This document shows positions 1-64,000 of a stretch of DNA of 64,000 bases, piece after piece. The notes under the pieces are model-generated. The model did not search any database. It saw only the letters and a program-made list of their open reading frames with translations, and had not been told where the DNA came from. Each line of letters starts with the position of its first letter. Position 1 is the stretch's first letter. Source of the DNA: Calothrix sp. PCC 7716. GTDB lineage: Bacteria; Cyanobacteriota; Cyanobacteriia; Cyanobacteriales; Nostocaceae. The DNA lies in NCBI RefSeq assembly GCF_019977735.1, contig NZ_AP025018.1, forward strand, positions 10,110,580 to 10,174,579, in the 5' to 3' direction. Both the position numbers and the translations under genes were made by a program.

Positions 1-114
1 CCATTCGCTTATGCTAATGCGTAAAAACTCCTCCGGAGAAATGCCGAGTTCCCGTGCTAACTCTTGCATCTTCTCAAATTGTTGATCCGAAATGTTTATT
101 GTTATGGAAGCCAC
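1..114 (-). CDS. Antitoxin-like small protein, N-terminal part
   Basis: The reverse strand reads an open frame from a GTG at 114 that runs off the left edge. The 38 visible residues begin VASITINISDQQ and continue with ELARELGISPEEFLRIS. This resembles the N-terminus of short cyanobacterial ribbon-helix-helix antitoxins, which start with a beta strand followed by a helix. The partner toxin and the rest of the gene lie outside the window. No clear ribosome binding site is visible, so the start is uncertain. The assignment rests on resemblance of a short stretch. Confidence 0.5.
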   Translation of the reverse strand, partial: MASITINISDQQFEKMQELARELGISPEEFLRISISEW

Positions 115-526
115 AAGGAAAGCCTATAAAAGCTGATAAATTACTTGGTATCTTACTACTATAGCAGTTCTCACTCCCTTTGTCCTAGCCCAAGCTGTAC
201 TTGTGTCTAGCAGTTGAGGCGTTGAAAAGTGAACCACGAATGCATAAATTTATTGCTTGGGTGAAAAAACAAAATCTCCAAAAACGAGTAATTGTACATA
301 TCCCTTAAACTGACGCACGAGACGACATGGCGTAAAAACTACCAACTTAGATGCTGTGGTGCTACTACATCGTAAAAATAGCTAGCAAAAGTGACAGGCA
401 TCTGATTTTTTCATTGACTTTATGTTCAGTCATAAAGGATAGTATTCGGCGCCAAACAAGCGCGAGAATTGCTTTCTATCTTCGCAGAAACGACTCATCT
501 ATCCAACAATAGTTAATTTTTTGACA
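115..526. other. Non-coding spacer
   Basis: About 410 bases without a convincing gene. It contains one GGCGCC palindrome near 448 and short frames full of stops. A TTGACA hexamer at 521-526 sits directly beside the palindrome at 527-546 and may be the -35 box of the following broken gene. Confidence 0.5.
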
Positions 527-546
527 AAACATGTATATACATGTTT
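527..546. promoter_or_regulatory. Perfect 20-bp palindrome, likely operator
   Basis: The arms AAACATGTAT and ATACATGTTT form an uninterrupted perfect palindrome, immediately after TTGACA (521-526) and 53 bases before the first ATG of the following gene remnant. Position and symmetry suggest a homodimeric repressor site. The regulator is unknown; the MarR protein at 862-1323 is the only transcription factor gene close by. Confidence 0.5.
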
Positions 547-599
547 TTGATGAAATTTGTCTAATGTACACAAACTAAGAATATAAATTGGTAAGAAAA

Positions 600-845
600 A
601 TGCCTAAATTCGATGAACATCCAACAGTCAAAAGTTTTTATAAAAAAGTTGCTAAGGTCGATGTTTTGCCGCAAACTACTACATTAGATGCAACTTTGCT
701 GCGAGATTTATGTTTGGAGATGGGCGCCGATGATGTGGGGTTTATCGACATTGACCGACCAGAAATTACTAATTAAAAACAGGATATTTTTGCAGCTTTT
801 AGTAGAGCAATCACAAGAGAGATGCTTCGTTCCTCAGCATGACAA
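600..845 (+). pseudogene. Remnant of a 4Fe-4S protein (N-terminal part)
   Basis: An ATG at 600 opens a frame reading MPKFDEHPTVKSF and later LCLEMGADDVGFIDIDRPEI, which resembles the N-terminus of iron-sulfur proteins related to epoxyqueuosine reductase. The frame stops at TAA (774-776). The same frame then continues with KQDIFAAFSRAITRE, as expected for the family, but never reaches the cysteine motifs. The gene is therefore a truncated remnant with a premature stop. A longer frame could start at TTG 588. Family assignment is from recognition of the GADDVGF segment. Confidence 0.5.
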
Positions 846-861
846 AAGTATAAATTTTGTT

Positions 862-1323
862 TTAAGGTGCCTTTTTAACTTCTGATTTGGAGAAGACATC
901 TTTTAGTAAGGTTAATCCTTGTTCTATTTGTGTTATTTCTTCTTTCGTTAAATCTTGTAGTATGTCTTTAATGTGCGCGCGTGTTTGTGACTGAGTTTGT
1001 TCAAAGTGTTGTTTACCTTGGTCTGTTATGTTTAGAACTACTCGGCGCCGTTCTTGGGGATGGTCGGCACGTTGTACGAAGTCACGCTGTACTAATCGTT
1101 CGATTGTTGTTGATGCTGTAGCGCATGTTACACCTAGATGCTCTGCAAGTTCTGATAATGAGGCGCCTGGGTTGCGTTTGAGAAATGCGAGTGTTCGCAG
1201 TTGTGGTATAGATAGAGACGCTGCGCTGTTTTCACGCATATCGGCTCGGATAAACCGCATTAGTAATGGAATAGTGTCCATAACCGAGGCAGCACATTTT
1301 TCTTCTGGTTTATCCGAACTCAT
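862..1323 (-). CDS. MarR-family transcriptional regulator
   Basis: A 153-residue winged-helix protein. The central part (RTLAFLKRNPGASLSELAEHLGVTCATASTTIERLVQRDFVQR) is the MarR helix-turn-helix, followed by the DNA-contacting wing with DHPQERRRVVLNIT. MarR proteins bind palindromic operators as dimers and usually release DNA on binding small aromatic or lipophilic ligands. I prefer the ATG at 1323 because AAGGAG lies about 12 bases upstream; the longer frame to 1374 would run into the permease gene. It is the last gene of an ABC exporter operon whose promoter region holds a symmetric site at 2996-3008, so autoregulation is likely. Confidence 0.88.
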   Translation of the reverse strand: MSSDKPEEKCAASVMDTIPLLMRFIRADMRENSAASLSIPQLRTLAFLKRNPGASLSELAEHLGVTCATASTTIERLVQRDFVQRADHPQERRRVVLNITDQGKQHFEQTQSQTRAHIKDILQDLTKEEITQIEQGLTLLKDVFSKSEVKKAP

Positions 1324-1342
1324 GAGCTTGTTTTTCTCCTTG

Positions 1343-2176
1343 TTACATTGCGACTCTTGGATAAAGCCGCCCACAAATGTATGTTAAGCTTATTAATGTT
1401 AGCAGGAGAATTGCAAAGTCCCAAGCATAGCTGTAAAGACTAGCACTATTAACAAGCATGGCGCCACGCAAAGCATCAACCTCATAGGTTAAAGGGTTTA
1501 GGTGAGATATCCATTTTAACCACTGTGGCATTAAGGAGATTGGATAAATCGCGTTACTAGCAAAAAATAGTGGCATGGTGATTAACTGCCCTATTCCCGT
1601 CATCCGCTCGCGCGTTCTGACTACGCAACCAATAATTAATGAGAATGTACAAAAGCAACCTGCCCCTAATAGTACTATAGCCAGTACTTTGAGAAAAGCT
1701 ATTGGGTTGAGATTAAGTTTGACACCTAATAAGAAAGATAGCCCGTAAATTATAAATACCTGAGACAAGCATCGCACACCACAAGCTATAGATTTACCTA
1801 AAACCATTGCCATACGGGGAGTGGGACTAGATAGTAATTTATGCACTATTCCTAAGTCTCGTTCCCAAATTAGCGCCATTCCTCCTGTGAATATTGCCAC
1901 GAATAGAACGCTTTGAGCTAAAATTCCCGGCGCCATGAAGTCTAAGTAAGGTAAATTTCCTGTAGGAATAGCGCGCGTTCTGGTAAAAACTTGTCCAAAG
2001 ATAAGTAGCCATAATGCAGGTTGAATGCTTCTTACTACTAAATCTGTCGGGTCATGTCGAAGTTTACGCACTTCTAACTCAGCAATAATCAGGGTTTTGT
2101 TAATTAACTCAGTTATTGCTTTGATACTATTATTAACCCAACCTTTCAGCGGTGCGTCTATTTCTTGCCGTTTCAC
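1343..2176 (-). CDS. ABC-2 type exporter permease (DrrB-like)
   Basis: A 277-residue membrane protein with about six hydrophobic segments. It has the typical ABC-2 transport signature near the C-terminus (LMPQWLKWISHLNPLTYEVDALRG). Such permeases pair with a DrrA-like ATPase to export drugs, lipids or other hydrophobic compounds across the inner membrane. It starts with GTG at 2176 and overlaps the upstream ATPase gene by 44 bases, showing translational coupling. Downstream follows the MarR gene. The substrate cannot be told from sequence. Confidence 0.88.
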   Translation of the reverse strand: MKRQEIDAPLKGWVNNSIKAITELINKTLIIAELEVRKLRHDPTDLVVRSIQPALWLLIFGQVFTRTRAIPTGNLPYLDFMAPGILAQSVLFVAIFTGGMALIWERDLGIVHKLLSSPTPRMAMVLGKSIACGVRCLSQVFIIYGLSFLLGVKLNLNPIAFLKVLAIVLLGAGCFCTFSLIIGCVVRTRERMTGIGQLITMPLFFASNAIYPISLMPQWLKWISHLNPLTYEVDALRGAMLVNSASLYSYAWDFAILLLTLISLTYICGRLYPRVAM

Positions 2177-2975
2177 GATAACTGACTCCAGATGCTAGTT
2201 GATCCCCGGTGTAATGAATAAAGACATCATCCAAGGTGGCGTTGTCTTTTTCTAAAGAAGCTTTTAAATCACTCGGCGCCCCAGTTACAACTACTTGACC
2301 CCGGTTCATAATTACAACTTGGTCACATAAATTATCCGCTTCTTCTAAAAAATGCGTAGTTAAGAATATAGTTGTGCCAAATTCTTCACGCAATTGTTGT
2401 ACAAGCTGCCAAACTGTCGCGCGCGCTATTGGGTCGAGTCCCACAGTTGGCTCATCGAGAAATAAAACTTGCGGTTGATGTAATATAGATTGAGCAATTT
2501 CTAATTTACGAATCATCCCCCCTGAATAAGTACGTACTAAACGGTGCTGTACATCTTGCAAATTCATAAAAGCTAAAACATCTTGAATACATCGTTGCCG
2601 ACGCTTAGACGCAATGTTATACAGCTTGGCAAAAATTAACAGATTTTCATAACCCGTTAAACTGCCATCCGCAGACAGCGCTTGTGGTACATAACCAATA
2701 GACTTTCTAACGTTTTCAGGTTGACGCGCTATGTCATACCCTGCTAAGTATGCCCTTCCTCCACTTGGTGGTAGCAAGGTAGTTAGCATTTTGATGACAG
2801 TACTTTTACCTGCTCCGTTTGGACCAAGTAAACCAAACACTTCACCCTGTTTTACCGATATATCCAACGAGTCCACAGCTACGAACTTGTCAAAGCGGCG
2901 CCTTAACCCCTCTGTTTCTAAGACGGTACTTGACGGCGCCCTCCTATGCTCGATTTTTTCTGTAAGCCTAATCAC
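2133..2975 (-). CDS. ABC exporter ATP-binding protein (DrrA-like)
   Basis: A 280-residue nucleotide-binding protein. Walker A is GPNGAGKS at residues 51-58, the signature is YSGGM near residue 150, and Walker B is VLFLDEPTVGLD near 173-184, followed by the switch histidine in LTTHFLEEA. The C-terminal TLDDVFIHYTG motif is typical of DrrA/NodI-type exporter subunits. It is the first gene of the ATPase-permease-MarR operon, starts with GTG, and faces away from the sulfonate-type binding protein at 3184. The organisation fits a regulated efflux pump. Confidence 0.92.
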   Translation of the reverse strand: MIRLTEKIEHRRAPSSTVLETEGLRRRFDKFVAVDSLDISVKQGEVFGLLGPNGAGKSTVIKMLTTLLPPSGGRAYLAGYDIARQPENVRKSIGYVPQALSADGSLTGYENLLIFAKLYNIASKRRQRCIQDVLAFMNLQDVQHRLVRTYSGGMIRKLEIAQSILHQPQVLFLDEPTVGLDPIARATVWQLVQQLREEFGTTIFLTTHFLEEADNLCDQVVIMNRGQVVVTGAPSDLKASLEKDNATLDDVFIHYTGDQLASGVSYRETARNRRTAERLG

Positions 2976-2995
2976 TTTATTCGCAACCCTAATAA

Positions 2996-3008
2996 TTAGA
3001 TTATCTAA
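2996..3008. promoter_or_regulatory. Symmetric TTAGATTATCTAA site, candidate MarR operator
   Basis: TTAGAT-T-ATCTAA is a 13-bp dyad 21 bases upstream of the GTG start of the exporter-MarR operon and 176 bases before the divergent binding-protein gene. Related sites (TTAGATTATC, TTAGATAACCTAA) occur upstream of other operons at 18550, 48204 and 53886. This is the most symmetric copy and lies where autoregulation by the MarR protein would be expected. Binding is inferred. Confidence 0.5.
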
Positions 3009-3111
3009 ATATTATTGTGATATGGATTACGAAGTCAAGTGTCTGTTTTTTAGCATCAGGCAACGCTTGTTTTTCAACCTTCTTTGTGTGATATTTCTAT
3101 CTATCTAAACA

Positions 3112-3138
3112 ACGGTAAGGCAATCGATTTACCGTATG
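3112..3138 (+). promoter_or_regulatory. Inverted ACGGTAA / TTACCGTAT motif
   Basis: ACGGTAA (3112-3118) and TTACCGTAT (3129-3137) form an inverted repeat with a spacer of about ten bases. The second arm reads ATCGATTTACCGTATGAT, whose complement matches the ATACGGTAAATCGACC motif found before several other operons of the window. The ATG at 3136 lies inside the motif, so the real start of the next gene is probably downstream. Confidence 0.45.
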
Positions 3139-3183
3139 ATTAATCTTTCTGCATACGTATTTACCCTTAAAGGCTTAGTGTTT

Positions 3184-4251
3184 ATGTTGATAAAATTATT
3201 TGCAGTACGAGTGCTAGGTAATTTAGTGGGTTTATTTCAAGAATTCCAACAGCAAAGAGCTCGTGTATTTATTGCAATGTTTGCGGTGGGATTCACTGTG
3301 GCATTTGCTTTGACGGCTTGTTCTGGTGGTGATAAAGCAGCACAAGAGGCGCCTGCGTCAAATCCAACGACAGCACAGAGCGGTGTTGTAATTAGAATTG
3401 GGTATCAAAAAGCGGCAACTGTGCTTTATGCATTAAAAGCAAAAGGAGATTTAGAGAAAGCTTTTGCGGCAAGTGGCGCCACTGTAACATGGAGTGAGTT
3501 TCCTGCTGGACCACCAATGTTAGAAGCTGTAAACGCAGGTAGCATTGACTTTGGCTATACAGGAGAGGCGCCACCAATATTTGCTCAAGCAGGTGATAAT
3601 CCGTTTGTTTACGTTGCTTATGACCCTTGGGGTGCAAAAGCTGAAGGTATTATAGTTCCAAAAAATTCAAATATTTTGAAAGTTGCTGACCTTAAGGGTA
3701 AAAAAGTCGCTTTTGCGAAAGGTTCAAATACTAACTACTTAGTAGTTAAAGCTTTGGAAAAAGCAGGACTGCAATACAGCGATATTCAACCCGCTTTTTT
3801 AACACCTGCCGACGCGCGTGTTGCGTTTGAAGGTGGGAACGTTGATGCTTGGGCTATTTGGGACCCATTTCTTGCAGCAGCAGAAAAAGCTTTGGCGCCA
3901 CGCTTATTAATAGATGCAACAGGACTGGCGCCGAACCGTGGATATTTTCTTGCTGCAAAAGCTTTCGCCGAAAAGAACCCAGAAGGATTGAAAACTGTTT
4001 TAGGTGAAGTTAAAAAAGTGAGTGACTGGGCAAAAAATAATTCATCTGAAGTCGCAAAGTTACTCTCAGCTGTACTAGGTATAGATGCTGCCGTACTAGA
4101 GACAGCAGAGAAGCGACGCGAGTATGACGTACTTCCACTTACTGAAGAAGTAATTCAGAGACAGCAAGAAATTGCTGATACATTCTACAGAATTAAACTT
4201 ATTCCTAAACAAATTAACGTCAAGGAAGCTGTTTGGCAAGGAAATAAATAA
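3184..4251 (+). CDS. Sulfonate-type ABC transporter substrate-binding lipoprotein (SsuA/TauA-like)
   Basis: A periplasmic binding protein of the nitrate/sulfonate/taurine family. After an N-terminal hydrophobic segment comes the lipobox FALTAC (Cys at about residue 46 from the ATG at 3184). The mature part starts VVIRIGYQKAATVLYALKAKG and contains MLEAVNAGSIDFGYTGEAPPIFAQA and GGNVDAWAIWDPF, all typical of SsuA. It should capture aliphatic sulfonates for an SsuBC importer, but no matching permease or ATPase gene is in the window. An ATG at 3136 is in frame but sits in a regulatory motif, so I prefer 3184. A paralogue lies at 26392. Confidence 0.88.
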   Translation: MLIKLFAVRVLGNLVGLFQEFQQQRARVFIAMFAVGFTVAFALTACSGGDKAAQEAPASNPTTAQSGVVIRIGYQKAATVLYALKAKGDLEKAFAASGATVTWSEFPAGPPMLEAVNAGSIDFGYTGEAPPIFAQAGDNPFVYVAYDPWGAKAEGIIVPKNSNILKVADLKGKKVAFAKGSNTNYLVVKALEKAGLQYSDIQPAFLTPADARVAFEGGNVDAWAIWDPFLAAAEKALAPRLLIDATGLAPNRGYFLAAKAFAEKNPEGLKTVLGEVKKVSDWAKNNSSEVAKLLSAVLGIDAAVLETAEKRREYDVLPLTEEVIQRQQEIADTFYRIKLIPKQINVKEAVWQGNK

Positions 4252-4252
4252 G

Positions 4253-4329
4253 TACGCGATATATCAATACCAACGTAGAGACGCGATATATCGATATTAA
4301 TGTAGAGACGCGATTAATCGCGTCTCTAC
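4253..4329. repeat. Cluster of GTAGAGACGCGAT palindromic repeats
   Basis: Two degenerate copies (about 4253-4300) precede a perfect 28-bp palindrome at 4302-4329 with arms GTAGAGACGCGATT and AATCGCGTCTCTAC. The same element recurs at 43484, 48292 and 51548. It may act as a transcription terminator after the binding-protein gene, though no strong T-run follows. Confidence 0.7.
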
Positions 4330-4330
4330 T

Positions 4331-4360
4331 ACTGTAAATCGGTCAAGATATAGTAGCACG
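4331..4360 (+). promoter_or_regulatory. TGTAAATCGGTCAAG motif
   Basis: ACTGTAAATCGGTCAAGATA followed by TAGTAGCA lies about 42 bases before the VOC gene. It matches the motif at 58051 (ACTGTAAATCGACCAAGATT followed by TAGTAGTA) at nearly every position. It is probably the promoter or activator site for the VOC-GST-GNAT operon. Confidence 0.45.
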
Positions 4361-4401
4361 CATTAAGCGTTACAAAAATTCGCGCTTATTTGGATTATTT
4401 T

Positions 4402-5376
4402 ATGATTAGTGGAATTTTTGAGAATTGCATCGGGTCGCGCGATGTAGAAACTAGTCTCAAGTATTGAGCTGAGTTGGGGTATCGAGTCGTAAGTCAGGCA
4501 CAATTAGAAGCGAGACAAGCAGAGTTACTTTATGGGTATGCATCAAATTTGACATCTTTTAGACTGCAAAATGGTAATTCATCACAGCATGGACTGATAC
4601 GACTGATGCTATGGTCAGAACCATTGAATGAAGGTTTAGGCGCCACAAAACCATTAGTTATTGGTAGTCGTTGGTTTGCTTCACTAACAAAAGATATTTA
4701 TACGGTTGCTGATGCTTTTGCTGATGATAAATCTAACGAAGGTAACTGGATAATTACTGAACCTGTACGCGCGATAGAAGGTGTTGGGAATGTGGGAAAG
4801 AGTTTGTATGAACGCTTTGTAGGAGTGCGGGAAATGTTTGTAATTGGTACAGAAACACGACAAGCATTTTTTCAACGATATAACTATAATCGTCCAGGTT
4901 ATGGTACGGTAGAAGCAAGTTCTCCTTTAGCAGTAAGCGAAGGAACTCATTCAAGTTTAGTTATCGCTAACCACAGTTTGAGTCTTTTCTATGCAGAAGT
5001 TTTCGGACTTGTGCCAATGGAATTTAATGGTAAACGTTCTGGCTATCAAAATCCTTCAACTCGTCAAACTCTAATATTAGAAGAGGGACAAGAATTTTAT
5101 GTATCAGCGTTTTGTCCACCGAAAGCAGTTGCAGGAGTTTTACAAGTATATAGTCCGCTGTATCCTAAACCAGACAAACGTGAATATGCTAAACCGGGTT
5201 CATTAGGATTATCTTTGTTTACTTATCAAGTTGATAATATCGCTGCTTTTCATGAACTTTGCAGTCGTAGCAGTGGAACCAACGTTACTCCAATTTTAAA
5301 TAACGAATTTGGCGAACTTTCCTTTGGACTAGTGGTGCCGGATGGAACATACTGGATAATAATTGCACAACAGTAA
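4402..5376 (+). pseudogene. VOC-superfamily (glyoxalase/dioxygenase-like) protein with in-frame TGA
   Basis: The frame from ATG 4402 reads MISGIFENCIGSRDVETSLKY, then TGA at 4465-4467, then AELGYRVVSQAQLEARQ and about 300 further residues without interruption. The first part is a typical VOC N-terminus, and the TGA stands where a tryptophan (KYWAELGYRV) is expected, so a single TGG to TGA change is likely. Two VOC modules are suggested, the second beginning near HSSLVIANHSLSLFYAEVFGL. Restart at TTG 4474 could yield a nearly complete protein. It is the first gene of an operon with GST and GNAT genes. The exact reaction is unknown. Confidence 0.65.
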
Positions 5377-5394
5377 AATTATCAGGTTTAATTT

Positions 5395-6066
5395 GTGTTA
5401 GAACTTTATAGCTATTATCGTTCAACAGCATCCTACCGAGTTAGGATTGCACTAGAGCTAAAAAAGATTCCCTATCTTTATAAGAGTGTTGCTAAATTAC
5501 GAAAAAATGACCTAGAGTTTACGATAGAGTACAGCCGAATTAATCCTCAAAAAATGGTCCCAACTCTGGTTGATGGTGATGCTATTATTACTCAATCTTT
5601 AGCTATTATTGAGTATCTAGAAGAACGTTATCCTCAACCAACGCTTTTACCCAGTGATGTTTTAGCAAAAGCTTATGTTCGTCAAATAGCACTGTTAATA
5701 GCTTGTGATATTCATCCTTTGAGCGTGATGAGAGTACGTAAGTTTTTTACTTCAACAATGGGTTTTAGCTTCTCACAAAAAATGAGTTGGTATCGTCACT
5801 GGGTAGACGAAGGTTTAAAAGCTTTAGAAGAAATTTTGAGTAACAGTAAATTTCGGGGTAGCTTCTGTCATGGAGATGAACCAACAATTGCAGATGCATT
5901 CTTGGCGCCTCAAGTTTACAATGCTGAAAGGTTTCAATGTTCTTTATCTTCATATCCAATCATTCGTCAAATCAATGAAGTATGTATGAATCATCCTGCA
6001 TTTATTGCTGCTCAACCGCATTTACAACCAGATGTTTCAGAATACAGTCCTAACGATGAATATTAA
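5395..6066 (+). CDS. Zeta-class glutathione S-transferase-like protein
   Basis: A 223-residue GST. The N-terminal thioredoxin-like domain has YYRSTASYRVRIALELK, where the serine/threonine cluster corresponds to the zeta-class active site, then NPQKMVPTLVDGDAIITQSLAIIEYLEE for glutathione binding. The rest is the helical C-terminal domain. The closest recognised family is maleylacetoacetate isomerase, which uses glutathione to isomerise a ring-cleavage product; conjugation or dehalogenation are alternatives. It starts with GTG, 18 bases after the VOC gene and 12 before a GNAT gene, so these three probably form one operon. Confidence 0.82.
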   Translation: MLELYSYYRSTASYRVRIALELKKIPYLYKSVAKLRKNDLEFTIEYSRINPQKMVPTLVDGDAIITQSLAIIEYLEERYPQPTLLPSDVLAKAYVRQIALLIACDIHPLSVMRVRKFFTSTMGFSFSQKMSWYRHWVDEGLKALEEILSNSKFRGSFCHGDEPTIADAFLAPQVYNAERFQCSLSSYPIIRQINEVCMNHPAFIAAQPHLQPDVSEYSPNDEY

Positions 6067-6078
6067 AACATTAATATA

Positions 6079-6531
6079 ATGATACAAATCCGTAAAGCAT
6101 ACTCAACTGAAGCATCTAAAATTACTCAACTAGGTATTCGTTCCAAACTTTACTGGGGTTACAACTTGGAACAAATGAGTGTTTTTGTACAAGAACTCAC
6201 GCTACAACCAGATGCTATCGCAGCGTTAAATACGCATGTTCTGGAACTGTATGATGAAATTATTGGCTACTATAACTTGTTGCCACATGAACAAACAGTA
6301 GAGTTGAAGCATTTATTTATCGAACCGATACATTTTCGGCAAGGTTTCGGTAGTAAGCTTTTAAAACACGCGCGTAGTACTGCTGTCTCTCTTGGTTTTC
6401 GGCAGATGATTATTTTAAGCGACCCAAATGCAGAAGCGTTTTACTTAAAACATGGTGCCCAATTAGTTCAGTATATTCAATCGAGCATTCGTGGGCGCCT
6501 GATCCCGCTTCTAAAAATTCAATTAGAATAA
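6079..6531 (+). CDS. GNAT-family N-acetyltransferase
   Basis: A 150-residue acetyltransferase-fold protein. The acetyl-CoA binding region is LKHLFIEPIHFRQGFGSKLLKHARSTA, where RQGFGS is the loop binding the pyrophosphate, followed by the conserved PNAEAFYLKHGA segment. GNAT enzymes acetylate amines; the substrate here is unknown. It ends the VOC-GST-GNAT operon. Confidence 0.8.
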   Translation: MIQIRKAYSTEASKITQLGIRSKLYWGYNLEQMSVFVQELTLQPDAIAALNTHVLELYDEIIGYYNLLPHEQTVELKHLFIEPIHFRQGFGSKLLKHARSTAVSLGFRQMIILSDPNAEAFYLKHGAQLVQYIQSSIRGRLIPLLKIQLE

Positions 6532-6542
6532 TCATCTAAATA

Positions 6543-6746
6543 TCACGTTTTTGAAGTACCTGACTTAAACTTCCATTTCATGTACGCCTCAACCGAATCA
6601 AAATACTGTAAGATACCGTCTAAGCCTTCAGGTCTACCTTTCAAATAACCTTCCATATAAACAGAGTCTTGCATTTGTGGTAATATTCCAGCATCGCGAT
6701 GCCTTAAGCCTTGTTCATATCGGGTGTTAATAAAGTGATTAAACAT
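6543..6746 (-). CDS. Small hypothetical protein
   Basis: A 67-residue protein with no recognised domain, containing the segment DGILQYFDSVEAYMKWKFKSG. An AAGGAG box lies six bases before the ATG, which strongly supports translation. It converges with the GNAT gene with 11 bases between the stops. Confidence 0.6.
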   Translation of the reverse strand: MFNHFINTRYEQGLRHRDAGILPQMQDSVYMEGYLKGRPEGLDGILQYFDSVEAYMKWKFKSGTSKT

Positions 6747-6903
6747 AAAATCTCCTTATCCCTACAACTCTATTGTGCGATATCTTGCTTGATAACAGCA
6801 AATGTTCTTTGTTGTTAAATCAATAAATTAAATTTATTGAAGTTTGGAGTGATCCCAATACTGCTCGGTTAAGGAAAAAAGTGGGTAAAACAAGGGAAAA
6901 TCT

Positions 6904-6926
6904 GTTCGCGTTTTAATAACGAGAAC
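6904..6926. repeat. Imperfect 23-bp palindrome, copy 1
   Basis: GTTCGCG and CGAGAAC arms around a nine-base centre (TTTTAATAA). It lies just downstream of the small gene at 6946-7326. A second copy of exactly the same length lies upstream at 7345-7367, and both are followed by the bases ATA. Confidence 0.5.
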
Positions 6927-6945
6927 ATAATTTCTTTAATTATAT

Positions 6946-7326
6946 TTATTTTTTCTCTTTGAGACTTTCATATAAGTCCACCCAGTTTTGCCTGAGAGAG
7001 TCAATACACGATTGCAAGTAATCGATTTGAATTCTCCTTGCCACAGAGATTACAGCGTTGATATGAGCCGGAGTACCAGCTTTGCCTAAATGCTTATATT
7101 TAGTTAGTTTTTCGGGTTGAGTCGCCGGAAAAATAGGTTCAGTTGCATGTAATTTATAGTACCAGTAAGTACCTCTTTGACCGCGCGCTTGGTAACGAAG
7201 AACGCAACAACCAGGTGGCGCCACTTCCCCACTAGCTTTGATTTGTTGGATTTGCAACTGTAAAGTCGCAATCCCTTGTTGCAAGAGTTCAGCCCTGTTT
7301 ATGATGTCATCTTGTTTTGTTGTCAT
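6946..7326 (-). CDS. Hypothetical protein, 126 residues
   Basis: The sequence starts with a helical stretch (INRAELLQQGIATLQLQIQQIKA), then PPGCCVLRYQARGQRGTYWYYKLHATEP and KLTKYKHLGKAGTPAHINA. That middle part resembles small cyanobacterial proteins found near transposons, with a basic beta-rich core that could bind nucleic acid. No enzyme motif is visible. The gene is bracketed by two copies of a 23-bp palindrome (6904-6926 and 7345-7367), suggesting either autoregulation or mobility as a unit. Confidence 0.65.
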   Translation of the reverse strand: MTTKQDDIINRAELLQQGIATLQLQIQQIKASGEVAPPGCCVLRYQARGQRGTYWYYKLHATEPIFPATQPEKLTKYKHLGKAGTPAHINAVISVARRIQIDYLQSCIDSLRQNWVDLYESLKEKK

Positions 7327-7344
7327 TATTCGTAAAGTAGCTTT

Positions 7345-7367
7345 GTTCTCGTATTGGTAACGAGAAC
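7345..7367. repeat. 23-bp palindrome, copy 2
   Basis: GTTCTCG and CGAGAAC arms around a nine-base centre (TATTGGTAA), starting 18 bases before the ATG of the leftward gene at 7326. The position fits an operator; the matching copy at 6904-6926 on the other side of the gene is also compatible with an element boundary. Confidence 0.55.
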
Positions 7368-7416
7368 ATATAGAAGTTTAATATTATTTTACAACAAAAA
7401 AGATATTAATCAAGAG

Positions 7417-7647
7417 ATGGTGCGAATGCCGTTGATAAATTTTGACGTACAAAATTACTGTATAGCCCCTGAACAACTGCTCGGTGCTATAGAACAAGTG
7501 ATTTCAGAAAAAGATGTTGAATTAGCCATTACTGTTACTTCTTCGTCTGAGCAAAGACAACGAATACTTCCTACCTCATATCTTGCACCTAACGTAAAAA
7601 CCCGTATAAAGCCAATTAGAGATGGTAAAACTATAACCAAAAGATAA
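7417..7647 (+). CDS. Small hypothetical protein, uncertain
   Basis: An open frame of 76 codons from the ATG at 7417, containing PEQLLGAIEQVISEKDVELAITVTSSSEQRQR. The helix-rich composition is plausible for a protein, but no domain is recognised and there is no clear ribosome binding site. It may be a fragment left by rearrangement. A TTG at 7354 would give a longer frame but lies inside the palindrome. Confidence 0.3.
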   Translation: MVRMPLINFDVQNYCIAPEQLLGAIEQVISEKDVELAITVTSSSEQRQRILPTSYLAPNVKTRIKPIRDGKTITKR

Positions 7648-7862
7648 TTTTATTACCTAAGTATGAAAGAACATATTTTTGACTACGAGGCACCATATTA
7701 ATACGTATTTTAAAGCTGAATTTTCATTTGATAATGGCGCCATTGAATTGAAAAATACATACAAATATACTGTTAGCAGTAAGTGATAATGAATTTAATT
7801 TGCATTGTGGCGCCAAAACATGAGAAAAAGGGCGTTGAAGTTTATATGAATAAGCAAGAAAT

Positions 7863-8987
7863 ATGGTTTCAATTCTTGCCCACGCCCAAAATCTAGTTTA
7901 CACTTTGCTGTCATTGATGCCTTCTACCTACCAACAAGAAAATCTCGAAGCGATGTTTGGGATGTTTTTAGAGGCACAAGGTTATCCTCTACCTCAACAC
8001 AGTAAAAGTAAGTCAGCTAGCGCCTTAAGCAGATTTCTCAACGTTTATAATTGGTCAACTAGAGGTGTGATTCGCACTGCCCGTAACCGTATTATTAAGG
8101 AGATTTTATCTGAGCGTTCGTTGGGGCGCCAACCATTTTTACAAGTTATTATTGACCTAACAACTTTGGAGAAAGCCGGAAAATTTAAGGGGCTTGAAAG
8201 CTTAATCAGCGTTTACCACGGAAAACGAGGTATGCATTTGGTTGTGGTGTACTTAGTTGTTGGTCGGTGGCGAATACCCTGGAGCTTCCGTGTTTGGAGG
8301 GGGAAAGGCGCCACTTCCCCAGCAAGATTAGGATTAAAAATGGTTAAATCTTTACCTAAAAAATTAACCAAGCACTTTAAAGAGGTAATGGTTTTAGTAG
8401 ATACAGGCTTCGGCAGTATCCAATTTATACACGGTGTTCGAGAGAAAAAATTTCACATAATTGCTGGCATAGCTTGTACCCGTAAGTTAGTTGATGGGCG
8501 CAGTGTCGCCCAATTACACAAACGAGGACAGCAACTTTACCTTCAGGGTTTAAAATTTCCTGTCTATATATCCTGGTATTATTTTAAGCGTCATGACGGT
8601 AAGTATGAGAAACGATTTGTTATTTCAACCAAAGCCCTCAAAGCAAGCACTATTTCTTGGTGGGGTAAACGAAGATGGCAGATAGAGGGTTGGTTTAAAA
8701 CCGCAAAACACCGTTTTGGATTACATCGCTTTGGACAAGGAACCCTCCTAGGGGTTTATCGCTGGTTAGTGTTGTCCCTGATATCTTATGTTTTGGCACA
8801 TTGGGCTTATTTATCGACATCGGGCGCCAACGGCGACTTACCTGACTGGGGTGAAGCAGCAGAAATTGCATTCCAAACTATATTTCCCCATTTAGTAGTG
8901 TTACTTCTTTTACAACATATCGAACAGATGAGAGACTTGCTACTGAGTCAAGGAATTGACATCCAAATTTCCAGGTGCAAGATATGA
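7863..8987 (+). CDS. IS4-type DDE transposase
   Basis: A 374-residue transposase with an RNase H-like core. Candidate catalytic residues are Asp in VIIDLTTLEK (about residue 97), Asp in VLVDTGFGS (about 180) and Glu in the RRWQIEGWFKTAKHRFGL segment (about 275), matching the Y-R-E-K signature region of IS4-type enzymes. The length is normal and the frame intact. I could not find convincing terminal inverted repeats or target duplications, so element borders are not given. It contains GGCGCC sites like the host genes, suggesting long residence. Confidence 0.82.
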   Translation: MVSILAHAQNLVYTLLSLMPSTYQQENLEAMFGMFLEAQGYPLPQHSKSKSASALSRFLNVYNWSTRGVIRTARNRIIKEILSERSLGRQPFLQVIIDLTTLEKAGKFKGLESLISVYHGKRGMHLVVVYLVVGRWRIPWSFRVWRGKGATSPARLGLKMVKSLPKKLTKHFKEVMVLVDTGFGSIQFIHGVREKKFHIIAGIACTRKLVDGRSVAQLHKRGQQLYLQGLKFPVYISWYYFKRHDGKYEKRFVISTKALKASTISWWGKRRWQIEGWFKTAKHRFGLHRFGQGTLLGVYRWLVLSLISYVLAHWAYLSTSGANGDLPDWGEAAEIAFQTIFPHLVVLLLLQHIEQMRDLLLSQGIDIQISRCKI

Positions 8988-9189
8988 GGTAGAGGATCAT
9001 CTATTGGGTTCAAATGTTTGTAAAGCTTCAGAAGTGCTGGCAATTCATGTTGCTGAACCTTACGTATCGAAATATTCATATTTGTATACTCTGTCTAGGG
9101 TTTGCTGAAAAAGGAAGAAAAGCTTACATTCTCAGATTATCAAAAATGCTGCCCGTGATTTCATTGAATGGAGAAGACCTGATTTTACT
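8988..9189. other. Spacer with isolated IS end-like sequence
   Basis: No gene is seen. AGGGTTTGCTGAAAAA near 9097 resembles the terminal repeat GGGTTGCTGAAAAA of the small element at 10872-11080, and may be a leftover insertion sequence end. Confidence 0.3.
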
Positions 9190-9354
9190 TTAATCCCATT
9201 CAGCAGTTTTAATATTGCAATGTTCTGCAACTAATCGAACCAATGACTCAAACTTATGTGTATTCAGTTGGTTGCTCACAAAAATCCATTCATCTGAAGG
9301 ATTAGTATTTATAATTGAGGATAAGAGATGTTGTTTAAAGGAGATTAATACTTT
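9190..9354 (-). pseudogene. Fragment of an IS630-type transposase
   Basis: The reverse strand reads NPSDEWIFVSNQLNTHKFESLVRLVAEHCNI before a stop at 9190-9192. This resembles the catalytic core of IS630-family transposases (pattern W-I-F-x-x-D-N-L-N-T-H), although the catalytic Asp is Ser here. The rest of the gene is missing. It is dead transposon debris. Confidence 0.5.
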
Positions 9355-9711
9355 TTATTTAGCATCAATATTTTTCAATTTTAATAATGCTTCTTTCACA
9401 GCTTCACGGACACTATTATCTTCATCTTCTAGAAGTTGTGAAAGTGGCTCTATTGCTTTCATATCTCCAACCTCACCCAATGCCCAAACCGTTATTGTTT
9501 TAAGATGACTTTCACTATCTTGGAGTATTTTAAGAAGAAAATCACTTCCTCTCTTATCTTTTAGCTGTCCTAGAGATTTCGCTGCATGAAATTTTGTAGA
9601 ATACAATAAATTATCAAAGTCTTCACCCTCTAAAGCATTAATGATACCTGGCACAGCTTTATTATCACCTAACTCACCTAAAATTTTTATTATTTTAGTT
9701 AGTCCTGTCAT
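9355..9711 (-). CDS. HEAT-repeat protein
   Basis: A 118-residue protein made of about three alpha-helical HEAT/PBS-lyase-like repeats (for example KTITVWALGEVGDMKAIEPLSQLLEDEDNSVREAVKEALLKL). Such repeats are scaffolds for protein-protein contacts. The ATG overlaps the TGA of the upstream gene (ATGA at 9708-9711), so the two are translationally coupled. It may be an accessory or immunity-type partner of the block; that is inference. Confidence 0.72.
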   Translation of the reverse strand: MTGLTKIIKILGELGDNKAVPGIINALEGEDFDNLLYSTKFHAAKSLGQLKDKRGSDFLLKILQDSESHLKTITVWALGEVGDMKAIEPLSQLLEDEDNSVREAVKEALLKLKNIDAK

Positions 9712-10205
9712 ACATCTGCTACTGTCATTTTAGCAATGCTATAAAGTGAGAAAAAATTGTCTTTGACCTCTTTATCTATCAATCCTTGTTTATCGTCTAA
9801 TTTTTTTAATTTATTGAATATAATACTAACTATTTTAGAAGTATTTTGAGTTGCAAAGTCGGAAAATTTTTCTACCATTAGTTGCATAACCTCATTTAAC
9901 ATAAATAAATCAAAGTGCTGTACTTGCTTGTTTATATAATCTAAAACTTTTCCTTTGTCTGTATCAAATAGTACACTTAATGCGGCGGCTTGTAAGTAAT
10001 AATCACCTTTTAAAGTAGACAAAATTTGCCAAGCCACAACAGAAGCTTGGTTGCTATCGCGCGCAGATAGTTCTGCCAACGCATAATTGGCAATATATAA
10101 TTCATCGCATAAAGCAAGTTTTACTAACATATCCTCTGATATGTTACTATATTCTATATCTGAAGCATCCATCAACATAAATAAGTCTAATTCATCAAAT
10201 TTCAT
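9708..10205 (-). CDS. Hypothetical helical protein, 165 residues
   Basis: A mostly alpha-helical acidic protein beginning MKFDELDLFMLMDASDIEYS, with HEAT-like helices (LCDELYIANYALAELSARDSNQASVVAWQIL). AAAGG precedes the ATG. No catalytic motif is seen. It lies between a 159-residue unknown protein and the HEAT-repeat gene in one leftward transcription unit. Size and acidity would suit an immunity protein, but this is only suggestive. Confidence 0.65.
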   Translation of the reverse strand: MKFDELDLFMLMDASDIEYSNISEDMLVKLALCDELYIANYALAELSARDSNQASVVAWQILSTLKGDYYLQAAALSVLFDTDKGKVLDYINKQVQHFDLFMLNEVMQLMVEKFSDFATQNTSKIVSIIFNKLKKLDDKQGLIDKEVKDNFFSLYSIAKMTVADV

Positions 10206-10241
10206 ACTTAAACCTTTTTTGTATAACTAAAAAAATTGGGG

Positions 10242-10721
10242 TTAGCCTTCAAAGTGAAGAGTTGTTAGATATATACTACCGTCCTCTAGTATTTTCCACG
10301 TACTTACAACCTTTAGAACACCAGCGGGGGCATCCAGTCGGCTGGAATAGCGAATAAGTGTTTCATTTGTTATTTTAGCTCCTACATCTAGCAAGTGGGA
10401 TATTATTTTGTTACCATTCTCAACTGAATCTATTATACCAACACTCAGAAGGGCATTGAGATTTCCCTGAGAACGTTTATAGTTATATTCAGGTCCTTCC
10501 TTTAAGAACTTTAATCTTTTGACTTTAACCTCATCTTTACTAAACGCGCTTTGATTAAGTTTCCTTTCTAGCTTAAGATTCTCTAATTCCTCTCGTTCGC
10601 TAAATTCGACTTTACCCATTCCGAAAATAAAAACCTTCTTAATAGGGACTAAAACAGAACCTCTTTTAGCGCAGTCAATCTTTTGATCATTAGGTGCTTT
10701 AATCTCTACAATGTCAAACAT
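10242..10721 (-). CDS. Unknown protein, possible toxin-domain-like
   Basis: 159 residues, basic in the middle (FSEREELENLKLERKLNQ, VKVKRLKFLKEG). The C-terminus (RLDAPAGVLKVVSTWKILEDGSIYLTTLHF) reminds me of C-terminal domains of polymorphic toxins, where a small domain ends in strands followed by an immunity gene. No delivery region is present. It is first in a three-gene block with two helical proteins, and the block contains no GGCGCC sites, unlike its surroundings, so it may be recently acquired. Function unknown. Confidence 0.6.
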   Translation of the reverse strand: MFDIVEIKAPNDQKIDCAKRGSVLVPIKKVFIFGMGKVEFSEREELENLKLERKLNQSAFSKDEVKVKRLKFLKEGPEYNYKRSQGNLNALLSVGIIDSVENGNKIISHLLDVGAKITNETLIRYSSRLDAPAGVLKVVSTWKILEDGSIYLTTLHFEG

Positions 10722-10871
10722 CTCTTACTTCTTGCTGTCCTTGCCTGGTAGATATCAGATTCTAAATGATATGCTTTGACAACAATTTTTTCTAGTTCAA
10801 ATGAATCAATTTATACATGTCCATAACAAATATTTACTTTTGTGAGGTTGAACTGTTGAAAATATATGTAG

Positions 10872-11318
<447 letters not shown>

Positions 11319-11362
11319 TCAACAGGTAAATTCAATCTCTACGCGAATATAATTTTTACAAC

Positions 11363-12079
11363 TTATATAGGACTGCTATATGCTCTATCTATTAATGTAG
11401 GAATACAATCACTCACATCTAATTCTGCTGCTAAATCAACATCTTGCTCAAATCCTTTTTCAAGAAGTTCTATTCCAGAGCCACATTGCTTGAGAAGAGA
11501 TTTTAAATTAGGTTGAGCATAGCGATAAGCTGCAAGTGCAATTTGTGCGTCTGGTGATAAGCTTCCTTGTAGATAACTGATGATGGCGCCTGCTCCAATC
11601 AAATCCTCAAACGAGGGGCGGAGACTACCATCTTCCCATTTTTCACCTGCTGGAATAACGGCGATACGGCGCCCATATTTGGTTGCAGAATTAGCGACAG
11701 CTCGACAATTTCTCAAACAACCAGCCAAAGTTGGAGTCTCTCCTGTTCCCAAACTAAGAGAGGAACCATTTGGTGAAGGAAGTACCAGTCGAGTGTTCTC
11801 AGGTATTTGACTTAAGGATGCGGGAGAAAGTGAATAACCACTACCTCCCCTTTTAGTCGCTAATTGGGCGTTCACAGATTTAGCAAATATAGATGCCGAT
11901 TCATTGTTCCAATCGCAGGGGAAAACAATAGCTTTCCGACTATTAGCAATTTCAATGCAAGTCGAAAATGAAAGAATGTCAACAATAATAATGACATCAC
12001 TAATCGGAGCTAATTGCTCAACTCCTTTTTTTCCCCACTCGCACCTGATATCAAAGCTAGATTGATTATAGAAAGTCAT
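11363..12079 (-). CDS. comB: 2-phosphosulfolactate phosphatase family protein (ComB-like)
   Basis: A 238-residue protein matching the ComB family. It has DVIIIVDILSFSTCIEIA near the N-terminus, LVLPSPNGSSLSL in the middle and the diagnostic AGEKWEDGSLRPSFEDLIGAGAII. ComB removes phosphate from 2-phosphosulfolactate to give sulfolactate in archaeal coenzyme M synthesis. Cyanobacteria carry homologues whose role is not settled; a part in sulfonate metabolism would suit this region. It reads leftward and lies between a phosphoglucomutase fragment and a broken methyltransferase gene. Confidence 0.75.
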   Translation of the reverse strand: MTFYNQSSFDIRCEWGKKGVEQLAPISDVIIIVDILSFSTCIEIANSRKAIVFPCDWNNESASIFAKSVNAQLATKRGGSGYSLSPASLSQIPENTRLVLPSPNGSSLSLGTGETPTLAGCLRNCRAVANSATKYGRRIAVIPAGEKWEDGSLRPSFEDLIGAGAIISYLQGSLSPDAQIALAAYRYAQPNLKSLLKQCGSGIELLEKGFEQDVDLAAELDVSDCIPTLIDRAYSSPI

Positions 12080-12119
12080 GTATTATGAATATTATTGTTC
12101 GTACATAACTTGAATACCT

Positions 12120-12770
12120 TTACCTAAATTCATAGACAAGAATAAAATTATTTGCTGGCATATCAATTTTTTCTTTTAGATCAAGATTATATTTATAGGC
12201 AGCATTATTTATATCTGTAACATCTTTTAATCCCCATTCTGGTACTCCAGAAGAAAGTAGAGTTTTGTCAAATTCCTCATTGGATGAAGTTGTATTCTTT
12301 CCATTGACTTTAAACGGCCCATAAATGTATAAAGAACCCTGCTTGCTCAAATGCTGTGCTGCACAATTAGCAACTCCATCAGCAATGGAAATAGGCGCCA
12401 CCTGAAAAAGGTTGATACAAAATATTACATCAAATTTTTTATTATTCAGTGATAACCAGGTTGACGGTTGAGTTAAATCGAGATTGATTGGAGGTTAGAC
12501 ATTTTTGGCATTTGTCTGTTGTATCAAACTTTGGATGTTTTCAAATACGTCTTGGTCGAAATCCGAGGGTTGAAAATTCAAGCTTTGAAAGTGAGGTGCA
12601 AAGTAATGGATGTGCATTCCACTTCCTGTAGCTAATTCTAGAACGTTACCTTCTTGGGGAAACTTTTGTTTAAACACTTCTAAAATTGCGTCGCGATTAC
12701 GATTTCCTGCCCAGGCAACGTAGGGACTTAGTGGATAAGGGTCAAGTGGGGGTTTTTCTAATAGTGACAT
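12120..12770 (-). pseudogene. DUF938 methyltransferase with one internal TAA
   Basis: From ATG 12770 the frame reads LSPYVAWAGNRNRDAILEVF and VLELATGSGMHIHYFAP, the SAM-binding start of DUF938 class I methyltransferases. It meets TAA at 12495-12497 and continues in the same frame with PPINLDLTQPSTW, FDVIFCINLFQVAPIS, YIYGPFKVNGKNT and MPANNFILVY to the true stop at 12120. All family landmarks are present on both sides of the stop, so one substitution (probably Lys AAA to TAA) is the only lesion. The product would be truncated at 91 residues unless the stop is suppressed or is a sequence error. Confidence 0.8.
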
Positions 12771-12790
12771 TTGTTACTCCAATGTGATTT

Positions 12791-12906
12791 TTGATCCCCC
12801 CTAACCCCTTAGTAAGGGGGAACAAGAGTTATTTAAAGTTTTTATTCTAGTAGATAAAAACAAACAAATTCTTAGCCCCCCTTATTAAGGGGGGTTGGGG
12901 GATCAA
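12791..12906. repeat. TTGATCCCCC inverted repeat
   Basis: Starts TTGATCCCCCCTAACCCC and ends GGGGTTGGGGGATCAA, with inner GC-rich arms (TTAGTAAGGGGG, CTTATTAAGGGGGG). The family recurs at 25447-25529 and 54931-55085. Its terminal GATCAA supplies the stop codon of the adjacent gene (12903-12905), showing that the repeat has landed at the very end of a coding sequence. Confidence 0.8.
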
Positions 12907-13229
12907 AGAGAATCTGCTGAATAAAAAGGAGAATTCATACCAATACTTGCTTTCTCCGTAACATCACCGTCAAAAAGCTTCACAGTCAGATTACCATTGA
13001 TTTGTTTTGCAAATGGAATCAATAAATTTTCAATATAATTTTGGGCATTCTCTACAGAATCAAACTCATAAAAGCCTCCCACTTGATTCGTATTGATAGC
13101 GCTTAACCATGTTTTAGATTTTAAACCAGAAAATTTTTTCATGTCATGATTAATTGGAACCCAATCAATTTCGCTGAATGGAATTGACACTTGATACTCA
13201 GCGTAAACGAACACTTTACTTACAGGCAT
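12903..13229 (-). CDS. YdhR-like (ABM-fold) monooxygenase-type protein
   Basis: 108 residues. The segment KKFSGLKSKTWLSAINTNQVGGFYEFDSVENAQNYI matches the dimeric alpha/beta-barrel pattern of YdhR-type putative monooxygenases (G-L-x-x-K-x-W, then G-G-x-Y-x-F). Members are small cofactor-free proteins of mostly unknown substrate. The stop codon is provided by the neighbouring palindromic repeat, so the native C-terminus may have been slightly altered. It is divergent from the operon at 13371. Confidence 0.55.
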   Translation of the reverse strand: MPVSKVFVYAEYQVSIPFSEIDWVPINHDMKKFSGLKSKTWLSAINTNQVGGFYEFDSVENAQNYIENLLIPFAKQINGNLTVKLFDGDVTEKASIGMNSPFYSADSL

Positions 13230-13284
13230 GATTTACCTAAAAGTTGTACATAGTGATGATTTTCTTTGATAATACACTTTATAT

Positions 13285-13305
13285 GTTAACTTACCGTATA
13301 ATAAT
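13285..13305 (+). promoter_or_regulatory. TTACCGTATAAT promoter motif
   Basis: GTTAACTTACCGTATAATAA contains a consensus -10 box TATAAT fused to TTACCG. The complement (TTATACGGTAAGTTAAC) resembles the motif before groES, tauD and the binding-protein gene at 3184. It is the likely promoter for the four-gene operon starting at 13371. Confidence 0.5.
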
Positions 13306-13370
13306 AAAAATCCTTAATAAATAAGAAGCGTTGTAAGAATTAATGCAACTACATAGTCAGTGGAGAATCT

Positions 13371-14189
13371 ATGGCAGCGCAAGAAATTATTGGTGGTGGC
13401 GCCGTTAAGCTTTATGTTGAAGAAACTGGGAACCCTAACGGTAGACCAATTCTATTTATCCACGGTTTTTCTCAAAGTAGATTGACTTGGCGCCAGCAAT
13501 TTAACTCTGAGCTAAGTAACAAATTTCGTTTAGTTGCCTTAGATTTACGTGGTCATGGGTTATCAGAAAAACCCCACAATGCATACGGTGATTCAAATTT
13601 GTGGGCTTCGGATATTCAAGCAGTAATTACCACTTTAGGTTTGGAGCGCCCTATATTGAGTGGTTGGTCTTATGGTGGTGCAATAATTAGTGATTATGTA
13701 CGAGTTTATGGTGATGCACAACTGGGAGGAATTCACTTTGTTGGCGCCTTAACTAAATTAGGTGATGAACTAGTTCCACTTTTAGGAAAAGACTTTGTTG
13801 CTCTTGTCCCTGGCTTTTTCTCTAATGATGCAAGCGAGAGTTCAAAAGCACTACAAAAACTGGTACGACTAATAACTTATAAAGAGTTGCCACCATCAGA
13901 ATTTTATTACACATTAGGATATAATACGATTGTGCCGCCGTATGTAAGGTCAGGTTTACTATCACGTTCTCTAAGTAATAACGATTTACTACCTACCTTC
14001 AAAGCACCTGTATTAATTACTCACGGTCAACTCGATGAAATTGTTTTACTCGAAGCAGCTAAGGAACATGCTGAATTAATTCCTCATGCCCAGCTTTCTA
14101 TTTATCCTGATGTCGGTCATGCTCCATTTTGGGAAGATAGTAAACGTTTTAACCAAGAATTGCACGATTTTGTCACAAATAACTCATAA
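13371..14189 (+). CDS. Alpha/beta hydrolase
   Basis: A 272-residue hydrolase. The oxyanion region is FIHGFSQSRLTW, the nucleophile Ser lies in GWSYGG (about residue 101), the acid Asp in ITHGQLDEIVLL and the His in PDVGHAPFWED. These match small-molecule esterases, C-C hydrolases or haloperoxidase-like enzymes. GGAG sits six bases before the ATG. It leads an operon with an SDR, a 2-hydroxyacid dehydrogenase and an SsuD-like monooxygenase, so it probably acts on the carbon skeleton of the same substrate. Confidence 0.88.
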   Translation: MAAQEIIGGGAVKLYVEETGNPNGRPILFIHGFSQSRLTWRQQFNSELSNKFRLVALDLRGHGLSEKPHNAYGDSNLWASDIQAVITTLGLERPILSGWSYGGAIISDYVRVYGDAQLGGIHFVGALTKLGDELVPLLGKDFVALVPGFFSNDASESSKALQKLVRLITYKELPPSEFYYTLGYNTIVPPYVRSGLLSRSLSNNDLLPTFKAPVLITHGQLDEIVLLEAAKEHAELIPHAQLSIYPDVGHAPFWEDSKRFNQELHDFVTNNS

Positions 14190-14192
14190 ATT

Positions 14193-14882
14193 ATGTCAGC
14201 TACTGCTTTAATTGTCGGCGCCGGAAGTGGTTTGAGTGCATCCTTAGCGCGTGTCTTTGCTAAAGAAGGTTTTACTGTTGCTTTGGCTTCACGACAACCT
14301 GATAAACTTAGTAAATTATCGGCTGAAATTGGAGGCGGCAGTTTTGCAGCAGACGCTTCAAAACCCGACGAAGTAAACCAATTATTTAATGATGTTGAAC
14401 AAAAATTAGGGGCGCCAAAAGTTGTAATTTATAATCCAAGTTGGCGCGTTCGAGGAGCATTTATCGAACTTGACGCTGCGGATGTTGCAAAAACACTGGA
14501 AATTACAGCATATGGAGGCTTTTTAGTTGCTCAAGCCGCAGCTAAACGACAATTAGAATTAGGTTCAGGAGCCATTTTCTTTACAGGTGCTTCCGCAAGC
14601 GTTAAAGGTTATCCACAGTCGGCGCCATTTGCAATGGGTAAATTTGCACTGCGAGGTCTAGCACAAAGTATTGCCCGTGAACTGGCGCCAAAAAATATCC
14701 ATGTAGCACATTTTATTATTGATGGCGCCATTCGCTCCGAAACTCGACAAGAATCACCTGACAAACCAGATAGCTATCTTGACCCAGATGCAATTGCTCA
14801 AACTTATCTGAATATATGGCGCCAACCTCGCAGTGCTTGGACATGGGAAATTGAATTACGTCCTTGGGTAGAGACATTTTGA
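14193..14882 (+). CDS. SDR-family oxidoreductase with Phe at the catalytic Tyr
   Basis: 229 residues. The NAD(P)-binding motif is VGAGSGLSASLA, variant of TGxxxGxG. The region GASASVKGYPQSAPFAMGKFALRGL carries F-A-M-G-K where most SDRs have Y-x-x-x-K, so the general acid Tyr is replaced by Phe. Either the enzyme uses another residue or it is a specialised or regulatory member. The gene starts three bases after the hydrolase stop and clearly belongs to the same operon. Confidence 0.82.
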   Translation: MSATALIVGAGSGLSASLARVFAKEGFTVALASRQPDKLSKLSAEIGGGSFAADASKPDEVNQLFNDVEQKLGAPKVVIYNPSWRVRGAFIELDAADVAKTLEITAYGGFLVAQAAAKRQLELGSGAIFFTGASASVKGYPQSAPFAMGKFALRGLAQSIARELAPKNIHVAHFIIDGAIRSETRQESPDKPDSYLDPDAIAQTYLNIWRQPRSAWTWEIELRPWVETF

Positions 14883-14923
14883 TGTAAAAAATTGGATTCT
14901 GGTACAACAGTGAGGTATTGACT

Positions 14924-15874
14924 GTGTTAAAAATAATTCTACCAACGGAACTCGCTGATAAAGTCGAGCCACTTTTGCCGCAAGATATTACATCTATTCG
15001 CGTAAGCCCTGAAGGTGAATTTGATGGTGATATTAGTGATGCTGAAGTCTACTTCAATGGATTTAAATTAAAAAATACGACACTTCATAAAGTACTAGCA
15101 GCAGCACCGAAGATTCGCTGGCAACATACACCAAGTGCAGGTGTGAATCATATTCTTACACCTACATTTTTAGAACGTGATATAACTTTGACTAACGGTT
15201 CAGGAGTTCACGCTATACCTATTGCAGAATTTGTGCTGAACTTCATGCTTTACCATGCCAAGAATGTCCAAAAGTTGCAAAGTCTCCAAGCAGACCGCTA
15301 TTGGTACAAATGGTTTGAGTTACAAGAGTTATATAACAAAAATGTATTAATTCTTGGTACAGGAAACATTGGTAAAGAAATTGCCTCCCGCGCGAAAGCT
15401 TTTGGTATGAATGTTTGGGGTAGTCGTCGTAATCCTGAATCGTTACCTAATTTTGATAAAATAGTAGGCGCCGACTCATGGCAATCTCTTCTTCCAGAGG
15501 TTGATTATTTAGTAGTTGCCACTCCCCTAACACCAGAAACCAAAGGTTTAATTAACGCTTCGGTACTGCGGTCACTACGTCCGAGTGCCTACTTTATTAA
15601 TATAGCTCGCGGCGCCATTGTCGATGAAGAAGCACTACTTACCGCACTACGCGAAAACTGGATAGCAGGCGCCGGACTAGATACATTTGTTACGGAACCT
15701 CTACCCCCAGAAAGTGCTTTTTGGTCATTACCTAATGTATTTGTCACACCACATAACTCCGCTCTGACACCACAACTTTATGACCGGATTGTATCATTGT
15801 TTCTTGATAATTTAAATCGTTATAAAACTAGTCAGCCGTTACATAATGTGGTAGATAAACAGATAGGTTATTAG
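14924..15874 (+). CDS. D-2-hydroxyacid dehydrogenase
   Basis: About 316 residues. The nucleotide-binding loop is LGTGNIGKEIASRAKAFGM; the catalytic Arg lies in FINIARGAIVDEEAL, the Glu near GLDTFVTEPLP and the His in VFVTPHNSAL, the standard R-E-H triad. The family reduces 2-oxoacids to D-2-hydroxyacids with NADH or NADPH. GAGG at 14912-14915 is eight bases from the GTG at 14924 and only two from the TTG at 14918, so GTG is favoured. It is third in the operon and would suit 2-oxoacids left after desulfonation; that is inference. Confidence 0.87.
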   Translation: MLKIILPTELADKVEPLLPQDITSIRVSPEGEFDGDISDAEVYFNGFKLKNTTLHKVLAAAPKIRWQHTPSAGVNHILTPTFLERDITLTNGSGVHAIPIAEFVLNFMLYHAKNVQKLQSLQADRYWYKWFELQELYNKNVLILGTGNIGKEIASRAKAFGMNVWGSRRNPESLPNFDKIVGADSWQSLLPEVDYLVVATPLTPETKGLINASVLRSLRPSAYFINIARGAIVDEEALLTALRENWIAGAGLDTFVTEPLPPESAFWSLPNVFVTPHNSALTPQLYDRIVSLFLDNLNRYKTSQPLHNVVDKQIGY

Positions 15875-15897
15875 ATAATTAACTAGGGTGTAAAATT

Positions 15898-16971
15898 ATG
15901 TTCGAGCCGAGATATGGAATTTGGATTCCAGTTTATGGTAATTGCGGCGCCATGAATCATCCAAATGAACCCCGTAATGCTAGTTACGACAGAGCAAAGT
16001 ATTTGATTCAATTAGCAGAAGAATACGGATTTACAACAAGTCTCATTGCAGAACATATAATTAACCCTAGGAATCAAGAATTAGACCAGCTAGAAACATG
16101 GAGTACCGCAGCAGCTTTAGCAGAAGCTACAAACTCAATCGAAATTATTGCCGCAGTAAAACCTTTGCTATTTCATCCAGTAGTCTTAGCAAAAATGGCA
16201 TTAAACATTGATGCCATTAGCAAAGGAAGGTTTTCAATAAACCTGGTTAGTGCATGGTTCATGCCAGAATTGCAAAAATCCGGCATACCTTTTCTTCCTC
16301 ATGATGAACGCTACCGTTATTCTCAAGAATGGATAGAAGTAGTTAAAGCGTTATGGAGTGGAGAAAAAATTAATCACGTCGGCTCATATTTTAATATTAC
16401 CGATTTGTGTTTACGCCCGCGTCCAGTCGCACAACCTCATCCGCGCGTATATTTAGGGGGAGAATCCGAAGCAGCCAAAAATCTCGCTGTAGAATCAGCA
16501 GATGTATTTTTCTTAAATGGGCGCCCTTTAGAAGTTATAAAAGAAACAATTACAGATATTAATAAACGTCAACGTCTAAAATTAAAACCTTTACGGTTTG
16601 CAATGTCAGCTTTTGTAATTACTCGACCAACAGACACCGAAGCACAAACAGAATATAAATATCTTTTTGAACTGACCAAACAAGATGATAGAACCGAGCT
16701 AATAAAAGGTATTGAAAAAGAAGTAGTAATGTTCAAAAACATGGCAAATTACCCAGGTGTAGGAAGTAATGGAGGTACAGCAGCAGGACTAGTGGGAAAT
16801 TATGACACAGTAGCAGTAAAAATTGCTGAGTTTGTTGAAATAGGCATCGATACATTTATGCTGCAATTCCAACCCTTTGCCTCAGAAATGAAACGATTTT
16901 ATGAAGAAATAATGCCGCGAGTACAACATTTAAATTCGATATTTTCATCTCATATTAAAAGCCATCATTAG
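15898..16971 (+). CDS. LLM-class flavin-dependent monooxygenase (SsuD-like)
   Basis: A 357-residue luciferase-like TIM-barrel enzyme. It begins PRYGIWIPVYGNCGAMNHP, has LIAEHIINPRNQELDQLETW, the diagnostic GRFSINLVSAWF and DERYRYSQEW, followed by RPRPVAQPHPRVYLGGES. These fit alkanesulfonate monooxygenases, which use reduced FMN and oxygen to cleave a C-S bond, giving sulfite and an aldehyde. A flavin reductase gene is not in the window. AGGGTG precedes the ATG. The N-terminal half of a close paralogue survives at 57449-57976. Confidence 0.87.
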   Translation: MFEPRYGIWIPVYGNCGAMNHPNEPRNASYDRAKYLIQLAEEYGFTTSLIAEHIINPRNQELDQLETWSTAAALAEATNSIEIIAAVKPLLFHPVVLAKMALNIDAISKGRFSINLVSAWFMPELQKSGIPFLPHDERYRYSQEWIEVVKALWSGEKINHVGSYFNITDLCLRPRPVAQPHPRVYLGGESEAAKNLAVESADVFFLNGRPLEVIKETITDINKRQRLKLKPLRFAMSAFVITRPTDTEAQTEYKYLFELTKQDDRTELIKGIEKEVVMFKNMANYPGVGSNGGTAAGLVGNYDTVAVKIAEFVEIGIDTFMLQFQPFASEMKRFYEEIMPRVQHLNSIFSSHIKSHH

Positions 16972-17093
16972 ACATTTATCGCTATGCCGTGACAACAGCA
17001 ACTAAAATTCATTCGCGCTCAATCATTTCTACCAATGCTCCCATATTTCCTCTTCAGTAAAACCAAGTTATCGAAAATCTATAAGAAAGGCAC

Positions 17094-17573
17094 TTAATTA
17101 TTATTATACTCTTGCTGCAAAAGAGACATAATTATTAGGGAATCATATTTATTTCCTGTTTTTAAGCATTCGCGGAGTATTCCTTCAACGACAAAACCAG
17201 CCGTCTTGTAAATTGATTGCGCGCGAAGATTTTGCAATTTTACATCTAACCACAACCGATGCGCCTTATAATTATTGAATGCTAACTCCTTAATCATTTC
17301 TATTGTTGCTTTTCCATAACCCTTGCCTTTTTCTGTAATAACGATTCTACGTAATTCAATCGCATTATCTACATTAGTCAGACCAGCTAAAATAACATAG
17401 CCAACTTTTGTTTCCTTTTGCACAATTAGATGAAGACTATCAGGAGTATTAATTGCTTGTAAATGTTTTTCGCGTGACCAGGTAATTATGTACTGACGGT
17501 TTTCCTCATTGTTTTCAGCACTTAGAATATAATCAAGATCAACTTCTTCAGTTTGGCGTAGACGAAGAACCAT
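17094..17573 (-). CDS. GNAT N-acetyltransferase (RimJ/RimL-like)
   Basis: A 159-residue acetyltransferase. It starts LRLRQTEEVDLDYIL; the acetyl-CoA loop is ITEKGKGYGKATIEMI and the family landmark RLWLDVKLQNLRAQSIYKTAGF follows. It is related to RimJ/RimL-type enzymes that acetylate protein N-termini or small amines. It converges on the LLM operon and is likely a separate unit; a transporter fragment lies just upstream of it. Confidence 0.83.
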   Translation of the reverse strand: MVLRLRQTEEVDLDYILSAENNEENRQYIITWSREKHLQAINTPDSLHLIVQKETKVGYVILAGLTNVDNAIELRRIVITEKGKGYGKATIEMIKELAFNNYKAHRLWLDVKLQNLRAQSIYKTAGFVVEGILRECLKTGNKYDSLIIMSLLQQEYNNN

Positions 17574-17582
17574 TATTTTTAC

Positions 17583-17783
17583 TTAATGATTAGAATTATT
17601 CGTTTGTAGAGATTTGCGAAGCGTTGTAAATGCGAGAATACCTACAACAGTCAAATAAATACGTTGTAGCCATGAATTACTCAAGCTCAGGCTAATATTT
17701 CCTCCAACAATTCCACCGATAAACATAGCTATACCAAGAATTATACCTAGTTTATAATCAACAACGCCCTGTGTTATAAAGAT
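17583..17783 (-). pseudogene. C-terminal fragment of a TauE/SafE permease
   Basis: The reverse strand reads VVDYKLGIILGIAMFIGGIVGG, then NISLSLSNSWLQRIYLTVVGILAF and a stop at 17583-17585. This is the last part of the TSUP family (putative sulfite or sulfonate-product exporters). An in-frame stop just upstream shows that the N-terminal two thirds are missing. An intact family member lies at 30440-31216. Confidence 0.65.
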
Positions 17784-18333
17784 TTTTTCAACTTCCTTTT
17801 ATTCAACGGTTTTTATTTTCCTTTCAAACGTCAATTTACTGCTTACGCTGTTGAGTAAAAAATTATATACAGGTTTTCTAATTTTTAAAAGTACGTTCAG
17901 ACATAGTTTGGGTTGAGGAACGTTCAGCTAGTGTGCCGAAGACAAAACCCAACAAAATCAGGTAAATGTTGGGTATCGAGGCGCCTCCACCCAACCTACA
18001 GATTCTCAAAACCTACGCAGTATTGGAAAGATTCTTAATTACCTATCCGTTACATCCGTTATATCCGTTGCTAGTTAACGCGCTCTAAAGTCACCTTCTA
18101 TGTACTAAAGCTGTACAAAAACAAACTATCTATACATGTCAACTCTGGTAAAATAGCGGTTTTTTTGCGAATAACACGTAAATAATTAAACAAATAGGTA
18201 TTAATATTTACATTTAATAGCATTTTACTGGGGGATATAGTAAACAAACCCCAGTAAAAAAGAAGATAAAATTATAACCACCAGTAAAACAGCCCCAGTA
18301 ATTAAAATAAATACTAACAGCATCTTAGAGATT

Positions 18334-18414
18334 CTACCCTTCGGGAAAACTACCCTGCGGGAAAACTACCCTGCGGGAAAACTTCGTTTACGTTTACGTT
18401 TACGTTTACGTTTA
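18334..18414. repeat. Tandem repeats: CTACCCTGCGGGAAAA x3 and CGTTTA x5
   Basis: Three near-identical 16-base units (first with TTCGG instead of TGCGG) run from 18334 to about 18381, each able to form a CCCTGCGGG hairpin. They are followed at 18385-18414 by five perfect copies of the hexamer CGTTTA. Such simple arrays mutate by slippage. Confidence 0.85.
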
Positions 18415-18549
18415 CGCTTCGCTCAACTCAGAATGACATTTCTCACCCGTTTTCACTATACTCTCTTATCTCTGTGCCCTCTGTGTCTCTGTGGTAAATA
18501 AATATACTTAAATCTTAAGACAAGCGCGGGTAGCAAAGTATCAATATAT

Positions 18550-18559
18550 TTAGATTATC
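18550..18559. promoter_or_regulatory. TTAGATTATC half-symmetric site
   Basis: TTAGATTATCAAACAATTAG matches the sequence upstream of the DszA-type operon (48204 on) over most of its length, and shares TTAGATTATC with the symmetric site before the MarR operon. A second related site, TTAGATAATC, lies at 18582. Possibly bound by the same regulator. Confidence 0.4.
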
Positions 18560-18640
18560 AAACAATTAGTATTTCATAAACTTAGATAATCATATACTTT
18601 AGTTACAAAGGGCTTGAACTTTCACCAAGGGTTGTGCAAT

Positions 18641-18686
18641 ACTACTATGTAAATCACCATAAAATTGGTCGATAAACAGTATTTTA
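18641..18686. promoter_or_regulatory. Paired inverted GTAAATC / GGTCGATAAAC motif
   Basis: ACTATGTAAATCACCAT and, in inverse orientation, ATTGGTCGATAAACAGTAT (complement ATACTGTTTATCGACCAAT) face each other about 60 bases before the first flavoprotein gene. Both arms match the recurring GTAAATCGACCAA motif of the window. Confidence 0.5.
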
Positions 18687-18747
18687 CATAGCCAGCGTAG
18701 ATATTAGATATCAAAATATTAAGCTTTTTAGCTAAGGGGTGAGGCTT

Positions 18748-20367
18748 GTGGGCATAAATCAATTAATTTTAGAACAACAATCTAATAATGCTTCTGACTT
18801 AGATTTACAAGCGGATATTCTAGTTATTGGTGGTGGTCCAGCAGGAGCATGGGCAGCTTTAAGTGCGGCTTCTTCTGGAGCTAAAGTAGTTTTGGTAGAT
18901 AAAGGCTACTGCGGCGCCAGTGGTTCAACGGCTGCGGCTGGTACTACTGTATGGTTTGAACCTTCAGGAGAACAACGCGCGCAAGAAATAGCCAAGCGGC
19001 AAAGGGTAGGAGGGTTTTTATCAGAACTTTCTTGGATGGAAAGAGTTTTGGAGCAAACTCATACAAATTTGTATCAGTTAGGAAATTGGGGTTATCCTTT
19101 TTCATTAGACCAGCAAGGTCAACCTTATTATCCTTCACTCCATCAAGGCGCCGAGTATATGCGTCTGATGCGTAAGCAAATTAAAAAAGCTGGTGTGCAA
19201 ATTCTCGACCATTGTCCAGCTTTAGAATTATTAGTAGACTTAGAAGGTGCAGTTGCTGGAGCTTGTGGAATTAGGCGCCAAAATGGTGGAAGATGGCGAG
19301 TAAAAGCAGCATCTGTAATTATTGCTACTGGTGGTTGTGCTTTTTTGAGCAAAGCTTTAGGTTGTAACGTCCTAACTGGGGATGGTTATTTAATGGCAGC
19401 AGAAGCTGGGGTTGCAATGTCGGGTATGGAATTTTCTAATATCTACGGACTAACTCCGGCATGGTCATCTGTGACAAAAGGCGCCTATTATCGTTGGGCA
19501 ACATTTACCTATGAAGATGGAACTGAAATTGAAAACGCGACTTTCGGGAAACGCTCTACTATCGCCAAAGTACTATTAACTCAACCTGTATATTGCAGCT
19601 TGCACAAAACTCCCGAAGAAGTAAGAACATGGATGCGAACTATCCAACACAATTTCTTCTTGCCTTTTGAACGCACTGGTATTGACCCATTTACCCAACG
19701 CTTTCCTGTAACATTACGTTTAGAAGGAACCGTTCGAGGTACTGGTGGAATTCATATTATAGATAACTCCTGCGCGACTTCAGTCCCTGGACTTTATGCA
19801 GTTGGAGATGCAGCAACACGAGAATTTGTAGCAGGCGCCAGCAGTGGAGGTGGTAGTATAAATGCAGCTTGGGCAATGTCTTCTGGATATTGGGCAGGTT
19901 TAGATGCGGCGAAATATGCTTTATCACTTGGAAATAAAGTAAATGAACGAGAAGTTCAAGGAGTTGGCAAAGCAGGAATTTGGTCGGATAGTAATTTTGC
20001 TCCCCAAGAAGTTATCGGCGCCGTTCAAGCTGAAGTTTTGCCTTATGACCGTAATTTATTCCGCACAGAACATAATTTAAAAGATTCTCTCAAACGCTTA
20101 GATAATTTGTGGCATTCTGTTAAATATAGTGGCGCCGCAAGTGAAGACCAAGCATTGCAAGCACGGGAAGCGGCGGCGATGGTTGCAACATCTCGATGGA
20201 TGTATAATTCTGCACTAATACGTACAGAAAGCCGTGGTATGCATGAACGCCAAGATTACCAAGAACTTGACCCAAATCAGCAATATAAGCTACTTAGTGG
20301 TGGCTTAGATACAGTTTGGGTAAAACCTGAGCAGCACTTTAGAAATAAGGAGTTAGTGACACTGTGA
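18748..20367 (+). CDS. FAD-dependent oxidoreductase, fumarate reductase/AprA-like flavoprotein (copy A)
   Basis: About 539 residues. ILVIGGGPAGAWAAL is the FAD dinucleotide-binding motif, followed by VVLVDKGYCGASGSTAAAG. FPVTLRLEGTVRGTGGI and GLYAVGDAATREF are the substrate-domain and second FAD-contact motifs of the fumarate reductase, succinate dehydrogenase and adenylylsulfate reductase flavoprotein family. It overlaps the next gene by four bases (GTGA), and that gene encodes a two-cluster ferredoxin, an arrangement like AprA-AprB. The substrate is unknown; neighbours point to organosulfur metabolism. GTG 18748 is preferred because GGGGTGAGG precedes it; GTG 18739 is in frame too. Confidence 0.85.
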   Translation: MGINQLILEQQSNNASDLDLQADILVIGGGPAGAWAALSAASSGAKVVLVDKGYCGASGSTAAAGTTVWFEPSGEQRAQEIAKRQRVGGFLSELSWMERVLEQTHTNLYQLGNWGYPFSLDQQGQPYYPSLHQGAEYMRLMRKQIKKAGVQILDHCPALELLVDLEGAVAGACGIRRQNGGRWRVKAASVIIATGGCAFLSKALGCNVLTGDGYLMAAEAGVAMSGMEFSNIYGLTPAWSSVTKGAYYRWATFTYEDGTEIENATFGKRSTIAKVLLTQPVYCSLHKTPEEVRTWMRTIQHNFFLPFERTGIDPFTQRFPVTLRLEGTVRGTGGIHIIDNSCATSVPGLYAVGDAATREFVAGASSGGGSINAAWAMSSGYWAGLDAAKYALSLGNKVNEREVQGVGKAGIWSDSNFAPQEVIGAVQAEVLPYDRNLFRTEHNLKDSLKRLDNLWHSVKYSGAASEDQALQAREAAAMVATSRWMYNSALIRTESRGMHERQDYQELDPNQQYKLLSGGLDTVWVKPEQHFRNKELVTL

Positions 20368-20723
20368 TTGAATTAGTAAGTGAATCTCGCTGTATAGAAT
20401 GTAATCTTTGCGTCACCGCCTGCCCTACAAATGTTTTCGATAAAGTACCAGGAAAGGCGCCTAAAATCGCACGTAAAAGTGATTGCCAAACTTGTTTCAT
20501 GTGCGAATTATATTGTCCAGTAGATGCATTATATGTAGCTCCCCAAACTGATGAACTAGTCGAAGTAGACGAACAAACTTTAATCAAAAATGGTTTACTT
20601 GGCAGCTATCGAGAAGATATCGGTTGGGGCAAAGGAAGAACACCTGGCGCCTCTAAAGAAATGTCCGCATATTATTTCCCATTATTAAGCAATAGAAATT
20701 TACCTAAAACTTCATCTAATTAA
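20364..20723 (+). CDS. 2x[4Fe-4S] ferredoxin-like electron carrier (AprB-like)
   Basis: A 119-residue protein with two cluster motifs: C10-x2-C13-x2-C16-x3-C20-P (CIECNLCVTACP) and C41-x2-C44-x2-C47-x3-C51-P (CQTCFMCELYCP). This is the bacterial-type dicluster pattern, also the core of AprB. The C-terminal tail of about 60 residues lacks cysteines. Its GTG start overlaps the stop of flavoprotein A and its stop directly abuts the ATG of flavoprotein B, so it probably passes electrons to or from both. Confidence 0.9.
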   Translation: MIELVSESRCIECNLCVTACPTNVFDKVPGKAPKIARKSDCQTCFMCELYCPVDALYVAPQTDELVEVDEQTLIKNGLLGSYREDIGWGKGRTPGASKEMSAYYFPLLSNRNLPKTSSN

Positions 20724-22322
20724 ATGAATAACCAATCAATAGACCTAAAATTAACTGCCGATGTCTTAATTATTGGTGGTGGGCCAGCAGGAACTTGGGC
20801 AGCATTAAGTGCAGCTACTAGTGGAGCAAAAGTAATTTTAGTAGACAAAGGTTACTGTGGCACAAGTGGCGCCGCAGCAGCTTCGGGAAATGGTGTTTGG
20901 TATGTGCCTCCTGACCCAGAACAACGGGAAACTGCAATGGCTAGTCGTGAAGCAATGGGAGGATTTCTTGCTGACCGTAACTGGATGACGCGCGTACTAG
21001 ATAGAACCTATGATAATATTCAATCTCTAATAAATTGGAACTATAACTTTCATACAGACCACAATGGGCAAGTAGTTTATCGCTCTTTGCAAGGACCAGA
21101 CTACATGCGCTTCATGCGACAAAAGATTAAAAAAGCGGGTGTCAAAATTTTAGATAACAGTCCCGCTTTAGAATTGCTAGTAGATTTAGAAGGGGTTGTT
21201 GCTGGAGCAGCAGGTATTAACCGTCAATCTAACTCACGTTGGCAAGTCCGCTCTGGGTCTGTAGTAATTGCAACAGGTGGTTGTGCTTTTTTGAGTAAAG
21301 CCCTAGGTTGTAATGTATTAACAGGCGATGGGTTGCTGATGGCAGCAGAAGTAGGCGCCGATTTTTCTGGTATGGAATTTTCTAATGCTTATGCTATTTC
21401 TCCTGCCTGGTCTTCTGTCACCAAAACTCGTTTTTACGATTGGGCATCTTTTACATACGAAGATGGTACGGTAATTGAAGGCGCCGGTTCTAAACGTGGT
21501 CGCTCTGTAATTGCCAAAACTTTACTAACGCAACCAGTATACGCGCGTCTTGACCAAGGTGTGGATGAAGAAACGAAAGTATGGATGCGCGCGTCTCAAC
21601 CAAATTTCTTTGTTGTGTTTGACCGCGCGGGAATAGACCCATTTACACAAAGATTCCCTGTTACACTACGTTTGGAAGGAACAGTACGCGGTACGGGTGG
21701 AATTCGGATTACAGATTATACTTGCGCCAGCTCCGTTCCTGGTTTATATGCTGCTGGAGATGCTGCAACTAGAGAATTAATCTGTGGAGGATTTACAGGT
21801 GGAGGTAGCCACAATGCAGCCTGGGCAATGTCTTCCGGTTATTGGTCAGGTCAATCAGCTGCTGCCTATGCACTTAGTTTAGGAGATACATCGCAACGTC
21901 CAGTACAAGGAGTTGGAAAAGTTGGATTATCCTATACAGGAAATCAAACTTTATTCCCAGAAGAAATAATTACCGCAACCCAAGCAGAAGTTTTCCCTTA
22001 TGACCGCAACTTATTCCGCACAGCAACAGGTTTAAATGAATCTCTAGAAAGACTAAATAAGCTTTGGCAAGAGATTCGTAACAGTAAAATAACCACAGAT
22101 AATCAAATTGTGCGCGCGCGTGAAGCTGCGGCAATGTTAGCAACTGCTCGTTGGATGTACAGCAGTGGTATACAGCGTCAAGAAACCAGAGGAATGCACA
22201 AACGCGAAGATTTTCCTCTTCTTGACCCTAACCAACAACACCGTTTAATTAGCGGTGGTTTAGACACAATATGGGTAAAACCAGAGCAAACATCTGTGAG
22301 CAAGGAATTAATTAGCGTGTAA
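20724..22322 (+). CDS. FAD-dependent oxidoreductase, fumarate reductase/AprA-like flavoprotein (copy B)
   Basis: 532 residues, closely related to the product of 18748-20367 along its whole length. GGGPAG is at residues 18-23, then VDKGYCGTSGAAAASGNG, RFPVTLRLEGTVRGTGGI and GLYAAGDAATRELICGGF. Copy A has GASSGGGS after the last motif, copy B GGFTGGGS. The two might form a heterodimer with the ferredoxin or act on different substrates. The ATG follows the ferredoxin stop with no gap. A third, truncated copy lies at 34868-35955. Confidence 0.87.
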   Translation: MNNQSIDLKLTADVLIIGGGPAGTWAALSAATSGAKVILVDKGYCGTSGAAAASGNGVWYVPPDPEQRETAMASREAMGGFLADRNWMTRVLDRTYDNIQSLINWNYNFHTDHNGQVVYRSLQGPDYMRFMRQKIKKAGVKILDNSPALELLVDLEGVVAGAAGINRQSNSRWQVRSGSVVIATGGCAFLSKALGCNVLTGDGLLMAAEVGADFSGMEFSNAYAISPAWSSVTKTRFYDWASFTYEDGTVIEGAGSKRGRSVIAKTLLTQPVYARLDQGVDEETKVWMRASQPNFFVVFDRAGIDPFTQRFPVTLRLEGTVRGTGGIRITDYTCASSVPGLYAAGDAATRELICGGFTGGGSHNAAWAMSSGYWSGQSAAAYALSLGDTSQRPVQGVGKVGLSYTGNQTLFPEEIITATQAEVFPYDRNLFRTATGLNESLERLNKLWQEIRNSKITTDNQIVRAREAAAMLATARWMYSSGIQRQETRGMHKREDFPLLDPNQQHRLISGGLDTIWVKPEQTSVSKELISV

Positions 22323-22348
22323 TTTTTTAGTTAAGCAGGAAGATTATC

Positions 22349-23836
22349 ATGACTATTGCACTAGAACGTCCTAAGAAAAAAACACGTTCAGCAGAAATTC
22401 GTGAACAACTTGGATATCCCATCATTGATACTGATGTACATACCCAAGAATTTCCCCCAGCATTTTTAGACTATCTAGAGCAAGTCGCAGGCGCCGCAAT
22501 TGTAGAAAAGTTTCAAGAACACTTACCAGGTTCATCGCGTTCAAAATGGTTTAGTCAGACTTGGGAAGAACGACGAGCTTATAGAACAACACGTCCTCCT
22601 TTCTGGACTCGTCCTACTAACGATGCTTTAAATTTAGCAACTATTAGCTTACCTAAGTTACTCCATGAAAGACTCCAAGAAGCAGGTACAGACTTTGCTG
22701 TTGTGTACCCCAACTTAGCAACAATGGCGCCGCATATCGGTCATCCAGATATGCGACGTGCTGTATGTCGTGCGGCTAATACATACCATGCTGAAATTTT
22801 CCGTCCTTATGCTGACCGCTTAACACCAATTGCTTCTATTCCAATGCATACTCCTACTGAAGCCATAGAAGAATTGGAATATGCAGTCAAAGTACTAGGA
22901 CTAAAAGCAATTCAAATACCCGGTCATATCCGGCGCCCAATTCCTGCTTTCGAGAAGTATGGTGAGGAAGTCGCGAACGAAGCAATTTGGATTGATACAT
23001 TTGGTTTAGATAGTAAATACGACTATGACCCCTTCTGGGCAAAATGTGTAGAACTCAAAGTTGTACCTACCACTCACTCCAGTGGTATGGGTTGGATAAA
23101 TCGCCGCTCAATTTCCAACTATCAATATAATCATATTGGTCACTTTGCCTCTGCTGGTGAAGCATTGTGCAAATCACTATTTTTCGGTGGAGTTACTCAT
23201 CGTTTTCCCACATTAAAATTTGCTTTCTTAGAAGGTGGTTCTGCATGGGGCGCCAGTTTGTATGCTGATCTAGTATGGCACTGGTATACACGCAATGAAG
23301 ACCATATGTTAGAACATAACGACCCTAGCAAAATTAATCGTGAAGAACTTTTAGAATACTATGTTCGATATGGTGGTGAACAAGTCAACGGTCGCTTAGA
23401 CCAGTTAGGAAGTGGTTTAGGATTCCATGCCAACTTGTTATCTCCTTCAGACCCAGGTGAACAAGATGAATTTGCCCTGGCAGGAGTTAAAACTCCAGAA
23501 GACGTGCGCGCGCGCTTTTTAAATCATTTCTACTTTGGCACAGAATCAGATGATACCCGTGTTGCTCATGCATTTAACCGCAAAGCAAACCCTTATGGCG
23601 ACCGCGTAAAAGCATTCTTAGGTTCAGACTCAGGTCATTGGGATGTTCCAGATATTACCGCCGTCACCGCAAATTCCTACTCTTTTGTTGAACGTGGCAT
23701 TTTAAGCGAGGAAGACCTGCGCTACTTCTTATCTATTCATCCAATGGAGTTATACACCAGTCTCAACCGTGACTTCTTCAAAGGTACATCAGTAGAAAAA
23801 GCAGCCGAGGAATATTTCACTAATAATAAAAATTAG
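22349..23836 (+). CDS. Amidohydrolase-superfamily metal enzyme (ACMSD-like), copy 1
   Basis: 495 residues, a TIM-barrel metal-dependent hydrolase or decarboxylase of the amidohydrolase_2 type. YPIIDTDVH (D27-x-D29-x-H31) replaces the usual H-x-H metal pair; VVPTTHSSG holds a ligand His and FLGSDSGHWDVPD the catalytic Asp near residue 426. Characterised relatives are decarboxylases and C-C hydrolases. AGGAAG precedes the ATG. It directly follows the flavoprotein-ferredoxin genes and has a tandem copy downstream and a third copy at 45111, always near oxidative enzymes, so it probably processes the product of the redox step. Confidence 0.83.
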   Translation: MTIALERPKKKTRSAEIREQLGYPIIDTDVHTQEFPPAFLDYLEQVAGAAIVEKFQEHLPGSSRSKWFSQTWEERRAYRTTRPPFWTRPTNDALNLATISLPKLLHERLQEAGTDFAVVYPNLATMAPHIGHPDMRRAVCRAANTYHAEIFRPYADRLTPIASIPMHTPTEAIEELEYAVKVLGLKAIQIPGHIRRPIPAFEKYGEEVANEAIWIDTFGLDSKYDYDPFWAKCVELKVVPTTHSSGMGWINRRSISNYQYNHIGHFASAGEALCKSLFFGGVTHRFPTLKFAFLEGGSAWGASLYADLVWHWYTRNEDHMLEHNDPSKINREELLEYYVRYGGEQVNGRLDQLGSGLGFHANLLSPSDPGEQDEFALAGVKTPEDVRARFLNHFYFGTESDDTRVAHAFNRKANPYGDRVKAFLGSDSGHWDVPDITAVTANSYSFVERGILSEEDLRYFLSIHPMELYTSLNRDFFKGTSVEKAAEEYFTNNKN

Positions 23837-23844
23837 AAAATACT

Positions 23845-23917
23845 CTTGTGGAGCGGGCATCCCTGCCCGCCCCTTATATAAACATGCATAAACAGGCAAG
23901 GATGCCTGTTCCACAAG
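23845..23917. repeat. CTTGTGGA...GGGCATCC palindromic repeat
   Basis: Inverted arms CTTGTGGAGCGGGCATCC and AAGGATGCCTGTTCCACAAG between the two amidohydrolase genes. Related copies lie at 28213, 34237, 45014 and 53822. Confidence 0.8.
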
Positions 23918-23947
23918 ATTGTTCCACAATATTCAAGGTAAACAACA

Positions 23948-25435
23948 ATGACCATTGCATTAGAACGTCCAATCCAAAAAAGCAAATCTGCTCAAATTCG
24001 TGAACAACTAGGTTATCCCATTATTGATACTGATGTACACACCCAAGAATTTGAACCAGCAGTATTAGATTATTTAGAGCAAGTAGCAGGAAGCGCAATA
24101 GTCGAACGCTTCAAAGAACATTTACCAGGCGCCTCACGTTTTAAATGGTACAAACAAACATGGGAAGAACGTTTTGCGTATCGTAGCAACCGTCCTAACT
24201 GGTGGGGGCGCCCAACAAAAAACACTTTGAATTTAGCTACTATTAGTTTGCCCAAGTTACTTCATGAAAGACTTCAAGAAGCAGGTACAGATTTTGCCGT
24301 CGTGTATCCAAACTTGGCAACAATGGCGCCCAACATTGGTAATGAAGAAATGCGACGGGCAGTATGTCGCGCGCTAAATATCTACCATGCTGATATATTC
24401 CGTCCTTATGCTGACCGTTTAACACCAATTGCGGCAATTCCAATGCATACTCCTACTGAAGCAATAGAAGAATTGGAATATGCAGTAAATGTACTAGGAT
24501 TAAAAGCAATTCAGATACCAGGTTATGTTCGGCGCCCAATTCCTGCTTTTGAAAAGTATGGTAAAGAAGTAGCAAACGAGGTAGTTTGGATTGATAACTT
24601 TGGCTTAGACAGCGAATATGATTATGACCCATTCTGGGCGAAGTGCGTAGAACTCAAAGTAGTTCCTACCACCCACGCATCAAGTCAAGGTTGGACAACT
24701 CAACGCTCAGTTACGAATGCTCAGTACAATCATATTAACCACTTTGCCTTTGCAGCAGAAGCGCTGTGCAAATCTTTGTTCTTTGGTGGTGTGACTCGAC
24801 GCTTCCCCAATTTAAAATTTGCCTTTATGGAAGGTGGTTCTGCTTGGGGCGCCAGTTTGTATGCTGATATAATTTGGCATTGGGAAACCCGCAACAAAGA
24901 GCATTTATTAACTCATAACAATCCTGCCATTGTAGATAAAGAAGAACTCAAAGAGCTTTATATTCGTTATGATGGTGAACTAGTACATGGTCGCTTAGAT
25001 CAACTTGGTGATGGTTTAGGATTCCACAGTAAACATTTTGCACCTGAAGACCCAGGAGAGCTAGATGAATTTGCTGATGCTGGTATTGAGAAACCAGAGG
25101 ATGTGCGCGACCGCTTCTTAAATCATTTCTACTTTGGTACAGAATCAGATGATACTCGTGTATCTCAAGCTTTTAACCGCGCGGCATTGCCTTTTGGCGA
25201 CCGCGTAAAAGCTTTCTTGGGTTCTGATGCTGGTCATTGGGATGTGCCTGATATTACAAGCGTTACCGCTAATGCTTACAATATGGTAGAACGAGAGATT
25301 ATTAGCGAAGAAGATTTACGCTACTTCTTATCAATTCATCCATTGGAATTGTATACAAGTCTTAATCGTGATTTCTTTAAAGGTACGGTGGTTGAGAAAG
25401 AAGCTGAAGAATATTTGATGAGTGTTGGTCGATAA
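23948..25435 (+). CDS. Amidohydrolase-superfamily metal enzyme (ACMSD-like), copy 2
   Basis: 495 residues, same length as copy 1 and nearly alignable without gaps, clearly a tandem duplication. The metal motif YPIIDTDVH, VVPTTHASS and FLGSDAGHWDVPD are retained. Differences cluster around residues 70-80 and in the C-terminal third, which could alter substrate choice. AAGG precedes the ATG. A palindromic repeat has inserted in the spacer between the copies. Confidence 0.83.
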   Translation: MTIALERPIQKSKSAQIREQLGYPIIDTDVHTQEFEPAVLDYLEQVAGSAIVERFKEHLPGASRFKWYKQTWEERFAYRSNRPNWWGRPTKNTLNLATISLPKLLHERLQEAGTDFAVVYPNLATMAPNIGNEEMRRAVCRALNIYHADIFRPYADRLTPIAAIPMHTPTEAIEELEYAVNVLGLKAIQIPGYVRRPIPAFEKYGKEVANEVVWIDNFGLDSEYDYDPFWAKCVELKVVPTTHASSQGWTTQRSVTNAQYNHINHFAFAAEALCKSLFFGGVTRRFPNLKFAFMEGGSAWGASLYADIIWHWETRNKEHLLTHNNPAIVDKEELKELYIRYDGELVHGRLDQLGDGLGFHSKHFAPEDPGELDEFADAGIEKPEDVRDRFLNHFYFGTESDDTRVSQAFNRAALPFGDRVKAFLGSDAGHWDVPDITSVTANAYNMVEREIISEEDLRYFLSIHPLELYTSLNRDFFKGTVVEKEAEEYLMSVGR

Positions 25436-25446
25436 AATAACCCGTA

Positions 25447-25529
25447 TTGATCCCCCAACCCCCCGCGAATTCGGGGGGCTATAAACCCTCTTGTCCCCCC
25501 CTTATTAAGGGGGGCTAGGGGGGATCAAT
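25447..25529. repeat. TTGATCCCCC inverted repeat
   Basis: Begins TTGATCCCCCAACCCCCC and ends GGGGCTAGGGGGGATCAA, with inner palindromes including CGCGAATTCGGGGGG. Same family as 12791-12906. It separates amidohydrolase copy 2 from the methyltransferase gene. Confidence 0.8.
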
Positions 25530-25548
25530 TACAATATAGGAGTTTCAA

Positions 25549-26361
25549 ATGGTTACAACTATTTCTAATTACGACCCAACTTTATTTCAAGGCGCCGCTT
25601 GGTACTACGCGCGTTACCGAGCAAAATATCCTCAAGCCTTATTTGATTTATTAGCTGATATCTTTAACCTTGATGGTACAGAAAGATTACTCGACCTAGG
25701 CTGTGGCGCCGGACTAGTGGCTATTCCTTTTCATAACCGCTTTGCCGAAGTGGTAGCGCTTGACCCAGATGCAGATATGCTCACTGAAGCGCAAGAGCAA
25801 GCTGTAAATGCTGGCGCCACTAATATTCGTTGGATTTATGACCGTGCAGAGTCTATTTCTGATGATTTGGGTGAGTTTAAATTAGTAACAATGGGACGTT
25901 CGTTTCATTGGATGCAGCGAGAGCTTGTATTATCCAAACTTGATTCTTTACTAAATAATGATGGCGGTATTGTTATTATTAAAACAAACGAGAATACTTG
26001 GGAGAGCCAACACCCTTGGAAACAAACTGCTATTGCCGTTGTTAGACGCTGGTTAGGTGATAGGCGCCGCACAGGCAAAGGTGGAGAAGGAGAGTGGAAA
26101 GCTTTAGAAATACCTCACGAAACTGTTTTAGCAAATTCTTCTTTTTCCAATATTACGTCCTACGAAGTGAAATTTGAGCAATCTTGGACGATTGATTCAT
26201 ATTTAGGCTACCTTTATTCAACCGCATTTGCTTTACCATCTTTCTTCGGCAACAACCGCGAAAAATTTGAGGTAGATTTAAAAGCTTCTTTATTAGCAGT
26301 GGAACCATCTGGACAGTTTAGTGAGATGTTACCAGTTACAGCTTTGGTCGCTAGGAAATAA
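25549..26361 (+). CDS. Class I SAM-dependent methyltransferase
   Basis: 270 residues. LLDLGCGAGLVAIPF is motif I for SAM binding, VVALDPDADML motif II and FKLVTMGRSFHWM the post-motif acid region. FQGAAWYYARYRAKYPQALF at the N-terminus is typical of a widespread group annotated as UbiE/Smt-type methyltransferases. AGGAG precedes the ATG. It lies between the amidohydrolases and a sulfonate-type binding protein. The substrate is unknown. Confidence 0.83.
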   Translation: MVTTISNYDPTLFQGAAWYYARYRAKYPQALFDLLADIFNLDGTERLLDLGCGAGLVAIPFHNRFAEVVALDPDADMLTEAQEQAVNAGATNIRWIYDRAESISDDLGEFKLVTMGRSFHWMQRELVLSKLDSLLNNDGGIVIIKTNENTWESQHPWKQTAIAVVRRWLGDRRRTGKGGEGEWKALEIPHETVLANSSFSNITSYEVKFEQSWTIDSYLGYLYSTAFALPSFFGNNREKFEVDLKASLLAVEPSGQFSEMLPVTALVARK

Positions 26362-26391
26362 ATTGATGCAAAAACTATACTATTTAAACAC

Positions 26392-27483
26392 ATGTTCCCT
26401 ACACTAAATTCTGATAATTTCGCAATATTTCGTCGCTTTACACTATTTTTGGCACCAGGACTATTAACTTTAACAACTTCATTGACGTTAATTAGTTGCG
26501 CTCCTACAACCCAAAAATCAGAAACTTCATCTTCTGCTAATGCAAATGTATCAAATGCTCAAACGAGCGGTATCAAAACTAAGGTACTGCGGATGGGGTA
26601 TCAGCAAGCAGGTGATTTAGTTAGAATTACAAAAGTTCTAGAAAAACGTTTAGAACCTCTGGGTGTAAAAGTCGAGTGGGCACAATTTGCCCAAGGACCC
26701 CAGCTAATGGAAGCGATGAATGTTGGTAAAATTGATTTGGGTTCTGTTGGTGAAACTCCCCCTATTTTCGCACAAGCAGCAGGTGCCAGAATAGTATACG
26801 TTGTTGGTACGCGACGTGATGAAAATAGTGGTAGAGGCAGTGCCATCGGTGTTCCACCAAATTCTCCTATTAAAAGCGTAAAAGACATAAAAGGTCAAAG
26901 AATCTTCTTTCAAAAAGCTTCTGCATCTCACTATTTTCTGCTTAGAGCCTTAGAAGATGTAGGTTTAAACAAAGACGACATTCAAAAAGTGAGTTTACCC
27001 ACCGTAGAATCTAACGCTGCATTTCTACAAGGAAAAATTCCTGTGTGGGTAACTAACGACCCATACCTAGCTCTAGCAGAAAAAGAAAATAAAATTAGAG
27101 TCATCAAAACTGCTCAAGGACTAGACTCACCAGGTGGATATTATATAGGCGCCAAGCAGTTTGCAATAGATAATCCAGAATTACTACGAGTAGTGATTGA
27201 AGAAATAGATAAAATTCAACGTTGGGCAGAAGCAAATCCCAAAGACGCTGCACAGCTAATTGTACCATTTCAGAAACTACCGCTCGATATCATGGAAACG
27301 GTTATTAGGCGCCGTACTTTAGGGTTAAGACCTATTACCCCAGATTTAATCAAAGAACAGCAGAAAGTTGCAGATTACTTCTACAAAAATGGTGTAATTC
27401 CCCAATCCGTAAATATTCAAGAAGCAACGCTTACACCAGAACAATACGCTGCAATTACTCCCCCATCAATCAGTCAAAAATAG
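26392..27483 (+). CDS. Sulfonate-type ABC substrate-binding lipoprotein (SsuA-like), second copy
   Basis: 363 residues with a lipoprotein signal ending LTLISC (Cys36). The mature part begins VLRMGYQQAGDLVRITKVLEKRL, then PQLMEAMNVGKIDLGSVGETPPIFAQAAG and IPVWVTNDPYLALAE, typical of the SsuA/TauA family of periplasmic binding proteins. It is related to but clearly diverged from the protein at 3184. Again no SsuB or SsuC gene is in the window, so it may share a transporter encoded elsewhere. It sits between two methyltransferase genes. Confidence 0.87.
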   Translation: MFPTLNSDNFAIFRRFTLFLAPGLLTLTTSLTLISCAPTTQKSETSSSANANVSNAQTSGIKTKVLRMGYQQAGDLVRITKVLEKRLEPLGVKVEWAQFAQGPQLMEAMNVGKIDLGSVGETPPIFAQAAGARIVYVVGTRRDENSGRGSAIGVPPNSPIKSVKDIKGQRIFFQKASASHYFLLRALEDVGLNKDDIQKVSLPTVESNAAFLQGKIPVWVTNDPYLALAEKENKIRVIKTAQGLDSPGGYYIGAKQFAIDNPELLRVVIEEIDKIQRWAEANPKDAAQLIVPFQKLPLDIMETVIRRRTLGLRPITPDLIKEQQKVADYFYKNGVIPQSVNIQEATLTPEQYAAITPPSISQK

Positions 27484-27519
27484 TACTTTGTTTATTACTA
27501 CAAAAAGGAATCACAAATT

Positions 27520-28191
27520 ATGCCCAGCAATTGGTATGAATGGCATGACCTCTACAATATCGACGTAAGATTACAGCAACGACTACAAATAGTTCGCGAA
27601 TATATTCGGAGTGCTATCGATGCATCTCCACCAGGAAAAATTCGAGTAGTTAGTGCTTGTGCAGGTGATGGACGAGATTTATTAGGAACTTTAGCTAGTC
27701 ATCCTCGTAAATCTGATGTACACGGGCGCCTCGTTGAATTAAATCCAGAACTTGCCCAACAAGGACGAGATAAAATTGAATCAGCAGGTTTGTCACAACA
27801 GCTTGAATTTGTAAATGGCGATGCTACTAACTCTTCTAGTTATATAGGCGCCGTACCAGCAGATATTATAATTGTTTGTGGTATATTTGGTAACTTAGCA
27901 TCAGAAGCAGAACTTAAGCGCTTAATTGGAAACCTTCCGAAACTTGCTAAAAAAGGCTCGTTTGCAATTTGGACGCGCGGTCACGCAGATGGTATCGCTC
28001 ATTCAGAAACTGTTCGCAAAGTCTTCCGTGAAGCCGAATTTGAAGAAGTAAATTTCCGACTCACCCTAACAGGAGACATGGGAGTAGGAATTCATCGCTA
28101 TCTCGGAGAAGGACTACCTTTACCTCAAAATCAACAGCTATTTGTATTTTCTGGGGCGCCGGATAAATATACAGCTACTACCACTGTATAA
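27520..28191 (+). CDS. SAM-dependent methyltransferase-like protein
   Basis: 223 residues. RVVSACAGDGRDLLGTLASH is the SAM-binding motif I, VHGRLVELNPELAQQG motif II and LEFVNGDATNSSSY motif III of a class I fold; IIIVCGIFGNLASEAEL follows as motif IV. The protein starts MPSNWYEWHDLYNIDVRLQQRL. It is the last gene of the rightward core cluster. Substrate unknown. Confidence 0.78.
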   Translation: MPSNWYEWHDLYNIDVRLQQRLQIVREYIRSAIDASPPGKIRVVSACAGDGRDLLGTLASHPRKSDVHGRLVELNPELAQQGRDKIESAGLSQQLEFVNGDATNSSSYIGAVPADIIIVCGIFGNLASEAELKRLIGNLPKLAKKGSFAIWTRGHADGIAHSETVRKVFREAEFEEVNFRLTLTGDMGVGIHRYLGEGLPLPQNQQLFVFSGAPDKYTATTTV

Positions 28192-28212
28192 AACATTTTG
28201 TAATATCTTCTT

Positions 28213-28280
28213 CTTGTGGAATGGGCATCCTTGCCCGTTCAACACAAGAAGAGACAGGCGAGGACGCCTATCCTACAAAC
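28213..28280. repeat. CTTGTGGAATGGGCATCC repeat
   Basis: CTTGTGGAATGGGCATCCTT followed by a less conserved inverse half (GGCGAGGACGCCTATCC). Lies between the converging methyltransferase gene and broken SnoaL-like gene. Confidence 0.7.
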
Positions 28281-28293
28281 TTATCAAAAACAC

Positions 28294-28690
28294 TTAATTT
28301 GATTTTCCATCACTACCTAAATATTCCCGATAAACGCATATCTTATCGTTACGCACATCAAAGGAAATAGCGATACGGTTTTTGTAAGGTTGTCCCAGCA
28401 TAATTCCTTCATCACGAAACTCAAAAATAACAGTTGTTTCACTGCTGGTAACTCTTTCAAGAGAAGTTAATTTGACGGTTTGACCAAATACTTCTGTAAC
28501 ATATTAAAAAAAATTCTTTTGCTCTGTCTTTCCCAACATTTAAACCATGATATGCACCAATAGGGAACCAAAAAGTAAAGTCATCTGTAAGTAGATTTAA
28601 AAGTGGCACCCAATCACTGGTTGCAAAACCATGCATTAAATTGTCGAATCCTTGTTGAGCTACTTTTAATATATTTTATGTTTGTGCCAT
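28294..28690 (-). pseudogene. SnoaL/NTF2-like protein with stop and frameshift
   Basis: From the ATG at 28690 the frame reads MAQT, then TAA as codon 5, then NILKVAQQGFDNLMHG and FATSDWVPLLNLLTDDFTFW. At an eight-base A-run near 28506-28513 the frame shifts; the rest, with VFGQTVKLTSLERVTSSETT and IAISFDVRNDKICVYREYL, continues in another frame to 28294. Together they make one NTF2-fold SnoaL-like protein of about 130 residues. With two lesions the gene is probably inactive. It preceded the SDR at 28702 in a leftward unit. Confidence 0.68.
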
Positions 28691-28701
28691 GATAGATTTT
28701 G

Positions 28702-29484
28702 TTATAGATTTTCACTCATTTTATGAATATTCCAAAATAAAGACAGCCCTACACCACCATCAACATAAATATGTTGACCCGTGATAAAACCGCTTTCTTG
28801 AGAACACAAAAAAGCTACTAAAGGAGCAACATCATCAACCTCACCCCATCTTCCCATCGGAGTTGCGTTTGGCGGCATTTTTTCCAAATAAGGAACTGCA
28901 TTTAGATATCCATTCCATGCTTCTGTTTTAATATATCCAGGAGCAACAATATTAACAGTAATTCCCCTTGGCGCCACGGAAACAGCATAGTGTTTAGCAA
29001 GTACTTCCATTGATGCTTTTGCAGGTGCAGACATTGCATATACTTTAGCTGGGTCATGAACAGCTTGAGACGAGATAACGACTACTCTACCTTGATTATC
29101 AGCCATATAATTTAATGCTTTTTCCATACACCTTAGAAAGCTTTTTGGATAAAGTTCCTGAGCTTCTTCATATTGCTCAAAAGTAAAGTTTTTAGGAAGT
29201 GACGCTGTAATAGCATATCCTGCCGAGCTTACAAAAGCTGTTAGATTACCATCAAAAACTTCTTCCACTATCTGAAAAAGTGCATCCACTGTTTCTAGCT
29301 TTTTAATATCACCAGTAACAGTTACGATTTTGACATTAAACTTTTCTAATTCTGTTTTTACCTCTGATGCAGCTTTGTGGTTTGAATTATAACCTAAAAT
29401 CAGATTAAAACCGTTACTAGCAAGTCTACGCGCGATTCCTAAACCGATACCGCGAGTGCCTCCTGTTATAATTGCTACTTTCAT
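28702..29484 (-). CDS. SDR-family oxidoreductase with Y-x6-K (FabL-like)
   Basis: 260 residues. TGGTRGIGLGIARRL is the nucleotide-binding motif. The catalytic region reads VVISSQAVHDPAKVYAMSAPAKASME: Tyr is separated from Lys by six residues, the pattern of FabI/FabL-type enoyl reductases rather than the usual Y-x3-K. ITVNIVAPGYIKTEAW and GFITGQHIYVDGGVGLSLF follow as in classical SDRs. It may reduce an enoyl-thioester or a related substrate. Confidence 0.82.
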   Translation of the reverse strand: MKVAIITGGTRGIGLGIARRLASNGFNLILGYNSNHKAASEVKTELEKFNVKIVTVTGDIKKLETVDALFQIVEEVFDGNLTAFVSSAGYAITASLPKNFTFEQYEEAQELYPKSFLRCMEKALNYMADNQGRVVVISSQAVHDPAKVYAMSAPAKASMEVLAKHYAVSVAPRGITVNIVAPGYIKTEAWNGYLNAVPYLEKMPPNATPMGRWGEVDDVAPLVAFLCSQESGFITGQHIYVDGGVGLSLFWNIHKMSENL

Positions 29485-29536
29485 GTTTTATTTACCTCAT
29501 AATTATTACTAGTCTTAATCACGAAACGAGCGCACG

Positions 29537-29983
29537 TTAATTTACTCGCTGTTCTTGCATCAAAGTTAGTTTAAACACTTGATGGTTTTTTAATAAATGC
29601 ATGGTACGATAGCGATAATTTCCACAGGGGCTAAGTTGAATGATTTCATACATAGATATATCTGGGGAACTCTTGTAAGTAAACCAGATCAAAACAATAG
29701 AATCATCTGCTTCCCATGCATAACCTTGCAGACGTTCAGTGTCAAACCAAATCTTTTGATCTCGGTACGTGGCTGGAAAATAATGTTCCTCAAACTTACC
29801 ATTATCCCATTGATATTTATATACTAGCTGACAAGCATAGGGACTATTCTCAGGAAATTGCACGCTGATATTTACGCGATGCTCGTCAAGGAGATTTCCA
29901 TTATTATCGATAATTTTATAATTGCCTTCCCACTCGCCTTCATGGCGAACAAGTAATGGCATTTCTTCTCTGATAGTAGACAT
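29537..29983 (-). CDS. Lipocalin-like hypothetical protein (DUF3598-type)
   Basis: About 148 residues from the ATG at 29983 (MSTIREEMPLLVRHEGEWEG); an in-frame TTG at 30034 is less likely. The beta-rich sequence with HEGEWEGNYKIIDNNGNLLD, IWFDTERLQGYAWE and YRYRTMHLL resembles cyanobacterial lipocalin-like proteins that bind hydrophobic ligands. No catalytic motif. It lies directly upstream of the SDR gene in the same direction. Confidence 0.6.
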   Translation of the reverse strand: MSTIREEMPLLVRHEGEWEGNYKIIDNNGNLLDEHRVNISVQFPENSPYACQLVYKYQWDNGKFEEHYFPATYRDQKIWFDTERLQGYAWEADDSIVLIWFTYKSSPDISMYEIIQLSPCGNYRYRTMHLLKNHQVFKLTLMQEQRVN

Positions 29984-30034
29984 AGATATTTTACAATGAT
30001 AAATGCATTTTTCCCTATTGATTGTAAAACTCAA

Positions 30035-30439
30035 AGGTCAAAGACAGCTTTTATTTTAATAAAAAATAAAATTCGATATAGAACATAAGTTTTAGATTGA
30101 ACTTGTGTATTATGTGGCGCCATTGGTTATGCTGATTAGATTCTTCAATTTAATGACACAGACCACTAATAGTTGATGTCATTAATTTTAGAGGGTAGAA
30201 ATATTAGTAACAGATAATGAATGGATATAACGGATATTTGATATTAAATAGGCATCTCCGCAAAAGGAAAAAAACCCCTCTCCAAACCTCTCCCCGAAGC
30301 GGAGAGAGGCTTAAAACCCCCATTCCCTCGTAGGGAAGGGGGGCAGGGGGGTTAGGTCTGTGCGAAAATAATGGTTCTCTAAATCTTTTTCGGAGATGTC
30401 TAATAGCTAGGTTTTATTTGTAACGGTCTAAAAGTTTTC
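30035..30439. other. Spacer with GC-rich repeat
   Basis: No gene. A GGCGCC lies near 30117. At about 30268-30360 is a repeat rich in ACCCCTCTCC and GGGGGGCAGGGGGG with a GAAGCGGAGAGAGG hairpin, a cyanobacterial interspersed type. ATGGATATAACGGATAT near 30220 resembles the TATCCGTTACATCCG repeats elsewhere. Confidence 0.6.
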
Positions 30440-31216
30440 CTAGCCATGAATAAAAAAGTAGAGAGTCATGCTCACTGCAACAAATATAACAAATCTCCTA
30501 ATTAGAAGAGGGTCAAGTCTACGCGCGTAATTAGCACACAAAAAACCTCCTAGCGAACCACCTACTGCCATTAAAATAGTTTGAGGCCAAGCAATAACAC
30601 CTGCGATAACAAAAGGAATAATTGCAACACCATTAATACAACTTCCTAAAAATGTTTTAAAAGCATTCATCGTATGAATACTTTTTATACCAATAAATGT
30701 TAGAGTTGCTAGCATCAAAATTCCTAAGCCGGCACCGAAAAAACCACCATAGATAGAAATAGCCAATTGAGCAAGTACTAATCTAAAAATAGGTGGAGAT
30801 TTAGAAGGTGATTTCTGTTTTTGAAGTTGAAACCAATTTTTGAGGGGTTCACTAAAAGTAAATATCAACGTTGCTAACAGTAACAAATAAGGTATTAGCT
30901 TTTTAAATACATCTGGTGAAGTGTATAATAAGGCAATAGAACCAATGATTCCACCCACTACACTAATACCACATAATAATAATAGTTCTCGTCGCTGAAT
31001 TTTCAAATCACTACGATATGCTCCTGCACTAGCTAACGCTGCAACCCAAATTGCAGTATTATTTGTTGCATTAGCTGCTATTGGTTGCATACCTGTAAAT
31101 ATTAGCGCTGGAAACGTAATGAAACTCCCACCTCCTGCTACGGCATTTAATCCACCCGCAATAAATGCGGCGCCGAAAAGGAGTAAGCTATTCACAGTAA
31201 TTAAGTTTTGCAACAT
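30440..31216 (-). CDS. TauE/SafE-family (TSUP) permease
   Basis: 258 residues with about eight hydrophobic helices arranged as two similar halves. LLFGAAFIAGGLNAVAGGGSFITFPAL near the N-terminus and the second-half counterpart SIYGGFFGAGLGILMLATL are the duplicated family signature. TauE/SafE proteins are linked to export of sulfite or sulfoacetate in sulfonate degraders, which suits a region full of desulfonating enzymes. The fragment at 17583-17783 is a second member. Confidence 0.88.
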   Translation of the reverse strand: MLQNLITVNSLLLFGAAFIAGGLNAVAGGGSFITFPALIFTGMQPIAANATNNTAIWVAALASAGAYRSDLKIQRRELLLLCGISVVGGIIGSIALLYTSPDVFKKLIPYLLLLATLIFTFSEPLKNWFQLQKQKSPSKSPPIFRLVLAQLAISIYGGFFGAGLGILMLATLTFIGIKSIHTMNAFKTFLGSCINGVAIIPFVIAGVIAWPQTILMAVGGSLGGFLCANYARRLDPLLIRRFVIFVAVSMTLYFFIHG

Positions 31217-31265
31217 TATAAGAATTTTCTGAATTTTATTATTACAAGTAAATTACATTTATCGC

Positions 31266-31826
31266 TTAATCTAACTGTAATTTACCAAGCTTTTTTAGAG
31301 CTAAGAACAATGAACTAATATGTAATGCTTGTAAAAATATACCATTATCAATAGATTCGATTACCTTATTTAAAGGTAGCACAAGTACATTGATTTGTTC
31401 TGTATCATCTAACTTTAAATCAGCTACAAGTTTTACATCTGTTGCTAAAAAACAATGAATAAAATTGTTATGACTTGACGGATTAGGTGATATTACTCCT
31501 GTCTCAATAAAAGTGTTGCTAGTGTATCCTGTTTCTTCCAATAACTCACGCTTTGCTGCTAAGAGTGGAGAAATATCTTCTACTTCCATACAACCACCTG
31601 GTAATTCTAAAACAGTTTTTTGAATACCGTGGCGATATTGCTCGACTAGTACAACTTCTTGATTATTAGTTAAAGCGACAACATGTACCCATGTAGAATA
31701 TTCTATAACATAAAAAGGCTCAACTATTTTCCCATCAGGCATTTGACAGGTATCCGCGCGTAGTGATAGCCATTTATCTTTCACCAAATACTTAGAACTT
31801 AATATAGCCCAGTTTAATGAGTTCAA
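31266..31826 (-). CDS. NUDIX hydrolase (ADP-ribose pyrophosphatase-like)
   Basis: 186 residues. The NUDIX box is LPGGCMEVEDISPLLAAKRELLEETGY, with the conserved RELLEETG metal-binding part; the first half deviates slightly (Asp for Glu and one extra residue). VVLVEQYRHGIQKTVLELPGG upstream is typical of ADP-ribose/ADP-sugar pyrophosphatases. The start is a TTG without a clear ribosome binding site, so it is uncertain. It lies 49 bases upstream of the TSUP gene in the same direction. Confidence 0.83.
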   Translation of the reverse strand: MNSLNWAILSSKYLVKDKWLSLRADTCQMPDGKIVEPFYVIEYSTWVHVVALTNNQEVVLVEQYRHGIQKTVLELPGGCMEVEDISPLLAAKRELLEETGYTSNTFIETGVISPNPSSHNNFIHCFLATDVKLVADLKLDDTEQINVLVLPLNKVIESIDNGIFLQALHISSLFLALKKLGKLQLD

Positions 31827-31880
31827 TTTAATAAATCCAATAAGAGCAAATTATTAGAGGATTTTTTTTAAGTGTCGTAA

Positions 31881-31957
31881 TATGTCATGCTGAACGTAGT
31901 GAAGCATCTAATGTATATATTCACACCCCAGATTCTTCGCTACGCTCAGAATGACAA
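31881..31957. repeat. TCATGCTGAACG / CGCTCAGAATGACA inverted repeat
   Basis: Arms ATGTCATGCTGAACGTAGTG and GCTACGCTCAGAATGACAA enclose about 30 bases. This is the common cyanobacterial TCATTCTGAGCGAAG repeat; a half copy occurs near 18416-18436. Confidence 0.75.
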
Positions 31958-31999
31958 TTTAATACTTTCTCTAACTTTTCAAACATCCTCTGATATAGA

Positions 32000-32029
32000 A
32001 TACAACACAGGATAACACCTGTGTTGTAT
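32000..32029. terminator. Hairpin downstream of groL
   Basis: ATACAACACAGG and CCTGTGTTGTAT form a 12-bp perfect stem with a six-base loop, 22 bases after the groL stop. There is no T-run on the groL side, so it may be a mRNA-stabilising or bidirectional hairpin rather than a classical terminator. Confidence 0.6.
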
Positions 32030-32051
32030 GTTATAAGTAATGGGGCAGAAA

Positions 32052-34075
<2,024 letters not shown>

Positions 34076-34130
34076 GCAAAATTCTCCAAATGCACAAGTT
34101 AGATTTACGATTTATTTGTACTTTAAAAGC

Positions 34131-34150
34131 ATTATACGGTAAGTCGCTCG
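34131..34150 (-). promoter_or_regulatory. groES promoter with TTACCGTATAAT motif
   Basis: Read on the groES strand, CGACTTACCGTATAATGC gives a perfect -10 TATAAT preceded by TTACCG, about 60 bases before the ATG. It is nearly the same as the motif before 13371 (AACTTACCGTATAATAA). Confidence 0.5.
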
Positions 34151-34649
34151 GAATAAAGTATATTATTCAAACTTTTTTCTATAAGTGATTTTAGTTTACT
34201 TGTACTTAAAAGTACTTATGCTAGTTAAATGGGCATCTTGTGGAATGGGCATCCTGCCCGTTTCAAACACAAGGTGCCCACCCCATAAGAAAACTTGAAG
34301 TCATCTTACCTGAACGAGTGGGAATTACAATATAGAACGAATAGTTATAAACGTAATCTAATTTTCTGACAATTAAATATCTGCGACTTCCCGGTTACGA
34401 AGTTTAGCAGTAAATTGAGCTAACATTATTGCTATACAATTTAAAATTGTCGATTTCCCGGAAATTACCTCTGATTCTTTTCCCTCTATCCCAACCTACT
34501 TGCATTAAACTATACCTATCTTGAGCTTCATCAAATACAGTATCTAAGCTAATGTTGCCATGAGACGGTTTGAAGCGTGAATAGTAAGTAACTACTTGCG
34601 CGCTCTATTTGACTATACTGGTTTATTTTATCCGTGAGGTATAAAAATT
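34151..34649. other. Spacer with repeat and a possible XisI-like remnant
   Basis: A CTTGTGGAATGGGCATCC repeat lies at 34237-34289. On the reverse strand about 34394-34590 reads SLDTVFDEAQDRYSLMQVGW followed by DRGKRIRGN, which resembles the core of XisI, a cyanobacterial excision-control protein; the rest is not recognisable. If real it is a decayed copy. Confidence 0.35.
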
Positions 34650-34871
34650 TTATTGTCCGCGTCCTGGCTTACAATCAGCAAAGCCCAATGCCTCTGTATC
34701 AAGGAAGCTGGCAATTGCCATTTCAATTACCGCTTCAATAGGATACTCAATTTCAGAAGCGCGCGCAATTAAAGCAGCTTGAATTCGTTCAGGCAAACGT
34801 TTCAGGATGACTTCGGCGTCAACTTTATCGAGTTGCTCTTTTGATTTTGCTTGCATAGCTTTACTATTCAC
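34650..34871 (-). CDS. Small hypothetical protein, RHH-antitoxin-like
   Basis: Up to 73 residues from a GTG at 34871 (67 from ATG 34856). QLDKVDAEVILKRLPERIQAALIARASEIEYPIEAVIEMAIASFLD suggests a short strand followed by helices, similar to ribbon-helix-helix DNA-binding proteins; the C-terminus is FADCKPGRGQ. It overlaps the end of the truncated flavoprotein gene, so it may have arrived with the sequence that replaced the flavoprotein C-terminus. Confidence 0.5.
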   Translation of the reverse strand: MNSKAMQAKSKEQLDKVDAEVILKRLPERIQAALIARASEIEYPIEAVIEMAIASFLDTEALGFADCKPGRGQ

Positions 34872-35955
34872 TTGGAATTTGGACGTTGTAAGGAGGTTCG
34901 GTAGCTCTCAAAATTATAGCTTCCAACTCTAATAGTAGCGCAGGGAGAAGCTAAACCAGATAAAAACTCGCGTGACGCAGCATCTCCAGCAGCGTAGAGT
35001 CCCGGAACTTTTGTACCACAACTATCGTTGATAATCCGAATTCCACCTGTACCGCGAACTGTTCCTTCTAATATTAATGTTACAGGCACTCGTTCTGCAT
35101 AAGGGTCAATACCTGCTTTTTTGTAAGGTAGAAAAGCAATGAAATGGGATTTTTCAATTACAGCTTTAACTTCAGGTGTAGCTCGATCTAAACGGGCATA
35201 AACGGCGCCCTTTAGTAGAGCATTGGGGAGAAACGATGGGTCACGACGACCATTGATGTAACCACCAAGGTCATTACCTGCTTCATCGGTGTAACTTGCC
35301 CAGCCAAAGGGAACTCCTCGTGTGACTGTAGCATTGAAAGCGGTGGAGATAGCATAGTGATTTGATGCTTCCATGCTGGAAAGTTCGGCGCCTGCTTCAA
35401 CTGCCATTAACAGTCCATCACCTGTATTTGTATTACAACCTAGTGCTTTACTTAAGAATGCACAACCGCCATTTGCCAGAACTACTGCACTAGCACGAAC
35501 AACGTATGTACGATGATTTTGGCGCTGTACACCTCTTGCTCCTGCGACTGACCCATCGTTAGCGAGTAAAAGCTCTAAAGCAGGACTTTGGTCGAGAATT
35601 TGTACACCAACGCGCAGCAGGTTTTTGCGAAGTACCCGCATATATTCTGGACCATAATAACTCTGCCGCACAGATTCCCCGTTTTCTTTGGGGAAACGAT
35701 AACCCCAATTTTCCACTAAGGGCAAACTAAGCCAAGTTTTTTCGATAACACGCTCGATCCAACGTGAGTTAGCAAGGTTTTTTCCTAAACGGTAACGCTC
35801 TGATGAAACTTTGTTCCAATTCTCTGGAGAAGGCGCCATGATACCATTACCACTGGCAGCAGCGGCGCCGCTTGTACCTAGAAAACCTTTATCAACAATG
35901 ATTACTTTGACACCTTGAGATGCAGCTGCCCATGCTGCCGCTTCTAAAAATCTAG
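34868..35955 (-). pseudogene. Truncated third flavoprotein (fumarate reductase/AprA-like)
   Basis: In frame, the reverse strand reads AAAWAAASQGVKVIIVDKG, TSGAAAASGNGIMAPSPENW and on to RVPVTLILEGTVRGTGGIRI and GLYAAGDAASREFLSG. It is clearly a paralogue of copies A and B. The first 15 to 25 residues with GGGPAG are missing where the TnpB-element end begins (about 35955-36016), and after SREFLSG the sequence turns into unrelated residues and stops, losing about 150 C-terminal residues. FAD binding would be impossible. This is a double-ended truncation. Confidence 0.85.
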
Positions 35956-36016
35956 GAAAATCTAGTTCCTTGAATCCAAGTCCACGGTATAACTTACAAA
36001 GACTGAAATGGAAACG

Positions 36017-36392
36017 CTACTTTGTAGACTTGGATGTTGCCCGACGTTCAGCTTTTACACCTACTTGCTCGACAACATCCTTAATCACCATTCCCCAGTT
36101 AGGTATGCTGAAATAATCGTGCCGTAACTTGATTATGGCAGCAGTCTTTGTGATTTTATTAAATTTTAACCAACCGCTCCATACGTGTTTTCTCGGATTC
36201 ACTCCAAGATAAGCGGACACGGATGCGGGTAATCTTTCAGACAGATTCATTCCCCTTCTAGCTATTACTAAAGCTGCTGCAATATCACTACTTAAACCAT
36301 ACATTCGGGAATATTTTACTAATCCAATAATTGAAGTATAAGCAGGATTTTTTTTATATAAACTAATTCCTCGGTTAGAAAGTATTGATTCA
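36017..36392 (-). pseudogene. TnpB-like protein, C-terminal part (split by ISAs1 element)
   Basis: Encodes QLLESILSNRGISLYKKNPAYTSIIGLVKYSRMYGLSSDIAAALVIARRG and a basic tail. SSDIAAALVIARRG holds the last RuvC Asp of TnpB-type nucleases. Joined to the part at 38258-39390 and counting the 10-bp duplication once, the gene is exactly 1509 bases, 502 residues in one frame. The frame extending to 36472 enters the inserted element and is artificial. Confidence 0.85.
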
Positions 36393-36402
36393 AGTAATTG
36401 AT

Positions 36403-38257
36403 CAGGGCAAACGCATCTTAAATTGCCAGTGGGTAAGGAATAGCGGTCAAACAGTGGCGCCTCGTAATTCAAATCCAGCTATTATTTATTATCAACCATT
36501 TAACGATATCACTATTTAACTAATTTGTTATTAAACGATTACATGTATTAATACATCACTGCTATAAAAAAATCAACAAACAAATAAAGGCGAAGGGTAT
36601 GGCTTCGCTATACCCCAGCCACGGGCGCCGAAAATAATGTGGGCATGTGATGATAATCTTTAAAAAGATTTCTCAGGTGCGGCTATGACTGATTTAATGA
36701 TGGAACCAAAACAAAAACGTACAATTGCTGACTTTTTTGAAAATGTAAAAGACCCAAGAGTTGAACGTACTAAGAGACACAAGCTGATAGATATAATTAC
36801 AATTGCAATTTGTGCGGTTATTTGTGGAGCCGAAACATGGATAGCTATAGAAACGTATGGGCAAGAAAAAAAAGAATGGCTGGAAAAGTTTTTAGAGTTA
36901 TCGAATGGTATTCCTTCTCATGATACTTTTGCAAGGGTTTTTGCAAAAATTAATCCCGCTTCTTTTCAAGAATGTTTTTTAGAGTGGATAAAATCAATTG
37001 CACAAATAACTAATGGTGAAGTGATTGCTATTGATGGGAAAAAATTAAGACGCTCATATAATAAAAAATCGTCTCAGCACGCGATTAATATGGTTAGCGC
37101 TTGGGCAGTAAGCAATCGATTAGTTATGGGACAGCTAAAGGTAGATAATAAATCCAATGAAATAACAGCAATTCCAGAACTAATAAAGGTATTAGATATT
37201 TCTGGCTGTATTGTTACGATTGATGCAATTGGTTGTCAGAAAGAAATAGTTAAGACTATAACGAAACAAGAAGGAGATTATGTAATTGCACTTAAATCTA
37301 ATCAAGGAAACTTATATCAAAATGTAGAGCAGCTATTTAAGGAAGCTATTTCCGTAAGATGTAGAGGATTCAAATCAAGCAGTTACAGCACTCGTGAATT
37401 AGGACATGGGCGTGAAGAAATACGTAATTATCTTATGCTTACAGACATTTCTAATCGCATTGCAGATAGTAAAGAATGGGAAAATTTCCAAAGTATAGGT
37501 ATGGTTGAATCAGTGAGAATTGTAAATGGAGAAACAACAGTTGAAACGCGCTATTATATCAGTAGTTTAAATCGAAACGCAAAAAAATTTGGGAATGCAG
37601 TTCGCAGCCATTGGAGTGTTGAAAATTCATTACACTGGATATTAGATGTTGGATTCAACGAAGATGATTGTCGCATTCGTAAAGATAATGCACCACAAAA
37701 TTTTGCAGTCTTACGTCGAATAGCAGTTAATCTTTTAGGTAAAGATAAAAGTCGAAAATTTGGGACGAAAAATAAACAGTTTTTGGCATCCATGAATAAC
37801 GAATACTTGGCTGATATTTTGGGGCTAAATTTATAATCATCTGCCAAATATCGAACTCGTTATAAATGTTAGTAAATCTCTAACTATGTGTGACCGATGA
37901 CTTTTAAAAATCAACAGCAAGTTATCTTAAACTTCGGAGTTAATTTTTAAATTATAAATAGCAAGCACATAGAATATAAGAGCGATTACTTCTTGTTAAA
38001 TATATTATTTATAAGGGCAAATTTATTACAGGCGCCCGTGGCTGGGCTATGGCTCCGCCATAGCCTTCGCCTTTATTTGTTTGTTGATTCATTGATAGTA
38101 TATGAGTATTAACATAAGTTATTATTTAATGATGATTTAATTAAATTTTGATATAGTTAAATAGTTGATAATGAATAATAGTTGTATTTGAATTACGAGG
38201 CGCCGCTGTTTGACCGCTATTCCTTGCCCACTGCTAATTTAAGATGCGTTTGCCCTG
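36403..38257 (+). mobile_element. Complete ISAs1-family insertion sequence, 1855 bp
   Basis: The element starts CAGGGCAAACGCATCTTAAA and ends with its inverse, AAGATGCGTTTGCCCTG. The directly repeated target AGTAATTGAT lies at 36393-36402 and 38258-38267, a 10-bp duplication as known for this family. The imperfect terminal repeats extend about 225 bases (36403-36629 against 38032-38257), far longer than usual. Each inner end has a GGCTATGGC-type hairpin near GCCACGGGCGCC. The transposase gene fills the centre. It is inserted in a TnpB-like gene. Confidence 0.93.
36685..37836 (+). CDS. ISAs1-family transposase
   Basis: 383 residues, full length. The N-terminal DUF4338-like region starts IADFFENVKDPRVERTKRHKL, and the DDE core has Asp in VIAIDGKKLRRS, Asp in CIVTIDAIGCQKEI and Glu in RSHWSVENSLHW (about residue 311), followed by NEDDCRIRKDNAPQN. 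These are the ISAs1 signature motifs. The gene contains no GGCGCC sites and has AT-rich codon use, in contrast with the surroundings, consistent with recent arrival. It is apparently intact and potentially active. Confidence 0.95.
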   Translation: MTDLMMEPKQKRTIADFFENVKDPRVERTKRHKLIDIITIAICAVICGAETWIAIETYGQEKKEWLEKFLELSNGIPSHDTFARVFAKINPASFQECFLEWIKSIAQITNGEVIAIDGKKLRRSYNKKSSQHAINMVSAWAVSNRLVMGQLKVDNKSNEITAIPELIKVLDISGCIVTIDAIGCQKEIVKTITKQEGDYVIALKSNQGNLYQNVEQLFKEAISVRCRGFKSSSYSTRELGHGREEIRNYLMLTDISNRIADSKEWENFQSIGMVESVRIVNGETTVETRYYISSLNRNAKKFGNAVRSHWSVENSLHWILDVGFNEDDCRIRKDNAPQNFAVLRRIAVNLLGKDKSRKFGTKNKQFLASMNNEYLADILGLNL

Positions 38258-39390
38258 AGTAATTGATACAATTTACTGTACGCAAAACTTGACAGCATTC
38301 GAGCGTACTTTCTACCTTTTTCCCGTAATGATTCCTTTTTCTTACTAAAATCTAATTCCTCGCAGACAACGCTCGCTGCGTATTTGGTAGCGAGGTTTGC
38401 CAGTTTCAAGCAAGCATTGACTATTTGCTCTTGATTAACATTTTTACCCAATCCAGAAATTAAGGGAATAGTACCACAATCTCTCAGATTCCCACAGGTA
38501 TCAACGTAAGCCCAACCTATAGAGGTTGGATTAATATCTATCCCAATGGCGCCATACTCAATTGGTTTACTTACCTTGGACACTGGTTTTGGTGTAAACT
38601 GTACTGCTACAACCCAACGATTATTTTTTCTAAAAAAGTGCCAAGTTTTAGCTCCTACCTCTGGTAGTCGATTTATATTTCTATCAAAACTGCCTATTTG
38701 AGTTTCAACGTACTTACCAAACTTTTGTTCTAGGGAATATGGTACTCTAAAATTAAGCTTTAAGCCGTCGTACTGGCAAACAGAATTACCAAAAGTCTCA
38801 TCCTTTGAACCAACGATAAATATCTCGTTACTTGAAACTTTGACTCGTATTGGCACCGTTTTTAGATAGAATATCTTCTTCTCAAGTTGATACACATAAC
38901 GCTTCTTATTATGAATTTGAAACTTGAGTGCGTGCCAGTTGCTTCTCCTCGTGATTAAATCGCAAGATAAAGGAACTTTACACCCAGATTTTGACTTCTG
39001 CCAATTTTTTCGTGCATAAAACTTTTGGCTGTCGCTGAGTCTTTTTTCTGCATTTTTAATCCAAAGGAAAGCAGATTTTAATTTCCCTTCTAATTGTTTA
39101 ATGTGATTAATCCTACACTCTCTTGCAGAGTCTGCTTTCCCTTGTGCAAGCGTTATAACTCCAGTTGCATGTCTTTTACTTAAACCATACTTTTTCTGCA
39201 AGTGAGTATTAAATTTACTTTTCTGTTTGTCAAAGTTCTTAGATGCTAAAATTGCGTCTACTGTTTCACACACAGCTTGCTTAAAGATTGGAGATAATGC
39301 ATTAAGAAACATTTCAAATTCGGTAAATCCTAGGGGATTTATTTCCGATTCTAAAGTGGGTAGACCTTTTACATAGGTAATTATTGACAT
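38258..39390 (-). pseudogene. tnpB: TnpB-like protein, N-terminal part (split by ISAs1 element)
   Basis: Encodes 377 residues before the insertion. GAIGIDINPTSIGWAYVD carries the first RuvC Asp and AASVVCEELDFSKKKESLREKGRKYARML the catalytic Glu of TnpB/Cas12-type nucleases. The zinc-ribbon CxxC pairs of classical TnpB are not seen in either half. Related proteins accompany IS200/IS605-type elements, where TnpB is an RNA-guided nuclease. The frame now ends shortly inside the ISAs1 element (stop at 38239). No TnpA gene is adjacent. Confidence 0.85.
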
Positions 39391-39501
39391 GCACGCACCC
39401 TGGTACGGTGTATCAATCCTCTAAAATACTACTTTAAATCCTCTGGTATGTCAACTGCTTTCACAAGATTTTCTAATATTTCTAATAACAATTTTTTATC
39501 C
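39391..39501. other. Possible left boundary of the TnpB element
   Basis: Between the TnpB-like start and the exporter stop. The reverse strand reads LLLEILENLVKAVDIPEDLK, a short open stretch that could be the end of another accessory gene; no clear hairpin or boundary is identified. Confidence 0.25.
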
Positions 39502-41337
39502 TCATGAAGTAGGTAAAAATCCGCCTGCCTGCATTTTCCATAGCTTATAGTAGGCGCCGCGTTTTGCTAGTAATTCGTCATGGGTTCCATCTTCAACAAT
39601 GCGACCTTTGTCAAATACTAAAATACGGTCTAAGTGGGCAATAGTAGATAAGCGATGAGCTACTACGATAACCGTTTTTCCTTGCATTGCTGAATCAAGG
39701 GTTTCTTGAATCGCGCGTTCGGTAATTGAATCGAGGCTAGAAGTAGCTTCATCTAAAATAAGAATTGGTGCATCTTTCAGGATTACTCTAGCGATTGCAA
39801 TGCGCTGTCTTTGTCCTCCCGAAAGTTTAACACCCCGCTCACCTACCAAGGAATCATAACCCTCTTTTATCTGGGCAATAAAATCGTGAGCGTAAGCTTT
39901 GCGCGCTGCCTCAATTACTTCCTCATCGCTTGCTTCTAATCGACCGTAACGAACATTTTCTAATAATGTTCGATGAAATAAAGACGGGTCTTGGGGAATT
40001 AAGCTAATTTGGGAGTGCAGAGCTTCTTGAGTCATATCTCGAATATCAACTTTATCAATGAGAATTTGACCAGATTGTGGGTCAAATAGCCGCAAAATTA
40101 AATTGACAAAGGTAGATTTTCCAGACCCAGAAAATCCCACTAGTCCAACACGCTGACCGGGTTGAATAGTGACGAAGAGATTTTTAAATACTTGCTTCTC
40201 GTTTGAGTAGCTAAAACTGACTCTCCGAAATTCAATGCGTCCTTGAGTAATAGGGTGGGCAATAGCATTATCGCGGTCGATAATTTCGTGGGGTTGAATA
40301 ATGGTGGAAACCCCATGACTGATGTTGCCTATATGTTCAAAGATTTCTAAAAACCTTTTGCTTAAATTGCGCGCTTCACTAATAATTAACAGCGACAAAC
40401 TAGTTGCCACTACAAAATCAGCAGCGGCAATCTTTCCCTGACTCCAAAGCGAGAGCGAATAATACAAAGTGCCGATTTTTAATATTGCGGCAGAGATAAA
40501 CTGAAACCAACGGATACGCTCTGAATACCAGTTGGACTTTCTCACCTCTACAAGTTCGCGCTTTAATTGCTCATTCAAATAGCGCCGTTCAAAACCTAGA
40601 CGTGCGAATAGTCGGCTACTGGTAAGATTGGTAACAGAATCTACAATCATGCCTGTAGTTTCACTTCTCTTAGTGGCAGCTTTGCGTGCGTAAATTCGGC
40701 AGCGAGTAGCCAGCCAGAAGGAAATAGTTATAAAGAAAACTGCCCACCCGCCAACGAATGCAGCCAGTGGAGGATACGCACGATATAGTAACACCGTAGA
40801 AACAATATGTACTATAATCACCGGCATTAATTCACTAATCAGCATTTGCATCGTCTGAGTTACACCCAGAGAAGTTTCGCTGATGCGGTGTGCTAAGGCG
40901 CCTGCAAAACTACTGCTGAGGTAGCGGTGAGAATGCTGCTGCAAGTAGGCATATAAACAGCGGACAATGTGCTGTCGGTGAATTGGATGGCGAACAGTTT
41001 GCAAAAATCCGGACGACCGCCCGAATATCACCTCTCCTACACTTAATGCAGTAAAGAGCATGAGAGGTTGACTCATCGCATCAAGGATAGGTCTGGTATT
41101 GCCCGTTGATCTCGTTACACTTCGGATAATCTCACCAACTGCATAAGGCAACATGATCCCGCAGGTTGCGTGTATTGCCTCCAAGATAATTATTAACGCA
41201 TACCACCCACGGTAATAATTCACGAAATATAAAATAAACCGGAAAGGTGTTGTGGGTAAGGCTGGTGCAGAAGCAGACCGTTGAAACCGTTGAGAACGAA
41301 AATTATTGTTTTCAGTATGTATGGCTGGATTTATCAT
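39502..41337 (-). CDS. ABC exporter with fused membrane and ATPase domains
   Basis: 611 residues: a six-helix membrane domain (about 30-340) and a nucleotide-binding domain with Walker A GFSGSGKST, signature LSGGQRQR and Walker B ILILDEATSSLD. It resembles MsbA/multidrug half-transporters that work as dimers. It starts two bases after the stop of the aldo-keto reductase and is the last gene of a leftward operon of oxidative enzymes; it may export a toxic intermediate. Substrate unknown. Confidence 0.9.
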   Translation of the reverse strand: MINPAIHTENNNFRSQRFQRSASAPALPTTPFRFILYFVNYYRGWYALIIILEAIHATCGIMLPYAVGEIIRSVTRSTGNTRPILDAMSQPLMLFTALSVGEVIFGRSSGFLQTVRHPIHRQHIVRCLYAYLQQHSHRYLSSSFAGALAHRISETSLGVTQTMQMLISELMPVIIVHIVSTVLLYRAYPPLAAFVGGWAVFFITISFWLATRCRIYARKAATKRSETTGMIVDSVTNLTSSRLFARLGFERRYLNEQLKRELVEVRKSNWYSERIRWFQFISAAILKIGTLYYSLSLWSQGKIAAADFVVATSLSLLIISEARNLSKRFLEIFEHIGNISHGVSTIIQPHEIIDRDNAIAHPITQGRIEFRRVSFSYSNEKQVFKNLFVTIQPGQRVGLVGFSGSGKSTFVNLILRLFDPQSGQILIDKVDIRDMTQEALHSQISLIPQDPSLFHRTLLENVRYGRLEASDEEVIEAARKAYAHDFIAQIKEGYDSLVGERGVKLSGGQRQRIAIARVILKDAPILILDEATSSLDSITERAIQETLDSAMQGKTVIVVAHRLSTIAHLDRILVFDKGRIVEDGTHDELLAKRGAYYKLWKMQAGGFLPTS

Positions 41338-41339
41338 TG

Positions 41340-42410
41340 CTAACGTGTAGAATCACCCTTACGATATTCAGCAGTAATATCATCAAGTTTTTGTTTCAAA
41401 TTATCATCAAGTTTTACTTCTACCGCCTTCAAAGTATCAACTAATTGTTCTGGACGACTGGCACCAATAATCGGAGCAGTAATAATTGGATTAGCCAATA
41501 CCCAAGCCAATGCTAAGGTAGTAAGTGACCAACCGTTAGCATCTGCAACTGTGCGTAATTCCTCAACTGTGTTGAATTCACGTTCATGCCAATAACGTTC
41601 TTGATAACGTTCAGCAGCGGCGCCTAAAGTAAAACGAGTTCCTGTAGTGGGACCTTGAGCGCGATTATGTTTGCCTGTAAGTAATCCTCCTGCCAAAGGA
41701 TTGTAAGGAATTACACCTAGTCCTTCTTCTTTTGCTAGAGGCAACAGTTCTCGTTCAATTTCGCGGAATAGAAGATTATAACGAGGCTGGATAGAAACAA
41801 ACCTTGTCAAATTACGTACATCAGCACGACCTAACGCACGCGCAAGTCGGTAAGCTAAGAAGTTGGAAACCCCAATATAACGTACTTTACCAGCACGAAC
41901 AATTGTATCTAGTGCTTCTAAAGTTTCATCGAGAGGAGTTGAGGCATCATCAGAATGCAATTGGTACAGGTCAACATAATCAGTTCCCAACCTTTTCAAC
42001 GAAGCATCGATGGCATCTAGAATATGTTTACGCGAAGCACCTTGATCCCAAGGCGCCGAACCTACCTTGCCTACACACTTAGTAGCCAGTATAAAATGTT
42101 CGCGTTTGCCTTTGAGCCAGCGCCCAATAATTTCTTCAGTGGCGCCAGCAGTAGCAAGCCCACCACCAAGCGGATAAACGTCGGCTGTATCCAAAAAGTT
42201 GATTCCAGCATCGGCAGCAGTGTCAAGAATCTGCCTAGAAGTTTCTTCATCTGTTTGTAACCCGAAGGTCATAGTGCCAAGGGAAAGACGAGAAACAGTT
42301 AATCCAGTTTGACCAAGCTTAGTTGTTGGTAACGTCATGGTGATCTCTGGTTGTTGTTGATTGAAAAGAGCAGAATTTAGAGACTGGGTTTCTTCAGTAA
42401 AGATTGCCAT
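41340..42410 (-). CDS. Aldo/keto reductase
   Basis: Up to 356 residues; the ATG at 42338 (MTLPTTKLGQTGLTVSRL) gives a 332-residue protein of usual length, while the ATG at 42410 adds a 24-residue extension. Catalytic residues are visible: Asp and Tyr in FLDTADVYPLGG, Lys in FILATKCVG and His in VDLYQLHSDD. The C-terminal IIGASRPEQLVDTLKAVEV binds NADPH. It reduces aldehydes or ketones and could remove the aldehyde made when a sulfonate is cleaved. Confidence 0.9.
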   Translation of the reverse strand: MAIFTEETQSLNSALFNQQQPEITMTLPTTKLGQTGLTVSRLSLGTMTFGLQTDEETSRQILDTAADAGINFLDTADVYPLGGGLATAGATEEIIGRWLKGKREHFILATKCVGKVGSAPWDQGASRKHILDAIDASLKRLGTDYVDLYQLHSDDASTPLDETLEALDTIVRAGKVRYIGVSNFLAYRLARALGRADVRNLTRFVSIQPRYNLLFREIERELLPLAKEEGLGVIPYNPLAGGLLTGKHNRAQGPTTGTRFTLGAAAERYQERYWHEREFNTVEELRTVADANGWSLTTLALAWVLANPIITAPIIGASRPEQLVDTLKAVEVKLDDNLKQKLDDITAEYRKGDSTR

Positions 42411-42420
42411 TGTTGATTAG

Positions 42421-42693
42421 TCAGGCTGTATTGCCTTACCCCACCAAACTCGTTTAAATGGCTTGCCTGTTTGCTCATCCAATATCTCGTAATGTTTTAG
42501 CTCTATATGTTTCCAGTCAGATAACAATAAGAGCAAATATTCTTTAGAGAAAAAATGCATAGTTTGTCCATCATGTTCTAGAAAGTAATTTGGCTCAATT
42601 TCGCGTATAGGTGGATGACGTTCTGCCCGAATTAAAGTGTCTTTTGTAGAATTAACGTGGAAAACAAATAATCCATTCGAGCGTACTATCCGT
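42421..42693 (-). pseudogene. C-terminal fragment of a SAM methyltransferase
   Basis: Reads RSNGLFVFHVNSTKDTLIRA, EIEPNYFLEHDGQTMHFFSKEYL and LKHYEILDEQTGKPFKRVWWGKAIQP before TGA. This matches the C-terminal third of small class I methyltransferases, but the SAM-binding part is missing. It sits between the esterase and aldo-keto reductase genes. Confidence 0.65.
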
Positions 42694-42703
42694 CATTAAT
42701 GTA

Positions 42704-43357
42704 TTAGACTAGGGCAGTGTTACGACGGCTCTGTGAAACCAGCCATTGTTGCAATTTCGGGTTGCCATATACCTCGTCGGCAATAAAATGATCACCATCA
42801 GGCAGTAGGGTAAAATCTATTGTTCCACCCAATCCGCGCAAGGTATTAATAATATACTCAGTACTCTCAATTGGGAGTTTTTCGTCTTTTCCGCCTTGGA
42901 ATATTTGGATGGGAATTTCCTTGAGTGCAGCTAGTTGTGTTTCTTCTAATGTTTTAGGTGCCCGACCTGACACTGCTACTAAACCAGCAAAGCGACCGGG
43001 ATGAGAAGCAGCAACATGCCAAGCTCCAGCAGTACCTAAACTAAATCCAGATAAGATTACACGGTCAGGGTCAATAGGTTGGGAGGCAATGAGTTCATCA
43101 AGCAAAGCAATTACATCTGACTCTCGCTCCACCCAAGTTTGTTCAAGAGGAAGTTGGGGAGCTGCAAAGAAATAAGGTAAAGAATCTGATGTATCTACAA
43201 AACGAGGTAAACCCCATTTTAATAACACATTTAAATCATTCCCACGGTCGCGCGCTCCGTGTAGAAATAGCACAAGAGGCGCCGAGTTATTGGCATCGCT
43301 TGAAGGTGAAAAAAGATAAGGCAAGCCATTGGTATTGTGACGTTGTTCGGTAGGCAT
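42704..43357 (-). CDS. Alpha/beta hydrolase (phospholipase/carboxylesterase type)
   Basis: 217 residues. LFLHGARDRGNDLNVLLKWG is the oxyanion region, SGFSLGTAGAWH holds the nucleophile Ser, FQGGKDEKLPIES the Asp and LPDGDHFIADEV the His. This pattern fits small esterases of the phospholipase/carboxylesterase or dienelactone hydrolase type. AGGAG precedes the ATG. It is part of the leftward operon and may hydrolyse an ester made by the upstream monooxygenases. Confidence 0.86.
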   Translation of the reverse strand: MPTEQRHNTNGLPYLFSPSSDANNSAPLVLFLHGARDRGNDLNVLLKWGLPRFVDTSDSLPYFFAAPQLPLEQTWVERESDVIALLDELIASQPIDPDRVILSGFSLGTAGAWHVAASHPGRFAGLVAVSGRAPKTLEETQLAALKEIPIQIFQGGKDEKLPIESTEYIINTLRGLGGTIDFTLLPDGDHFIADEVYGNPKLQQWLVSQSRRNTALV

Positions 43358-43383
43358 AGTTTTTACTCCTAAAGTTTGTGGGT

Positions 43384-43511
43384 AAATATTATTACCACAG
43401 AGGCGCAGAGATAACAGAGGTAAGAGGTTTTAAACTTAACAATCCTTTCTTTGTGTCCTTTGTGCCTTTGGGTTCGTTCCTCCGTAGAGACGCGATTAAT
43501 CGCGTCTCTAC
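43384..43511. repeat. CTCTGTG repeat and 28-bp palindrome
   Basis: GGTAATATTATTACC and ACCACAGAGGCGCAGAG-type sequence, then CTTTGTGTCCTTTGTGCC, are a common cyanobacterial repeat. At 43484-43511 lies a perfect palindrome with arms GTAGAGACGCGATT and AATCGCGTCTCTAC, identical to 4302-4329. Confidence 0.75.
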
Positions 43512-43557
43512 TGTCTGTGGTAAAAATAATCAACTGCACTGCACAGGCACCGAATGC

Positions 43558-44991
43558 CTATGCTACGGCTGGCTGTTTCCAAACTGCGGCTGCATATAAT
43601 AACTCTTCAAAGTCTGGTGCGATATTATCGCTTGTAATACGCGCCTCGTGATGTGCCCAGTCTCCAAAAAATAAGTCGTGACTGATGCGCCCAACTATCG
43701 CTGGCACGTCGCGCCGAATACTAAGTACATCACCTATAGGCAACCCAAAACTAACAAAGCCAGCAGGATTGAAGACATGGATATCTTTTAAATAAGGCGC
43801 ACTACCAGGTACTTTCTCTAGGAACTCATGTGCGCCACCAAGATAAGGATGCGATGCTAGTTTCTCGTCGCGTTGGTCTATTGGTGGCTCGTAGCGGTCG
43901 CGCCAAAGTGCTATGTTATGGGCAAAGTCAGCTAGTTCGGGTCGCTTTGTTGGGTCTACAAAGTAACCAGTACCAGCTATAACAAAATCAAACTCGAAAA
44001 CATCATCATTTACTTGGGCAACAACGCGACCATCCCGCTCATGCGCTGCTTTCCAAGGTGCAGATAAATGTAGATGGAAATTAGAGAAAGCAACTACCCG
44101 CTCAATAGCATCTGGTGGAGGTGTAGAGCCAACTTTATTAAAGCGCCATGCTTGGAACCAACGGGCTGCATCGGGTAGTTCTGGATAATTATAATAGGCG
44201 CCTGGATACCCCCGTGCGCGAATTACTGGCAGCGATGCAATAGCTGGGCGCCGAGCAAACAAGTGTACAGCCTTTGCTCCAGATTCGAGCGCTACCCCTG
44301 CCGCATCAAAAGCTGAAGCCGCAGCCCCCAACACTGCTACTGTTTTGCCCTGTAATGCTGTAAAATCAATTGACTCGGAGGTGTGTGCATATAAATTGCG
44401 TGGTAGGTCAATAAGTACAGAAGGTACATTTGCACCTCCAGTACCAGCCACACCGTTAGCAAAAATAATCTTGCGCGTGGTTTCTACTTGCGGTGCCCCA
44501 TTTACTTCTAAATGTAGACGAAAGAAACTTTCGGCTGGCTCAATTCGTACTAACTTTGTTTGATAACGAACTTGAATACTAAGAATCTTTCGATACCAGC
44601 TTAGATACTCAGCCCAAAGTAATCGAGGAATGCGGTCAATTGCTGCATAAGCTTCGGCGCCGTGCCGTGCTTCATACCAAGCTTGAAAGGAGAGTTCTGG
44701 AATACCTAGTTCATGTCCGGGCAGATTTTTTGGTGTGCGTAACTTATTCATCCGTGCGCGCGTTAGCCACACTCCAGCATTGTTTTCATCTTGGGCTGCA
44801 TCAATTATTGTTACGCGACCAATGCCAGCACGTCGTAGTGCAAATTCAAAAGTACTACCAGTACCACTGCCACCTACTATTGTGACATTATGATCGATTT
44901 CTGGGCGTTCGAAAACCCAGTTTTCAGGGTCAGCACCAAGTAGACGCAGCGCTTCACGGGCGCGAAAATCAGGGTCAGTCGTTGTTGTCAT
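43558..44991 (-). CDS. FMO-like FAD/NAD(P)-binding oxidoreductase
   Basis: 477 residues. VTIVGGSGTGSTFEFALRRAG binds FAD (variant of GxGxxG), KTVAVLGAAASAFDAAGVALESGAK binds NAD(P)H, and FVIAGTGYFVDP is the third motif of flavin-containing monooxygenases. The region ARMNKLRTPKNLPGHELG is typical of a group found near sulfur-scavenging genes. Such enzymes oxygenate S or N, or carry out Baeyer-Villiger reactions. AGGAAA precedes the ATG. It follows the amidohydrolase gene in the leftward operon, separated by a repeat. Confidence 0.83.
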   Translation of the reverse strand: MTTTTDPDFRAREALRLLGADPENWVFERPEIDHNVTIVGGSGTGSTFEFALRRAGIGRVTIIDAAQDENNAGVWLTRARMNKLRTPKNLPGHELGIPELSFQAWYEARHGAEAYAAIDRIPRLLWAEYLSWYRKILSIQVRYQTKLVRIEPAESFFRLHLEVNGAPQVETTRKIIFANGVAGTGGANVPSVLIDLPRNLYAHTSESIDFTALQGKTVAVLGAAASAFDAAGVALESGAKAVHLFARRPAIASLPVIRARGYPGAYYNYPELPDAARWFQAWRFNKVGSTPPPDAIERVVAFSNFHLHLSAPWKAAHERDGRVVAQVNDDVFEFDFVIAGTGYFVDPTKRPELADFAHNIALWRDRYEPPIDQRDEKLASHPYLGGAHEFLEKVPGSAPYLKDIHVFNPAGFVSFGLPIGDVLSIRRDVPAIVGRISHDLFFGDWAHHEARITSDNIAPDFEELLYAAAVWKQPAVA

Positions 44992-45013
44992 TTAGATTTC
45001 CTAGACTTATGGA

Positions 45014-45078
45014 CTTGTGGAGCAGGCATCCTTGCCTGCCCCTTGATATGGAACAGGCAAGGATGCCTATTCCACAAG
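45014..45078. repeat. CTTGTGGAGCAGGCATCC palindromic repeat
   Basis: CTTGTGGAGCAGGCATCC and GGATGCCTATTCCACAAG form inverted arms between the FMO-like and amidohydrolase genes. Same family as 23845-23917. Confidence 0.8.
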
Positions 45079-45110
45079 AAAATGCCCATTCTATTTTCAG
45101 ATAGTTAATT

Positions 45111-46652
45111 TTAAGCTACTACTAAACTCTTATCCACCTGTAGAGATTCAATGTTGCTTACCTTGGATTCAATTGCTGTACCCTTAAAGAAATTAGGGTT
45201 AGCTTCGGTGTAGAATTTGTATGGATTAGCAAAGACATAAGACTTAAAGTCAGCTTCAGATATTACACCTTCTTTCACCAAATCCCAGCTTTCTGCTAAA
45301 GGTGCGGTGAGGTCGGGTACATCCCAGTGACCAACATCTGAAGAATAAATAGCGTTTATTTTCACTCCTAGAGGATTGGCTTTGTCGTTAAATGCTGCTG
45401 CGATGGTGCGGTCATCTGACTCAGAGCCAAAGAAGAAATTATCAACCCAACGGTCGCGAATGTCTTCAATTGTTTCAATGCCTGCTGCCCCAAAATCTTC
45501 TAGTTCGCTACCTACTGGCTGACGGCTATGACGATCGAAGGAAGAACCTAATACGCTCTTTGTCAATTCTTCTTTGCTGAGGGAATACCCTTTGGTAATT
45601 TCTTGACCGTAACGCTCAAATAGCTCGAATAGTTCATCCGCATTTGTTAGGTCAGGGTTATAGTTTTGTAGTCCCTTGAGACTGCGTTTGGAGAAGCGGT
45701 CTACCAAATGAATGTATACATGGGCGCCCCAATCTGCACCACCTTCGAGCATAGCTACACGCAACTGTGGAAAACGCTTTGTAACCCCTCCGAAAAATAG
45801 CGCTTTGGCAAATGCTTGTGACCCATCGGCAAAGTGACCGATGTGGTTATTCATATAGTTACTGATGGAAGAGCGTCCAGTCCAACCTTGGCTGCCGTAG
45901 TGGGTAGTAATGGGTACACCTAGCTCAACGACTTTAGCCCAGAAGGGATCATAGTCGTATTCGCTATCTATACCGTAGAAGTCCATGTAGTATGCATACT
46001 TACCGATTTCAGGAAATTCATCTGCTGGGTACTTATCTGCAATCGCCTTAATCGGTCTTTTTATTCCACCAGGAATATTAATGACTTTTAAGCCTAGTGT
46101 ATTTACTGCAAACTCTAACTCTTCAATCGCTTCTTGGGGAGTATGCATCTGAATTCCAGCTACTGGTGTTAAACGCGCGCTATATGGACGGTACAAGTCA
46201 GCATGATAATGATTTATGGCGCGTTGTAATGCTTGACGGTTTTCTTGTTTTTTTACTCCTGTTGGCGCCAAGACATTGTTAGGAAACAGTACAGAATAAT
46301 CTGACCCTTGCTCTGCTTGACGCTCATAGAATAATTCGGGCAAGGTGTAAGTGGCTAAATCTAGTGTATTGCGGGTGACTCTTGCCCACCAAGGGGAGCG
46401 AACTGTGCGGTTATACTGACGCTCTTCTGGAGTTTGTTGATACCAGTCTTTACCATCGGTTTTGGAGTTAAGACGAGAAGATTCTGCCTTGCGTAAATCG
46501 TCTACAAGCTTTGCACCACCGTAATTAGCAATATAGTCCTCTAAAGCAGGTGTAAAATCATTGGTGTGAACATCAGTGTCTATTACTGGATAATCGAGAG
46601 TTGCTTTGATAGCAGCAGAGCGGGAAGTTTTCAAACGGCTATATTCAGTCAT
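45111..46652 (-). CDS. Amidohydrolase-superfamily metal enzyme (ACMSD-like), copy 3
   Basis: 513 residues, a diverged paralogue of the enzymes at 22349 and 23948. It keeps YPVIDTDVHTNDF, VPITTHYGSQGW, LRVAMLEGGADWGAH and IYSSDVGHWDVPD. Internal differences (for example KYAYYMDFYGIDSEYDYDPFW) and a longer C-terminus suggest another substrate. AAGGAA precedes the ATG. It starts 33 bases after the DszA-type monooxygenase gene, so the two are co-transcribed, whereas copies 1 and 2 follow flavoproteins. Confidence 0.83.
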   Translation of the reverse strand: MTEYSRLKTSRSAAIKATLDYPVIDTDVHTNDFTPALEDYIANYGGAKLVDDLRKAESSRLNSKTDGKDWYQQTPEERQYNRTVRSPWWARVTRNTLDLATYTLPELFYERQAEQGSDYSVLFPNNVLAPTGVKKQENRQALQRAINHYHADLYRPYSARLTPVAGIQMHTPQEAIEELEFAVNTLGLKVINIPGGIKRPIKAIADKYPADEFPEIGKYAYYMDFYGIDSEYDYDPFWAKVVELGVPITTHYGSQGWTGRSSISNYMNNHIGHFADGSQAFAKALFFGGVTKRFPQLRVAMLEGGADWGAHVYIHLVDRFSKRSLKGLQNYNPDLTNADELFELFERYGQEITKGYSLSKEELTKSVLGSSFDRHSRQPVGSELEDFGAAGIETIEDIRDRWVDNFFFGSESDDRTIAAAFNDKANPLGVKINAIYSSDVGHWDVPDLTAPLAESWDLVKEGVISEADFKSYVFANPYKFYTEANPNFFKGTAIESKVSNIESLQVDKSLVVA

Positions 46653-46685
46653 GGTTTTTTCCTTAGCATTAATTTGTGGAAAATA

Positions 46686-48053
46686 TTAGCCTGCTAACAC
46701 CAATCTTTCATCGGTTTGTTGAGCAGTAAAGCGATTGTTTGGACGATGTAGTCCCAAATTTTCTCGTAACGTACTACCTTCATATTCGGTACGGAAAAGT
46801 CCGCGTTTTTGGAGTATGGGAACAACTAAATTCACAAACTCATCTAATCCTGTCGGTAAAATAGGCGGCATGATATTAAAACCATCTGCGGCGCCGTTAT
46901 TAAACCATTCTTCTAATTGGTCAGCAATACTTTCAGGTGTACCAATTATAGTACGATGACCTCGTGCGGTAGCTAGAGCCAGATACAATTGGCGCAGTGT
47001 CAAATTGCCACGAGCCGTTAAATCTTGAACTAGTTTAAGACGACTCTTATTATTGTTAGTTTCGTTTGGCAATTCAGGCGCCAAATCGTCTAACGAATAT
47101 TGTGACAAATCGAGATGTTTGTAATACCTATCTAGTATACCCCAAGCAACATCAGCAGGAATTAAAGATTGCAAAAATTCATACTTTTCTTGAGCTTCTT
47201 CCTCAGTACGTCCAATCACAGGGAAAGCTCCTGGCATGATTTTGAGGTCATCTGGAGAGCGTCCATATTTTGCCAATCTACCTTTTAGGTCAGCATAAAA
47301 TTCCTGTGCATCAGCTAAAGTTTGATTCGCAGTGAAAATAACCTCAGCAGTACGTGCCGCCAAATCTCGTCCAGCTTCAGAGGCGCCAGCTTGTACAATT
47401 ACAGGATAACCTTGAGGTGGACGACCAACATTCAAAGGACCTCTTATAGAAAAATGTTTGCCCTTATGGTTGAGTATATGCAGTTTTTCTGGGTCAAAAT
47501 AAATACCAGATTCTCTGTCACGGATAAAGGCATCATCTTCCCAACTATCCCACAACCCTTTAACTACCTCTACAAACTCTTCAGCACGTTCATAACGCAG
47601 ACTGTGGTCGGGGTGCTTATCGTAACCAAAATTACCAGCAGCATTCTCATTACCTGTAGTAACTACATTCCACCCTGCCCGACCTTTACTTAAATAGTCC
47701 AGCGAGGCAAACTTGCGTGCAAGGGTATAAGGTTCTTCGTAAGTCGTTGAAGCAGTGGCAATAAAGCCAATGTCTTTAGTGACAGAAGACAATGCAGAAA
47801 AAAGTGTAATTGGCTCGAAATGGGCGATTTTACCATTCCGACCCTGATTTTCGGAACTTATACTCCACACACCAGGACTATCCGCTAGAAACACTGCATC
47901 GAACAACCCACGTTCGGCAGTTTGGGTTATTTCTTTATAATGCTCGAAATTGAGACAAGCATCTGCTTGTGAATCAGGATGGCGCCAAGCTACCACATGA
48001 TGTCCGGTAGCTTGAATAAATGCACCTAAACGAAACTTACGTGTCTTGCTCAT
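46686..48053 (-). CDS. NtaA/SnaA/DszA-family flavin monooxygenase
   Basis: 455 residues. KFRLGAFIQATGHHVVAWRHPDSQADA at the N-terminus, DAVFLADSPGVW, GRAGWNVVTTGNENAAGNFGYDKH and YPVIVQAGASEAGRDLAART are diagnostic for the two-component LLM group with NtaA, SnaA and DszA. They use reduced FMN and oxygen to cleave C-N or C-S bonds, such as in dibenzothiophene sulfone. It is the first gene of the leftward operon at 39.5-48 kb. A TTAGATTATC site lies 151 bases upstream. Confidence 0.9.
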   Translation of the reverse strand: MSKTRKFRLGAFIQATGHHVVAWRHPDSQADACLNFEHYKEITQTAERGLFDAVFLADSPGVWSISSENQGRNGKIAHFEPITLFSALSSVTKDIGFIATASTTYEEPYTLARKFASLDYLSKGRAGWNVVTTGNENAAGNFGYDKHPDHSLRYERAEEFVEVVKGLWDSWEDDAFIRDRESGIYFDPEKLHILNHKGKHFSIRGPLNVGRPPQGYPVIVQAGASEAGRDLAARTAEVIFTANQTLADAQEFYADLKGRLAKYGRSPDDLKIMPGAFPVIGRTEEEAQEKYEFLQSLIPADVAWGILDRYYKHLDLSQYSLDDLAPELPNETNNNKSRLKLVQDLTARGNLTLRQLYLALATARGHRTIIGTPESIADQLEEWFNNGAADGFNIMPPILPTGLDEFVNLVVPILQKRGLFRTEYEGSTLRENLGLHRPNNRFTAQQTDERLVLAG

Positions 48054-48203
48054 CTGCTTTTTCTTTTCTTCCTCTTTATTGTTGTTACAAGGAACGATGA
48101 GGAGCTATCTGTAAACTAGGTCAAAAGCATATGCTTGTCATGTAATACATGCATACGCATAAAATCATGTACTGCAAATCACAAATCTATGATACTCTAA
48201 TTA

Positions 48204-48213
48204 TTAGATTATC
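48204..48213. promoter_or_regulatory. TTAGATTATC site
   Basis: Shares TTAGATTATCAAACA with 18550 upstream of the flavoprotein operon and TTAGATTATC with the symmetric MarR-operon site at 2996-3008. Confidence 0.4.
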
Positions 48214-48291
48214 AAACATTAAGTATTGCTAAATATTCTTCCACACTCGTAGCATAGGCATCTTGCCTGTGCAGTCAAAAAATATACCCGC

Positions 48292-48319
48292 GTAGAGACG
48301 CGATATATCGCGTCTCTAC
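48292..48319. repeat. 28-bp palindrome, GTAGAGACGCGATA type
   Basis: Perfect palindrome with arms GTAGAGACGCGATA and TATCGCGTCTCTAC. The centre differs from the copies at 4302 and 43484, but both halves changed together. Confidence 0.8.
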
Positions 48320-48400
48320 AATACATGGATTTAACAATTATACACATGAATTTTTTTGTAAAAAGCTTGTTATTTACAGAACACGATGCCATAATTAATG

Positions 48401-48432
48401 CTAAATACTAAAAATCGACCAATAATTAGTAC
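48401..48432 (+). promoter_or_regulatory. AAATCGACCAATAATTAGTA motif
   Basis: ACTAAAAATCGACCAATAAT followed by TAGTACTATG matches the motifs at 4331, 53949 and 58051 in AAATCGACCAA and in the following TAGTA. It lies about 110 bases before the MFS gene. Confidence 0.45.
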
Positions 48433-48539
48433 TATGTATTTAATTACTCCTGTACTAAGCTTTGATTAAAAATATGTGCTGTCAAATATCAAAAGCTAAT
48501 AGATGTTGAGCAAATAAACAGAATCAGGGTGCTGAGATA

Positions 48540-49734
48540 ATGTCTATCAGTAAGGTTAAGGCAGTATTAAATTTAAATTTTTTTGCCCTTGCAGTTTTCA
48601 CCAGCGGCTTGAATATTGTTATTCTTCAACTTGTTGTTAATTACGGTTTTGATTCGGAAATTGCTGGAAAGCTAACGACTATAAAAAGCGTCTTCACTAT
48701 AATTCCTTCTTTAGGGAGTGCTTATATTCTCAAGTTCGGGTATAAAAAATTAATGTTGCTTGGCTTACTAGGTGTAACTATAGCTAGTCTAATAATTGCT
48801 ATATCTAAAGACTTTTGGGCTGTAGTTTTACTATTTATTTTGGGAGGTCTATGTCATTACATTAATTAAACTATCAGTTTATTCTACGATTGGTTTTATT
48901 ACTAATGAGCGCAAAGAGCATACTAATTTAATGAACGCGATAGAGGGAGTGTATATTATCGGAGGATTATTAGGCCCGTTATTATTCTCATTCATGATTC
49001 AATGGTATTATTGGCAGAATGCGTATTTGATTATTGCGGTCATGACAGGAATAGCTGGTTTATTCTTACTCAAGACTAATATCAATGAAAGTGAAGTTGT
49101 TAATCAGGAATCAACACAACCTAAATTATCACAAACATTTACACTACTATATTACCCCTTAGTATGGGTATTTTTAATTTGTAATGTACTTTGTGGAATG
49201 CTTGAACTAGGTTACAAGACCTGGTTGCCTACATTTAACACACAAGTATTTCAGTTATCAGAAGCGCAATCTGTTTTATTCTTAAGCATCTTCTCTGGAG
49301 GAATGGCTCTAAGTCGCTTTTCAGTAGGGTATTTACAAAAGAATTTATCATGGCTGTCAATTCAGATAATTAACTTGGCTTCTGGATTTGTTTTAACGCT
49401 TATTGTTTTGATGGCTGCTTCTCAAAAACAGTACGCGCTGTTATTAGCTTTTATGTTAGCTTCAGTCGGATTATTTTTTGGTTCTATTTATCCAACTATC
49501 TGTTCAAGTATGCTCAGTCTTTTGCCAAAATATTGTCACGGCGCCATGACTGGATTGATTGTAATTTTTGGGCAAATTGGTATGACTTTAGGAGTATCAA
49601 TAATTGGATTCTTATCAAAAAAGTTTAGTATTCATAATGCTTTTTACATTACTCTAGTTCCAATGCTTATACTGCCAGTATTACTATTCGTTTACAACAA
49701 GCTTTCGTATAATTTCAATTTAGCTAAATCATGA
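48540..49734 (+). pseudogene. MFS transporter with a frameshift
   Basis: Begins SISKVKAVLNLNFFALAVFTSGLN and runs as a typical membrane protein to LFILGGLCHYIN, stop at 48869. The other frame reads ITLIKLSVYSTIGFITNERKEHTNLMNAIEGVYIIGGLLG and continues to 49734 with the remaining helices. The break lies near TGTCATTACATTAA (about 48852-48866), a one- or two-base indel. The joined product of about 395 residues is a 12-helix major facilitator. Its end overlaps the next gene by four bases, so the operon was once functional. The substrate is unknown. Confidence 0.78.
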
Positions 49735-51077
49735 CTAATTCCTCAATTTCTCAAACATCAGGGACATCAAGTACTTTCCAGTTTGCTGAACTCGCTAAAG
49801 ACACGGCTGTTGCTTTAATGATTCAAGCTACTGGTTTAGTTCTAATATATTTAGTTCAAGTGTTTTTAGCTCAATGGATGGGCAAAACTGAGTACGGCAT
49901 TTATGAATATGTCATGTCTTGGTCATTACTACTAGCTATTCCTGCTGAACTGGGTTTACCGATGACAGTTTTACGTTTACTCCCAGAATATAAGGTTAAG
50001 CAAGAATGGGGAAAACTGCATGGTTTAGTCCGTGGTAGTTGGTTGCTAGCGCTTTTGAGTAGTGTACTGTTAATTATTTTAGCTACAGGCGCCATTTTAG
50101 TTATGAATCATTACCATAGCTTTGTTTATGCAACACCATTATTATTCGGTATGGGATTAGTGTTGTTACAAACTTTGGTAAGATTTCAGCAAGAAACCGC
50201 GCGGGCAATGGAAAGTATTCTTACTGCCTTTATTCCATCGCAAATTATTTTTCCTATTTTGGTGCTTTGCGGTGGATTCGTGATGTTACATATCAATAAT
50301 TCCCTTACCAGTTTATCAATGATTGGTGTAGCAACACTTATGTTTTTGGTAGTGGTAGTATGCCAGTTAGGGTTATTGTGGCAAAAGTTAAATAAAGAAT
50401 TTGAAACTACTACTCCAGTTTATGCCTACCGTGAATGGTTAGGAATATCCCTAATTTTATTAATTCAGCAAGCATCTTTTGCGATTTTGAGTCAAATAGA
50501 TACTGTGATGATTGGTTCTTTTATTGGACCAGAAGCAGCTGGTATTTATAATGCTGCAGTCAAAACAGCAGCATGGACAAGTTTTGTGTTACAGATAGTG
50601 AATATGGTGGTTGCACCTGTATTTACAACTCTTTATGCCCAAGGGGATATTGAGGGGTTACAAAAAACAGTTTCTCGCGTCACAAATTGGATTTTCTTTC
50701 CAACTTTAGTTATTGCCTTGTTTTTATTACTTTTCACCCAGCCAATTCTAAGTCTTTTTGGAGCAGATTTTATTGAGGGAAGTTGGTCGCTGAAAATTTT
50801 GGTGATGGGGCAAATGATAAATGCCTTATGTGGTTCAGTTGCTATTTTGATGATTATGACGGGTCATCAAAAAAAGTCTTTACCAGTAGTTGCTTTTTGC
50901 GCTTTACTTAACATAATTTTGAACGCAATTCTAATTCCTTTATTTGGGATTTCCGGCGCCGCTATCGCAACTAGTTTTACAATGATTGTGTGGAACGTTT
51001 GGTTGGGTATTTTAGTGGTTAAATATATTAACGTGCGTCCTTCAATCTTGTATAGTCTTTTCCAATCTGGAAATTAA
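49731..51077 (+). CDS. Flippase/MATE-type membrane protein (polysaccharide transport family)
   Basis: 448 residues with about 12 to 14 hydrophobic helices. ALMIQATGLVLIYLVQVFLAQWMGKTEYGIYEYVMSW at the N-terminus and DTVMIGSFIGPEAAGIYNAAVKTA in the middle are typical of the Wzx-like flippase family in the MOP superfamily. It usually moves lipid-linked oligosaccharides across the membrane. The ATG overlaps the end of the MFS gene. Neighbouring glycosyltransferases are absent, so the substrate here is uncertain. Confidence 0.83.
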   Translation: MTNSSISQTSGTSSTFQFAELAKDTAVALMIQATGLVLIYLVQVFLAQWMGKTEYGIYEYVMSWSLLLAIPAELGLPMTVLRLLPEYKVKQEWGKLHGLVRGSWLLALLSSVLLIILATGAILVMNHYHSFVYATPLLFGMGLVLLQTLVRFQQETARAMESILTAFIPSQIIFPILVLCGGFVMLHINNSLTSLSMIGVATLMFLVVVVCQLGLLWQKLNKEFETTTPVYAYREWLGISLILLIQQASFAILSQIDTVMIGSFIGPEAAGIYNAAVKTAAWTSFVLQIVNMVVAPVFTTLYAQGDIEGLQKTVSRVTNWIFFPTLVIALFLLLFTQPILSLFGADFIEGSWSLKILVMGQMINALCGSVAILMIMTGHQKKSLPVVAFCALLNIILNAILIPLFGISGAAIATSFTMIVWNVWLGILVVKYINVRPSILYSLFQSGN

Positions 51078-51090
51078 CTTAAAAGTTGCA

Positions 51091-51325
51091 CGGTTGGAGG
51101 GCAATTTATTGATGCTTCAATTATTGGCCCCCACCACGTCAACCTAACCTTACCCGCATTTATGTTTCTGGTACACAAGCAGAGAAACTCGCAACGCTAC
51201 GGGACTTTGGATTAGATATTCGCGTCATTGGCTCATCAGTTGGTCAAGCTTCTGGGTTAAAAATGTGTTAAGCTGCCCTTACTAAAGGATTGACGGCAAT
51301 CAGTACAGAATTATTAATTGCAGAT
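51091..51325 (+). pseudogene. Fragment of a 6-phosphogluconate dehydrogenase-like protein (DUF1932 type)
   Basis: Reads GGQFIDASIIG, then after a missing C in a C-run near 51128 shifts to PPPRQPNLTRIYVSGTQAEK, DIRVIGSSVGQASGLKMC, TAA, and AALTKGLTAISTELLIADRR. The stop stands where Tyr (KMCYAALTKG) is expected. These motifs belong to the C-terminal half of NAD-dependent beta-hydroxyacid dehydrogenase-like proteins. N-terminal half and end are missing; the fragment joins a nitroreductase fragment at about 51326. Confidence 0.6.
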
Positions 51326-51521
51326 CGGCGCCAGAGAGTTATACCAAATTCCAGAAGATTATGAAGCTGTGACAGCGCTAACAGTTGGTTATCAAGGCGA
51401 CCCGCAGAGTCTTCCTGATGGGTTGCGGGAGCGAGAATTAGCTCCGCGCGTCCGCAAACCTTTAAAGGAATTTGTTTTTACCGGTCAATGGGGAAATGTT
51501 TCGCCTTTGTTAAATGTATAA
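51326..51521 (+). pseudogene. C-terminal fragment of a nitroreductase
   Basis: Encodes ARELYQIPEDYEAVTALTVGYQGDP followed by DGLRERELAPRVRKPLKEFVFTGQWG. This is the C-terminal part of nitroreductase-family FMN proteins; the FMN-binding N-terminal two thirds are absent. It is fused out of context to the preceding dehydrogenase fragment at a GGCGCC. Confidence 0.65.
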
Positions 51522-51547
51522 AATTAAATAAATTTTATGCGGAAAAT

Positions 51548-51575
51548 GTAGAGACGTTACATGTAACGTCTCTAC
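51548..51575. repeat. 28-bp palindrome, GTAGAGACGTTACA type
   Basis: Perfect palindrome with arms GTAGAGACGTTACA and TGTAACGTCTCTAC, a variant of the family at 4302, 43484 and 48292 with a different but still symmetric centre. It lies between convergent units and could terminate transcription. Confidence 0.8.
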
Positions 51576-51638
51576 AAGGTTTTGCACATCATATAAATAC
51601 CTCATTAACGCTAAATATGCTGTATTTTAATTAATGCC

Positions 51639-52925
51639 TTATGATGCAGTTAATTTGGATAAATTCTTAGTCGAGTTAATTTTTAGACGAATACAACTAG
51701 TTAAAAGTGGTAATTGCCCACCAAACCAGACAGATTCTGCAAAGCAAATAATACCACATGCAATTATTGTATTAGCGGCGCCTATATACTGCGCTATACT
51801 ACCAGCTAACAAGTTACCCAAGGGTTGCGTGCCGATGACAGCCAAAGTATATAAACTCATAACCCGACCTCGTTTATCATCCTCAACCAGAGTTTGAATA
51901 ATTGTATTACCCCCAGTAAGTTGCAGTATTCCGCCACCACCTATCACCACTAGAATCAGCACAGAAAGCCATAATTCTCTAGATAGCCCGAATGCGATTA
52001 GCCCAATACCAATTATGACTAAGGATAATGCTATCAACCGTTCTAAACCTAAGACTTGTCGGCGTAAACTAAGATAAACGCAAGCCAGAAGCGAACCTAC
52101 CGAACTGGCTGCCGTCAACAAACCCATTGTACCGCCATCGCCTTTAAGAATATCTGCTGCAAAAATTGGCAGAAGCGCCACGTATGACATTCCAGTCAAA
52201 CCGTTTAATGCTAACACCAACAAGATAACGCGAATAGGAAATATGCTGTAAACATAGCTGAATCCTTGTTGCAATTTTTGCCAGGTGTCATTATAAGATA
52301 AATTTGATTTTGGAGTTGGCGCCAGTCTCATTGCAGCTAATGTTAGTAGGGCTATAACGTAGCTCAAACTGTCGTATAAAAAGCAATATTTGGCGCCGAC
52401 CGTAGCAAGCAACATACCACCAATAGCAGGTCCAATTAACATCGAACTACTTAGTATTGCAGAATAAAGGGCGATTGCGTTACTTAAATCAGCACGGTCA
52501 TCTACTGTTTCAATGACTATTGCCGACCGAACAGGCATATCTAATCCCTTCAAAAATCCACCTAGAATTGCAACAATCATCAGTAACCGAAAATCGACAA
52601 ATCCTAAAAAGGTAAGCGTAGTTAAGGTAAATGAGACAATAATCCCTAAAATTTGCACCAGCATTAACAAATTTCGCCGACTCCAACGGTCGCACAAAAC
52701 CCCAGAAAACGGAGTGAGAATTAACGTGGGCAAAAATTGCAGAAACCCATTTAAACCTAATAGCCAAGCAGAATTAGTCAGGTCATAAATTAACCAGGAG
52801 ATAGTCACCTGGGTCATGAAAGTACCTGACAATGACAATATTTGTCCGCTAAAAAAAAGTCGAAAGTTACGCGATTTAAATGCAGGTAGATGCAAATAAA
52901 TGTACTTCTTCAACCAACTATTCAA
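51639..52925 (-). CDS. MFS exporter (EntS-like)
   Basis: 428 residues with 12 predicted helices. FKSRNFRLFFSGQILSLSGTFMTQVTISWLIYDLT near the N-terminus and FSGVLCDRWSRRNLLM (the loop 2-3 signature) place it in the EntS/DHA3 group of exporters for siderophores or drugs. The second-half loop is LVEDDKRGRVMSLYTLAVIG. It is intact and stands alone in the leftward direction downstream of the dienelactone hydrolase gene. Confidence 0.88.
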   Translation of the reverse strand: MNSWLKKYIYLHLPAFKSRNFRLFFSGQILSLSGTFMTQVTISWLIYDLTNSAWLLGLNGFLQFLPTLILTPFSGVLCDRWSRRNLLMLVQILGIIVSFTLTTLTFLGFVDFRLLMIVAILGGFLKGLDMPVRSAIVIETVDDRADLSNAIALYSAILSSSMLIGPAIGGMLLATVGAKYCFLYDSLSYVIALLTLAAMRLAPTPKSNLSYNDTWQKLQQGFSYVYSIFPIRVILLVLALNGLTGMSYVALLPIFAADILKGDGGTMGLLTAASSVGSLLACVYLSLRRQVLGLERLIALSLVIIGIGLIAFGLSRELWLSVLILVVIGGGGILQLTGGNTIIQTLVEDDKRGRVMSLYTLAVIGTQPLGNLLAGSIAQYIGAANTIIACGIICFAESVWFGGQLPLLTSCIRLKINSTKNLSKLTAS

Positions 52926-52967
52926 TTAATAATGCCTCCCTGATGAGTATTTTAAACTTATTAAAAC

Positions 52968-53801
52968 TTAAACACCTTGTTGCTTAAACCAATTTTGGAG
53001 ACGCTGCCAACCATCACGAGCTTCTTTTTCACGGTAAGAGGGACGATAGTCAGCAAAAAAGGCGTGAGGTGCTTCGGGATAAACTATTATTTCGGACTTA
53101 CTACTACTAGACTTGAGTTGTTCCTGTACTCGTTCTACTGTGTTCAAAGGAATACCTGTATCTTGACCACCATATAATCCAAGCACTGGAACTGTAAGTT
53201 TAGAAACAACATCTATGGGGTGCTTGGGTTGAAGTTCGGTAGCATCACCCACCAGGCGCCCATACCATGCCACACCTGCTTTCAACTTAGGATTGTGTGC
53301 CGCATATAACCAAGTAATTCGACCACCCCAACAAAAACCTGTAATCCCTACTCTATTACCATCACCCTTGGATGACTTCACAGCCCAATCAACTGTAGCA
53401 TCAAGGTCTGATAACACTTGAGCATCGGGTACTTTCGCAACAATTGGACGAATTTCATCAATATTACTCAACTTTGAAACATCACCTTGACGTATAAATA
53501 ATTCGGGTGCTATCGCTAAATACCCTAGCTTCGCAAGGCGCCGGGTAATATCCTGAATATGTTCATGTACGCCAAAAATCTCCTGAATTACCAAGATAAC
53601 TGGAAAATTTTCACCCGTCTCAGGTTGCGCTCTGTAAGCAGGTATTTCCCCATCTTGAACAGGAATTTTTACCTCACCTGCGACTAAACCTTGAGTATCA
53701 GTTTTAATCACGCTTGCTGAAATAGGTTGTACTGCAAGAGTAAAACCCGTCGTCAGAACTGCTGTTGCGATAAATTGGCGCCGTGTTATATCTTTTACCA
53801 T
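52968..53801 (-). CDS. Dienelactone hydrolase family protein with Tat signal
   Basis: 277 residues from the ATG at 53801, which has AGG eight bases upstream; the frame to 53849 is less likely. [19 protein letters not shown] is a twin-arginine signal, so the enzyme is probably exported. [19 protein letters not shown], the nucleophile Cys in GFCWGGR, Asp in YGGQDTGIP and His in APHAFFAD form the dienelactone hydrolase triad. It hydrolyses lactones or esters in breakdown of aromatic compounds; the exact substrate is unknown. Confidence 0.88.
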
Positions 53802-53821
53802 CTTTTTACCTGAAGTTGATA

Positions 53822-53880
53822 CTTGTAGGTTAGGCATCTTGCCTGACAAGAGCGCACAGGCGAGACGCCTATGCTACGAT
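53822..53880. repeat. GTAGGTTAGGCATCTTGCC palindromic repeat
   Basis: GTAGGTTAGGCATCTTGCCT and GGCGAGACGCCTATGCTAC are imperfect inverted arms, a variant of the GGGCATCC repeat family. It lies in the divergent promoter region before the dienelactone hydrolase gene. Confidence 0.65.
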
Positions 53881-53885
53881 TTTTC

Positions 53886-53898
53886 TTAGATAACCTAA
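53886..53898. promoter_or_regulatory. TTAGATAACCTAA site
   Basis: A 13-base near-palindrome similar to TTAGATTATCTAA at 2996-3008, in the divergent region between the dienelactone hydrolase and CmcJ/NvfI-type genes. Confidence 0.4.
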
Positions 53899-53948
53899 TA
53901 ATTAGTTAAGCATAATTTTTTAAAAAAAGACTGTATAATAAAGTTAAA

Positions 53949-53977
53949 ATACGGTAAATCGACCAATAAGCCGTATC
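53949..53977 (+). promoter_or_regulatory. ATACGGTAAATCGACCAA motif with CCGTAT
   Basis: ATACGG and CCGTAT form a dyad around TAAATCGACCAATAAG, the best copy of the recurring motif. CCGTATCATAAT also gives a plausible -10 box. It lies about 28 bases before the ATG at 54005. Confidence 0.55.
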
Positions 53978-54004
53978 ATAATATTGTTTCACAGGATGTC
54001 ATCT

Positions 54005-54868
54005 ATGAGTCTGAATGCTCAAATCCTAGACAGTCCAGCTTTCGAGACACTTCCAGCGGTTGAAGCAGAACTTAGCTACTTGATACCAATGGTAGAAAAG
54101 CCTGTCAACTACACTTACGAACCGCCAGCAGGTATTCCTAGGCAAAATGGCAAGCACGAGATCAAGAAGATAGCAATTAGGGATGCTCGACCAATAGCAA
54201 AAAACTTCTCTTTAGACCGGGAGGGTTTTGCATTCGTCGCACATAATAGTAGTGTGCGTGATTTCTACGATGAAGAAGAAATAGGGCGTGTTTATTATCC
54301 TGAAGCCGAGCAACTGTTGAAAGAGATTACAGGCGCCAACCAGGTAGTGATTTTTGACCACACTCTCCGTAATGCTCGACGTTTGCAGCAGGGTGAAACT
54401 TGGATTAAAGAACCAGCCAAGCGGGTACATAATGACTTTACGGCAAAATCTGGTTACACGCGCGCCCGACTAGAGTTAGCGGCAAGAGGAATAGAAAATA
54501 TTGATGAACTACTGCAACAAAGGTTCGCGATAATTAACGTTTGGCGCCCGATAGCAACAGTTCAAGAGTCACCATTGACAGTATGCGACGCACGCAGCAT
54601 AGCTCCGACAGACCTCGTAGCAGGCGACCTTGTTTACCGCCATCGAACTGGTGAGACATACGCAGTCACATATAATACAACGCATAGATGGTTTTATTTT
54701 CCGCAAATGCAACAAAACGAGGCATTGTTAATCAAGTGCTTTGATTCTGTGGAGGATGGAATAGCCAGGTTTGCCGCTCATACTGGGTTTGACGACCCAA
54801 CGAGTCCATCAAATGCTGCACCGCGCGAGAGCATAGAATTACGAACATTCGTTTTCTATCCTAAATAA
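54005..54868 (+). CDS. CmcJ/NvfI-family oxidoreductase
   Basis: About 287 residues from the ATG at 54005 (MSLNAQILDSPAF), which has AGGA upstream; ATG 53996 and TTG 53984 are alternatives. RDARPIAKNFSLDREGFAFV, VVIFDHTLRN, RVHNDFTAKSGYTRARLE and INVWRPIATVQESPLTVCDA are family landmarks. HND may be the H-x-D iron motif with a later His in NTTHRWFYFPQM. Characterised relatives are mostly from fungal and actinobacterial secondary metabolism (cephamycin, meroterpenoids), so presence beside sulfur genes is notable. The reaction is unknown. Confidence 0.8.
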   Translation: MSLNAQILDSPAFETLPAVEAELSYLIPMVEKPVNYTYEPPAGIPRQNGKHEIKKIAIRDARPIAKNFSLDREGFAFVAHNSSVRDFYDEEEIGRVYYPEAEQLLKEITGANQVVIFDHTLRNARRLQQGETWIKEPAKRVHNDFTAKSGYTRARLELAARGIENIDELLQQRFAIINVWRPIATVQESPLTVCDARSIAPTDLVAGDLVYRHRTGETYAVTYNTTHRWFYFPQMQQNEALLIKCFDSVEDGIARFAAHTGFDDPTSPSNAAPRESIELRTFVFYPK

Positions 54869-54930
54869 TCGCAAATTTTATTGTGGAATGGGCGTCCAGT
54901 GGTTGTTTAGAAAGTATAAACTTGGAAAAT

Positions 54931-55085
54931 CCCCCCAACCCCCCTTAATAAGAGGGGCTTAAATACCTCTTTTTCCGCGTTTATTATAATTATAAATTTA
55001 GATAAATTTAATCTTATATTACTTTTATATGAAGGATGCATATTATTCTTACTCCCCCCTTAATAAGGGGGGCTGGGGGGGATTT
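54931..55085. repeat. ATCCCCCC inverted repeat
   Basis: AAATCCCCCCAACCCCCCTT at one end and AAGGGGGGCTGGGGGGGATT at the other, about 155 bases long with an AT-rich centre. Same family as 12791 and 25447. Confidence 0.75.
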
Positions 55086-55167
55086 AATTAGTTGCAGCTT
55101 CATATTAAATCGGTATTAGAATATAATAATGTGATTAGATGTTAGATTGTTCTATTTTTCTATCATA

Positions 55168-56913
55168 ATGATTCTCCACAGTAAATTTATTAAGGGTAAG
55201 ATTTTTGGTCTATCCTTAACTTGTGTATTTTTACTAACAGCTTGTTCTGGCTCAAAGCCTAATTCTTCAACTACTCAGCAAGCATCAAGTAGTAATAGTA
55301 ACAACACTCTTCGACTGCTCTACTGGCAGGTGCCAACTATTCTCAATTCTCATTTATCTGGAGGTGTCAAAGACTTAGAAGCTAGTCGAGTTACCTATGA
55401 ACCGCTAGCCAGTTTTGATAAAGATGTAAAATTAATTCCGTTCTTAGCAGCAGAAATTCCGACTATTGAGAATGGAGGATTGGCAAAAGATGGTAAATCA
55501 GTTACTTGGAAATTAAAACAGGGTGTTAAATGGTCTGATGGTAAACCTTTTACAGCGGCTGATGTAGTATTTACTTATAAATTTATTTCAAATCCAACTG
55601 TAGGCGCCAGTACGGCAGCAAATTATGAAGCAGTTAAAAATGTAGAAGCTATCAATGATTACACGGTTAAAATAAATTTTAAGGATAAAAATCCTGCATG
55701 GTCACTGCCTTTTGTTGGTCAAAACGGGGTAATTCTACCTCGCCACATTTTTGAGAAATATAACGGCGCCAATGCTAGGGAAGCACCAGCAAATCTTCTG
55801 CCTGTGGGTACAGGAGCTTATCGGGTGGTGCAATTCAAACCTGGTGATATTATTATTTATGAAACTAATCCTTTTTTTCGGGAAGCTAATGAACCCGCAT
55901 TTAAGCGCGTAGAACTTAAAGGTGGTGGGGATGCTACTTCAGCAGCAAGAGCGGTGCTGCAAACTGGAGATGCAGATTATGCTTGGAATTTGCTTGTGGA
56001 GGCGCCAATTCTTAAACAACTAGAAGCCGCTGGTAAAGGTAAAATAGATGCTAATGCTGGAGCGTTTGTAGAACGGATTGTAATAAATCAAACCGACCCA
56101 AATAAACAAACAAAAGATGGTGAACGCTCTAGTTTACAATTTCCCCATCCCTTTTTTAGCGACAAGAAAGTACGTCAGGCTTTTAATTATGCTGTTGACC
56201 GAGATACTATCGTCGAACAGTTATATGGTGTAGCTGGTCGTCCGACTGCAAATATTTTAGTACTACCTGATACTTATAATTCACCTAATACCACATATGA
56301 ATTCAATTTGAAAAAAGCTGCTGCTTTATTAGATGAAGCTGGATGGAAAGATACTAACGGGAATGGTATTCGAGATAAAAATGGTGTAGAAATGAATGTT
56401 TTATTCCAGACTTCGGTTAACCCACTGCGGCAAAAAATTCAGGAAATCGTCAAACAACAATTAACGTCTTTAGGTGTAAAAGTCGATTTAAAAAATATTG
56501 ATTCGAGTATATATTTTGCCAACGACCCCGCAAACCCAGACACAGTTGCGCGCTTCCAAGCGGATATACAAATGTTTTCTACTGGTAATAGTAATCCAGA
56601 CCCTGGTGCTTATATGAAGAATTGGACTTGTGAGGAAATTCCTCAGAAGAAAAATAATTGGTCTAAACCAAATTCTTCACGTTATTGCAATCCCGAATAT
56701 GACAAGCTTTGGAAACAGTCTGCCACAGAGTTAAATCCAGAAAAACGGCGCCAGTTATTTATTCAGATGAATGACTTGTTAATAAAAGATGTAATTGTTA
56801 TTCCCTTGGTTGCGCGCGCTACTGTAAATGGTATCAGTAATAGATTAACTGGTGTAGAAGCAACTCCGTGGGATACCCAAACTTGGAATATCAAAGATTG
56901 GAAGCAGAAATAG
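55168..56913 (+). CDS. Peptide/nickel-type ABC substrate-binding lipoprotein (OppA/DppA-like)
   Basis: About 581 residues from the ATG at 55168, with lipobox FLLTAC (Cys26). VTYEPLASFDKDVKLIPFLAAEIP, VTWKLKQGVKWSDGKPFTAADVVFTYKF and VRQAFNYAVDRDTIVEQLYG are the family 5 binding-protein signatures. It should deliver peptides, opines or similar solutes to permeases such as those at 59003-61059, which lie on the other strand. No OppD/OppF ATPase gene is in the window. Confidence 0.9.
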   Translation: MILHSKFIKGKIFGLSLTCVFLLTACSGSKPNSSTTQQASSSNSNNTLRLLYWQVPTILNSHLSGGVKDLEASRVTYEPLASFDKDVKLIPFLAAEIPTIENGGLAKDGKSVTWKLKQGVKWSDGKPFTAADVVFTYKFISNPTVGASTAANYEAVKNVEAINDYTVKINFKDKNPAWSLPFVGQNGVILPRHIFEKYNGANAREAPANLLPVGTGAYRVVQFKPGDIIIYETNPFFREANEPAFKRVELKGGGDATSAARAVLQTGDADYAWNLLVEAPILKQLEAAGKGKIDANAGAFVERIVINQTDPNKQTKDGERSSLQFPHPFFSDKKVRQAFNYAVDRDTIVEQLYGVAGRPTANILVLPDTYNSPNTTYEFNLKKAAALLDEAGWKDTNGNGIRDKNGVEMNVLFQTSVNPLRQKIQEIVKQQLTSLGVKVDLKNIDSSIYFANDPANPDTVARFQADIQMFSTGNSNPDPGAYMKNWTCEEIPQKKNNWSKPNSSRYCNPEYDKLWKQSATELNPEKRRQLFIQMNDLLIKDVIVIPLVARATVNGISNRLTGVEATPWDTQTWNIKDWKQK

Positions 56914-56971
56914 ATATAGCTTCGCTCCATTCGCTGCGAACAAGATATATACTTAATTTATTTTGTATATT

Positions 56972-57005
56972 GTTGATGGCTAAAAGATTAGCTAAAACCA
57001 TCAAC
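56972..57005. terminator. Hairpin after the OppA-like gene
   Basis: GTTGATGG and CCATCAAC pair across an 18-base loop, 59 bases after the stop. There is no T-run, so termination is uncertain. Confidence 0.4.
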
Positions 57006-57126
57006 CTCCTCATGTGACTGGCGATTTAAGTAGAAAAAACTACTAGGGAGCATGTGGAAATCTTATGCCGAACGCCTGGGCAGCCACTTTGATGTAAGGC
57101 AAAATGTGTCTTTATAGGAACTGCTC

Positions 57127-57448
57127 ATGGTTAGCAATAGCAAACAACTTTGTCTTCAACGTATCAGCATAGCTGAGGTTCCATCCATTCACCAAATCTT
57201 GGTGGCTTGCGGTCTTGATATGAAAGACCGCTTAGGCCTGAGTCATTGGATGCCGCCAAATTATCCGCTTGAGCAAATGCTTCACGATGCTACGGAGCAA
57301 GAGGTTTACGCTGTTGCAGTCGGCAATAACTTAGTTGGCACCTTTATGCTTGAGATGATGACAACGGTTCCATCGAGCTACATCAAGTATGGAAATATTC
57401 TTTGGCAGGTATCAGATGTACCAGCAGTGTATGTACATAAACTAGCAA
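57127..57448 (+). pseudogene. 3'-truncated GNAT acetyltransferase gene
   Basis: Starts ATG 57127 with AGGA eight bases upstream and reads LCLQRISIAEVPSIHQILVACG to WQVSDVPAVYVHKLAM. The last segment is where the acetyl-CoA loop of GNAT proteins should begin (Y-V-H-x-L-A-V), but the sequence ends in unrelated DGEVISSH, which is antisense to the neighbouring truncated monooxygenase gene. The catalytic half is lost. Confidence 0.65.
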
Positions 57449-57976
57449 TGGACGGGGAAGTAATTTCAAGTCACTGATTTGAAAATAATCTCCTTGAAAA
57501 TTAACCACTTCTCCACTCCATAAGGCTTTTACTACCTGTAACCACTCTGTAGAATAGCGATAACGTTCATCATGCGGAAGAAAAGGAATACCCGATTTTT
57601 CCATTTCAGGCTTAAACCAAGCACTTACCAAGTTGATAGCAAAGCGACCATTGCTAATTGCATCAATTCCAAGTGCCATTTTAGCTAAAACTACAGGATG
57701 GAACAGTAGTGGTTTAATAGCCGCAATTATTTCGATTTGATTAGTCACCGCCGCTAAAGCAGAGGCAGTTGTCCATGTTTCAAGCTGATCAAAATCCGGA
57801 TTTCTAGGATTGGCAATGTGTTGGGCAATAAGAGTTGTAGTGAATCCACATTCTTCGGCCAGCTGAATCAGTACCTTTGCTCGTTCAAAACTAGCATCGC
57901 GCGGAGATTGCGGATGGTTCATAGCTCCATAATTACCGCCAACAGGAATCCAAATTCCATACCGTGGTTGACACAT
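57449..57976 (-). pseudogene. 3'-truncated SsuD-like flavin monooxygenase gene
   Basis: The first half of a close paralogue of the enzyme at 15898: MCQPRYGIWIPVGGNYGAMN, GRFAINLVSAWF and DERYRYSTEW are retained. After LKLLPRP the match ends abruptly, where the intact relative continues VAQPHPRVYLGGES. From about 57449 on it reads antisense to the truncated GNAT gene. About 180 C-terminal residues are missing. Start ATG 57976 has AGGGTGAAG upstream; a motif at 58051 lies before it. Confidence 0.82.
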
Positions 57977-57988
57977 AGATAGCTTCAC

Positions 57989-58468
57989 CCTTTATTTCAA
58001 AAATTTAATAATTCGACTTATGCTAGAGTGCTTTTAATTCTTTGCATACAACTGTAAATCGACCAAGATTTAGTAGTAATATCCTACCATAATATGATAT
58101 TGACTAAATTAACCGTACTTAAAAATCGCTAATTATGGCACAAATGCTATACGACCGTTAGCTTCTCATGTTTTGTCAGAAGTCAGTTTTTCATATCCGT
58201 AAATAGAATAATTAACAATATTATTAGCTAGAGTAGTAATACGTGAACATACTTAGAAAGAAATTGTTATTAGCTCTTATCTCCCTAGTTCTTTCGCGTT
58301 GGCGCCTGTAGTGGGCGAGAGAAACAAAATGCTGTTGATATTATAAATGTATATAAACAAGCTAGCTTTGGAAAAACAGCTTTCGTCACATAGAATAATT
58401 AGAAAACATATATATCCGGTTTCGGATATGCATGTTATAATTGATCTTAATAAGATCAGGAGATAAAA
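57989..58468. other. Spacer with regulatory motif
   Basis: About 480 bases without a gene. ACTGTAAATCGACCAAGATT plus TAGTAGTA lies at 58051-58078, nearly identical to 4331-4358. AACCGTACTTAAAAATCGCT near 58111 is a weaker match. One GGCGCC near 58302. Confidence 0.55.
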
Positions 58469-58864
58469 ATGAGCCAATCTCAACCCGACAGACTTGACCG
58501 AATTGAAGCGACGTTAGACCAAGTTACGCAAGCGCTAAACAATCAAGTGACAGTGAATGCGGAATTGCGTGGCAGCATTGACTCATTAGCAAACAGTGAA
58601 GCGGCAACAAATGCGGAATTGCGTGGCAGCATTGACTCGCTAGCAAACAGTATTGAATCGCTAGCAAACAGTGAAGCGGCAGCAAATGCGGAATTGCGTA
58701 GCAGCATTGACTCGGTATCAAGCAATCAAGTGGCAGTAAATGCCGATTTGCGTAGCAGTGTTAGCTCATTAATAAATACAGCTAATCAGCATCAGGAAAA
58801 TTTTGTAGTGGTGGTTAATGAAATACGTTCCATTTTACGACGACTTGAAAACCTTGAATCATAA
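58469..58864 (+). CDS. Coiled-coil protein with internal repeats
   Basis: 131 residues. The sequence consists of repeats of about 17 to 21 residues built around NAELRGSIDSLANSEAA, in four copies of which one carries an extra SLANSIE unit, flanked by DRLDRIEATLDQVTQAL and a C-terminal helix IRSILRRLENLES. Heptad hydrophobic spacing predicts a long parallel coiled coil. AGGAG lies seven bases before the ATG. Repeat number probably varies by slippage. Function unknown. Confidence 0.8.
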   Translation: MSQSQPDRLDRIEATLDQVTQALNNQVTVNAELRGSIDSLANSEAATNAELRGSIDSLANSIESLANSEAAANAELRSSIDSVSSNQVAVNADLRSSVSSLINTANQHQENFVVVVNEIRSILRRLENLES

Positions 58865-59002
58865 AGTAACATAATTGGTAACGGATAGGGGATTTTAAAT
58901 TATTGTGCTTTGTTTGTAACAAATAAATCATCCGTTACATCCGATGTATCCGTTGAAACCAACCCACCAAAATTAATGACACAAGTTAAAGCATTTTATC
59001 AA
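58865..59002. repeat. TATCCGTTACATCCG-type repeat
   Basis: GGTAACGGATAGGGGA and, inverted, CATCCGTTACATCCGATG followed by TATCCGTTG. Related sequence is near 18045-18070. Confidence 0.55.
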
Positions 59003-59950
59003 TCATAACAACCTAGGGTCTAAAGCATCTCTTAATCCATCCCCAATATAATTAATACTTAACACAGTGAGAAATATTGCCGTACCAGGAAAAATAACCA
59101 TATATGGAGCAAATTGCAAAAAATTCTGTGCATCATAAAGCATTCGTCCCCACGTTGGTACATCTGGAGGAAAACCCAAACCCAAAAAGCTAAGGGTAGA
59201 TTCGGTGAGAATTGCCGTACTTACAGAAAGAGTTCCAGCAACAAGTACTGGACTAATCACATTTGGAAAAATATGAACCCAAATTAAACGTCGAGGTGAA
59301 GCACCTAGCGCGCGTGCAGCTGTCACGAATTCCAATTCCCGCACCGTCAAAAACCCTGCTCTAACTAGTCTCCCTACAGACATCCAGTTCAATCCACCAA
59401 TTAATAAAACTATTAAAACAAATATACCTAACTCGGCGCCAGCAATTGCTTTCAGAGAATCACGAAACAAAAATATTATTAATAGCAATAATGGCAGTCG
59501 CGGTAAAGCCAAACATAAATCGGTGAAACGCATCAAAATAATATCTATCCAACCACCGTAAAATCCAGATATTGCCCCAATTAATGTACCCAAACAGATA
59601 GTAACCAGTGTTGAAAAAATACCAATTGCTATTGATATTCTTCCACCATATAAGATTCGGGCTAAAATATCTTGTTCTAGGTCATTAGTACCAAAAGGAT
59701 GTGCCCAACTTGGAGGGAGAGTTGAAGCAGCAAAGTCAATTTTATTGATGGGAGTAGTGTAGAAAAATGGTACAAAAATCACGCATAAAACAATAATTGC
59801 TAGCATCACCATACCCAAAACAGCTTGACGATTACGAAAAAATCGGCGCCAAGTTTTATGTTCAAGACTTACTTGTGCAGGAATAGAATTAGTGACAACA
59901 GGTGGTAATTGGAGTTTTTTGTCAATTTGTTTTTGTAAACGTTTGAGCAT
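59003..59950 (-). CDS. Peptide/nickel-type ABC permease (OppC/DppC-like)
   Basis: 315 residues with about six helices. WRRFFRNRQAVLGMVMLAIIV at the N-terminus, HPFGTNDLEQDILARILYGGRISI, and the EAA loop FVTAARALGASPRRLIWVHIFPNV are OppC hallmarks; LSFLGLGFPPDVPTWGRML ends the family pattern. It partners the DppB-like protein encoded immediately upstream and presumably the binding protein at 55168. Confidence 0.92.
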   Translation of the reverse strand: MLKRLQKQIDKKLQLPPVVTNSIPAQVSLEHKTWRRFFRNRQAVLGMVMLAIIVLCVIFVPFFYTTPINKIDFAASTLPPSWAHPFGTNDLEQDILARILYGGRISIAIGIFSTLVTICLGTLIGAISGFYGGWIDIILMRFTDLCLALPRLPLLLLIIFLFRDSLKAIAGAELGIFVLIVLLIGGLNWMSVGRLVRAGFLTVRELEFVTAARALGASPRRLIWVHIFPNVISPVLVAGTLSVSTAILTESTLSFLGLGFPPDVPTWGRMLYDAQNFLQFAPYMVIFPGTAIFLTVLSINYIGDGLRDALDPRLL

Positions 59951-59968
59951 AAAGTATCTAGGGAATAA

Positions 59969-61059
59969 TTATTTTGTATAAGTAACGCGCGGGTCTAGCA
60001 AACTGTACAAAATATCAGCGACCAAATTAAAAACCACTATCAAAATTGCGTATATAAAGGTAATAGACATAACAACAGGTGTATCACTTTGTTGGATAGA
60101 GTCAATTAATAAAGCACCAATGCCAGGAACGCGAAAAACTTTCTCTGTTACTAAAGCTCCAGTAAAAACACTAGGAATATCTAAAGCAACTAATGTAACT
60201 ACAGGGATTAAAGCATTTCGCAAAACGTGACGCTGAATAACTATAAAATTTGGTAAACCCTTCGCATAAGCAGTACGTACATAATCTTTATGAATGTTTT
60301 CTAAAATCTCTGACCGAACAAAGCGCATCAACAACGCTGTTTGCCAAAGTCCTAAAACCGATATCGGCATAATTGATTGTTTGATTTGCTCAACAAAACT
60401 TCCCCAATCTGTCACTTGCAAAGTACTATTATAAATAAAAGGCAGCCAATTTAATTGAACACTAAAAATAATAATAAATACTAACCCTGTAAAAAAAGTT
60501 GGTAGAGAAAAACCAAAAAAAACTAGAACGGCAAAACTAACTTGAGAGGTAAAATTAATGGCTTAATTACGCAGGCGCCATAGAAAATATCCAACGAGTT
60601 TATTATGCTTACAGCCTACGTCTAGCAAGTTTTACCGCTCTAGAAAAAAACCAAAGTTGTCAAAATTGTATCAAAAGCAGAATTGCGTTTGAGCGCAGAA
60701 AGCACCCCTAAAGGAACTGCTAATATGGCGCCTAGAAAGTAAGCTGAACCCACTACCCACAGCGTAGTTGGTAAACGTTGAAAAATTAAACTGCTAACAG
60801 GACTGCGACTAGTGAAAGAATAACCCATATCTCCACTCACAAAAGCTGTAACCCATTTGACATAGCGAATATAAATTGGTTGGTCTAAACCTAAAGACCT
60901 TCTAATATTCTCTCGCACTTCGGCTGTAATAGAGGGATTAAGCGCAAATTCCCCCATTGGGTCACCAGGAGCTAATGCCAAGATAGTGAAAATTACGATA
61001 CTTATTGCTATTAGGGTTGGGATAGAAGTCAATAGACGCTGAATTAAGTATTTGTTCAT
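59969..61059 (-). pseudogene. Peptide-type ABC permease (OppB/DppB-like), split by a small element
   Basis: The first part (61059 to 60644) reads MNKYLIQRLLTSIPTLIAIS to ALKRNSAFDTILTTLVFF. The second (about 60522 to 59969) continues GFSLPTFFTGLVFIIIFS and then the EAA loop YVRTAYAKGLPNFIVIQRHV. Between them lie 121 bases with inverted ends, within an A/T homopolymer. Removing the insert restores one frame (TLVFFGFSLP). The uninterrupted protein would be about 320 residues, usual for DppB. As it stands the permease is broken. Confidence 0.85.
60523..60643. mobile_element. 121-bp MITE inserted in the permease gene
   Basis: The ends are CTAGAACGGCAAAACTAA and, inverted, CTAGAGCGGTAAAACTTG. A run of eight A flanks the left end and seven A the right, consistent with target duplication inside the homopolymer that encodes Phe-Phe. 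There is no coding capacity. Confidence 0.8.
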
Positions 61060-61105
61060 GATTTGCAGCGTTATAACATTATGATTATGATAACCACGTT
61101 TAAGT

Positions 61106-61453
61106 TCAGCTTGCTTTTAATACCTCTGTATTAAGCTGCAACTTATCTCCCAACCACAAAGAATATGATGTATGGTCAGCAACAGCATCACCTGTATTTG
61201 GATGGACTAGAACATCCAAACCCTCGCGATGAAGCATTAACCAGGGAACAACCTGATCAAACTGATTCAGTGAAAATGCAACTTGATACATAGATTGTGG
61301 ATGTGGTCCAACGGGTCCATCACGCCACCTTCCCAACTGTACCTCAAAGTTGGCGCCTAATTTCTCGCGAATACGGGCAGCAGTATCACGATTCTTGTAA
61401 TTGTAATAGACATGAGCGTGAAAACTGGTAATTGCGGTGGTATGTTCTGTCAT
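61106..61453 (-). CDS. DOPA 4,5-dioxygenase family protein
   Basis: About 115 residues from ATG 61453, with AGGTA nine bases upstream; the frame to 61513 adds 20 residues of doubtful value. FHAHVYYNYKNRDTAARIREKLG, LGRWRDGPVGPHPQSMYQVAF and VLVHPNTGDAVADHTSYSLWLG cover the whole family. The His residues of FHAHVY, PHP and VHPNTG are the likely metal ligands. Characterised relatives cleave catechol rings in plants and fungi. It lies between tauD-like and permease genes in one leftward unit. Confidence 0.85.
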   Translation of the reverse strand: MTEHTTAITSFHAHVYYNYKNRDTAARIREKLGANFEVQLGRWRDGPVGPHPQSMYQVAFSLNQFDQVVPWLMLHREGLDVLVHPNTGDAVADHTSYSLWLGDKLQLNTEVLKAS

Positions 61454-61544
61454 TCTTGTACTACCTGAAGAAAGGCGCCAGCTTAAGAAATAATCTATGA
61501 CTTTCCTTGGCAAGTCATAGAATATAGGCGATGCTACTGTTACT

Positions 61545-61566
61545 TTATCAGTTTACCGTAAAATTA
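61545..61566 (-). promoter_or_regulatory. TTTACCGTAAAAT motif
   Basis: CAGTTTACCGTAAAATTAAA resembles the ACCGTAT motif of other operons but in the opposite orientation to the downstream gene (61453). Its complement TTTTACGGTAAACTG matches the GTAAA core. Confidence 0.3.
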
Positions 61567-61574
61567 AACAAAAA

Positions 61575-61614
61575 TACTGCTCGGTTAGAAAAGCCAAAAC
61601 TTATCCGAGCAGTA
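61575..61614 (-). terminator. Rho-independent terminator after the tauD-like gene
   Basis: TACTGCTCGG and CCGAGCAGTA form a perfect 10-bp stem with a 20-base loop. On the tauD strand it is followed by TTTTTGTTT. It lies 41 bases after the stop. Confidence 0.8.
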
Positions 61615-61654
61615 ATTAATTTTATTGCCTATAAATCGCTCTTAGTATACTAGC

Positions 61655-62623
61655 CTACGCAAGTGCTGGTTCTGCTTCCACCTTTTGTAGTTTATCCTTT
61701 AAAGCATTTGGTACTTCAACTCCGAATGCTTCACCTTCAATAGATTGTGACCGGAAACCATCGGGACCAACTGGAATGTCACCTGTGATGGTAGTGCGAT
61801 AGAGAACACGCTCTACATCTATATGGTCTAAATCTTGAGGCGCCAAATGCGCGGTAGCACGATTATCCCAGAATGCGACATCACCATTGTTCCAGTGGAA
61901 GCGGGTGGTGTAAGCAGGTTTAGTAATTTGGTTGAAGAACAACTCAAGTAGCGAGTCGCTTTCTTGTGGTGAAACATCAAGAATACGCGCGGTGAAGCCA
62001 GGATTGACAAACAACGCACGTTCACCTGTTTCTGGATGGACACGTACCACCGGATGAATTGAAACTAGTGGATTGATAGCAATGCGTTGTGCAAGTTTAC
62101 TATTACTAGGAAACTGCAAACCCGCATTAAAGCGATGTTCAGCTTTCAATCCATCTGCTAGCGCGCGCAGTGGTGCAGACAAACCTTCATAAGCTGCAAC
62201 TAAATTAGTCCACGTTGTATCGCCACCGATACTAGGAACATCAACCGCGCGTAATATTGATCCCGCAGGTGGGTTGACAGCTGCTGTTACATCAGTATGC
62301 CAACGACTCTCATAGCTGGAACGTCGCAAACCATTACGTTTCTCAAAGCGACTACGGTCAATCGTGAGAATTTCTGAGAAACCTTCGATTGGCTCATCTT
62401 CGTGTGGATGCGCGTATGTAACATCACCAAAATAACCTGTGAATGCAATCTGTGCAGCATGGTCAAGATTTTGATTCCGAAAGAATACGACTTTCCATTT
62501 CAATAATGCTTGACGGATTTCTTTAACTACATCATCACTCAAAGGACGGGAAATATCTACACCACTAATTTCGGCGCCGGTGAAACCTGATGTTGGTTTG
62601 ACGTCAATGTGATTGTAACTCAT
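61655..62623 (-). CDS. TauD/TfdA-family 2-oxoglutarate dioxygenase
   Basis: About 322 residues from ATG 62623, which has GGAG upstream; the frame to 62671 is unlikely. It starts MSYNHIDVKPTSGFTGAEISGVD. The iron ligands are H and D in SRWHTDVTAAVNPPAG and the late His in WDNRATAHLAPQDL; the conserved Arg in RVLYRTTITGD binds 2-oxoglutarate. Relatives remove sulfite from taurine or other sulfonates, or hydrolyse alkyl sulfates. It fits the organosulfur theme and is the first gene of a leftward unit. Confidence 0.9.
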   Translation of the reverse strand: MSYNHIDVKPTSGFTGAEISGVDISRPLSDDVVKEIRQALLKWKVVFFRNQNLDHAAQIAFTGYFGDVTYAHPHEDEPIEGFSEILTIDRSRFEKRNGLRRSSYESRWHTDVTAAVNPPAGSILRAVDVPSIGGDTTWTNLVAAYEGLSAPLRALADGLKAEHRFNAGLQFPSNSKLAQRIAINPLVSIHPVVRVHPETGERALFVNPGFTARILDVSPQESDSLLELFFNQITKPAYTTRFHWNNGDVAFWDNRATAHLAPQDLDHIDVERVLYRTTITGDIPVGPDGFRSQSIEGEAFGVEVPNALKDKLQKVEAEPALA

Positions 62624-62734
62624 ATTTACTTCTCCACTTGGTTCGTAAGACTCTAGAAAGCTCTCGTCCAATTCATCTACTCGCTTAAAACATTTTGGAT
62701 GAGCAATCGTAGCTTTTAACTATATTACACTATT

Positions 62735-62752
62735 TTGATAGATTTACCGTAT
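62735..62752. promoter_or_regulatory. GATTTACCGTATTAT motif
   Basis: GATAGATTTACCGTATTAT lies in the divergent region between the tauD-like gene and the methyltransferase. It contains ACCGTATTAT, as in the promoters of 3184, 13371 and groES, and its complement ATACGGTAAATCTATC matches the longer motif. Confidence 0.5.
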
Positions 62753-62843
62753 TATAAAAAATAATATTTTTGATTAATGGAATAATAGGTTTACAGGCGC
62801 CAACTTATACATACTATATACTTGAACTTAATAGTACATTATT

Positions 62844-63713
62844 ATGTCTGATTTATCTAAATCACAAAACCTATTGTCAAATGAAGCTGTAAAACATTAT
62901 GAAGCTGGTGAAGAAGCTCAACGATTATTAAAAGGTACAAGTCGCTTAGAGTTTGAACGTACTAAAGAACTTCTTAGTCGCTATTTACCTCCTCCACCCG
63001 CAGTCATTTATGATGTTGGTGGAGGTTCAGGAGTTTATGCTTTCTGGCTTGCAGAACAGGGATATGAAGTTCATTTAATTGATGCAGTTCCTTTACATAT
63101 AGAACAAGCGCGCGTTGCTTCTAAATCTCAATCTGCTCAACTTGTGAATATCATAGTTGGGGATGCTCGTCAATTAAATCAAGTGTCTAATAGTGCTGAT
63201 GCTGTTCTTTTACTTGGCCCGTTATATCATTTAATAGAACGTAGTGACCGTGTAACTGCATTACGTGAAGCTCATCGTGTTTTAAAAAGCGAAGGTTTGA
63301 TTTTTGCTGCTGGAATTTCTCGCTTTGCCTCAACTTTAGATGGGTTATTTAGCGGGTATCTTGATGACCCAGATTTTGTAAAGATTGTACAACAGGATTT
63401 AATTGATGGACAACATCGCAACCCGAAAAACCATCCTGCTTACTTTACCACAGCATTTCTACATCAACCAGAAGAATTAAAGTCAGAGGTAGAAGACGCA
63501 GGTTTCTATACTGAAAATATTTTAGCTATCGAAGGAGCAGGTTGGTTATTACAAAACTTTGAGGAGCATTGGAGCAATCCAAGGTGCCGCTCTAGACTGT
63601 TAGAATCTATTCGTTGGGTAGAAAATGAACCTTCTATATTAGGTGTAAGCGCTCATATTTTGGCTGTTGGGAAAAAGGCGCCTGTTTTTAATTATGGCAC
63701 GCATAAAGAATAA
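62844..63713 (+). CDS. Class I SAM-dependent methyltransferase
   Basis: 289 residues. VIYDVGGGSGVYAFWLAEQGYEVHLIDAVPLHI contains motifs I and II, VGDARQL motif III, and ADAVLLLGPLYHLIERSDRV motif IV with the LYHL that is common in this group. The C-terminal region after FASTLDGLFSGYLDDPDF is specific. It is divergent from the tauD-like gene and terminated by a hairpin. Substrate unknown. Confidence 0.85.
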   Translation: MSDLSKSQNLLSNEAVKHYEAGEEAQRLLKGTSRLEFERTKELLSRYLPPPPAVIYDVGGGSGVYAFWLAEQGYEVHLIDAVPLHIEQARVASKSQSAQLVNIIVGDARQLNQVSNSADAVLLLGPLYHLIERSDRVTALREAHRVLKSEGLIFAAGISRFASTLDGLFSGYLDDPDFVKIVQQDLIDGQHRNPKNHPAYFTTAFLHQPEELKSEVEDAGFYTENILAIEGAGWLLQNFEEHWSNPRCRSRLLESIRWVENEPSILGVSAHILAVGKKAPVFNYGTHKE

Positions 63714-63750
63714 TATAATTGGCAGAATCTAATTCTCAAAAGTAAATTGT

Positions 63751-63786
63751 GTAGAGACAAGGGTTTAATCACGTCTCTACATTTTT
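63751..63786 (+). terminator. Terminator after the methyltransferase gene
   Basis: GTAGAGAC and GTCTCTAC form an 8-bp stem around a 14-base loop, followed by ATTTTT. It is a decayed relative of the 28-bp GTAGAGACG palindromes working as a terminator. Confidence 0.7.
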
Positions 63787-63823
63787 CCGAAGATATTTAT
63801 TATTCTCGTTTCGGTTGATAAAG

Positions 63824-64000
63824 TTATGCGTTTGCCTCTGAAACTTTAACCTCTTCTTCTGTTAAATTCGTCTGATTTTTGTACGGTCGAATTATGGCGT
63901 AAACACCTACAACCCAAGCAAGCGCAATCAACCATCCTGCTATAATATCGCTAGGAAAATGAACTGCTAAATATAACCGTGTCCAAGCAACTCCTGGCAC
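63824..64000 (-). CDS. PAP2-family phosphatase, C-terminal part
   Basis: The reverse frame enters from the right edge and reads VPGVAWTRLYLAVHFPSDIIAGWLIALAWVV before a polar tail and a stop at 63824-63826. RLYLAVHFPSD is the third phosphatase motif (R-x5-H-x3-D) of membrane PAP2 enzymes, which dephosphorylate lipid phosphates or undecaprenyl pyrophosphate. The N-terminal part is outside the window. Confidence 0.8.
   Translation of the reverse strand: MPGVAWTRLYLAVHFPSDIIAGWLIALAWVVGVYAIIRPYKNQTNLTEEEVKVSEANA

Follow-up and report, generated by a model that had tools for sequence, protein, structure and literature searches.

An Asf-type flavoprotein-ferredoxin locus of Calothrix sp. PCC 7716 with adjoining amidohydrolases that resemble dinuclear oxygenases

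Introduction

According to the portions of the literature available to us, the flavoprotein-ferredoxin pair AsfA-AsfB serves the use of aromatic-sulfonate sulfur in Pseudomonas putida S-313, where a review describes it as required for aromatic, not aliphatic, sulfonate sulfur. The mechanism of the pair is unsolved; the same portions assign it an electron-transfer role in C-S oxygenation, but apart from ssu they mention no terminal oxygenase that would belong to it. As a marker gene, asfA has been used to follow sulfonate use in soil, and its listed taxa are Proteobacteria and Actinobacteria. Among open-licence PMC papers, no report was found of asfA in cyanobacteria or Bacillota, nor of an amidohydrolase-fold oxygenase together with Asf. 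In the part of PMC4070957 that was available, asfA appears only within the references, and the “asfa” matches in the available parts of PMC8772785 and PMC8234452 are other words with that beginning.

Dinuclear oxygenases of the amidohydrolase fold are a recently found class; very few have been described, and they were found via an adjoining ferredoxin gene (PMC10811679). Among them, SfbO has a sulfate bound at the active site and turns over 2-aminoethylsulfonate buffers. An acidic residue of the AibH2 D342 type has been tied in print to binuclear sites.

Results

Gene layout

The window is the whole stretch of Calothrix sp. PCC 7716 DNA that was analysed, 64,000 nucleotides long. An earlier note on this DNA had described two flavoproteins bracketing a ferredoxin and followed by two tandem amidohydrolases, and the open reading frames and their Pfam matches confirm that this layout is real. 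The features are presented in Table 1. In protein comparisons, flavoproteins A and B are 63% identical, and ami1 and ami2 are 79% identical. In the ferredoxin, the motif CxxCxxCxxxCP occurs twice, and the C-terminal tail (gllGsyR...GWg) is conserved. Given that Calothrix sp. HK-06 (locus L022) keeps all five genes in the identical order, with 95.6-99.2% protein identity to the window and dN/dS values of 0.03-0.16 in this one genome pair, the layout is more than a chance arrangement.

Profile matches to SsuA, SsuD, TauD-like, SfnG-like and SfnB/DszC-like genes were obtained in the window and just upstream of it. The broken third flavoprotein and the third amidohydrolase near a C-S cleaving monooxygenase, both reported earlier, were found again: the latter (ami3) adjoins an FMN monooxygenase of the NtaA/DmoA family, its usual neighbour, which is no more than 0.5 kb away from ami3 in 9 of 11 loci. 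A fourth copy, consisting of a flavoprotein-ferredoxin pair, lies outside the window, some 10 kb upstream (G000:C1:10098107-10100117, minus strand). No gene for a LysR regulator (asfR) was found among the subset of window ORFs that was scanned.

Table 1. Features of the locus and of the surrounding sulfur island (positions in the window).
Feature	Position	Strand	Remarks
D-2-hydroxyacid dehydrogenase, recurrent asf neighbour	14918..15874	+	homologues near flavoprotein in 12 loci
SfnG/SsuD-like FMN monooxygenase	15898..16971	+	scores under both cut-offs
Flavoprotein A, AsfA-type, 542 aa	18739..20367	+	GTG start; Pfam FAD_binding_2 + Succ_DH_flav_C
2x[4Fe-4S] ferredoxin, AsfB-type, 119 aa	20364..20723	+	4-nt overlap with flavoprotein A; Pfam 4Fe-4S dicluster
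Flavoprotein B, AsfA-type, 532 aa	20724..22322	+	abuts ferredoxin; FAD_binding_2 + Succ_DH_flav_C
Amidohydrolase 1 (ami1), candidate dinuclear oxygenase	22349..23836	+	Amidohydro_2 (PF04909); ligand pattern DHHEDHD conserved
Amidohydrolase 2 (ami2), candidate dinuclear oxygenase	23948..25435	+	Amidohydro_2 (PF04909)
Methyltransferase-like gene	25549..26361	+	same gene run; homologue 3' of ami genes in several relatives
SsuA-family sulfonate substrate-binding protein	26392..27483	+	TIGR01728 186.9 bits, cut-off 163.5
Broken third AsfA-type flavoprotein fragment	34868..35920	-	similarity 35920-34931 spans only residues 45-374 of 542
Third amidohydrolase (ami3 subtype)	45111..46652	-	same ligand pattern; 45-47% identical to ami1/ami2
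NtaA/DmoA-family FMN monooxygenase, usual ami3 neighbour	46686..48053	-	613 bits, cut-off 279.7

The flavoprotein-ferredoxin pair

Judged by sequence, the flavoprotein-ferredoxin pair is AsfA-AsfB, which is already described, so that the earlier word “undescribed” is not supported for this pair. Flavoproteins A and B are 56.6% and 63.8% identical, respectively, to the AsfA candidate of Cupriavidus metallidurans CH34, and nest with it in one clade from which the outgroups are far. In CH34, too, the ferredoxin gene overlaps the flavoprotein gene. The CH34 record has no locus tags, and its protein was equated with AsfA by elimination: the available part of the CH34 paper gives one AsfA/AsfB, Rmet_4334/5, in a gene-number range assigned to CHR2, and a tblastn search of the CHR2 replicon returned a single place of this kind. 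The likeness to the P. putida S-313 system is by description, the identity values referring to the CH34 flavoprotein.

With the Asf systems of S-313 and CH34 the locus shares the overlapping 2x[4Fe-4S] ferredoxin, the SsuA-like protein and the sulfonate context. The order flavoprotein, ferredoxin, SsuA-like protein matches asfABC; the SsuA-like gene, counterpart of asfC, belongs to the same gene run in the window and directly follows the ferredoxin in many relatives. The locus differs in its cyanobacterial host, in the duplication of AsfA around one ferredoxin, and in the two PF04909 genes that come next. It also lacks the binding-protein gene found between the flavoprotein copies in eight relatives.

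The flavoproteins had been called AprA/fumarate-reductase-like. Of the two, fumarate reductase is the one they resemble more. Even so, identity as a fumarate reductase or SDH flavoprotein was rejected: scores are far under the cut-offs, and alignment to FrdA shows H233 replaced by Tyr, H356 by Glu, the Arg by a non-Arg residue, and the covalent-FAD His also replaced. We take the FrdA active-site positions to be H232, H355 and R390, alignment H233 and H356 being 232 and 355 of the literature. L-aspartate oxidase (NadB) was likewise rejected, with 90 and 95 bits against a TIGR00551 cut-off of 452.75. We know of no electron uptake from NAD(P)H by the complex-II flavoprotein fold; hence, the label “reductase” may be wrong for AsfA.

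The amidohydrolases

By motif and order, the six residues that bind the dinuclear iron of AibH2 all have counterparts in the amidohydrolases (D29, H31, H243, E295, D427 and H430), and D432 provides the acidic residue at the AibH2 D342 position. In the family alignment, the ligand columns show no variation in the 139-142 of 142 rows that fill each of them: E295 is Glu in 142 of 142 aligned rows, D432 is Asp in all 140 of the 142 rows with that column, and the D-x2-H-x-D motif is invariant in the 140 of 142 rows with these columns. Among 30 PF04909 loci of relatives, the dinuclear motif occurs in 22 (10 of them outside the ami family) and is absent in eight, which indicates it is not universal in PF04909.

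A fold search with the predicted structure placed PtmU3, AibH2, TruffO and SfbO on top by Z. The gap is small, with 33.8 and 31.8 for oxygenases against 30.1 for a decarboxylase, and decarboxylases lie within 2-4 Z units. Foldseek E-values mix oxygenases and decarboxylases, and Foldseek's own E-value puts a decarboxylase first. Given the unvaried dinuclear ligands and the lead of oxygenases by Z, ami1 and ami2 look like candidate O2-activating dinuclear oxygenases, not decarboxylases or hydrolases. The “hydrolysis or decarboxylation” step proposed earlier is therefore less likely, since the amidohydrolases bear the ligand set of the dinuclear oxygenases.

With AibH2, PtmU3 and SfbO the ami proteins share the fold, the full ligand set D-H-H-E-D-H plus acidic residue, and a ferredoxin gene in the same run. 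However, the ami proteins have about 490 aa against 350-380 for these enzymes, with 16-21% identity over aligned residues, and a 4Fe-4S ferredoxin with a complex-II-type flavoprotein takes the place of the Rieske protein of their systems. Searching the PDB with only the last 116 residues of ami2 gave no useful match.

Distribution

Of the 292 cyanobacterial genomes in the sample, 15 hold AsfA-type genes. SsuD accompanies them in 13 of the 15 (p 7e-14 over the 292 genomes; p 5e-4 within one family of 32 genomes), and a window-type amidohydrolase in 14 of the 15 (p 4e-20; p 2e-5 within that family). In an order-level sample of 148, the flavoprotein occurs in four, the amidohydrolase in five, and both in four. 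The seven genomes observed with the ami1/ami2 subtype all have asfA. At E 1e-40, four genomes (G077, G203, G225, G395) hold an ami homologue without asfA, and in three others (G401, G399, G396) ami1/ami2-type genes are located away from asf. The co-occurrence with SsuD and the amidohydrolase is far beyond chance and, together with the sulfonate genes in and near the window, supports the organosulfur role suggested earlier. Neither of the two outcomes that the earlier note named as refuting was found: no substrate unrelated to sulfur emerged, and sulfonate genes consistently accompany the set. The earlier reading as a whole is upheld in part: the organosulfur role is supported, the novelty of the flavoprotein-ferredoxin pair is not, and the hydrolytic or decarboxylating step is less likely.

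Outside the cyanobacteria, the ferredoxin lies directly downstream of the flavoprotein in 47 of 47 asf loci, and 43 of these have a gene resembling SsuA, SsuB or SsuC no more than 5 kb away (SsuA-like in 40). Near the flavoprotein, 9 of 33 cyanobacterial loci gave no ferredoxin match. No ami homologue lies within 10 kb of any of the 47 non-cyanobacterial loci, and AsfAB must therefore work with other partners in those organisms; the ami-family HMM also found no member in loci L054-L105. In an unbiased clustering of neighbours, flavoprotein, ferredoxin and ABC components are followed mainly by luciferase-like monooxygenases (25 loci), and ami appears in 13 loci, all cyanobacterial. A universal link between Asf and amidohydrolases, by way of the “amidohydrolase” beside asfAB in CH34, was considered and rejected, that protein being PF07969, a different family.

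Discussion

The reading we favour, tentatively and at somewhat less than an even chance, sees in the locus a cyanobacterial operon of the Asf type for sulfonate scavenging, combined with dinuclear-metal oxygenases of the amidohydrolase fold. A sulfonate would be imported under sulfate shortage, and electrons would pass between the AsfA FAD and the AsfB clusters and reach the dinuclear metal site in the amidohydrolase-fold protein, the direction of flow being putative. This site would activate O2 and hydroxylate the substrate at or near the sulfur-bearing carbon, and the unstable product would yield sulfite for cysteine synthesis. Alternatively, AsfAB may prepare the substrate for the amidohydrolases, sulfite being freed afterwards. 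The two AsfA paralogues could take turns as catalytic subunit, depending on the substrate. In favour of the reading speak the identity of the pair as AsfA-AsfB, its co-occurrence with SsuD and the amidohydrolase, the complete dinuclear ligand set, the ranking by Z, the sulfonate chemistry of SfbO and the ferredoxin genes next to known oxygenases of this class. Against it speak the 47 non-cyanobacterial asf loci with no ami nearby, the genomes in which ami1/ami2-type genes lie apart from asf or an ami homologue occurs without asfA, the cyanobacterial loci with no ferredoxin match, the doubt over “reductase” as a label, the frequency of the dinuclear motif in PF04909 and the small gap in Z. A more specific version, which we hold to be doubtful, makes AsfA-AsfB and the tandem PF04909 proteins one new multicomponent monooxygenase with an Fe2 or Mn/Fe centre and native sulfonate substrates, its chain presumably running from complex-II-type flavoprotein through two-cluster ferredoxin to dinuclear amidohydrolase-fold oxygenase. 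If true, this would supply the missing terminal oxygenase for cyanobacterial Asf, and a native sulfur role for an oxygenase class in which SfbO, for one, lacks a known native substrate.

It is rather unlikely that AsfAB itself acts on the substrate, passing two electrons at the AsfA FAD to the sulfonate as fumarate or PAPS reductase does. As an example of our own, an arylsulfonate could lose its aromaticity, the C-S carbon becoming sp3; an SsuD-type or other monooxygenase would then free sulfite, the dienone would become a phenol, and the amidohydrolases would perform a separate step of the island. Energetics count against such dearomatisation, an unactivated aryl ring being difficult to reduce with a flavin, and the tight association with ami in the cyanobacterial family is left unexplained. 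The flavoprotein fold is indeed common to the window proteins, AprAB and the Methanothermococcus PAPS reductase, and the flavoproteins of AprAB and PAPS reductase are, as in the window, accompanied by a ferredoxin subunit. Nevertheless, an AprA-like role of the flavoproteins in converting sulfite to APS and back is highly improbable: beyond the common fold there are weak AprA profile matches of 62.6 and 56.1 bits, far under the NCBIfam cut-off of 557 bits that led us to reject AprA identity, and FrdA, PAPS reductase and NadB are all better structural matches than AprA.

A reading in line with the earlier note, in which the amidohydrolases are mononuclear enzymes of the ACMSD/LigW kind and act on the carbon skeleton by decarboxylation or hydrolysis, seems to us unlikely. 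ACMSD heads the sequence-only PDB matches and Foldseek rank 1 is 6jqx, among salicylate decarboxylase entries; yet ACMSD has His where E295 is Glu, and the invariance of D-x2-H-x-D, a dinuclear motif that is not universal in PF04909, also speaks against a mononuclear site.

The new part is the amidohydrolases with dinuclear-oxygenase ligands beside the Asf pair, and it suggests a testable route for sulfur removal from sulfonates. The locus supplies a concrete candidate partner for AsfAB, in organisms for which the use of sulfonates is important: the available part of PMC7784912 reports a Nostoc alkanesulfonate-monooxygenase mutant as deficient in feathermoss colonisation. It may also represent a native setting of the dinuclear oxygenases with the amidohydrolase fold.

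When plasmids were searched with ami2, only two records were returned, from Variovorax and Pseudanabaena. The Variovorax match adjoins SsuA-like transporter and TauD-like genes, and the Pseudanabaena match sits in a sulfonate region.

Gene layout and identity of the flavoprotein-ferredoxin pair

The layout described in the earlier note, two flavoproteins flanking a ferredoxin and followed by two tandem amidohydrolases, was borne out by open reading frames and Pfam domains. The ferredoxin, which carries two [4Fe-4S] motifs, overlaps flavoprotein A by 4 nt at the gene level and is abutted by the flavoprotein B gene, and directly 3' of the second amidohydrolase (ami2) lie a methyltransferase-like gene and then an SsuA-family sulfonate-binding protein gene. 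The host genome has 12.4 Mb, with the window at C1:10110580-10174579, and the locus is also present in a same-genus genome (G394). Comparison of the window with the locus of Calothrix sp. HK-06 shows purifying selection on each of the five genes (dN/dS of 0.16, 0.03, 0.10, 0.06, and 0.04 in gene order, for one genome pair).

According to a review (PMC4267179), asfRABC of Pseudomonas putida S-313 comprises a reductase/ferredoxin pair, for electron transfer in C-S oxygenation, plus a binding protein; the strain requires asf on top of ssu for aromatic sulfonates, and asfA mutants keep aliphatic sulfonate use and lose aromatic use. In the genome paper PMC2864759, AsfA/AsfB of Cupriavidus metallidurans CH34 are named Rmet_4334/5, and CHR2 (2,580,084 bp) holds genes numbered on either side (4120-4123 and 4365). 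A tblastn search of CHR2 found a single place for the flavoprotein family, followed by an overlapping ferredoxin gene; the CH34 record carries no locus tags, and this flavoprotein is AsfA by elimination.

In comparison with this AsfA candidate, flavoproteins A and B and a further copy about 10 kb upstream of the window present identities of 56.6%, 63.8%, and 61.0%, and all four share one cyanobacterial-proteobacterial clade (support 97/91, 53-row tree). Three flavoproteins from the same genome, used as the outgroup, fall far away, which is all that is claimed given their very long branches and a tool warning. Judged by sequence, the window pair is thus assigned to Asf and is already known in kind, so the "undescribed" of the earlier note fails for it. 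Cyanobacteria and Bacillota are absent from the asfA taxon lists in the available parts of the published sources (PMC4267179 among them).

Neighbourhood of asf loci

The proposed survey of flavoprotein, ferredoxin and amidohydrolase covered 79 loci of named genomes, drawn from the best 80 of 137 confirmed stretches: 32 cyanobacterial and 47 others (Bacillota, Pseudomonadota, one Planctomycetota). The flavoprotein-ferredoxin part proved general, with the ferredoxin directly downstream of the AsfA-type flavoprotein in 47/47 non-cyanobacterial loci; in 22 of the 32 cyanobacterial ones a ferredoxin either follows immediately or lies just upstream. The amidohydrolase part held in some cyanobacteria (a homologue within 5 kb in 11/32 and within 10 kb in 12/32) and in none of the 47 other loci within 10 kb, as an HMM search with the family concurs. 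SsuA-, SsuB- or SsuC-like genes lie within 5 kb in 43/47 non-cyanobacterial loci (SsuA-like in 40), although ATPase matches may represent other ABC systems; transporter-like genes are near in 27/32 cyanobacterial loci. In CH34, asfAB is accompanied by an SsuABC-like transporter and a PF07969 amidohydrolase, the latter with homologues in asf loci of Azospirillum and Bradyrhizobium.

With the window included, the cyanobacterial loci number 33. The ferredoxin is flanked on both sides by a flavoprotein in ten of them (two with no more than a remnant upstream, one with a split downstream copy) and has one only upstream in another ten and only downstream in four; the other nine lack a ferredoxin match. 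In eight of the ten two-sided loci, a gap of 1.1-1.3 kb separates ferredoxin and second flavoprotein, with an SsuA-like match inside all eight, confirmed in the one gap gene scanned (L024); the window and the HK-06 locus have no gap. We infer that the window layout arose by asfA duplication with asfC lost from between.

Features of the window and of the CH34 asf locus
Feature	Position	Strand	Basis
FAD flavoprotein, ferredoxin, second flavoprotein, two PF04909 "amidohydrolases" (five genes)	18739-25435	+	ORFs + Pfam
Transposase	7863-8987		
GroEL gene within sulfur island	32052-33767	-	
Small GroES-like ORF beside GroEL	33767-34075		by eye
Broken AsfA-type gene and the DDE transposase near it	34868-36472 and 36685-37836	- and +	
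ami3 + NtaA/DmoA-like monooxygenase pair	45111-48053	-	
CmcJ/NvfI-family oxidoreductase in island	53984-54868	+	326 bits vs cut-off 80
Amidohydro_3 (PF07969) gene beside asfAB, CH34	L101:9069-10742	-	

Co-occurrence and amidohydrolase subtypes

Among 292 cyanobacterial genomes, AsfA-type proteins (E 1e-80) were found in 15, the amidohydrolase (E 1e-40) in 17, and SsuD (E 1e-100) in 26. AsfA and amidohydrolase coincide in 14 genomes (Fisher one-sided p 3.7e-20) and AsfA and SsuD in 13 (p 7.3e-14); within the single family (32 genomes) that contains all AsfA cases of this sample, the values are 1.8e-5 and 4.6e-4, and all of these assume independent genomes, which they are not. The conserved co-occurrence with sulfonate genes on which the earlier note had staked its proposal is present, SsuD accompanying AsfA in all but two genomes. 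An order-level sample (n=148) yielded four genomes with AsfA, five with the amidohydrolase, and four with both. The amidohydrolase lies on AsfA's contig within 50 kb in 9/14 genomes, and SsuD within 20 kb in 10/13.

The amidohydrolases fall into two differing subtypes, tandem ami1/ami2 and ami3. All seven genomes with the former (G000, the source genome, G239, G275, G394, G396, G399, and G401) have asfA; the two lie next to each other in four of these genomes and are separated in the other three. Four genomes (G077, G203, G225, and G395) have a homologue without asfA. The third amidohydrolase near a monooxygenase, also noticed earlier, was recovered as the ami3 pair, and an NtaA/DmoA-like gene lies within 0.5 kb of this subtype in 9/11 loci. 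The pair recurs in cyanobacteria (loci L027, L051, L114-L116, and L120-L122), also in genomes without asfA, and is possibly a separate oxygenase module.

Proposed route

To the observed gene content, homology, conservation, ligand pattern, and co-occurrence we add, as the likeliest reading, a candidate route in which a sulfonate would be imported, AsfA-AsfB would pass electrons to a dinuclear centre of the amidohydrolase, O2-dependent hydroxylation would occur at or near the sulfonated carbon, and sulfite would be lost. The main rival has AsfA act directly as the reductase of the substrate, with SsuD-like enzymes then releasing sulfite; it is favoured by asf loci without the amidohydrolase, the rule outside cyanobacteria, and we consider it rather unlikely. 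For the route through the dinuclear centre, searches of open-licence PMC papers turned up no report linking Asf to dinuclear amidohydrolase-fold proteins.

Surrounding sulfur island

The window and its upstream flank together form a sulfur-scavenging island of about 100 kb. Upstream lie the second flavoprotein-ferredoxin pair, SsuD, an SfnB/DszC-like enzyme, SsuA copies, and a sulfatase-like gene; inside are two SsuA-family genes, SfnG- and NtaA/DmoA-like FMN monooxygenases, a TauE-family gene, and a taurine-dioxygenase-like gene scoring under its profile cut-off. Neighbour clustering showed homologues of the window's GroEL gene no more than 8 kb from an AsfA-type gene in six loci.

Some 12 kb past the downstream end of the window (G000:C1:10186617-10188254; L020:12621-14321), and also in L015, is a PRK08275 equivalog flavoprotein (1000 bits against a cut-off of 587; 321 bits with the AprA profile). 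Its neighbours include a ferredoxin-like gene, an SsuA gene, and an ApbC-like gene, and it belongs to another family than AsfA. In locus L019, a single ORF (L019:14196-15500, minus strand) matches Fic/DOC (residues 4-80) and an MFS transporter (82-382), an odd combination that is perhaps a fusion or an assembly effect.
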